Origin: a virus
Virus record (IMG/VR): IMGVR_UViG_3300040801_001333
Coordinates: 1-27,813 of that record
DNA length: 27,813 bases
Strand: one strand, 5' to 3'
A program made the position numbers and the translations under genes. Position 1 is the stretch's first letter. Each line of letters opens with the position of its first letter. Positions 1 through 27,813 of this stretch are shown here, one piece after another. The notes under the pieces were generated by a model. It was not told the DNA's origin. It did no database searches and saw nothing but the letters and a program-made list of their open reading frames with translations.

Positions 1-95
1 TCGCTGTTGGTGCTGCTTACGGGCTTTACTACTTGCGCCAATGGCTACGTTACCGAACACTGAAGCGACATCACGATAAGAGGATTGTCAGGTGA
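1..95 (+). CDS. C-terminal end of an unknown protein (5' cut by window)
   Basis: An open frame enters at the left edge (first whole codon at base 3) and stops with TGA at 93-95. The visible 30 residues are a short hydrophobic, aromatic stretch (AVGAAYGLYYL) followed by a strongly basic tail rich in Arg, Lys and His, as at the cytoplasmic end of a membrane protein. The TGA overlaps the GTG start of the next gene (GTGA, 92-95), which is why this frame was chosen over the other two. The position next to a lipoprotein and a holin-like gene makes a lysis or membrane protein plausible, but the visible part identifies no family. Confidence 0.4.
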   Translation, partial: AVGAAYGLYYLRQWLRYRTLKRHHDKRIVR

Positions 96-481
96 ACAGG
101 CTCGTCTGCCTAACTCCTTTCTTCCTAACAGGTTGCCTCACTAACCCGCCGCAGATGCCGATTCTCACTTGCGCGGGTGAATGTACCTACTACGGCCCAC
201 CACAGCGCAACCCGAACGTGGAGATGGCCGAAGTCTTGACAGGCGGAGTGGTGAAGATGGCCCTCGGGCTAGCGAACGCGAGTGTGTTGAAGAAGGCGTT
301 TGATGGGAATAGTAGCAATAACACTATCGAGCGCACCACCAACAACTCAATTACTGACCGGTCTGCTGTCTCGGATATTAGTAATAGCGAGTCGGTTAGT
401 AGTGAGTCGGTTAGTAATACCTTTATCAGCGATACGAGTTCCACCAACGTATCCTCTTCCATGATTTCAACAGGGGAGTGA
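92..481 (+). CDS. Small secreted lipoprotein with Ser/Asn-rich tail
   Basis: This 129-aa protein starts at GTG 92, supported by AAGAGG at 78-83 with 8 nt spacing and by stop/start overlap with the previous gene. The N-terminus is a very short lipoprotein signal: MNR, a hydrophobic stretch, then the lipobox LTGC with the lipidated Cys at residue 15. A middle part (about 45-70) is mildly hydrophobic, and the last 55 residues are almost all Ser, Asn, Thr and acidic residues, likely disordered. The tail contains a tandem pentapeptide (ESVSS, ESVSN). Next to a holin-like gene it could belong to the lysis set, for instance as an outer-membrane spanin component, but it lacks the proline-rich character of typical Rz1 and has no C-terminal membrane helix. 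Lipoprotein nature is well supported; function is inferred. Confidence 0.7.
   Translation: MNRLVCLTPFFLTGCLTNPPQMPILTCAGECTYYGPPQRNPNVEMAEVLTGGVVKMALGLANASVLKKAFDGNSSNNTIERTTNNSITDRSAVSDISNSESVSSESVSNTFISDTSSTNVSSSMISTGE
389..418 (+). repeat. Tandem 15-bp direct repeat inside the lipoprotein gene
   Basis: Two adjacent 15-bp units, GAGTCGGTTAGTAGT (389-403) and GAGTCGGTTAGTAAT (404-418), differ at one base. They encode ESVSS and ESVSN in the Ser-rich tail. The unit is a multiple of three, so gain or loss of copies keeps the frame. Confidence 0.85.
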
Positions 482-488
482 GGAAGAA

Positions 489-582
489 AACGAGCGAAGC
501 GAGGCGCTATTACAAAAACCATAGAACGAGCGAAGCGAGGCGCTACAACAATCGCTCGTAGGTTTACGCGAAGCGAGGCGCT
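489..582 (+). repeat. Three copies of a GC-rich short repeat, upstream block
   Basis: The 20-mer AACGAGCGAAGCGAGGCGCT is present exactly at 489-508 and 525-544. A third copy at 566-582 keeps its last 14 bases (GCGAAGCGAGGCGC plus T) with a changed left end. Copy starts are about 36-38 bases apart, separated by AT-rich spacers. Each copy can form a small AGCG-AGG-CGCT stem. Copy 2 can also pair over 8 bp (526-533 with 552-559, ACGAGCGA/TCGCTCGT). The block lies directly after the lipoprotein stop codon. The same element recurs at 3496-3571 after the large terminase gene. Its function is unknown; a transcript-processing or regulatory role is inference. Confidence 0.85.
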
Positions 583-651
583 GGATGGAATAAATTAACC
601 TATACCGGATTAAGGAAAACCATAGACCCTAGAACCTCCTGGAGAACCAAG
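583..651 (+). promoter_or_regulatory. Leader upstream of the holin-like gene, related to the portal leader
   Basis: After the last repeat copy comes ATGGAATAAATTAACC, then CCATAG (620-625), then ACCTCCTGGAGAACC before the ATG at 652. The portal leader (3572-3622) has the same series: GTGGAATTACC, CCATAG (3583-3588) and ACCTTCTGGAACCC. GGAG at 641-644 is a good ribosome binding site with 7 nt spacing. The shared order of motifs suggests two copies of one ancestral regulatory segment; whether it holds a promoter cannot be seen. Confidence 0.45.
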
Positions 652-894
652 ATGCAAGATGAAATGCTCCCGCCCAAACCGTGGTGGCTGTCTCGTGGTA
701 TTGTAGGGCCGGTTATTGCGGCCACTGCGATGGGGGCGCAGGCCGTGGGTGTTGACGCTGACGTATCAACCCTACTCAACGGAGCGCTGGATTTTCTTAT
801 GGTAGCTGGCATTGCGCTGGGCTGGTGGGGCCGCGTTGAGGCGAAAGCTCCGATTGATATGAGCAAAATCTTTCCGGGTATCTCTTTGCATTGA
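652..894 (+). CDS. Holin-like small membrane protein
   Basis: An 80-aa protein with two predicted membrane segments (about residues 16-34 and 43-61), a short acidic turn between them (DADV), an N-terminal KPWWLSR motif and a C-terminal GRVEA. The pattern 'KPWW-S-R / hydrophobic / D-D / hydrophobic / G-R-A' is seen in a common group of small phage proteins annotated as holins or putative membrane proteins. A holin would form lesions in the inner membrane at the end of infection. The start is supported by GGAG 7 nt upstream, and the stop overlaps the next gene's ATG (TGATG, 892-896). Membrane topology is clear; the holin role is inferred from size, topology and position beside the lipoprotein gene. 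Confidence 0.6.
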   Translation: MQDEMLPPKPWWLSRGIVGPVIAATAMGAQAVGVDADVSTLLNGALDFLMVAGIALGWWGRVEAKAPIDMSKIFPGISLH

Positions 895-1307
895 TGTCTT
901 CCGCTCCGGTCTCTCTCCTTCCGCCGCCGCACTTCCTCCCGGAGCCTTCCACTCCGGCGCAGAAACTTGGGCTGCGGTATGAGAGACGGGTCGGAAAGGT
1001 GCTCGCAAAAGAAGCCGCTTCTTTGGGATGGACCTTCTGGGATCATCCCTGGATCGGTAACGATCTTACTATTCGGCAGCCCGATTTCGTACTCATCTCT
1101 CCTTCCGGGGGCGCGCTTGTGGCAGAGGTTAAACTTACATGGGTAGATACGCAGGCGCAACTGGAGGAATACTGTTCTCTTCTGGCCTGTATGGAATTAG
1201 CTCCTATCCCGTTCTCTATCTGTCGCAATCTCACACCTGAGACGCCAAACATTATCTCAGACCTCTTTTCGGTTTACCCTAGCGCTGTGTGGCACTTATG
1301 GCTGTAA
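894..1307 (+). CDS. PD-(D/E)XK nuclease-like protein
   Basis: A 137-aa protein starting at ATG 894 (TGATG overlap; a TTG at 891 would add one residue). It shows the sequence signature of a small PD-(D/E)XK nuclease: P63-D64 followed by a hydrophobic strand, then after 13 residues a strand ending E78-V79-K80, preceded by a helix with the sequence GLRYERRVGKVL (about residues 27-38). Resolvases, restriction-type nucleases and phage recombination nucleases share this core, and the length fits a single catalytic domain. It overlaps the small terminase gene by 10 nt, so it is made together with the packaging enzymes. A role in branch resolution or end processing before packaging is inference. The first 25 residues are Pro/Ser-rich and probably disordered. 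Substrate specificity cannot be read from the sequence. Confidence 0.65.
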   Translation: MSSAPVSLLPPPHFLPEPSTPAQKLGLRYERRVGKVLAKEAASLGWTFWDHPWIGNDLTIRQPDFVLISPSGGALVAEVKLTWVDTQAQLEEYCSLLACMELAPIPFSICRNLTPETPNIISDLFSVYPSAVWHLWL

Positions 1308-1900
1308 GTAAGGAATTATTCTCCCGCGAGGTTCCTTTATGGCTCCGCCGGCCGGCTGACGTGACGCCGCCGAAGGGCGCAGAGGAGCTAAGGGACCGTA
1401 TCAACGAGTTCTTCGAGGAGTGCGCCGAGACGGCTACGCGCCCCACGGTTACAGGATTGGCCTTGGCCACAGGGCTTCCCGGCCCGACTTCCCTTCTCCG
1501 ACTCGGGCAGCGCCTACCCCAGCTCCGCTATATCATTTCCCGTGCCCTTGCCGCTGTGGCTTATGGGTATGAGGAGATGCTGGCTGAGGGTGTCGGCGGC
1601 GCGGGCGCTCAGTTCATGTTAAAGAACCTTCCCGACTTCGATCCTGACGAGCCCTCGGGCTCTGCCCCGGTGCAGTTCTTTAATGACCGAAAGGAGATCT
1701 TCCTTTCCGGCCATATCCACGGCGCGGCCTCGGAAGAGGACCAGGCCTCAGATCTGGACGCGATCGAAGCCTATGTGGAAATGATGAAGAAGCGTGGGCA
1801 GGTTGTTGCACAGGAAAAGCGAAGCGAGGAACAGCTTATAACGGAATCTCCAGTTCGAAAGAACTATGTCCTTAAGATCATAGGGCCGGCCAAGAAATGA
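1298..1900 (+). CDS. terS: Terminase small subunit
   Basis: A 200-aa protein (start ATG 1298; GTG at 1289 would add three residues) directly before and 4 nt overlapping the large terminase. Residues about 48-68 (RPTVTGLALATGLPGPTSLL) read as a helix-turn-helix, the DNA-recognition part of small terminases. The helical middle ends in AQFMLKNL (104-111), a segment typical of this family. The rest is charged and helical, as needed for ring assembly. Small terminases bind the packaging site and regulate the large subunit. The C-terminal part holds the codons KRSEE, encoded by a 12-base stretch (1818-1829) identical to the core of the intergenic repeat. There is no strong ribosome binding site, so translation is probably coupled to the upstream gene. 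Confidence 0.75.
   Translation: MAVSKELFSREVPLWLRRPADVTPPKGAEELRDRINEFFEECAETATRPTVTGLALATGLPGPTSLLRLGQRLPQLRYIISRALAAVAYGYEEMLAEGVGGAGAQFMLKNLPDFDPDEPSGSAPVQFFNDRKEIFLSGHIHGAASEEDQASDLDAIEAYVEMMKKRGQVVAQEKRSEEQLITESPVRKNYVLKIIGPAKK
1818..1829 (+). repeat. Repeat-core fragment inside the small terminase gene
   Basis: AGCGAAGCGAGG here is identical to 12 consecutive bases in the middle of the intergenic repeat. It is read in frame as part of KRSEE. It could be chance, since the motif is purine-rich, or a degenerate copy that entered the coding region. Confidence 0.5.
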
Positions 1901-3495
1901 GCGTTCCATTCGACTGGTCCTCTCCTGACTACGCGCCGATCTTAGCGGAACGTATGGAGGCGCTCCAGCGCATCCGAGCCAACCCCTCGTCTATTCCGAA
2001 GCTTAAGGAATACTATTCTACCCACTGGGTAGACTTTATTAATGATTGGGGTATGACCTATGATCCGCGAAAGCAAAAGGACAAGTACACCCCGTTTCTA
2101 CTCTTTCCTCGACAGGAAGCCTTTATCCAGTGGGTTTATGACCTTTACGCCTCCGGCCGCCGCGGGCTAGGAGAGAAGTCTCGTGATGTAGGCTTTACCT
2201 GGCTTTGCGCCGCTGCGGCCTCATGCGTGTGGCTTTTCTATCCCAACTCGGTGGTGGGCTTCGGGTCTAGGAAAAAAGAACTTGTAGATAATGGCGAGTC
2301 TGACCCGGACTCTATCTTTTGGAAGGTTCGCACATTTATCGACTACCTCCCGTCTGACTTCCTTCCGCCTTCCCACACCTCCGGGCGCAAGTGGGGCACA
2401 GTCCCGAATCCCGGTAATCGCTCTGTAATCAAGGGAGAGATTGGCGACGAGATCGGGCGCGGCGGTCGTGCCGGGCTTTACATTGTAGATGAGTTTGCGC
2501 ATTTGGAGCACCCGGACATGGCGGAGTCTGCGCTTTCCGCCAACACGGACTGCCGGATTTATATCTCTACTGTTAATGGAGTGGGGAATCTCTTTTATCG
2601 ACTTCGCCATTTCCTGCCCACCTCTCAAATCTTCATCTTTGACTGGAAGGATGATCCACGGAAACGCCTTAATCCAGAACTAGAGCCGGAGCAAGAGCCC
2701 TGGTACATCAAGCAGAAAGAGGAACTGCTGCCGACTACCCTTGCGTCGCAGGTAGACCGGAACTATTCGGCCTCTGTCTCGAACACCCTGGTGGACCAAG
2801 AGAAGCTCGTGGCCGCAACGCGGGTTCGCCCTGGTACTATCCAGCAACCACCACAAACGGGCTGGCGAATCGGGGTGGATGCTGCAGGGATGGGCAATGA
2901 TGAGATTATTATTTGGTCCCGTAGGGGCCGGATTAACGTAGAGCCCATTACGTTTAAGAAGCTCGACGGGGTACAGCTTGCGGCCCAGATTGAGAAGCAA
3001 GTTCGACTTCTGCTCCGTACCGGCCCGGTGGAGCTTATTTCGATAGAGCGTGATGGCCCTGGCGGCTCTGCAGCGGACCAGCTCAAGTACGGTCCGTTTG
3101 CTTCTATTACGTCGGCTATTCACACCGGCGCGAAGCTTGCAGACGGGAAGCACTATAATTTGCGGGCGTACCTCCACACGCAAGCTACAGAATACATTGA
3201 GGAACTTCAGGTTTCTCTACCTGACGACTCGATCTTTATCTCGCAGGCCACCGCTATTCAATATGAGTACAAGGGCGGGCTTCTGCTGGTCGAGTCGAAG
3301 GACGATTACCGGGCGCGGTTCGCTATGGGGCGGAGCAAGGCCGAGAAGAGAGCGTCCCGCTCCCCCGACAGGTGGGACGCCTTCGTGCTGACGTTTACCC
3401 CAACCCGCGCCCGACCTATTAAGCAAGAGGCTCAAGCGATGTTCAGCCGACCTTCGCAAGGCTGGCGACCCCTGGATAGTGCGATGGGGTATTAG
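1897..3495 (+). CDS. terL: Terminase large subunit (packaging ATPase-nuclease)
   Basis: A 532-aa two-domain packaging motor. The ATPase half has a deviant Walker A, GEKSRDVGFTW (92-102), as in many phage terminases where the classic GKT is altered. Walker B is LYIVDEFA with D198 and catalytic E199, and the coupling motif is STVNG (224-228). The RNase H-fold nuclease half has three acidic metal ligands in the right order: D328 (IGVDAAG), D386 (ERDGPG) and D491/D494 (DRWDAF). The protein cuts concatemeric DNA and pumps it through the portal into the prohead. Length and motif spacing are normal and nothing is missing. It starts in an ATGA overlap with the small subunit gene (1897-1900). Its stop is followed at once by a copy of the short repeat. 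Confidence 0.95.
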   Translation: MSVPFDWSSPDYAPILAERMEALQRIRANPSSIPKLKEYYSTHWVDFINDWGMTYDPRKQKDKYTPFLLFPRQEAFIQWVYDLYASGRRGLGEKSRDVGFTWLCAAAASCVWLFYPNSVVGFGSRKKELVDNGESDPDSIFWKVRTFIDYLPSDFLPPSHTSGRKWGTVPNPGNRSVIKGEIGDEIGRGGRAGLYIVDEFAHLEHPDMAESALSANTDCRIYISTVNGVGNLFYRLRHFLPTSQIFIFDWKDDPRKRLNPELEPEQEPWYIKQKEELLPTTLASQVDRNYSASVSNTLVDQEKLVAATRVRPGTIQQPPQTGWRIGVDAAGMGNDEIIIWSRRGRINVEPITFKKLDGVQLAAQIEKQVRLLLRTGPVELISIERDGPGGSAADQLKYGPFASITSAIHTGAKLADGKHYNLRAYLHTQATEYIEELQVSLPDDSIFISQATAIQYEYKGGLLLVESKDDYRARFAMGRSKAEKRASRSPDRWDAFVLTFTPTRARPIKQEAQAMFSRPSQGWRPLDSAMGY

Positions 3496-3571
3496 AACGA
3501 GCGAAGCGAGGCGCTGCGTTGAGAACAAACAGCCCATAGTGTATATGGTAGAGCGAGCGAAGCGAGGCGCT
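3496..3571 (+). repeat. Two copies of the GC-rich short repeat, downstream block
   Basis: AACGAGCGAAGCGAGGCGCT is exact at 3496-3515, beginning on the base after the TAG of the large terminase. A second copy at 3553-3571 (GCGAGCGAAGCGAGGCGCT) differs at its left end. Both are followed by GCGT. CCATAG lies between them (3534-3539), as it does between copies 1 and 2 of the upstream block (519-524). The two blocks bracket the holin/nuclease/terminase cassette. Confidence 0.85.
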
Positions 3572-3622
3572 GCGTGGAATTACCATAGCCCTGTTTAATC
3601 ATTATTACCTTCTGGAACCCTT
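3572..3622 (+). promoter_or_regulatory. Leader upstream of the portal gene
   Basis: Contains GTGGAATTACC, CCATAG (3583-3588) and ACCTTCTGGAACCC before the ATG at 3623, the same order as in 583-651. The ribosome binding site is weak (CTGGA about 8 nt upstream). No convincing -35/-10 pair is visible. Confidence 0.4.
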
Positions 3623-5833
3623 ATGCCCTCCATTCCCCTTTCCCCGGACCAGCTTCAGAAATACACTCAAACTCTGTGCGGCGAACGCGAGATGGCGATT
3701 ATGGGCCGGCGGCGGGAGGGGCTGGATGAGGTCTGGCGGCAGGCGCGGCAGCAGTATAAGGGGATTGACGAACTCAACCAGCGCGGGCGGATGGAGAAGG
3801 GGGAAACACTAGACTCTTCTTTGTCCCCGTTCCGGCCCCAGGTAGATACCGATCGCTCGACGGTCTTTGTAAATATCACGCGGCCCTATACCAACGCGGG
3901 CACAGCTCGCGTGGCGGACATTCTTCTCCCTACGGGCAAGATGCCGTGGGAACTTCGGTCTACTCCGATCTCGGACCTCGAAACCATTAAGGGAATCTTG
4001 GGAGATCACCCAGTGCTGGCGGAGCAGGTTCTTCAATCTTACCCCTCGCTTATGGAAGATCCTGGGATAGTGGAGGCGGCGCAGACTGAAGCTTATAAGA
4101 TTATTAAGGACTGGCTGAAAGAGTCTGATTGGGCCGGTGTAGTGCGGCGGCAGATTATAGAGGCGGGTAAGGTTGGCACAGGTATTATCAAGGGACCGTT
4201 TCCTAAAGAACGGAGGGTCTCTGGGAAGGTCCAAGAGATTCTTTCTATCTTAATCTCGTTCCCTGGCACCCCTGAGTCTTTGGTTAAGCAGCTCGAAGCT
4301 ACGTTATTCTTCATTCCTAAAATTGAGAACATTAAGGTAGAAAACTGCTTCCCTGATCCCGAGTGTGGGACAGACATCCAAAATGGTAGGTACTTTTTCG
4401 AGCGGATTCCTGAAGTTACTCGGCGTCAGCTTAAGAACTTTATGGCAGACCCAAACTATATTTCCTCTGCTATCGAGAAATGCCTGGAAGAGGGGCCGAA
4501 GCGGCCGGGGGAAAAGGAAAACGGAACTAAACCTAAACGCCCGTTTGAGCTTTGGCTCCGAACGGGAGAAATTGAGGTGGACGCGGGAGAGGGAAAGAAG
4601 AAGTCCTTGGGTTTTGGAACCGTTACCTTGTGCAATGATAGGATTATTAAGGTAGCTCAGGCTCCACTGGAATCTGCTATCTTCCCCTACTGGATGCTCT
4701 GTTGGGAACCGCGGGATGACTCATGGGCGGGAATAGGTATCCCGGAGCAGATCGAAACTCCCCAGCGTGGGCTTAACGCAAGTGTTAGAGCTTTGATGGA
4801 TAACATGGGCTTCTCGGTTGGCCCTCAGGTCTTAGAACTCGATGGGATTATCGAACCAGTAGAGGGGGAGGACTGGAAGCTGCGGCCCTACAAGCGGTGG
4901 AAGGTCAAGTCCGGGCTGCCTGGGGTGGACGCGATGATGGAGGCCAAGAACGCGATGGGCTTCCTGGAGTTTCCTAACTATCTCGAAAAGATTATGCCGG
5001 TCATTCAGTACTGGCTTAAGATGGCAGAGGACACGACGGGGTTAAGTTTACTCCTTCAAGGCCAAGCTGTTACGGACGCGGTAGGCGTTTCTCAACAGCT
5101 CATGAACAACTCCACCACTAATCTCCGGCTGATTGTGAAGGAGTGGGATGACAGGGTTTGCCGGCCCATGCTGCAAGCGTTTTACGAGTGGGTCCAATTG
5201 TATGGGCCTGAAACGGCGCAGGGCGACGCAGTGGTAGAGGCTATTGGTTCGACTACCCTTATTGTACGAGAGCTTCAGCAGCAGGCGCTTCTGCAGATTG
5301 GGCAGCAGGTGCTCCAGCCGGTCTATGGTATCTCACCTTCTAAGTGGATGGAAACTTATCTAGAGGGCTTCCAGATTGACATTGAGCGGCTACGCCTAAC
5401 GGAGGAAGAGAGGCAAAAATTGGAACAAGCTGAACAACAGCCTGATCCGTCTATTCAGTCGGCTCAAATCCAAGCGCAGACTGAAGTATACAAGGCGGAT
5501 CTGAAGAAGGAAACGGACCAGCTCAAACTTGCACTGGAGGCACAGTTTAAGAACCTGTCTCTGGCACAGGCGCAAGAGGCGGCGGCGCTCGATGCGCAGA
5601 CTAAGCTTGCCACTACAGGGCTTAAGGGCCAACAGGACCTGGCGGCGCAACGGGAATCCTCAATGGCCCAGCTTGACGGGAAACGGATGGATCTGGAAGC
5701 TGATCCGGCTAAGGGTTCTCCTAAGCCCCAGTCTATGGAGCAGATGGAGATAGACCCGCAAGAGATGGACTCCTCTGGTCCACCACCTCAAGATGTGGAG
5801 GCGGCGCTAGCGGCGCTGGGCTTAAATGGATAA
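3623..5833 (+). CDS. Portal protein
   Basis: A 736-aa protein between the large terminase and the capsid genes, where the portal is expected. The length matches long podovirus portals, such as the roughly 725-aa portal of P22, rather than the 400-500 aa of siphovirus portals. The region around 478-510 (QAVTDAVGVSQQLMNNS, then a long helix with KEWDDRVCRPML) resembles the stem/crown helices of this group. Residues about 590-690 form a long Gln/Ala/Lys/Glu-rich coiled coil, consistent with an extended barrel inside the head. The C-terminus is acidic and Pro-rich. Twelve copies would form the DNA channel, bind the terminase, and later the adaptors. The stop overlaps the next gene by 8 nt. Confidence 0.9.
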   Translation: MPSIPLSPDQLQKYTQTLCGEREMAIMGRRREGLDEVWRQARQQYKGIDELNQRGRMEKGETLDSSLSPFRPQVDTDRSTVFVNITRPYTNAGTARVADILLPTGKMPWELRSTPISDLETIKGILGDHPVLAEQVLQSYPSLMEDPGIVEAAQTEAYKIIKDWLKESDWAGVVRRQIIEAGKVGTGIIKGPFPKERRVSGKVQEILSILISFPGTPESLVKQLEATLFFIPKIENIKVENCFPDPECGTDIQNGRYFFERIPEVTRRQLKNFMADPNYISSAIEKCLEEGPKRPGEKENGTKPKRPFELWLRTGEIEVDAGEGKKKSLGFGTVTLCNDRIIKVAQAPLESAIFPYWMLCWEPRDDSWAGIGIPEQIETPQRGLNASVRALMDNMGFSVGPQVLELDGIIEPVEGEDWKLRPYKRWKVKSGLPGVDAMMEAKNAMGFLEFPNYLEKIMPVIQYWLKMAEDTTGLSLLLQGQAVTDAVGVSQQLMNNSTTNLRLIVKEWDDRVCRPMLQAFYEWVQLYGPETAQGDAVVEAIGSTTLIVRELQQQALLQIGQQVLQPVYGISPSKWMETYLEGFQIDIERLRLTEEERQKLEQAEQQPDPSIQSAQIQAQTEVYKADLKKETDQLKLALEAQFKNLSLAQAQEAAALDAQTKLATTGLKGQQDLAAQRESSMAQLDGKRMDLEADPAKGSPKPQSMEQMEIDPQEMDSSGPPPQDVEAALAALGLNG

Positions 5834-6026
5834 GATACCCTTTACTACAGTTAATGGGCTGCGGTATATTGATCCTGGCCAGTTCTTGATATATTTGGAA
5901 AACCGTGCTAGGCTGTTAGCTGAAAAGACGGCAGAGCCTGGATTGGGTCAATCTAATACAGAGCTACTCCGCGGAGAGCGCACAGCGCTACTTCTACTCC
6001 ATCGTGAAATTAAAGAGGCCACGTAA
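5826..6026 (+). CDS. Small protein of unknown function between portal and scaffold
   Basis: A 66-aa mostly helical protein, start ATG 5826 inside the end of the portal gene, stop directly adjacent to the next ATG. No domain is recognised and there is no membrane segment or signal. The tight coupling on both sides says it is translated with the head genes. A minor head or assembly role is only inferred from position. Confidence 0.65.
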   Translation: MDKIPFTTVNGLRYIDPGQFLIYLENRARLLAEKTAEPGLGQSNTELLRGERTALLLLHREIKEAT

Positions 6027-6848
6027 ATGGCACAAGATACACTCCCCCAAGATGACTTTGAAGAAGGTTTGCCTGAAGGACAGGAGGGTTTTGACGACTC
6101 TTCTGAGGGTTCTTCTGAGGATTCCTCCTCTGAGGCGCTCCAGGCATATCTCCGCGACCTGAGTGAGGATGACGTTTACGATCGGCTTACTCAGGTTAGC
6201 GAGTTCCCGAACCATTTGCAGGCGCTCGAGTCCCGGCTCAGTGGCAACTTTGGTGAGTTCTCCAATCGGTTACAGGGGCTTGAGAAGTCCCTTCCCACTC
6301 AATCCTCTTTTGATTCCGAGGGGATTAAGAAGGTACTGGAAGAGTACGACCCTAAGCTAGCAGAACTTCTGGTTCCAGCGCTGCAGAATGCATTAAAGAC
6401 CTCTCCTCTTGACGAGAATACCCTACGTCCTCACCTGGAGCCTGTTCAACAGGCGATGCAGGGGTGGATGGGAGAACAGCTCGTCCTATCAGCCTATCCT
6501 CCCGAGGCATTGGCGGAGATTATTCCGCCCGTTAAAGACGGGAAGTTTGAGCCGCAGGGACAACGGCACAAAGACTTTGTTGACTGGTACTCGCAGCAGG
6601 GCTATCAAACCCAGCAATCTCTACTCTCCTTTGGCGCACCCTATATCCATGCGCTGCGGAAGTTTGAGAACTGGGAGCAGACCCGCAATCAGGACAGAAC
6701 TAAGGCGGCTGAGGGTAAGACTCAGCGTTTGGCTGGTGGGCAAATGCCTACAAGTCAAAACCGTCGTGTACAATCAGGTGGTCCGAAAACAGCTGAAGAA
6801 GCGTTTTTGGCTGCATTCCAAGAAGCAAGTTCTGAACTAGGTAGATAA
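6027..6848 (+). CDS. Scaffold-like acidic head assembly protein
   Basis: A 273-aa protein between portal and major capsid protein. The first 45 residues are extremely rich in Asp, Glu and Ser, followed by amphipathic helices (about 50-140) and a basic, Gln/Arg-rich end (about 225-273). An acidic helical body with a basic C-terminal tail is the usual build of phage scaffolding proteins, which bind the inner face of the capsid protein through the tail and leave after assembly. No protease domain is visible. Start: AAAGAGG 8 nt upstream of ATG 6027. The assignment rests on position and composition rather than a recognised motif. Confidence 0.65.
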   Translation: MAQDTLPQDDFEEGLPEGQEGFDDSSEGSSEDSSSEALQAYLRDLSEDDVYDRLTQVSEFPNHLQALESRLSGNFGEFSNRLQGLEKSLPTQSSFDSEGIKKVLEEYDPKLAELLVPALQNALKTSPLDENTLRPHLEPVQQAMQGWMGEQLVLSAYPPEALAEIIPPVKDGKFEPQGQRHKDFVDWYSQQGYQTQQSLLSFGAPYIHALRKFENWEQTRNQDRTKAAEGKTQRLAGGQMPTSQNRRVQSGGPKTAEEAFLAAFQEASSELGR

Positions 6849-6850
6849 TC

Positions 6851-7927
6851 ATGGCAGGTATGAATTATTCGACTCAAGCGGGTCGTCACGAAAAATACAA
6901 GGGCCGAATTCTGGCCAAGGCTCAGCATCAGGAGATGCTAACCAAGTTGGGTGCTATGGACCCGTTTCCGCAGAACCAGTCGCAGCTGATCGAGTGGATG
7001 CGGTTTCTGCCTTACGGTGGCGTAGATAATGAGTTCATTGCAGCCGGCGGCGATGTGGACTTTATCTCGAAGCACATCATTCAAGAGGGTGTTACGCCTT
7101 CACCGGATTCGATCGCGTGGACTACGCTTTCGACGAGCCTTACGGAAATCGGTTGTCTGTACTCGTACACTAATCGGCTCAAGCACCTGCACGAAGAGGG
7201 TCAAGAGATTCCTCGGGAGATGGAAGATCAGGCTGCATCCCGCATTGCGCTGTGCCGGGAGATGATGATCTACGGGGAACTCAAGTCTTGTACCAATCGC
7301 TTCTTCGGAGGCACTGGTACGACTATCGAGACCGTTAATGGTCCGCCCACTCGGTCGATGTTCCAGAACATTTCTCGGGCGCTTCTGGGCAAGCACGCGA
7401 CTACCATTAATAAGATGCTCAAGTCTGGGGCAGCTTTTGGCATGCAATCCGTGAATGCCTCGTGGCCGGTCTACTGCCATACCGATATGGAGAAGACCTT
7501 CGAGAATATGCCTGGCTTTACTAAGGTGCAGGATTACGGTGGCGCGCAGCTGCTTGATCCCGATTACGAGATCGGTGCGATTGGTCGCTTCCGCATTATC
7601 GTTAATCCTATCCTGACTTACATGCCTGGTGCGGGCGCAGTGGTCGGGAGTGCAGTTAGTGGGTTTACCCCGAAGTCTGATGGCGGTACGAGCATCGACG
7701 TGTACCCGCTTATCATCGTGGGTAAGGGTAAGGGCGGCGGTGAGGCCTTTGGACAGGTTCCGCTGCGTGGGTTTGATTCGGTGCAGGCCAATCATTTCCC
7801 ACCTTCCGAGCGGTCTAAGGTTGACCCGTTGGGACAAAGGGGCTATGTTTCGGCGCAAACCTGGCAAGCACAGGCTATCCTGAATGATGATTGGATGGCG
7901 GTCTGCTTTGTAGGTACGGAGGCATAA
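6851..7927 (+). CDS. Major capsid protein, N4 gp56-like family
   Basis: A 358-aa protein with the features of the N4-gp56 family of major capsid proteins. The clearest is the C-terminal block KVDPLGQRGYVSAQTW... AQAILNDDWM (about 323-350), almost a family signature. Upstream are a central helix with TNRLKHLHEEG and the segment HTDMEKTFENMPGF in the axial-domain region. Proteins of this family have the HK97 fold and build the icosahedral shell. Length is in the normal range. The start at 6851 follows the scaffold stop by 2 nt, with AGG about 8 nt upstream. N4-type capsid proteins also occur in podoviruses unrelated to N4 itself, so this does not by itself place the phage in the N4 group. Confidence 0.93.
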   Translation: MAGMNYSTQAGRHEKYKGRILAKAQHQEMLTKLGAMDPFPQNQSQLIEWMRFLPYGGVDNEFIAAGGDVDFISKHIIQEGVTPSPDSIAWTTLSTSLTEIGCLYSYTNRLKHLHEEGQEIPREMEDQAASRIALCREMMIYGELKSCTNRFFGGTGTTIETVNGPPTRSMFQNISRALLGKHATTINKMLKSGAAFGMQSVNASWPVYCHTDMEKTFENMPGFTKVQDYGGAQLLDPDYEIGAIGRFRIIVNPILTYMPGAGAVVGSAVSGFTPKSDGGTSIDVYPLIIVGKGKGGGEAFGQVPLRGFDSVQANHFPPSERSKVDPLGQRGYVSAQTWQAQAILNDDWMAVCFVGTEA

Positions 7928-7930
7928 TCT

Positions 7931-8113
7931 ATGGCGATCTCTACTAAGGCCACCGCGAAGGAGCTGGAGCGGTTCATCTCTAATCCGGGGATGGAGATCC
8001 TCCTTCCGTGGATGGCTGCAATCACCGCGTCCCTTATTGCGTTGGCGGAGCAGGTCGATACCGACCGGGCCTCTGGCACTGACGCAGTAGATTCGCTTAC
8101 TGTTGAGGAATAA
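7931..8113 (+). CDS. Small protein downstream of the major capsid gene
   Basis: A 60-aa protein with GGAGG at 7918-7922, 8 nt before ATG 7931, one of the strongest ribosome binding sites in the window. It has a helical N-terminal half, a short hydrophobic run (LLPWMAAITASLIALAEQ, 25-42) and an acidic tail. The hydrophobic run is interrupted and may be an amphipathic helix rather than a membrane span. High expression together with the capsid protein is suggested by the binding site and position. Function unknown; a capsid accessory protein is possible. Confidence 0.65.
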   Translation: MAISTKATAKELERFISNPGMEILLPWMAAITASLIALAEQVDTDRASGTDAVDSLTVEE

Positions 8114-8115
8114 TC

Positions 8116-8466
8116 ATGGCTCTTGTTGAAAAGAAAGTTGATCCTATCATTGAGGGTCGTCGGTTTGCCTGGGGCACTCGCACCGGGACGCGAACTGCAG
8201 CGGACTTTACCGTTACTCTGGGGTTCCAGCCGACTCATATCCGGGTGGTTAACTTGACCTCTCGGGCAGAGGCGCTTTACATTGTGGAGCCAAATCTGGA
8301 CGGTGGCTCGAATGGAAAGGGCGTGCTTACGGTAGCTGCCGGTACGCGGACCTATGCGGATGTGGGTATCTCTCTTACGTCTGACGGCCTCGGGTTCGCA
8401 GTGGATGTTTCGGTTGCGACCCTTGAGTCTGACAACTGCGACCTCTATTGGGAAGCGAGTCAATAA
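8116..8466 (+). CDS. Probable capsid decoration or head-associated protein
   Basis: A 116-aa beta-rich protein with no signal or membrane segment, GAGG 7 nt upstream of ATG 8116. It alternates short hydrophobic strands and polar turns (FTVTLGFQPTHIRVVNLT, about 37-54). Proteins of this size and build directly after an N4-type capsid gene are usually virion proteins, and a single beta-sandwich that decorates the shell fits best. No catalytic motif is seen. The decoration role is inferred from position, size and fold type. Confidence 0.55.
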   Translation: MALVEKKVDPIIEGRRFAWGTRTGTRTAADFTVTLGFQPTHIRVVNLTSRAEALYIVEPNLDGGSNGKGVLTVAAGTRTYADVGISLTSDGLGFAVDVSVATLESDNCDLYWEASQ

Positions 8467-8477
8467 TCTCATCTCTG

Positions 8478-8508
8478 TATAATTAAAAGGGGAGGCTTTA
8501 GTCTCCCC
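8478..8508 (+). promoter_or_regulatory. TATAAT box and hairpin in the head-gene gap
   Basis: A perfect TATAAT lies at 8478-8483 but has no good -35 at 16-18 nt. Six bases downstream, 8489-8508 forms an 8-bp stem (GGGGAGGC / GTCTCCCC, one G-T pair, TTTA loop). No T-run follows, so it is not a standard intrinsic terminator. The ribosome binding site AGGAA (8509-8513) of the next gene abuts the hairpin. It may set mRNA level or stability, or control access to that site. Confidence 0.4.
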
Positions 8509-8521
8509 AGGAACTCCTCCA

Positions 8522-8980
8522 ATGCCAACATATACTAAGACGAATGAAGATCCTAGCCCGAAAAAGGATGTTTCGGTAGAACAGCCTGAAGAAGATTCCC
8601 TCGAAAGTCCTATTGCTACCGTGTCGGCTGAGGCCGCGGCGGATTACGCTCGTGACTTGGCCTTTATGGCTGAGCCGGTAGAGGTTATGGTGCTGGACTC
8701 TCATGACAAGAATGACAGCGCCCGGCTTGTCTCGATCTCGGTAAACGGGAAAAGTTATTATCTCTTACGGGGCAGCTGGACCACGGTTCCGAGGTTTGTA
8801 CTGCAAATCTTGGCCACGGCCAAGAAGGAATCTTGGAGTTTCGGCTACCGTAAGGCGGCAGATGGCGCTACGTTTGAGACCTCAAACTCGGCTCAGATCC
8901 TCCGTTATCCTCATCACTACCGGGACCAGAACCCGAAGGGCGCCGCGTGGTACGACTCTATTAAAGATCGGAGCTTCTAA
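8522..8980 (+). CDS. Conserved virion-type protein of unknown function
   Basis: A 152-aa protein with a disordered acidic/Pro-rich first 40 residues and a compact alpha/beta domain (about 60-152) ending in a striking aromatic block, ILRYPHHYRDQNPKGAAWYD. AGGAA 8 nt upstream of ATG 8522 supports the start. It sits between capsid accessory genes and adaptor genes, where head completion proteins are found. I do not recognise a named family. Stop and next start overlap by one base (TAATG at 8978-8982). Confidence 0.65.
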   Translation: MPTYTKTNEDPSPKKDVSVEQPEEDSLESPIATVSAEAAADYARDLAFMAEPVEVMVLDSHDKNDSARLVSISVNGKSYYLLRGSWTTVPRFVLQILATAKKESWSFGYRKAADGATFETSNSAQILRYPHHYRDQNPKGAAWYDSIKDRSF

Positions 8981-9630
8981 TGAATGTTGGGGATATGGTG
9001 CGGAAGATCCGCAGCTCATTGGGTGACACGGCTGAACCGTACCAGATCTCTACGGAGGAAATCTTTGATTGGTTGAATGAGGCGTACACTAGGATTCAGC
9101 TTGAGTCGACGCAGTGGCGCTTCTTTCATTATAGGGGCCTTTTAATCTCAGCGGTCCCTGATGTTTCGGGGTACTCACTTGCAGCTTTTAGGCAGGTTGA
9201 GGCGCAAGGTCTCTATGCTAAGCGGCCCGGCATGGTTGCGAGGTACCCAATCCTTACTAAGTCTTATGATTGGTGGCAGATGGAGAATCAGGTTAACTAC
9301 GTGCCTCAAGGGTTTCCTCATTATCTGATTCAGCTTCCGTCAGTAACCTCTTGGCTTATCCAACCGACTCCTACAGAACCTTGGGAAATTTATGGGGATG
9401 CTTGGTACGCTCCAGCGACCTTTGGATCTTTGGCAGATGAGCCCATTTGGGATGAGATCTATCATGATCTGGTTCGCCTCGAAGCACTGAAGATTGCGGC
9501 GGCGGAGTGGCCCAATGAGAAGGAGTCTCTGCAGATGATGGCGCGGGCGCAGGAGGGGCTGCTTCCAATGAAGCGCTCATTTTGTCGGCGTTACCTGGAA
9601 CCAGTTCAAGGTGCGAGGGCTATGTTATGA
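8980..9630 (+). CDS. Phage head-tail adaptor protein 1
   Basis: A 216-aa mostly helical protein. The N-terminal pattern, V..IR..LGDT.EPY.IS.EEI..WLNEAYT.IQ (1-40), is characteristic of phage adaptor proteins of the type described for podovirus-like tails (SU10-like adaptor family), which sit under the portal and connect it to the tail nozzle. A beta-rich middle insert contains many Trp, Tyr and Pro. The C-terminal helices carry HDLVRLEALKIAAAEWPNEKE, typical of these ring proteins. The next gene starts within its stop (ATGA, 9627-9630) and is a distant paralogue. Confidence 0.7.
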   Translation: MNVGDMVRKIRSSLGDTAEPYQISTEEIFDWLNEAYTRIQLESTQWRFFHYRGLLISAVPDVSGYSLAAFRQVEAQGLYAKRPGMVARYPILTKSYDWWQMENQVNYVPQGFPHYLIQLPSVTSWLIQPTPTEPWEIYGDAWYAPATFGSLADEPIWDEIYHDLVRLEALKIAAAEWPNEKESLQMMARAQEGLLPMKRSFCRRYLEPVQGARAML

Positions 9631-10343
9631 CTACCATGGAATTGATTGAGCTGGTTCGTCAGATTACAGATGACACAGTTGAGCCATATCTTTTAACGGA
9701 TGAGCAGATACGCCTAGCGTTAGCCAAAGCAGAAAGAGATTTTGCTTTAGCAACGCTGTCTAACTTTAAGTCAGAGTCTACTTCGATAACGGCTGCCACT
9801 CCGTGGGCAGTTGTTCCGGCTGGTATCTTCTTTGTTCGATCTGTTCTTTTAGAGGGTGCTCAACTTCGGGTTGTCAGTACTCACGAGATGGACTATGGGT
9901 TTTTTGATTTGGGTTCGGGTGAGGATTCCTCGCGTTGGTCGAAGTGGCGTGAAAAGACAGGTACGCCTAAATTTGTTATTGTAGATATGGGACCAGGTCA
10001 ACTCCGATTGGCCCCAGTTCCTTCTGTGGACGGTTCGCTTACTGTAGAGGGATTTTGTATTCCGGCGGCGCTAGATATAGCCGGTTCACCTACTATTCCA
10101 ACGGCGTTTCATGAGGCATTAAAGCTAGGTGCTGCTTTCCAGATTTACATGATGCAGGATACGGAGATCTTTAACGCAGAGCAGGCGGCACAGTTTCGCG
10201 CTCTTTGGGTGAATGAGATCGAAATGGCGCAACAAGTTTTGCAAACAGAGATTCGGGCGCAGTCACGTAGTATTGCTTTACCTCGGGGCTTTAGTGGACT
10301 AGGGGGTTCAGTTAGGGAGAGGGTGGAAAAGGTGGGGATGTAG
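9627..10343 (+). CDS. Phage head-tail adaptor protein 2
   Basis: A 238-aa protein starting at ATG 9627 in an ATGA overlap; an earlier start at 9582 in the same frame is less likely. Its first 40 residues match those of the preceding protein in pattern (LVRQITDDTVEPYLLTDEQI, then a helix), and it shares the layout helix, beta-rich middle (WAVVPAGIFFVRSVLL), C-terminal helices with HEALKLGAAFQIYM. It is probably a second adaptor ring or a tail-gateway protein. Codon use here is richer in A/T than in the first adaptor. After its stop comes the first of the two palindromes. Confidence 0.65.
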   Translation: MTTMELIELVRQITDDTVEPYLLTDEQIRLALAKAERDFALATLSNFKSESTSITAATPWAVVPAGIFFVRSVLLEGAQLRVVSTHEMDYGFFDLGSGEDSSRWSKWREKTGTPKFVIVDMGPGQLRLAPVPSVDGSLTVEGFCIPAALDIAGSPTIPTAFHEALKLGAAFQIYMMQDTEIFNAEQAAQFRALWVNEIEMAQQVLQTEIRAQSRSIALPRGFSGLGGSVRERVEKVGM

Positions 10344-10353
10344 GAAAGTGTAT

Positions 10354-10380
10354 GTACAAATGATCCTAGATCATTTGTAC
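10354..10380. repeat. Palindrome copy 1 (12-bp arms, 3-nt loop)
   Basis: GTACAAATGATC (10354-10365) and its exact reverse complement (10369-10380) flank CTA. The same arms occur at 27023-27033/27037-27047 in the only other gap of the tail region. No T-run follows, so a simple terminator is unlikely. Further in this 143-base gap are a smaller inverted repeat CCTAC-TT-GTAGG (10428-10439) and a weak promoter-like TATGAT (10451-10456) with no good -35. Confidence 0.85.
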
Positions 10381-10486
10381 TTACGATTCCCTATTAACCT
10401 TACTCCCTACCAGCTTCATCGAATACTCCTACTTGTAGGCAGCAATCTTATATGATACCATACGCCTAAAGCAGCCGAGAAATGAT

Positions 10487-10825
10487 ATGGCACCTGATTG
10501 GCTAAGACAAGAGCGCCGGAGCAGTCCATCAAGAGAAGAGGTCGAGGCACTGGTTGCACTTAATTTGCGGATTGTGGCTGAACAGGTGGAAGAGAATAAA
10601 TGTGAGTTAAGAGAGAATACTGAGCTTCTAACAAGGCTCCAATTTGAACTTAGCTCAATGAATCAGCTGTTGCAGGAACATAAGAAGTCTAGTGAAGAAA
10701 TGTTAGATTCTTTTAAGTTCCTGAAAAGGTTAAAGGCTTTTGGCTGGGGCGTGTTTATAATTCTGGCGGCCATACTGGCTTTTGCTAAAGATGGTCTTGA
10801 TATTATTCACCACTGGTTTAAGTAA
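10487..10825 (+). CDS. Coiled-coil membrane protein, C-terminal anchor
   Basis: A 112-aa protein: a charged, Glu-rich helix with heptad-like spacing (about 16-80), a basic patch (KFLKRLK, 77-83), one membrane segment (FGWGVFIILAAILAFA, about 85-100) and a short tail with His and Trp. No lipobox or N-terminal signal. The build resembles small phage membrane proteins annotated as putative holins or tail-anchored membrane proteins, but it stands at the head of the tail genes and its stop overlaps the next start (TAATG). It could be a second lysis or superinfection protein, or a membrane chaperone for tail assembly. The gene is A/T-rich compared with its neighbours. Start chosen at ATG 10487; the binding site (GAGA) is weak. 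Confidence 0.65.
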   Translation: MAPDWLRQERRSSPSREEVEALVALNLRIVAEQVEENKCELRENTELLTRLQFELSSMNQLLQEHKKSSEEMLDSFKFLKRLKAFGWGVFIILAAILAFAKDGLDIIHHWFK

Positions 10826-12084
10826 TGCCTAAAGAAGCTGCGCCCATTTTCAAATCTCCTCTTGGGGTCAACAATATAGACGACCCGAGGGCACCAGCTT
10901 TTCAGGATTCTTCTGTATTGACTAAGGCCCAGAATGTAGATTTAGACCGGAATGGTTTTGTCCGGCGGCGAGTTGGGCGAACGAAGTTTCTTGACTTAAC
11001 CTCAGCTCATTCGTTGTATGCTTCGGGGGATCGGCTGTTTCTGGTGGACAGTGGTACCCTTTATGAGGTTACCCCTGACTACACTCTGATACCTCTTGAC
11101 ACTGGACTTGGTCAGGCGCCGGTTAGTTACGCAGAGGTGGCTGGTCAGGTTTTCTATGCCAATGAAGCAAAGGTTGGTGTAGTTGGGGGTTTTTGGGGAA
11201 TCAGTACACCCTCTTCTCCACATTGCGTGGTTACGGTAGGCAATATGCCTCCGGGTCGGTATCTGGTGGCGGTAGTAGCGGTGCGGGGTGGGGTGGAGTC
11301 TGGTGCTCGTATGCCGTCTGTTGTGGAGTTATCAGCGGTAGGTGGGTTAGAGTTGCATGTGGCGGCTGTTGACTTAGGGGTGGATGCTCTTGCGGTATAC
11401 TGCTCCGAACCAAATGGGCAGGAACTGTATTTTCAGGGAGAATTTGCCACTACTAGCCCTATTCGTTTACAGCATATTGGTGTATCTACTGACCTCCTAA
11501 CAACATTAGGGCACTACCCGCCGCCGCCCGGCCAGCACATCGCGGCTTTCCGTGGTCTCATGCTTGTGGCTTCGGGCTCGGCGCTGTACTGGTCACAGCC
11601 CCTGGCCTACCATCACTTCCGAGTGCAGACCGATGTCCAGCTGTTCCCCGAGCGAATTGTCCTTCTGGCTGCTTTTGATGCTGGGTTCTTCGTTGCCACT
11701 GCTAGCCGGACTTATTGGGTCGCTGGCCAAGAGCCTGATGGATGGCAGCCCCAAGTCGTCGACACTCGGCGAGTTGCGGAAGGGGCAGCTTTGCGTATTC
11801 CCGCACAGAAGCTGCCAGGTTTGCAGTCTCAAGGCGAAGTGTCCGTATGGGCAACAGAAGATGGATTCGTTGCCGGACTTGCCAACGGCACTATCCAGCA
11901 TCTCACTGACGGACGCCTGGCCGTCGATGCTTACAAACAAGCCGCGTTTGCTTTTCGAGAAGAGGGTGGACTGCGGCAAATCCTTATGAGTCTACAGACG
12001 AAAGACTCAGACACGCGCTTTGGTGCAACAGACAGGGTGACCTGTCGAGTAATACGAGCAAATGAATCGACAGGAGAAGCCTGA
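10825..12084 (+). CDS. Tail nozzle/stabilisation-type protein
   Basis: A 419-aa beta-rich protein. The N-terminus has the pattern LGVNNIDDPRAPAF... AQNVDLDRNGFVRRRVGRTKF (about 13-55), typical of phage tail proteins that start with 'G-V-N-N', followed by a 'D-D-G-RRR-G' block and then propeller-like repeats (short strands ending in LYASGDRLFLVD, TLYEVT, VFYANEAK). These proteins close the podovirus tail channel below the adaptors. No enzyme motif is present. Base composition changes sharply near 11,515: the first half uses T/G-rich codons and the second half is distinctly G+C-rich, suggesting a recombination joint inside the gene. The stop overlaps the next ATG (12081-12084). Confidence 0.65.
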   Translation: MPKEAAPIFKSPLGVNNIDDPRAPAFQDSSVLTKAQNVDLDRNGFVRRRVGRTKFLDLTSAHSLYASGDRLFLVDSGTLYEVTPDYTLIPLDTGLGQAPVSYAEVAGQVFYANEAKVGVVGGFWGISTPSSPHCVVTVGNMPPGRYLVAVVAVRGGVESGARMPSVVELSAVGGLELHVAAVDLGVDALAVYCSEPNGQELYFQGEFATTSPIRLQHIGVSTDLLTTLGHYPPPPGQHIAAFRGLMLVASGSALYWSQPLAYHHFRVQTDVQLFPERIVLLAAFDAGFFVATASRTYWVAGQEPDGWQPQVVDTRRVAEGAALRIPAQKLPGLQSQGEVSVWATEDGFVAGLANGTIQHLTDGRLAVDAYKQAAFAFREEGGLRQILMSLQTKDSDTRFGATDRVTCRVIRANESTGEA

Positions 12085-12815
12085 TGAATGAGTTTAGTCT
12101 GACCAAGAACCCGGTTACCTCGCTTGTGCGAGACCTCCGCAAGGCGCTGACGGCCAACAAGTATGAGAAGGACGGCGCCCTGATCCATGTAGGCGGCGAC
12201 GTGAATATCAGCATGGGTGGTGTGTTCACCTCCTGGGTTCTCCGGCATCCTATCGTACAGCGCGCGATCGAGACCGGCGACCATGCTGCTGAGATGGCCG
12301 CTCGGGCGATTGTTAACACCGCCCACGATACCGGCTTCGTCAAGATGATGGAGAGCGCGGACCACAACCAGATCCCGGATGCCGGCATCAACTACATCCT
12401 GGATGTGATCTACGGTTCGACCAGTAAGAAGACCACCTGGTATCACGGCCCGTTTAAGAGCAATTGGTCGAGCTTCGCTTCTGCGCAGTCGAACTGGGCC
12501 GGCGCCGGCTCGGGGCCTCTGGCTACTGAGCTGGCCAACGCTGAGTACGACGAGGCCAACCGCCAGGCGGCAATCTTCGGCGATGCGGCCGCGTCCAAGT
12601 CACTCACGGCCTCAGCTGCGACCCGGTTCACCCTGGCAACGGGTGTCAGTGGGATCACTCTCTACGGCTCGACGCTGAACAGTTCCTCGACCGTGGCTTA
12701 CAACGCGACTGATCAGGTCTTGCTTGCTGCCGCTCAGTTCGGCTCGGCCAAGTCAGGCCTTGGCGCTGCGGACAAGATCGACATCGAATACGAGATCGTC
12801 GGCTCGAGCACCTGA
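12084..12815 (+). CDS. Conserved tail structural candidate
   Basis: A 243-aa protein. The N-terminal half contains GGDVNISMGGVFTSWV (about 38-53) and the unusual block NYILDVIYGSTSKKTTWYHG (about 102-121). The rest is Ala-rich helix (residues 130-175) and then beta strands with many Ser/Thr. It is part of the overlapping tail operon, 3 nt before the CAP-domain gene. I do not recognise a named family; a minor virion protein is inferred from position and composition. High G+C and C-ending codons contrast with the genes before 11.5 kb. Confidence 0.55.
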   Translation: MNEFSLTKNPVTSLVRDLRKALTANKYEKDGALIHVGGDVNISMGGVFTSWVLRHPIVQRAIETGDHAAEMAARAIVNTAHDTGFVKMMESADHNQIPDAGINYILDVIYGSTSKKTTWYHGPFKSNWSSFASAQSNWAGAGSGPLATELANAEYDEANRQAAIFGDAAASKSLTASAATRFTLATGVSGITLYGSTLNSSSTVAYNATDQVLLAAAQFGSAKSGLGAADKIDIEYEIVGSST

Positions 12816-12818
12816 ACC

Positions 12819-15800
12819 ATGGCTGGCCGCTACATCGGGCCGATGAACGAGTACCCTCGCGGCCCGGTGACTCGAACAGCTCCTATGCGGGGACGAGTGC
12901 AAGTGCTCGTCCAGCGGCTGCTCGACCGTATGAAGATGGGCGGCTTTAAGGTGTTGTCGGGCACTGAGGTTCAGGCCGACGGCTCGGTCATTGTGGTCTG
13001 GGCGCAGATGAACGGGCTGCACCCGGTGGTGAAGACTCAGGTGTTTGCGCCGAGTCCGACGAAGCGGATTCTGCAGCCGAAGCTTCCTTCTGTCTGGGTG
13101 GCACCCTTTGTCTGGGAGCCCGAAGGTTTTGTCATTACTCCTCGCTCCAAATCACTCGCCACGCAAGGGTGGGGCATGCCGCGCCTCACCATGCAGTATG
13201 ACGCGAGCAAAGTGGATCTCAAAGAGCGCTACGCTCTGCGTCCGGTGGACGAACAACAAGCAGCCAAGGAGAGAGAGGAAGCAATTCAAGCAGTGCAGGG
13301 GGATGACGAAGCAGTAGCGTTAGCTGAAGTAGCACTGTACCAAGGGCGAGGCACTGCCTATAACAGCCACCACTATAACGAGTTGGAAGGGGACGGAGCT
13401 GAGAAGAAAGTATTTATCAACCAATTTCGAGGTAACAAAAAGCCTGAAGTGTTATTCGAGGTTCTGCTAGCTCAGCTAGTAGACGGTGAGATAGTGTCCC
13501 CCAGCCAAGCAGAGCACCTGCGTCGGAAAATGACCCCAACGACATGGCCGCTCTTCTTTGGCGATGGAGACCTGCTAGTCGTTCGGGCGTCTCATCCAGA
13601 CGGTGTTTCGACGCTTTTTGGATGGCAGTTCGAGCAAACCCTAGACAACCCAGAAGAGCAAGAACCATGGGAGCGAGGGGCTAAAGTGCCACGACAGCAG
13701 GTTAGGCGGGAGGCTGAGTTTGACAGATCAATCAGGTTGATCGAGGAACTTCCTGTATCAGATACTTGGTTTTGTCATTGGCCTAAAGAGTCACCTTATA
13801 CTGACCCTTTTCGACTGGAGTTGTTCCGGCTAGTTAACGAAGCACGGGCCGCTGCGGATCGCCCGCCTTTATGCTTCCCAACTGACCCAGCGAGTGTGTC
13901 TGCCGAACTAACACTGGTGCAGATGCAGAAACACCGCACCATGGCGCATAACTCTGAACGCTACGACTATAGGTATCGTGGTCTGTTTTCTCGCGCAAGC
14001 ATGGATGGGATGCCTTCGGGTTTTGGCGAGAATCTTATCGGTGGTCTACGGTTGACTGAGGAGGACCGAGAAGGGATTGATGCAGACACCCCGTATGCTA
14101 ATGAGTTAGCTTTAGCCACTAAGGCCAACCAGATATGGACAAACTCTCCTGGTCATTACGCAAACATGATTGCGGAATGGAACAGGGCCGAGTATTCACC
14201 CATACATCCTTTTCAATCTGCAAGAAGTGGCGAACTGCGTCTTACAAAAGGGCCAGCGCTTTTCCGTTATGTAGGTCCGCCCAACAATCAATGGACTGAG
14301 ACTGAGTATGACCCGGAGATTTCGGGGATAAGTGCAGTGGAGCATTTTTTTGCGACTCGTGATTTTCAATCACTTTGTGGGCAGATGTCTTGGGAAAGCG
14401 GAACGGGCGAGGTTGTGTCTTGGATGACGGATCGCCCTTTCAGATACGCACTGATCAGAACGCGCCCTTCTGTTTTCTTCAAGCATCCAGAATGGGATAC
14501 CCCCTCGAATCACGAGCTTGCGACCGAGATACAGTTTATGGCCCAGTTCTGGGTTTTCTATCGAGGGCGGGGGGTCCGCTTTGCTGATAATTTTCGTGTT
14601 ATGGGCGCCGCTATTTGTGGAAAGGAGTTGCGAGCAGCGCTGTACGACACATTAAAACATGAGATAGTGCTCGTTTCTTCTCCTTTGGCGGTCACCTACG
14701 AAGAGACAGACGAGAGTGACATAGAAGAAGCTGCGGTTGACATAACCATACTGACCCGTTACCGCTTGACGAGCAATGACTATGCCGTTTCTTTCGCTCA
14801 TTTTTCGCAGGATGGGTCTAAGTGTGTTTTCCCTGTCGTCTCTGGAGGGTCAGGAGTTAATCGTAAGTTTGGTATAGTCAATGAGACGAAGAAAGAGGCT
14901 TATCTTTCGTGGGTAAAAATAGGAGGGCACAACTTTGCCACCTACTCCTATAACCCTACTTACGGATCAACGAACCCTCCGGCCGAGCATGATGCAACAT
15001 GGAGTCAGATTAGGCATGTAGTGCTGGAAGAAGCCGGGGGTACGGTTGTTTCCCAATTCGAGCCCGAGTGTCAGCGAGATGTTTTTAACGGGAAGTATAA
15101 TTACTCGTTCAGTGGGCAGGGGAATATCTATGCCGATTATGTCGACAACCGGCTTGTCTTTGCACATGTAACGCTTGAGTTTGACACAAAAAGCCATGTC
15201 ATGGAAAAGACCTTGCACTGGCCTGGCGGGTCTCTTGTCGTACAGAAATCAGACATCGCCTATTTTACGCTTGATAGAGCAGCAGAGATAGAGTATCGGC
15301 TTGTCGAGCTATTACATTTCGACCTCCGGCACCCTGAAGATATAACCTACTCCGAGCTAGATTCTTCTGGTTATCCCAAAGGAGAGGGAAGGTACCGCAC
15401 CCCCGTAGAGCGAAAACTGTATGTGCGTGGCGAGCATGTGTGGACTTCCGCGCCTACCCCGCGCCATATCGATTCAGAATCGTTCGGTTCGGTGCGTAAT
15501 GTAAAGTTTGATGACTATAAATTCTCAGCGGAGGCTCCAAAGGCATACATGCGCCAACTACAGACCGCTGGCGGAGGAATGTACTTTGGTCGATTCTTAT
15601 CTTTAGGTTGGCATCAAGCGGCGCTGCTAGGTGAGTTGAATGTTTATGGGGCCTTTATCGCAACCTGGTGGTCACAAAGTGGTTACGAGCGCAAAGGGTT
15701 GCTGGATGAGTTTTGGCACGCCGATCGTATGGGCTTCACAGCATTGGATGAAGTGGCCCAGAACGGGCTGTATGATAAGGGTGATCACGGGGTAATAGGA

Positions 15801-16442
15801 GGAAGCCCGAGCTTTATGCCTTGGGTACAAAAGCGAAGCCTGCAGTGGGGCTATTTTCTTTCCGATTCAATTATCCACGAAACACAAGCCCAATTTGTTC
15901 GGTATAAGGACGATTATATATTCCAGGCATTTCAGCCTTTTTGGCTGGCGCAGTTACCACTGGTCTCTGATATGCCGTATGACAGTATACCCTTAAACCC
16001 TGAAACCGAGGTTACTTATTTTGCTTGTCCGGCGGGCACGTTCTCTAATGGTTCAAAATGTTACACCGTCGCGCCAGATGGTTCTTGGGAATACTCTTGC
16101 GATATCCAAGAGGTAACACTCCCGGTCACGTATGTAGATGGTGATGTTGCTTTTCCCTCGCTTTGGTATAACGATCCTCATCGGCAAGCCGGCACACCGG
16201 GAGGCCACACCCCAGGGTATAATCCCTATGACCATCCGGTAGGCGAGGCGTACACTGCCCAATACAACAATTATTTGTTGTGGCTGAACGAGCCGAGTAA
16301 GCGTTCTTATTGGTACGGCGTAACCGGGGTCCATTTTACAGAGCATGACAATTGTTGGTTACGCTTTTCTTCGTTAGATTTAGCCGAGATCACAGGTGTT
16401 GATGATCTTGCCAATAACATCAGCCCGCTGGGGGTCGTATGA
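12819..16442 (+). CDS. Large tail protein with embedded CAP (SCP/PR-1) domain
   Basis: A 1207-aa protein in three parts. Residues 1 to about 90 form a conserved-looking start module (VLSGTEV, VVWAQMNG). Residues about 328-450 match the CAP fold in order: helix FRLELFRLVNEARAAADRPP; MQKHRTMAHNS with H372 and H377; GENL with E404; NQIWTNSPGHYANM with H446. The pairs of His and the Glu correspond to the cavity residues of CAP proteins. Bacterial CAP domains are usually secreted or wall-associated, with no agreed reaction. The rest (about 470-1207) is beta-rich and unrecognised, with a Cys segment near 1070-1094 (CPAGTF..GSKCY). Position in the tail operon suggests a virion appendage that touches the cell surface. 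Composition shifts near 13.2 kb, just after the start module. Starts at ATG 12819, 3 nt after the previous stop. Confidence 0.75.
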   Translation: MAGRYIGPMNEYPRGPVTRTAPMRGRVQVLVQRLLDRMKMGGFKVLSGTEVQADGSVIVVWAQMNGLHPVVKTQVFAPSPTKRILQPKLPSVWVAPFVWEPEGFVITPRSKSLATQGWGMPRLTMQYDASKVDLKERYALRPVDEQQAAKEREEAIQAVQGDDEAVALAEVALYQGRGTAYNSHHYNELEGDGAEKKVFINQFRGNKKPEVLFEVLLAQLVDGEIVSPSQAEHLRRKMTPTTWPLFFGDGDLLVVRASHPDGVSTLFGWQFEQTLDNPEEQEPWERGAKVPRQQVRREAEFDRSIRLIEELPVSDTWFCHWPKESPYTDPFRLELFRLVNEARAAADRPPLCFPTDPASVSAELTLVQMQKHRTMAHNSERYDYRYRGLFSRASMDGMPSGFGENLIGGLRLTEEDREGIDADTPYANELALATKANQIWTNSPGHYANMIAEWNRAEYSPIHPFQSARSGELRLTKGPALFRYVGPPNNQWTETEYDPEISGISAVEHFFATRDFQSLCGQMSWESGTGEVVSWMTDRPFRYALIRTRPSVFFKHPEWDTPSNHELATEIQFMAQFWVFYRGRGVRFADNFRVMGAAICGKELRAALYDTLKHEIVLVSSPLAVTYEETDESDIEEAAVDITILTRYRLTSNDYAVSFAHFSQDGSKCVFPVVSGGSGVNRKFGIVNETKKEAYLSWVKIGGHNFATYSYNPTYGSTNPPAEHDATWSQIRHVVLEEAGGTVVSQFEPECQRDVFNGKYNYSFSGQGNIYADYVDNRLVFAHVTLEFDTKSHVMEKTLHWPGGSLVVQKSDIAYFTLDRAAEIEYRLVELLHFDLRHPEDITYSELDSSGYPKGEGRYRTPVERKLYVRGEHVWTSAPTPRHIDSESFGSVRNVKFDDYKFSAEAPKAYMRQLQTAGGGMYFGRFLSLGWHQAALLGELNVYGAFIATWWSQSGYERKGLLDEFWHADRMGFTALDEVAQNGLYDKGDHGVIGGSPSFMPWVQKRSLQWGYFLSDSIIHETQAQFVRYKDDYIFQAFQPFWLAQLPLVSDMPYDSIPLNPETEVTYFACPAGTFSNGSKCYTVAPDGSWEYSCDIQEVTLPVTYVDGDVAFPSLWYNDPHRQAGTPGGHTPGYNPYDHPVGEAYTAQYNNYLLWLNEPSKRSYWYGVTGVHFTEHDNCWLRFSSLDLAEITGVDDLANNISPLGVV

Positions 16443-16882
16443 TTAAGTTAAGCACCGGGTTACGGGCTGCCATATTGGGACAGTTCGGGGTGATGGCAAT
16501 GATGTACCAAGGTGTCATCGATCTCTACGACGACGCTCCGCCTGCGACCCCTGATGAGCCGCCTAATGGGCGGCTCCTAGCACGCGTCTCTAAAAACGGA
16601 CTGGCTTTTCAGGCGGGATCAGGTACAAACGGTCTGGAACTGGTCCAGCGCTACGACGCTTCGTTGGCCGATAACGGTACCTGGTATGTCGGGGGCCTGG
16701 AAAACGGCACGCTTACTTGGTGGCGCTGGAAGTGGAAGCTGGCTGATCCTGACACACAGAGTCGGTACTACCCACGGGTCGATGGACTGGTGGGGGAGTC
16801 ATTGATCTTACCCTCACGTGAGGTGTCTCCGACATCTATCCTGAAGATAGATGAGTTCAACTTAACACTAGGTGCATGCTGA
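16439..16882 (+). CDS. Small tail-region protein, paralogue A
   Basis: A 147-aa beta-rich protein, ATGA overlap with the preceding gene. The opening pattern STGLRAAIL... GVIDLYDDAPPATPDEP (about 5-43) belongs to a frequent but unnamed group of phage tail-region proteins that begin 'STGL...L' and contain 'I-YSGA-PA-ADEA'. The next gene has the same pattern. A small tail-tip or fibre-associated protein is inferred. The middle is aromatic (TWYVGG, TLTWWRWKWK, about 80-100), a possible carbohydrate-contact surface, which is speculation. Confidence 0.6.
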   Translation: MIKLSTGLRAAILGQFGVMAMMYQGVIDLYDDAPPATPDEPPNGRLLARVSKNGLAFQAGSGTNGLELVQRYDASLADNGTWYVGGLENGTLTWWRWKWKLADPDTQSRYYPRVDGLVGESLILPSREVSPTSILKIDEFNLTLGAC

Positions 16883-17325
16883 TGTCTTTCAAATACTCGA
16901 CTGGCTTTAAGAACGATGTGCTGGATACCGGCTCGGTAAAGGCCACGTTTGCTGATATGGTCATTATCGTCTACTCGGGCGCAGTGCCCGCAACAGCGGA
17001 CGAGGCAACTGGAAGTGCGGTTCCTCTACTGACGTTCACCGATGGCGGCGGCGCCGGGGGGCTGGACCTAGCGGCTAGTGCTGCAAGCGGTGTTATCGAA
17101 AAGCTGAGTACGCAGACTTGGCAGGGCGTTGCAGTCGCAGACGGTACTCCTTCGTTTTTCCGTGCCGAAACCTCCTCTGATGACCAATCCGCGAGTACAT
17201 CCTACAAGCGTATCCAAGGCACGGTTGGCGTGACCGGGGCAGACCTTAATATGTCGTCAGCAACAATCGTCAACGGCGATACCTATAACCTGGATTACTT
17301 CGTCCTGGAGTTTATGAATGGTTAA
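16882..17325 (+). CDS. Small tail-region protein, paralogue B
   Basis: A 147-aa protein starting at ATG 16882 in a TGATG overlap; an in-frame ATG at 16876 would add two residues. It aligns by eye with the preceding protein: YSTGFKNDVLDTG, MVIIVYSGAVPATADEA, then GGGAGGLDLAASAASG in place of GSGTNGLEL. This copy is closer to the common form of the family (YSGAVPATADEA). No Cys, signal or membrane segment. Tandem duplication followed by divergence is likely. Structural role inferred. Confidence 0.65.
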   Translation: MSFKYSTGFKNDVLDTGSVKATFADMVIIVYSGAVPATADEATGSAVPLLTFTDGGGAGGLDLAASAASGVIEKLSTQTWQGVAVADGTPSFFRAETSSDDQSASTSYKRIQGTVGVTGADLNMSSATIVNGDTYNLDYFVLEFMNG

Positions 17326-17956
17326 GGTGGATGTGCATATCCTGCGCTCTCTCGGCGAACGGGAAGACTGGTTTCAACACTGCCTAGAATCCCTAGAGCG
17401 CGAGCCAGTCAATATCCATGTGCTGGAAGGCGTGCCAGACCACATTGGCAAGGGGCGTAAGGCCGGTCTGCAAGCCGGCACCGAGCCTTACGTGGCGTAT
17501 GTGGACCCAGACGATCTGGTTTGCCGGGGGGCATTTCAGGCGTGCATTGATGCCCTCCAGGCGGACGCCAGTAAAGCGGTCGCGTATACCGGAGAGGCCA
17601 GGGTCTCGAAAGACGGTGTGCTACTGGCGGCCTACGATCGCAAGCTATATGAGCCTTTTTTCGGGACGCCTGATGAGGCGTTACGAGCGCATCATCTCTG
17701 CGTTTATCGCCGGACTGCACTCCCGAACCTGAACTTCCTAGATGATTTTCCATTCATGCCTGAGCAGGCACTCAAAACGCGCCTGTGGAATCACAATTTC
17801 GTCTATGTAGATCGTATCGGCTACCAGTGGCGGCAGCATCAAGGGGGCGCATCTAAGCGTCGGTGGGCCAGCACTCCTGAAATGGGCGCTTTGTTGGCCC
17901 GCCAAAGCAGTATGTGGAAACGCCTGTTCGCGCCGAAGACAGGGGATGAGCGATGA
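17318..17956 (+). CDS. GT-A family glycosyltransferase-like protein
   Basis: A 212-aa protein that reads as a small family-2-like glycosyltransferase. It has an N-terminal strand (VKVDVHILRSL), a second strand (VNIHVLEG), a helix with GKGRKAGLQAG (about 44-54), then YVAYVDPDDLV, with D63-P64-D65-D66 as the DXD-type nucleotide-sugar/metal site ending the nucleotide-binding half. The second half has DDFPFMPEQAL (about 141-151) and GYQWRQH, the area expected to hold the catalytic base, then a basic tail. It overlaps the previous gene by 8 nt and the next by 4, so it is a true member of the tail operon. It may glycosylate a virion protein or modify host surface sugars; the acceptor is unknown. 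Without a membrane segment it should act in the cytoplasm. Confidence 0.75.
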   Translation: MVKVDVHILRSLGEREDWFQHCLESLEREPVNIHVLEGVPDHIGKGRKAGLQAGTEPYVAYVDPDDLVCRGAFQACIDALQADASKAVAYTGEARVSKDGVLLAAYDRKLYEPFFGTPDEALRAHHLCVYRRTALPNLNFLDDFPFMPEQALKTRLWNHNFVYVDRIGYQWRQHQGGASKRRWASTPEMGALLARQSSMWKRLFAPKTGDER

Positions 17957-18513
17957 GTACCAGATTAGATGTCACCTCGCCCGACTTTTGGGTTGTCCAA
18001 AACCCGGAATCTGCCTCAATCGCTTATACCGAAGGCGTCTGGTTGGGTACGCATGAGGTGGAAAGCCAGGTTGTACTGCGCACCTCAGCTTATGGTGAAG
18101 TAAGCTACGGAGTGTGGGACTATATCTACCCAACCAACCGGTCCTTCTGGGAGGAATATGCGGAGGTCAATGTTTTAGAAATTCTGATTGAAGGGGAGAA
18201 CTGGACGGGCCACCCCCCACCGCAAGATGAGGATTGGAAGCTGCTCCGCCGCATTGATTTAGACACCGTGCTAGACAGTGATTATCTTGGGGAAACGGAT
18301 GTTGCGTATGAGGTAACGACCGAGCATAGCAAGGCCACGTTTAATAGCCCTTTCCCGCTTAATAGGCTCGGTGGATTAGAGCTTATGTTGAACGGTAGCT
18401 ACTACACTGATGCTGCTTGTTTCTACAATAAGATTTATATCACCCTTGATGCGGTTATAGATCAGCCGTTTTGGCAGAGTTACCGCCATACCGTAGAAGT
18501 TTTGCCTGAGTAA
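17953..18513 (+). CDS. Tail-region protein with SPDFW motif, paralogue A
   Basis: A 186-aa acidic, aromatic-rich, beta-type protein, ATGA overlap with the glycosyltransferase gene. The start, LDVTSPDFWVVQNPESASIAYTEGVW, is repeated in the next gene (YDLMSPDFWAVAQYGGSPMSYQNGMW), including the later SFWEEYAE/SFWTLMAD block. I do not recognise a family. Probably a small virion or fibre-tip protein. Confidence 0.6.
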   Translation: MSTRLDVTSPDFWVVQNPESASIAYTEGVWLGTHEVESQVVLRTSAYGEVSYGVWDYIYPTNRSFWEEYAEVNVLEILIEGENWTGHPPPQDEDWKLLRRIDLDTVLDSDYLGETDVAYEVTTEHSKATFNSPFPLNRLGGLELMLNGSYYTDAACFYNKIYITLDAVIDQPFWQSYRHTVEVLPE

Positions 18514-18518
18514 TACCT

Positions 18519-19310
18519 ATGAGCGATGTATACGACTTGATGTCCCCGGACTTCTGGGCGGTAGCTCAGTATGGTGGGTCTCCTATGTCGTATCAGAACG
18601 GCATGTGGACCGGGCCGTACTATCCGGTTGGACGGCTGGCTCCGATCCGAGAGGACTATTACTATGACGGCTATTTGATCTATGCAGCCAACTCATTCTG
18701 GACGCTAATGGCTGACCGACTGATCGAGCAGATCATTGTTACCGGGACAAACTATGAGTATGGCACCCAACGTAATCTGTCCCTGTCAGTAGGATTAGCT
18801 GGAACCTACACGACGAACATTGTAAATGAGGCAGACACGTCCGTCTTTACAGTAGACCCGGCCACTCCCTTACCAATCAGTGATCTGCTCTATGTCGGGT
18901 TGTCAACGTATGGCACCGATTTTAATGACTACACCCCGACCCCCTCTAACGGCTATACCAGTCTGAGTCTGGTACTGACTGCAGAGGAAGAGGAAGAGGA
19001 AGAGGTAGGCCCACCGACGTTTACAGTCCCCACTCCGACGACTGGGGGACTCGTCAAGGTAAGTAACTATAGGAAAGTCCAGGTCGTTACAGGGCAGCGC
19101 TGTGTGCAGTGGGATTGCCCGCCGCCGCCGCCGCCACCGGACAAACCTGATCTCCCACCTCCTATCCCTGAACCGCCCACCCCTGCGCCAACCCCCCCAC
19201 CACGAGCGCCCTGTGACTACGGGGCGCTCTTGGGATCGATGCCTCCAGGTGTTTCCGGGGTATCCATTGGTAGTTGTGGACACTACTCGATCCAAGGCGG
19301 GGAAGAATAA
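18519..19310 (+). CDS. Tail-region protein with SPDFW motif, Pro-rich extension, paralogue B
   Basis: A 263-aa protein. The first 155 residues are homologous in pattern to the preceding gene product. The C-terminal extension is unlike it: a run of eight Glu (about 157-163), a short strand region, then Cys-flanked polyproline (C-PPPPPPP-DKPDLPPP ... PPPRAPC, about 200-235) and a Gly/Ser-rich end with two more Cys. Such a linker is stiff and extended, typical of a stalk. The coding DNA has short tandem units, GAGGAA at about 18984-19005 and CCG/GCC at about 19119-19135, that can slip in frame. Stop overlaps the next ATG (TAATG, 19308-19312). Confidence 0.6.
   Translation: MSDVYDLMSPDFWAVAQYGGSPMSYQNGMWTGPYYPVGRLAPIREDYYYDGYLIYAANSFWTLMADRLIEQIIVTGTNYEYGTQRNLSLSVGLAGTYTTNIVNEADTSVFTVDPATPLPISDLLYVGLSTYGTDFNDYTPTPSNGYTSLSLVLTAEEEEEEEVGPPTFTVPTPTTGGLVKVSNYRKVQVVTGQRCVQWDCPPPPPPPDKPDLPPPIPEPPTPAPTPPPRAPCDYGALLGSMPPGVSGVSIGSCGHYSIQGGEE
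18984..19005 (+). repeat. GAGGAA microsatellite encoding poly-Glu
   Basis: About three and a half tandem GAGGAA units give the Glu run in the SPDFW paralogue B. The unit is six bases, so copy number change keeps the frame. Confidence 0.8.
19119..19135 (+). repeat. CCG triplet run encoding polyproline
   Basis: Five or more tandem CCG/GCC triplets encode the start of the Pro-rich linker just after a Cys codon. Copy number change would alter linker length in frame. Confidence 0.75.
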
Positions 19311-21817
19311 TGACTAGCTGCACCTGCGTTGCGTATGAGGATATCATTGGCGAGGCCGAAGACCGGACCCCGGCCTGGAACGGTGCGGCGACGAGTATCC
19401 CCAAATTAACCTCTGACGGGTACTTCGGGTTTCGGATCAGCTCTGCGTCTGTAGCAGTCGCTATCGGTCTGACCCCCTCCATCATTTACAACGGCTATGG
19501 TCCAATCACCCATGGGCTCTTGGTTGAGCGTGGGATGGTGCGGATTCTGGAGTCTGGAGGGATAACGCCCACAGCAGTCCGTGTGTCGAATGATGATTGG
19601 CTGTACATCGCCCGAAAGGGTAATACCGTCTCATACTGCGTCAGCCCCTACGTGGTAGGGGGGTTTTTCCCTGGCAGAGTATTTGCCACCAGCGCGGTGC
19701 CTTCGTCGGGGAGTCTTTATCTCGGTGCCGCTCTATTTGCCCAGAACGACGCTATTCTAGCAGCGTTTTTTGATGAATCGTTCTCTTACTACCAGGGCTA
19801 TGCCCGTGGCGAGTTCGGCCTACGTGGGCTAGGGTTAGCGGGAGTGCGCCCGCCGTTGGGGATGTCTGGAGAGTTTAAGGTCTCGGGGTTCGCCTCTATT
19901 GGGGATTATGGTCGGGCGGCTGGGTGGTTTGAGGTTAGTGGTGAGGGCAGCATACCCCCTATCCCGCGCCCTTGTGGCGCACGAGGAACGCTTGTCTTGG
20001 CTGGGTTTGCTGGTCAGGGTAATTATGGGAGAGCTGCTGGCCGGTTCACCCTGGCAGGCTCTACAGTCTCCCGACTGTTAAGCCAAAGCCGCGGGGTGTT
20101 TAGGGTCAGTGGGTACGGTGGACAGGGGAACTATGGGCGTGGCCGTGGGGGGTTCAGTTTAGCGGGGGAGTCGACTAGCCTTTATCGCCCGCTGTATATG
20201 GGTGCCCGTGGCACGTTCTCTGTCCAACCGCATCCAGCTTATATTCGCCACACTAAGGCGGTGCGTGCGATTGGCGGGTTTAGGCTCGGTGGGGTTGCTG
20301 CGCACACTACCCAGAGCGGGATTAGGGGAAGGTTCAAGCTAGCTGTTTTTGCTGCCGCGCAACGCTCGGCTGAGACAGCCTGGCTGCGTATGAGGTGGAA
20401 ACTTACAGATAATAGTTACCGAATACGTTCAGCGTTCTCCGTGTCTACTCCGCTTACTGCGGCAGCGGTCTATACCTTGTTGGAGCGCTTAGGGGTATCG
20501 GCCTCTCCACAAGTAGTGTTGACCGTTCATTCGTATCTCGCCTCGGCAGCGGCTTTAGTCGATCTGGTCCGTTTTATCGCCCGCGCTGAGCAGGCCGATA
20601 CCCTCGAGCTGACTGAACAGTTCGCCTCGGCCTTCACGGCAGTCTTTGTATTGGCCTCCACCCTCACCGCCCAGTCCAGCTTCGCCCCCACAACCGAGCA
20701 GACTGCTGCCCTGTCCGACACCCTGCAGACCGCCGATCGCTTCGCCTTTGTGGCGCGGCTGTTGGTCTCAAGCGGGCTTGTGGCTCACGACGCCCTGCTT
20801 GGTGATCCGAAACGAGCCTGCCAGATGGCCGACAAGGTCAACCTGGCGGTGCAAGCACTGGGTACCGCCGAGCTGGTGGCCTCGCTGGGTGATGATCTGG
20901 CGCTGAACGAAGCGTTCCTGTACCTGGCCCGGCTGGCCCTTGGAGACACGGCGGCGTTCGAGGCTACCTTCAGCGCGGATGACATCGTCCGCATCTGCCG
21001 GCTGGCCGAGACCATTGTGCTGGCCGATCGGCATGCGGCGACGCTGGAGATTCTGGTCGGACTGGTTGAGGCCGCCGTGCTGTTGGACGGGGTCGATCCT
21101 CGCCATGCGCTGACGGCGAGCGACACGCTGGCCGCCACCGACGCGCTGGTTGCCGGCCTCATGGCTCGGCTGTCCCAGCTCGACACCCTGCAACTGCTCG
21201 ATCAGATGCAACGGGGGATCACCTTCGTGGCGACTTCGAGCGACGCCCTGGCCCTGACCGCTGACCCGACGGCGACCCTTATCGCATTGCTGCGCCACCG
21301 CGACGTGCTCGCTTTCATTGGCCGGCTGCCGCTGGGCGATGAGGATTACCAAGTCTGGGTACTCAACTCCGACAGCCTGGGCGTCACCGAGTACACCAAC
21401 TTCCCGTTCAACGGGCTGGCAGATACCCCGCGCGGCACCTTCGGGTTGACTGATACCGGGCTCTACGAGTTGGCCGGCGACACTGACGACGGCGAGCCAA
21501 TTGCTGCGCTGTTAAGGACGGGAGACTTAGATTTAGGCTCATCATTACATAAGCGCGTTGACAGGGCGTATCTGTATTTAACCAGTACCGATGACGTGTA
21601 TCTGAAAACGATCTCGACCCACCGTGGTCAGCGTAATGAAGCTTGGTACTTGGTAAACCATCGGCCTGATTCCGATGATGGGCAAACACGTCGGGTGAGA
21701 CTTGGTAAGGGCACGAAGGGCACTACATGGGCCTTTGAGCTAACTAATGTTAATGGCGGTGATTTCGATGTCCGAGGTGCCGAAGTGCTGCCGCTCAAAC
21801 TGATGAGGAGAATCTGA
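19310..21817 (+). CDS. Large modular tail protein with Gly-rich repeats
   Basis: An 835-aa protein (start ATG 19310 in TAATG; a longer start at 19274 is unlikely). It begins with CTC, then a lectin-like beta domain (about 15-160). Residues about 180-310 hold three Gly-rich repeats 36-39 aa apart (GF..IGDYGRAAGWFEVSG, GFAGQGNYGRAAGRFTLAG, GYGGQGNYGRGRGGFSLAG) with weaker copies around them. Residues about 397-667 are an Ala/Leu-rich helical region with recurring 'D-L/ADR' units. The last part (about 677-835; YQVWVLNSDSLGVTEYTNFPFNG... LTDTGLYELAGD... FELTNVNGGDF) is a module found at the end of many phage tail proteins. Function: tail fibre/baseplate-like component, inferred. The helical DNA (about 20,480-21,480) is much more G+C-rich than both flanks. 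Confidence 0.6.
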   Translation: MTSCTCVAYEDIIGEAEDRTPAWNGAATSIPKLTSDGYFGFRISSASVAVAIGLTPSIIYNGYGPITHGLLVERGMVRILESGGITPTAVRVSNDDWLYIARKGNTVSYCVSPYVVGGFFPGRVFATSAVPSSGSLYLGAALFAQNDAILAAFFDESFSYYQGYARGEFGLRGLGLAGVRPPLGMSGEFKVSGFASIGDYGRAAGWFEVSGEGSIPPIPRPCGARGTLVLAGFAGQGNYGRAAGRFTLAGSTVSRLLSQSRGVFRVSGYGGQGNYGRGRGGFSLAGESTSLYRPLYMGARGTFSVQPHPAYIRHTKAVRAIGGFRLGGVAAHTTQSGIRGRFKLAVFAAAQRSAETAWLRMRWKLTDNSYRIRSAFSVSTPLTAAAVYTLLERLGVSASPQVVLTVHSYLASAAALVDLVRFIARAEQADTLELTEQFASAFTAVFVLASTLTAQSSFAPTTEQTAALSDTLQTADRFAFVARLLVSSGLVAHDALLGDPKRACQMADKVNLAVQALGTAELVASLGDDLALNEAFLYLARLALGDTAAFEATFSADDIVRICRLAETIVLADRHAATLEILVGLVEAAVLLDGVDPRHALTASDTLAATDALVAGLMARLSQLDTLQLLDQMQRGITFVATSSDALALTADPTATLIALLRHRDVLAFIGRLPLGDEDYQVWVLNSDSLGVTEYTNFPFNGLADTPRGTFGLTDTGLYELAGDTDDGEPIAALLRTGDLDLGSSLHKRVDRAYLYLTSTDDVYLKTISTHRGQRNEAWYLVNHRPDSDDGQTRRVRLGKGTKGTTWAFELTNVNGGDFDVRGAEVLPLKLMRRI

Positions 21818-21818
21818 C

Positions 21819-24800
21819 ATGTCTTGTCCTGACCTTGCTGGAGGCTTGGGTAATCTCACGATCGGTCAGACCGGTGCGTCGACTGAAGTTAAGAGTTACA
21901 TCCGCGATATTCAGGCGGACACGCATGCGTGGTCGTACAGCGCGAAGTTGTCCCTGAACGCCCTAGAGCGTGCCCTCAGCGACCTAGAAACGACCACCAC
22001 CCCGCCCGAACCCTTCGACTTCAGCATGACGCTGGACAGCGTCGTTGGGGACTACGACGCCACGTTACCAGCGCCGCTCCCTGTTGCACCGTGGACGCCT
22101 GATAGTAAAGCGCCGAGTTATGACGGGGAAACGACCTGTGATGTGGGGTCTAACCCGGTAGCCAGGCCCGGTACAATTGACCTGACTGTGGTGGCCCCCG
22201 CTGCCTACGTGGCCCCCTCACAAACGCTGTACACTCCGATTGTCCCGGAGGTCTCGGATCTCAGTAACGACATCGTTTACACCGACCCAGGCGATCGCCC
22301 TGTGTCTAGCGCCGTCGATCCAGTGGCGCTCTATGTCGCCCCCGAAGCACTGTCGCCTGACCTGAATAACATCCGTTTGCCAGGTGATCCGCCGCCGACA
22401 GCGCCGACCGCGCCGGACTTCGCTACGCTGGTCCCGACTTTCGATACGACGCCGACTGTAACGCCGCTTGATTGGTCAGATAAGCCCTCGGCTCCTGCGG
22501 GCTACGACGCAGGTAGCATAAGCTGGGACTTCAACGACTCAGCCCCTTCGTTTGACACGAAGCCTCCGACTATAGACTATTCGGGTGCGCCGGGCGCCTT
22601 TGAGCCAGACACGGTGCCTACTCCCGTAGAGCTGACGCCAGTCACACCTGCCACCTACGATCCGCCAGATAACCCGGAGCAGTTGACACTGACCGACGTG
22701 GTTATCCCTGATGTGCCGGACATTGATCTGACTGACTTCGAGCCGATCACCACTAACTTCGGCGAATTAGATAAGTTGGAGGGCGCGCTCTCGTATCAAG
22801 ACGACGGCTTTTCCGATGGGCATCTTGCAGAGCTAGTCGTTGACATCAAGCGCGTACTCGCTGGGAATGTGGGCCTGCCCCCTGCGATCTGGGATGCGAT
22901 CTGGGACAAGGCTTCGGCTCAGATCACTCGTGCAGGCGTAGCCCGCGAGCGCCAGGGTCGACAGGCTTGGGCCAAGCTCGGCTGGAGTATGCCTGGCGGC
23001 GTGGCGCTGGCTCAGCAGGAACAAGCGGCGTTCGACATCAACCAGCAGCTGAGCGATAAGGCCAAGGAGCAGGCGATCCAGCGGGCGGTGATGAGCCGTG
23101 AGGATTTCTGGAAAGCCATGGAGCAAGGCGTCACTGCCGAGAAGCTACTCCGCGACCACTACCATGCGTTCCAGGAGCGGCAGCTCAAGGCACAGATCGC
23201 AATGGTCGAGACGATGGTCGCGGTCTACAACGCCAACGTCTCTCGTTATAACGCCAATGTTGCCTCGACTCAGGCGCTCATTGCGCTGCGTGACCAGGAA
23301 ATCCGCACGCTAATGGTTCCGCTGGATGTGGCTAAGGCCCGCATCGAGGGGGCGGGTATGCAGGTCCAGGCCCAGGGGCAGAAGCTGCAGAACCAAGCGC
23401 TGAAGTGGGAGCAGGTCAAGCTTGCACTGCAGCAGTACACGGCAGAGATCGAGAGCAAGAAGAACGAGCTGCTGTTCCAGGCACAGCGGTTGGAACTGTT
23501 CGGCTCCCAGGTCAAGCTGCGCGAGACCGAGGTGCTGGAGTGGTCGAAGAAATGGGACGGCTACGCCTCGAAGATCGAGGCACAGAAGGCGATCTCGTCT
23601 ACCTTCAGTGCTGAAGTCGCGTCCTTTGCTGAACGGGTTAAGGGGTACACGGCGACCGTCGAGGCCGAACGCTCGAAGGTGCTGGCTGAGGCGGAGACCG
23701 AGCGCTTTAAGATCGAGGCCGCCAAGTACGAGCTGGAGGAGTTCAACGCGAAATGGGAGCACGTTCTCAAGACAAACTCCCTCCTGTCCCAGCGTGACGA
23801 CACCGCTGTTAAGCTCTATAGCGCTGGAGTTCAGAAGTCCGCGACCGTCGCACAAGCGAATACCCAGGTGGAGAATTTGCGTCTTGAGTCGTTCAAGAGC
23901 GAAGTGTCGGCCTACCAAGCGAAGCTAGAGGACGCTGCGCGGCGGGCCTCCGCTATCGCAACCTACTACGGAGCAGAGGCCGCGCGCTACCAGGCGGACG
24001 CTGCCGGGGCAAAGGCCGCGATCGACGCGAGTGCGACCCGCGTTCAGGCGCAGGCGAGTGTCGTGGACGCGGAAGCACGGGCGTACAGCGCTGCGGTCGA
24101 GGGGGAAAAGACTTCTGCGCAGATGGACGCCCTGGTCATCGAGACCGAGATGAAGCACGAGCAGATTGCCTGGGAGAACCAGAAGCAGCTGGCCGAGGCA
24201 TCAGCGCTGGCTTACGACGCCGCCCACAAGGGGGCCGTCGCTGCGGTCGAAGCCTCACGTCACATTTCTGCGGCCAACGCGCAGAACCAATCGGTCAAGG
24301 CCGCGGAGGCCAGCGCCAATGCGCAGGCATACTCAGCCGGGGCGCAGCAGTTAACGGCGGAAACGAACGCTAACGCTAAGGCGATTGATGCGGCTATCGC
24401 GGCGACCCAAGCGGAGATCGCGGTGTATGACGCTGAGACGAAGCGTGAAGCGGCAAGGCTGCAGTCCGATGCGCAGGTTGCCAGCGCCGATGCCTCAAGG
24501 GCCAACGCCCGCAGCTCCTGGGCAGAGTCGAAGGTGCGCTCCCAAGCTGTGCAGCTGCAGGCTGAGGCTGAGCAGGCGAAGCTCGATCAGACAGAGATGA
24601 TTGAAGAGGCTAAACTGCAGATGCAGAAGCTTTTGCAGCTTTCTACCGTGCAGATTAGGGGGCTGGAGTCGATCTCACAGATCTACGCTCAGCTGGTGGC
24701 CGGCGCCTACAGCGCGGCGAATATCAGCGCAAGCATTGGTGATAGCTACTCGGGCAGCATGTCTGGGTCGGTCGGCTGCAGCGAAAATACCAATATAAAC

Positions 24801-24824
24801 TTTGAAGGCGTTGCCGAGGATTAA
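21819..24824 (+). CDS. Long coiled-coil virion protein
   Basis: A 1001-aa protein with AGGAG 8 nt upstream of ATG 21819. Residues 1 to about 330 are Pro/Asp/Thr-rich and probably extended. A compact module at about 350-395 (LPPAIWDAIWDKASAQITRA ... RQAWAKLGWSMPGG) is the most conserved-looking part. From about 395 to 960 it is nearly all Ala/Gln/Glu/Lys helix with heptad-like spacing, a coiled-coil rod. The end is Gly/Ser-rich with one Cys (SYSGSMSGSVGC). No membrane segment or enzyme motif. It could be a tail appendage rod, an internal core protein or a tape-like protein; the podovirus context makes a classical tape measure less likely. Antisense open frames here are mirror images of its Ala/Gln-rich codons. 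Confidence 0.6.
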   Translation: MSCPDLAGGLGNLTIGQTGASTEVKSYIRDIQADTHAWSYSAKLSLNALERALSDLETTTTPPEPFDFSMTLDSVVGDYDATLPAPLPVAPWTPDSKAPSYDGETTCDVGSNPVARPGTIDLTVVAPAAYVAPSQTLYTPIVPEVSDLSNDIVYTDPGDRPVSSAVDPVALYVAPEALSPDLNNIRLPGDPPPTAPTAPDFATLVPTFDTTPTVTPLDWSDKPSAPAGYDAGSISWDFNDSAPSFDTKPPTIDYSGAPGAFEPDTVPTPVELTPVTPATYDPPDNPEQLTLTDVVIPDVPDIDLTDFEPITTNFGELDKLEGALSYQDDGFSDGHLAELVVDIKRVLAGNVGLPPAIWDAIWDKASAQITRAGVARERQGRQAWAKLGWSMPGGVALAQQEQAAFDINQQLSDKAKEQAIQRAVMSREDFWKAMEQGVTAEKLLRDHYHAFQERQLKAQIAMVETMVAVYNANVSRYNANVASTQALIALRDQEIRTLMVPLDVAKARIEGAGMQVQAQGQKLQNQALKWEQVKLALQQYTAEIESKKNELLFQAQRLELFGSQVKLRETEVLEWSKKWDGYASKIEAQKAISSTFSAEVASFAERVKGYTATVEAERSKVLAEAETERFKIEAAKYELEEFNAKWEHVLKTNSLLSQRDDTAVKLYSAGVQKSATVAQANTQVENLRLESFKSEVSAYQAKLEDAARRASAIATYYGAEAARYQADAAGAKAAIDASATRVQAQASVVDAEARAYSAAVEGEKTSAQMDALVIETEMKHEQIAWENQKQLAEASALAYDAAHKGAVAAVEASRHISAANAQNQSVKAAEASANAQAYSAGAQQLTAETNANAKAIDAAIAATQAEIAVYDAETKREAARLQSDAQVASADASRANARSSWAESKVRSQAVQLQAEAEQAKLDQTEMIEEAKLQMQKLLQLSTVQIRGLESISQIYAQLVAGAYSAANISASIGDSYSGSMSGSVGCSENTNINFEGVAED

Positions 24825-24825
24825 T

Positions 24826-26793
24826 ATGACTAAGGTATTAGAAGACTTACGGGCTAAGGGTATTCCTTATAAGTTTAGCGGAGAATGGCCAGATCCGAAG
24901 CTACAATCGGGAAATACTTCGATAGTTCCAACGAGAAATAGTACTCCTGTAATTAATCCAGTTCCGGAGTCTACCCGTCCTGTTCCAACTGCACCAGGTG
25001 CAGTGTTTGGCCCGCTGGGAGACAATGGGTTGTTCAGGTCGGCTGTGACTCCCTCATTAGATTCAGTCCCTCCAGGGCCGGCACAGTTAGCGCAATTGGA
25101 GCCTGTTAGTAACCCAATCAAGTATGACCCTAACGTATTAGTTCGTCCTGCAGAATCTACAGGATCTAGAAGTCTATTGCCAGCACAGATCAAGGATAGG
25201 CATAATGAGACAATGGGTGCTCTTAATCAACAAGCTATAGCTGCCGGGGAACCTACAAATACTGTGCCTCCTGGTGGATTATTATCTGCCTATGGTATGC
25301 CTAATAGGGGGCCGGGTGTGCTTAGTCCCGTATCGCCGGTTTCAGCTAGTTCATCTTCAGCTCCACCTATACCATCAGCAAGTAATCCTCAAGAAGAATC
25401 TTCTGGATGGCAAAAGGCTTTGAATATTGGTGGGATGGCTGCAGGTCTTGCAGGTCTTGGAGCAGCTGCTAGGCTTCCGGGTTTAATAGCTAATCCTCTT
25501 TCAGGTCTACCCCCTAGAACACCGACACCACCTGGCATGGCAGCGCGAGGGGCAAGCGCTTTAGGTAGGGCCGTATTAAAACCGTTTGCTACTCACCCGG
25601 CTACGGCGGCGATAGGCGGAATGCTGTATTCAGGGAATACTCAAACAGACGAGCAGGAGATGGCTGAGAAAGCTAAATGGGAATCAGGTGAATATAGTTT
25701 GCCTGAGGGGTATACGGAAGCTACTACTCCAGAAGAGCGGGGCCAGTTGTTGGCAGACCCTGATTGGATAAAGACTAATGGCGCTGATCCTGAGCTTAGA
25801 ACAGAGAAGCCTAGTTGGGATCATACAGGTAGTGTACCTGTAGTGCCCGGTGGAGCAGGGGATTCAGGCAACAATGCTCTAGGTACCGGCACTTCTTCTG
25901 CCTTAAATGTGCCCGACAACTGGACCAGAACCATCACCCAATCAGCCACTGATCCGGGTAGAGAGATCGCGGCGTACTCAAATGGAAAAGGAAGTTGGAT
26001 GACTGGGGAACGGGATGTAGGTACTGGAGGTGGAACCTTTAGTGTTATCCGTGGTCCTGGCAGCAATGGGATGAGTACGGAAGAATGGGATGCACTACCG
26101 AATGAAGAAAAGATTAGCCGGAACGTAGCGGCCATTAGAAAAGCGGGAGAAGCTCAAAGGGCACTAGCTTATGCGAAAGCAGGTAGGACTCCTCCAGAAA
26201 TGGGTGGAGATGGGGGGTATAGGAGAAGTGGAGGTTATGAAAGCAATCGTTCTCGTACTAGGACCCTAAATGAACTCATGGAAGGGCTATCGGGTGAGAT
26301 AGATACTATGGGCGGGAAAGCCAACGTGTTAACGGCTAAGGGATTGATGATGCAGCGGCACTTACCTGAAGTGTTCGATAGGGTAACGGGTAGGACAGAT
26401 GCAGCCACCGCAATGGATTGGCAGATGAAACAGCAGAACCTGGCACTGGAAAGGCAAAAGGCCATAGCGGCTCAGGCAAACGCGGACAGGACTTATGGAG
26501 TAGAGCGGGATAAGCTGGGATTAAGGGGAATAGAAACGGACCTGAAAAAGGCGGAGTATGTGGATGAGTTCCGGCAGAACTTTAGGGAGCGGTTCCATTT
26601 GCCTAATGCACCGACTGAAAGGTTGGCACAGGATGCCATTCGGATTTCCCAGGAAACCGGTATGTCACCTTATGATGTGCAACAAAAGATGGCACAGGAG
26701 TTGGCAAAGCAGAAAGGGAATGGGAAGAAGTTTGAGTGGAATAACGAGGAAAAATATAACCAATTCCTAATCAACGTAGGCACTCAGCAATGA
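24826..26793 (+). CDS. Probable internal virion (ejection) protein
   Basis: A 655-aa protein, start ATG 24826 one base after the previous stop; a longer TTG start at 24802 is unlikely. The first 190 residues are Pro/Asn/Ser-rich and disordered. Around 198-230 and 256-270 are Gly/Ala-rich hydrophobic segments (IGGMAAGLAGLGAAARLPGL; HPATAAIGGMLYSG) that could insert in a membrane. A Gly/Ser-rich middle follows, then amphipathic helices rich in Gln, Arg and Lys (about 520-600). This mix, just before another protein with similar membrane-type segments, is what one sees in podovirus proteins ejected with the DNA. I do not recognise a family; the role is inferred. Codon use is clearly A/T-richer than in the coiled-coil gene before it. 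Confidence 0.55.
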   Translation: MTKVLEDLRAKGIPYKFSGEWPDPKLQSGNTSIVPTRNSTPVINPVPESTRPVPTAPGAVFGPLGDNGLFRSAVTPSLDSVPPGPAQLAQLEPVSNPIKYDPNVLVRPAESTGSRSLLPAQIKDRHNETMGALNQQAIAAGEPTNTVPPGGLLSAYGMPNRGPGVLSPVSPVSASSSSAPPIPSASNPQEESSGWQKALNIGGMAAGLAGLGAAARLPGLIANPLSGLPPRTPTPPGMAARGASALGRAVLKPFATHPATAAIGGMLYSGNTQTDEQEMAEKAKWESGEYSLPEGYTEATTPEERGQLLADPDWIKTNGADPELRTEKPSWDHTGSVPVVPGGAGDSGNNALGTGTSSALNVPDNWTRTITQSATDPGREIAAYSNGKGSWMTGERDVGTGGGTFSVIRGPGSNGMSTEEWDALPNEEKISRNVAAIRKAGEAQRALAYAKAGRTPPEMGGDGGYRRSGGYESNRSRTRTLNELMEGLSGEIDTMGGKANVLTAKGLMMQRHLPEVFDRVTGRTDAATAMDWQMKQQNLALERQKAIAAQANADRTYGVERDKLGLRGIETDLKKAEYVDEFRQNFRERFHLPNAPTERLAQDAIRISQETGMSPYDVQQKMAQELAKQKGNGKKFEWNNEEKYNQFLINVGTQQ

Positions 26794-26993
26794 CTCCACA
26801 TGAGAAACTTCGAGCGCTGGTAGATAGGGTTAATAAGAACTCTGCGAAACGACCTGCCACTGGAGGGGATGGTCGGATGGGAGAGGAAGCCATGAATACC
26901 GGCGCTGTGGCGCAGAACCAGGCGATGATGAACAAGGCTCTACCTATGGGCCGGACGCTGCCGTTGAGAGACCTGCAGCGTAAAGGAAAATAG
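26790..26993 (+). CDS. Small basic protein after the ejection-type gene
   Basis: A 67-aa protein starting in an ATGA overlap (26790-26793). Basic, Met/Gln-rich, no signal or membrane segment. The coupling suggests it works with its neighbour, for example as an assembly partner, but no family is recognised. Confidence 0.6.
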   Translation: MTPHEKLRALVDRVNKNSAKRPATGGDGRMGEEAMNTGAVAQNQAMMNKALPMGRTLPLRDLQRKGK

Positions 26994-27007
26994 ACTACGA
27001 GTAGTCT
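26992..27007. repeat. Short perfect inverted repeat after the small basic gene
   Basis: AGACTAC-GA-GTAGTCT forms a 7-bp stem overlapping the TAG stop codon (26991-26993). The two-base centre is too tight for a stable RNA hairpin without opening one or two pairs. No T-run follows. Confidence 0.6.
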
Positions 27008-27019
27008 TCAGGAAATCGA

Positions 27020-27050
27020 ATGTACAAATGATCCGGGATCATTTGTACAT
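27020..27050. repeat. Palindrome copy 2 (15-bp arms, 1-nt centre)
   Basis: ATGTACAAATGATCC (27020-27034) is mirrored exactly by 27036-27050 around a single G. The inner arms are the same sequence as copy 1 at 10354-10380; only the centre (CGG instead of CTA) and outermost bases differ. The two copies sit in the two gaps that bound the tail operon. Candidate roles are a protein operator, an RNA hairpin for processing, or a recombination site. Confidence 0.88.
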
Positions 27051-27088
27051 ACAAGTACCTGCTAATGCAGAACTAAGAGACCCAAACA

Positions 27089-27813
27089 ATGCAACACCCT
27101 TTCTTTACCAATACCCCTAAGCTTCCCCAAGGTGTCTATGATCCGAACCTGGACATGCGCCCGGACCTGTCCGAGTGGCGCAAAGGTCTTGGTGCATTCG
27201 GTGATGAGATGCAAGCCTTTGGTGGTGGCCTGACAGCGCTGGGGGCGCAGCATTTGAAGAGTGTTGCACCTGAGGTAGCTCAAGGGACTTTAGACAGGGT
27301 ACATGATTGGGGTGTAGGGACGTATGCGAAGAACATTCAGGAATCTACTGCAGGAAGGCAAGCACCTAAAGTCGCCAGGGTAGAGGACATTGATTCACCT
27401 GACGCGGCCAAGAGCTGGGCCTCGTACCAGCTTGGTAAGGGTTTGCCTATGCTGGCTAGTCTAGCTATTCCGGGTGCAGTGGGTGCTGGTATTGGTAAAG
27501 CAGCGGTGGGGCAAGGGACGAAGGCTGTCTTGAAGTCTCAGCTGGGCCGAACCGTAGCAGGTCGGGTAGTAGATAAGAAGGCTCAACAGATGGCCAGGGA
27601 TGAGGTCAGGAAGTACATGGTTCGTGGTGCTGTAGGTGGCGGCATGGCCGGTGCCTTTGGTGTTGAGGGCGGCGCGGCCTATGGTGAGATGATAGAGGAA
27701 GGAGTTAATCCTGAAGATGCGGCTGGACCGGCTACTGCGGTGGGAGGAATTAACGCGGCACTGGAAGTGTTACCGATCTATAAGGTGGCAAAGAACTTGG
27801 GTGCTGGGGCACA
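27089..27813 (+). CDS. N-terminal part of a large internal/polyvalent virion protein (cut by window)
   Basis: An open frame from ATG 27089 runs past the window end (241 codons visible, no stop). After an N-terminal Pro/Asp segment (TPKLPQGVYDPNLDMRPDLS) come helices and then two Gly-zipper-like hydrophobic stretches: GKGLPMLASLAIPGAVGAGI (about 116-135) and GAVGGGMAGAFGVEGGAAYG (about 180-199). The motif series VEDIDSPDAAKSWASYQLGKGLP resembles the start of very large phage proteins that are packaged in the head and ejected into the cell. Such proteins may carry extra enzyme domains further on. Family and full length cannot be decided here. The binding site is modest (AAGAGA about 8 nt upstream). 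Confidence 0.6.
   Translation, partial: MQHPFFTNTPKLPQGVYDPNLDMRPDLSEWRKGLGAFGDEMQAFGGGLTALGAQHLKSVAPEVAQGTLDRVHDWGVGTYAKNIQESTAGRQAPKVARVEDIDSPDAAKSWASYQLGKGLPMLASLAIPGAVGAGIGKAAVGQGTKAVLKSQLGRTVAGRVVDKKAQQMARDEVRKYMVRGAVGGGMAGAFGVEGGAAYGEMIEEGVNPEDAAGPATAVGGINAALEVLPIYKVAKNLGAGA

What the first reader, a model, noticed from the sequence alone, without database searches (positions are those of the whole stretch)
12819..16442. CAP (SCP/PR-1) domain embedded in a large phage tail protein
Residues about 328-450 carry the CAP series (LVNEARAA, H372/H377, GEN with E404, SPGH with H446) inside a 1207-residue protein of the tail operon. CAP domains are usual in secreted bacterial and eukaryotic proteins, where they bind lipids, sterols or wall material or act in defence, but a place inside a phage tail appendage is little described. 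It may bind or remodel an envelope component at entry. Flanking regions match nothing I recognise.
Basis: partly seen in the sequence, partly recalled or inferred. Interest (0 to 1): 0.75.

Follow-up and report, generated by a model that had tools for sequence, protein, structure and literature searches.

The report
CAP domain in phage tail-module protein
A large protein from the tail-gene cluster of an uncultured phage carries a domain related to the secreted CAP/PR-1 proteins of bacteria, plants and animals, and a rare family of such proteins, found in the same gene slot in other phages and prophages, keeps its key residues, so it probably acts on the bacterial envelope when the phage attaches or enters.

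Summary
Residues 334-452 of the 1207-aa protein at 12819-16442 are a divergent CAP (SCP/PR-1, YkwD-type) domain. Alone it is below Pfam's cut-off. I found eight homologues (about 22-31% identical) in viral contigs and prophages, one in Paracidovorax citrulli DSM 17060, in the same slot between tail genes. One passes the Pfam CAP cut-off. The family profile matches a CAP profile (97.6%, E 3e-12) and finds ordinary secreted CAP proteins in bacterial genomes. Homologues of the flanking genes are solved together in PDB entry 44nx, one chain of which is identical to a phage KPP25 protein; KPP25 and Acidovorax phage AP1 have nothing in this slot. The gene follows the tail module, not the head module. 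Best reading: an optional virion tail appendage, with a conserved N-terminal region, CAP domain, possible beta-propeller and conserved C-terminal tail, whose CAP cavity engages an envelope component during adsorption or entry. Virion location is inferred from synteny; ligand and activity are unknown. No PHROG covers the homologues and no deposited phage in the collection matched.

The parts
12819..16442 (+). CAP-containing tail-module protein P0001, 1207 aa, no Pfam or PHROG for the whole protein, no N-terminal hydrophobic signal segment
   Evidence: hydropathy; starts 3 nt after the upstream stop and its TGA overlaps the next ATG
13110..13145 (+). residues 98-109 VWEPEGFVITPR, the most conserved N-terminal block of the family
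   Evidence: alignments A8, A10
13767..13784 (+). residues 317-322 W-x-C-H-x-P, invariant motif just before the CAP domain
13818..14174 (+). CAP domain, residues 334-452; invariant N340, R343, H377, R392, E404, N405, S443, P444, H446, Y447
14259..16370 (+). residues 481-1184, strand-rich C-terminal region, possibly a beta-propeller
   Evidence: model of the homologue L152 (pLDDT 70-87 over much of its residues 445-735), fold matches to propellers at Z 6-8, which is weak
16371..16439 (+). residues 1185-1207, conserved C-terminal tail SLDL-ITG-DL-NI-P-G
10825..12084 (+). Hc3-type head-closure/tail protein
   Evidence: phrog_8040 E 2.5e-58; PDB 26fb_K E 3.3e-23
12084..12815 (+). tail protein, homologue of KPP25 gp08
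   Evidence: A2 profile vs PDB 26la/44nx E 3.4e-65; that PDB chain is identical to KPP25 gp08
16439..16882 (+). virion protein, phrog_3758, paralogue of the next gene
16876..17325 (+). virion protein, phrog_3758, homologue of KPP25 gp07
   Evidence: PDB 44nx_B E 7.7e-29
19274..21817 (+). tail structural protein, homologue of KPP25 gp06
   Evidence: phrog_26502 E 3.8e-29; PDB 26gp/26la/44nx E 1.7e-14
21819..24824 (+). protein of the same tail module, phrog_10969
   Evidence: conserved after the gp06 homologue in full-length family loci

Best explanation
P0001 is an optional virion tail appendage of a phage whose tail module is of the KPP25/F116 (Hc3) type. Its conserved N-terminal region and short conserved C-terminal tail probably fix it to, or order it within, the tail complex formed by the neighbouring gene products. 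The large strand-rich (perhaps propeller) region and the CAP domain face the host. The CAP domain keeps the polar cavity residues of bacterial CAP proteins, and by this cavity it most likely engages a component of the Gram-negative envelope (lipid, lipopolysaccharide, wall glycan or a surface protein) during adsorption or entry. Shown: CAP homology, family, synteny, invariant cavity residues, absence from the slot in sequenced relatives. Inferred: virion location, orientation, envelope engagement. Unknown: ligand, and whether the cavity is catalytic.
For: CAP homology in both directions: family profile vs CAP profile E 3.3e-12; member L165 passes the Pfam CAP cut-off, 25.5 vs 21.1 bits; the family profile, run on 401 genomes of the family of the P. 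citrulli genome, finds besides the P. citrulli copy only five short ORFs matched in the CAP part, at E 9e-6 to 3e-4, and these are secreted-type CAP proteins. N340, R343, H377, E404, S443, P444, H446, invariant in 9/9 members at about 25-30% identity, are positions that are also invariant in phage CAPs of other architectures. Conserved order Hc3 - g12084 - CAP protein - g16439/g16876 - g19274 - g21819 in independent loci. Flanking homologues are structural: KPP25 gp08, gp07 and gp06 types occur in one PDB entry, 44nx. KPP25 and AP1 have gp08 directly followed by gp07, so the slot is empty there. Phages close by head genes (major capsid up to 89% identical) give no match to it, while a prophage with a different major capsid family carries it, so it moves with the tail module. 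In ctwe8250 and MetMV the slot region holds a Sortilin/BNR-like protein, a GP4 fibre-I-type protein and a BTLCP peptidase-like protein, as expected of a slot for host-facing parts. No signal-like hydrophobic N-terminus. Mutating the CAP-cavity residues of yeast Pry3 attenuates its function (PMC7340583).
Against: No virion proteomics or structure of a member. The AlphaFold model of the N-terminal half is unusable, so the CAP fold and cavity geometry are not seen. CAP homology stops at residue 452, and the last strands are not recognised. The second Glu of the eukaryotic tetrad is not identified. Propeller matches are at the noise level of the method. Ligand binding by bacterial CAP domains is itself poorly known.
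Confidence: 0.6

Rival explanations
1. The CAP domain is a virion-borne hydrolase: the His/Glu/His cavity holds a metal and cuts a wall peptide, envelope protein or capsule component to open the way for DNA entry.
For: The H/E/H residues are strictly conserved while the domain as a whole is only about 25-30% identical. Eukaryotic CAP cavities have been proposed to act like Zn proteases, and mutations that spare sterol binding in Pry1 weaken Pry3 function (PMC7340583). Related phages carry a BTLCP peptidase-like protein near the same slot.
Against: To my knowledge enzymatic activity of CAP domains is disputed and not shown for a bacterial CAP. No known hydrolase motif was found elsewhere in the protein.
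Confidence: 0.17
2. The CAP domain is only a building block: an old fold reused for assembly contacts inside the tail, without binding or catalysis.
For: From general knowledge, phage tail proteins often reuse enzyme or adhesin folds structurally; the C-terminal part of the CAP profile is not matched.
Against: Strict conservation of the cavity residues H377, E404, H446 in 9 of 9 diverged members is not expected of a mere scaffold, though the N, S, P and R positions could be structural.
Confidence: 0.15
3. It is a cargo or moron gene that acts in the infected cell or is released, not a virion part.
For: Some CAP proteins in phages are single secreted proteins outside the structural genes, for example LysM-CAP of Bacillus phage Stills.
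Against: Gene is packed within the tail operon with 3-nt and overlapping junctions, order is conserved in the family loci, no signal-like segment, 900-1200 aa size.
Confidence: 0.08

Closest known systems
CAP/SCP superfamily, bacterial YkwD type (Pfam PF00188, TIGR02909, phrog_16914)
   Same: N..R, H, GEN, W-x-N-S-P-G-H signature in order; seven invariant residues shared
   Different: Sits in the middle of a 900-1200 aa phage protein without a signal peptide, with insertions of about 20 residues on either side of GEN and no recognisable last strands
Secreted LysM-CAP protein of Bacillus phages Stills, Slash, Stahl, Staley (PMC4541274)
   Same: Phage-encoded CAP domain
   Different: About 200 aa, secreted, LysM-linked, far from the tail genes; function unknown
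KPP25-type tail module (PDB 26fb, 26la, 26gp, 44nx chains; KPP25 gp09-gp06)
   Same: Homologous Hc3, gp08, gp07 and gp06 genes flank P0001 in the same order
   Different: KPP25 and AP1 have no protein in the P0001 slot
L129 large phage ORF (IMGVR_UViG_3300002703_000101, 916 aa)
   Same: Also a large viral-contig protein with an internal CAP domain (phrog_16914 E 4.4e-23)
   Different: Different protein and neighbours; a closer, canonical CAP domain; not a member of the P0001 family

Membership tests
CAP/SCP superfamily (PF00188) | Statistically significant profile match | tested here: met
   Window protein alone below cut-off, but a homologue passes it, 25.5 vs 21.1 bits, and family vs CAP profile has probability 97.6%, E 3.3e-12
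CAP/SCP superfamily (PF00188) | His, Glu (GEN) and His (SPGH) of the bacterial CAP type | tested here: met
   H377, E404, H446 invariant in 9/9 members and at the positions invariant in phage CAPs
CAP/SCP superfamily (PF00188) | Second Glu of the eukaryotic four-residue cavity | tested here: inconclusive
   No conserved Glu could be assigned in the alignment; it is not invariant in the phage CAPs either
CAP/SCP superfamily (PF00188) | Alpha-beta-alpha sandwich fold, including the last beta strands | tested here: inconclusive
   Model of residues 1-540 has pLDDT about 33; homology ends at residue 452
CAP/SCP superfamily (PF00188) | Secreted protein with signal peptide (usual, not obligatory) | tested here: not met
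   Maximum 19-residue hydropathy of the N-terminal 45 residues 0.35, against 1.68 for the Stills CAP; this feature does not define the superfamily
Tail protein of the KPP25-type tail module | Encoded between tail structural genes in conserved order | tested here: met
Tail protein of the KPP25-type tail module | Present in the virion | not testable with these tools
   needs mass spectrometry or cryo-EM of a member
Beta-propeller proteins (C-terminal part) | Propeller fold of residues about 480-1180 | tested here: inconclusive
   Best Z 8.0 to a propeller, many propellers in the list, model only partly confident

The most novel reading that the evidence does not exclude
A phage tail module has taken up a CAP domain as an envelope-acting device: a virion CAP domain that binds or cuts an envelope molecule through its conserved His/Glu/His cavity, which would give a prokaryotic CAP domain a definite job and a genetic system in which its much debated biochemistry can be tested.
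Probability: 0.45. Interest if true: 0.75.

Novelty: new variant of a known kind. Interest (0 to 1): 0.55.

Why it matters
CAP domains occur throughout life, yet what their conserved cavity does is still argued about. A phage family that keeps that cavity inside a tail-module protein offers a selectable, countable assay (plaques, adsorption) for it. It also brings out an uncharacterised family of large phage proteins that no Pfam, NCBIfam or PHROG model covers as a whole and that was not matched in the INPHARED phage records searched, and it points to an exchangeable slot in KPP25-type tails.

Tried and rejected
Searches that found nothing: whole-protein Pfam, NCBIfam and phage tblastn with P0001; peptide-pattern scans with P0001 or its CAP part alone; the phage and plasmid collections with homologues; 37 head-related IMG/VR records. 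PDB phmmer hits to glutamine-binding proteins in the CAP region rejected: one repeated stretch, no CAP signature. H372 as a cavity residue rejected: not conserved. CAP-HMM hits of 15-16.5 bits in portal proteins are partial and judged chance. AlphaFold models: residues 1-540 useless; the C-terminal part of L152 usable only as a strand pattern. The top Foldseek rows (paramyxovirus attachment proteins, KPP25 X5IEJ9) have TM-scores of at most 0.2 and are not taken as homology. The 1193-aa ORF after Hc3 in L029/L030 is similar in size and place but unrelated by sequence. The CAP HMM was trained on sequences chosen by the W-x-N-S-P-G-H motif, so its score is partly circular; the Pfam result on L165 and the recovery of cellular CAPs by the family profile are not.

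Full report
OBSERVATION. The ORF at 12819-16442 (+) encodes 1207 aa. Against Pfam the protein alone is sub-threshold (PF00188, 12.8-15.9 bits, cut-off 21.1; E 8.6e-4 for the one record); PHROGs gives phrog_16914 at E 0.002 over residues 336-452. To decide, I collected phage CAP proteins by a back-translated W-x-N-S-P-G-H pattern in IMG/VR and grew a profile from them: P0001 scores 28 bits over residues 334-452, 2000 shuffles reach at most 5.7 and about 7,700 unrelated phage ORFs at most 16.5.

A FAMILY. Two of those pattern loci, L147 and L121, turned out to hold homologues of P0001 that match it well beyond the CAP domain. Scans with their alignment gave further members: L149, L150/L151/L166, L152, L153/L154, L157-L161, L165 and, in a named genome, Paracidovorax citrulli DSM 17060 (L155). 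Complete members are about 890-1210 aa and 22-25% identical to P0001 overall. Invariant outside the CAP domain are, among others, W99, P101-E-G-F104, T107-P-R109 (VW.PEGFVITPR in most), W317-x-C-H-x-P322; a C-terminal tail SLDL.ITG..DL..NI.P.G is shared. In the CAP domain N340, R343, H377, R392, E404, N405, S443, P444, H446 and Y447 are invariant in 9 of 9; H372 is H only in the window. Of these, N340, R343, H377, E404, S443, P444 and H446 correspond to columns invariant in phage CAPs of other architectures (N9, R12, H45, E69, S88, P89, H91).

CAP MEMBERSHIP. Family against CAP profile by hhalign: probability 97.6%, E 3.3e-12. L165 exceeds the Pfam gathering score (25.5 vs 21.1). The family profile, run on 401 genomes of the family of the P. 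citrulli genome, finds the prophage copy (4.7e-191) and five short ORFs matched in the CAP part only; all five are canonical secreted-type CAP proteins. The domain is therefore CAP by homology. Its fold could not be modelled, its last quarter is unrecognised, and only three of the four classical cavity residues can be placed.

CONTEXT. The window is a 27.8-kb virus record with TerS, TerL, portal, major capsid and a tail module. The head genes are close to uncultured phages (major capsid up to 89% identical) and to MW202426. The tail module is of the KPP25/F116/AP1/MetMV kind. P0001 starts 3 nt after the stop of g12084 and its stop overlaps the start of g16439. In the family loci the order Hc3 - g12084 - P0001 - g16439/g16876 - g19274 - g21819 is conserved as far as each contig reaches and each neighbour is detectable. 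Exceptions: no g12084 match by phmmer in L121, L152 or L165; no g16439/g16876 match reported in L149; no g19274 match in L165. Homologues of Hc3, g12084, g16876 and g19274 are PDB chains 26fb_K, 26la_U/44nx, 44nx_B and 26gp/26la/44nx. The 171-aa chain is identical to KPP25 gp08, so these structures come from KPP25 or a phage with the same gp08, and three of the module's proteins are solved together in 44nx. KPP25 and AP1 have gp08 followed directly by gp07, and there is no family match anywhere in the KPP25, AP1, MetMV, ctwe8250 and MW202426 records. In ctwe8250 the same interval holds a Sortilin/BNR-like and a GP4 fibre-I-type protein; in MetMV a BTLCP peptidase-like protein. Head-related records show no P0001 and no CAP (several are fragments), while L161 has a different capsid family (phrog_334; window phrog_1357). 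The gene thus belongs to the tail module and is optional in it.

DISTRIBUTION. Beyond the P. citrulli copy, no member was found in about 400 genomes each drawn from its family, order and phylum, nor in the other 16 genomes of its genus, nor in the phage or plasmid collections. It is a rare family; the one named host is a Gram-negative betaproteobacterium. The window's own host is unknown.

MECHANISM. I hold it most likely that P0001 is a tail appendage whose CAP cavity engages an envelope component at adsorption or entry. The cavity residues are what selection has kept; in yeast Pry3 they matter for function, and similar mutations in Pry1 spare sterol binding (PMC7340583), so lipid binding is only one possibility and a catalytic cavity is a serious rival. 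The C-terminal region folds in prediction as repeated strands with propeller-like matches, too weak to claim. Steps shown: homology, family, synteny, invariance. Steps inferred: virion location, exposure, ligand.

NOVELTY. In the literature searched, a phage CAP is described only as a secreted LysM-CAP protein of unknown role (PMC4541274). A CAP domain inside a tail-module protein appears undescribed, within the limits of an open-access library. It is a new architecture of a known domain, not a new kind of system.

Noticed in passing
17318-17956: Small glycosyltransferase-like protein (Pfam Glycos_transf_2 E 2.7e-4, just under cut-off; phrog_19440 E 2.2e-28) encoded among the tail genes, followed by two ORFs (17953-18513, 18519-19310) without matches.
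   Followed up: no
16439-16882 and 16876-17325: Two tandem paralogues of phrog_3758. KPP25 and AP1 have one copy; most loci with the CAP protein have two.
   Followed up: partly
L129:1640-4387 (-): A 916-aa ORF in a viral contig with a canonical CAP domain in its middle (phrog_16914 E 4.4e-23), unrelated to P0001: a second case of CAP inside a large phage-contig protein.
   Followed up: partly
L014:19219-20088 (+): The phrog_3758 homologue of a phage with 70% identical capsid carries an insertion of about 145 residues near its N-terminus, directly after Hc3.
   Followed up: no
10487-10825: The small ORF before Hc3 has its homologue in L030 next to the terminase instead, so this gene has moved.
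   Followed up: no
24802-26793 and 27089-27811: Large ORFs at the end of the window with no convincing family match.
   Followed up: no
L004:20978-21790 (+): Methanosarcina virus MetMV has a BTLCP transglutaminase-like cysteine peptidase domain (Pfam E 8.6e-16) among the tail genes of the same module.
   Followed up: no
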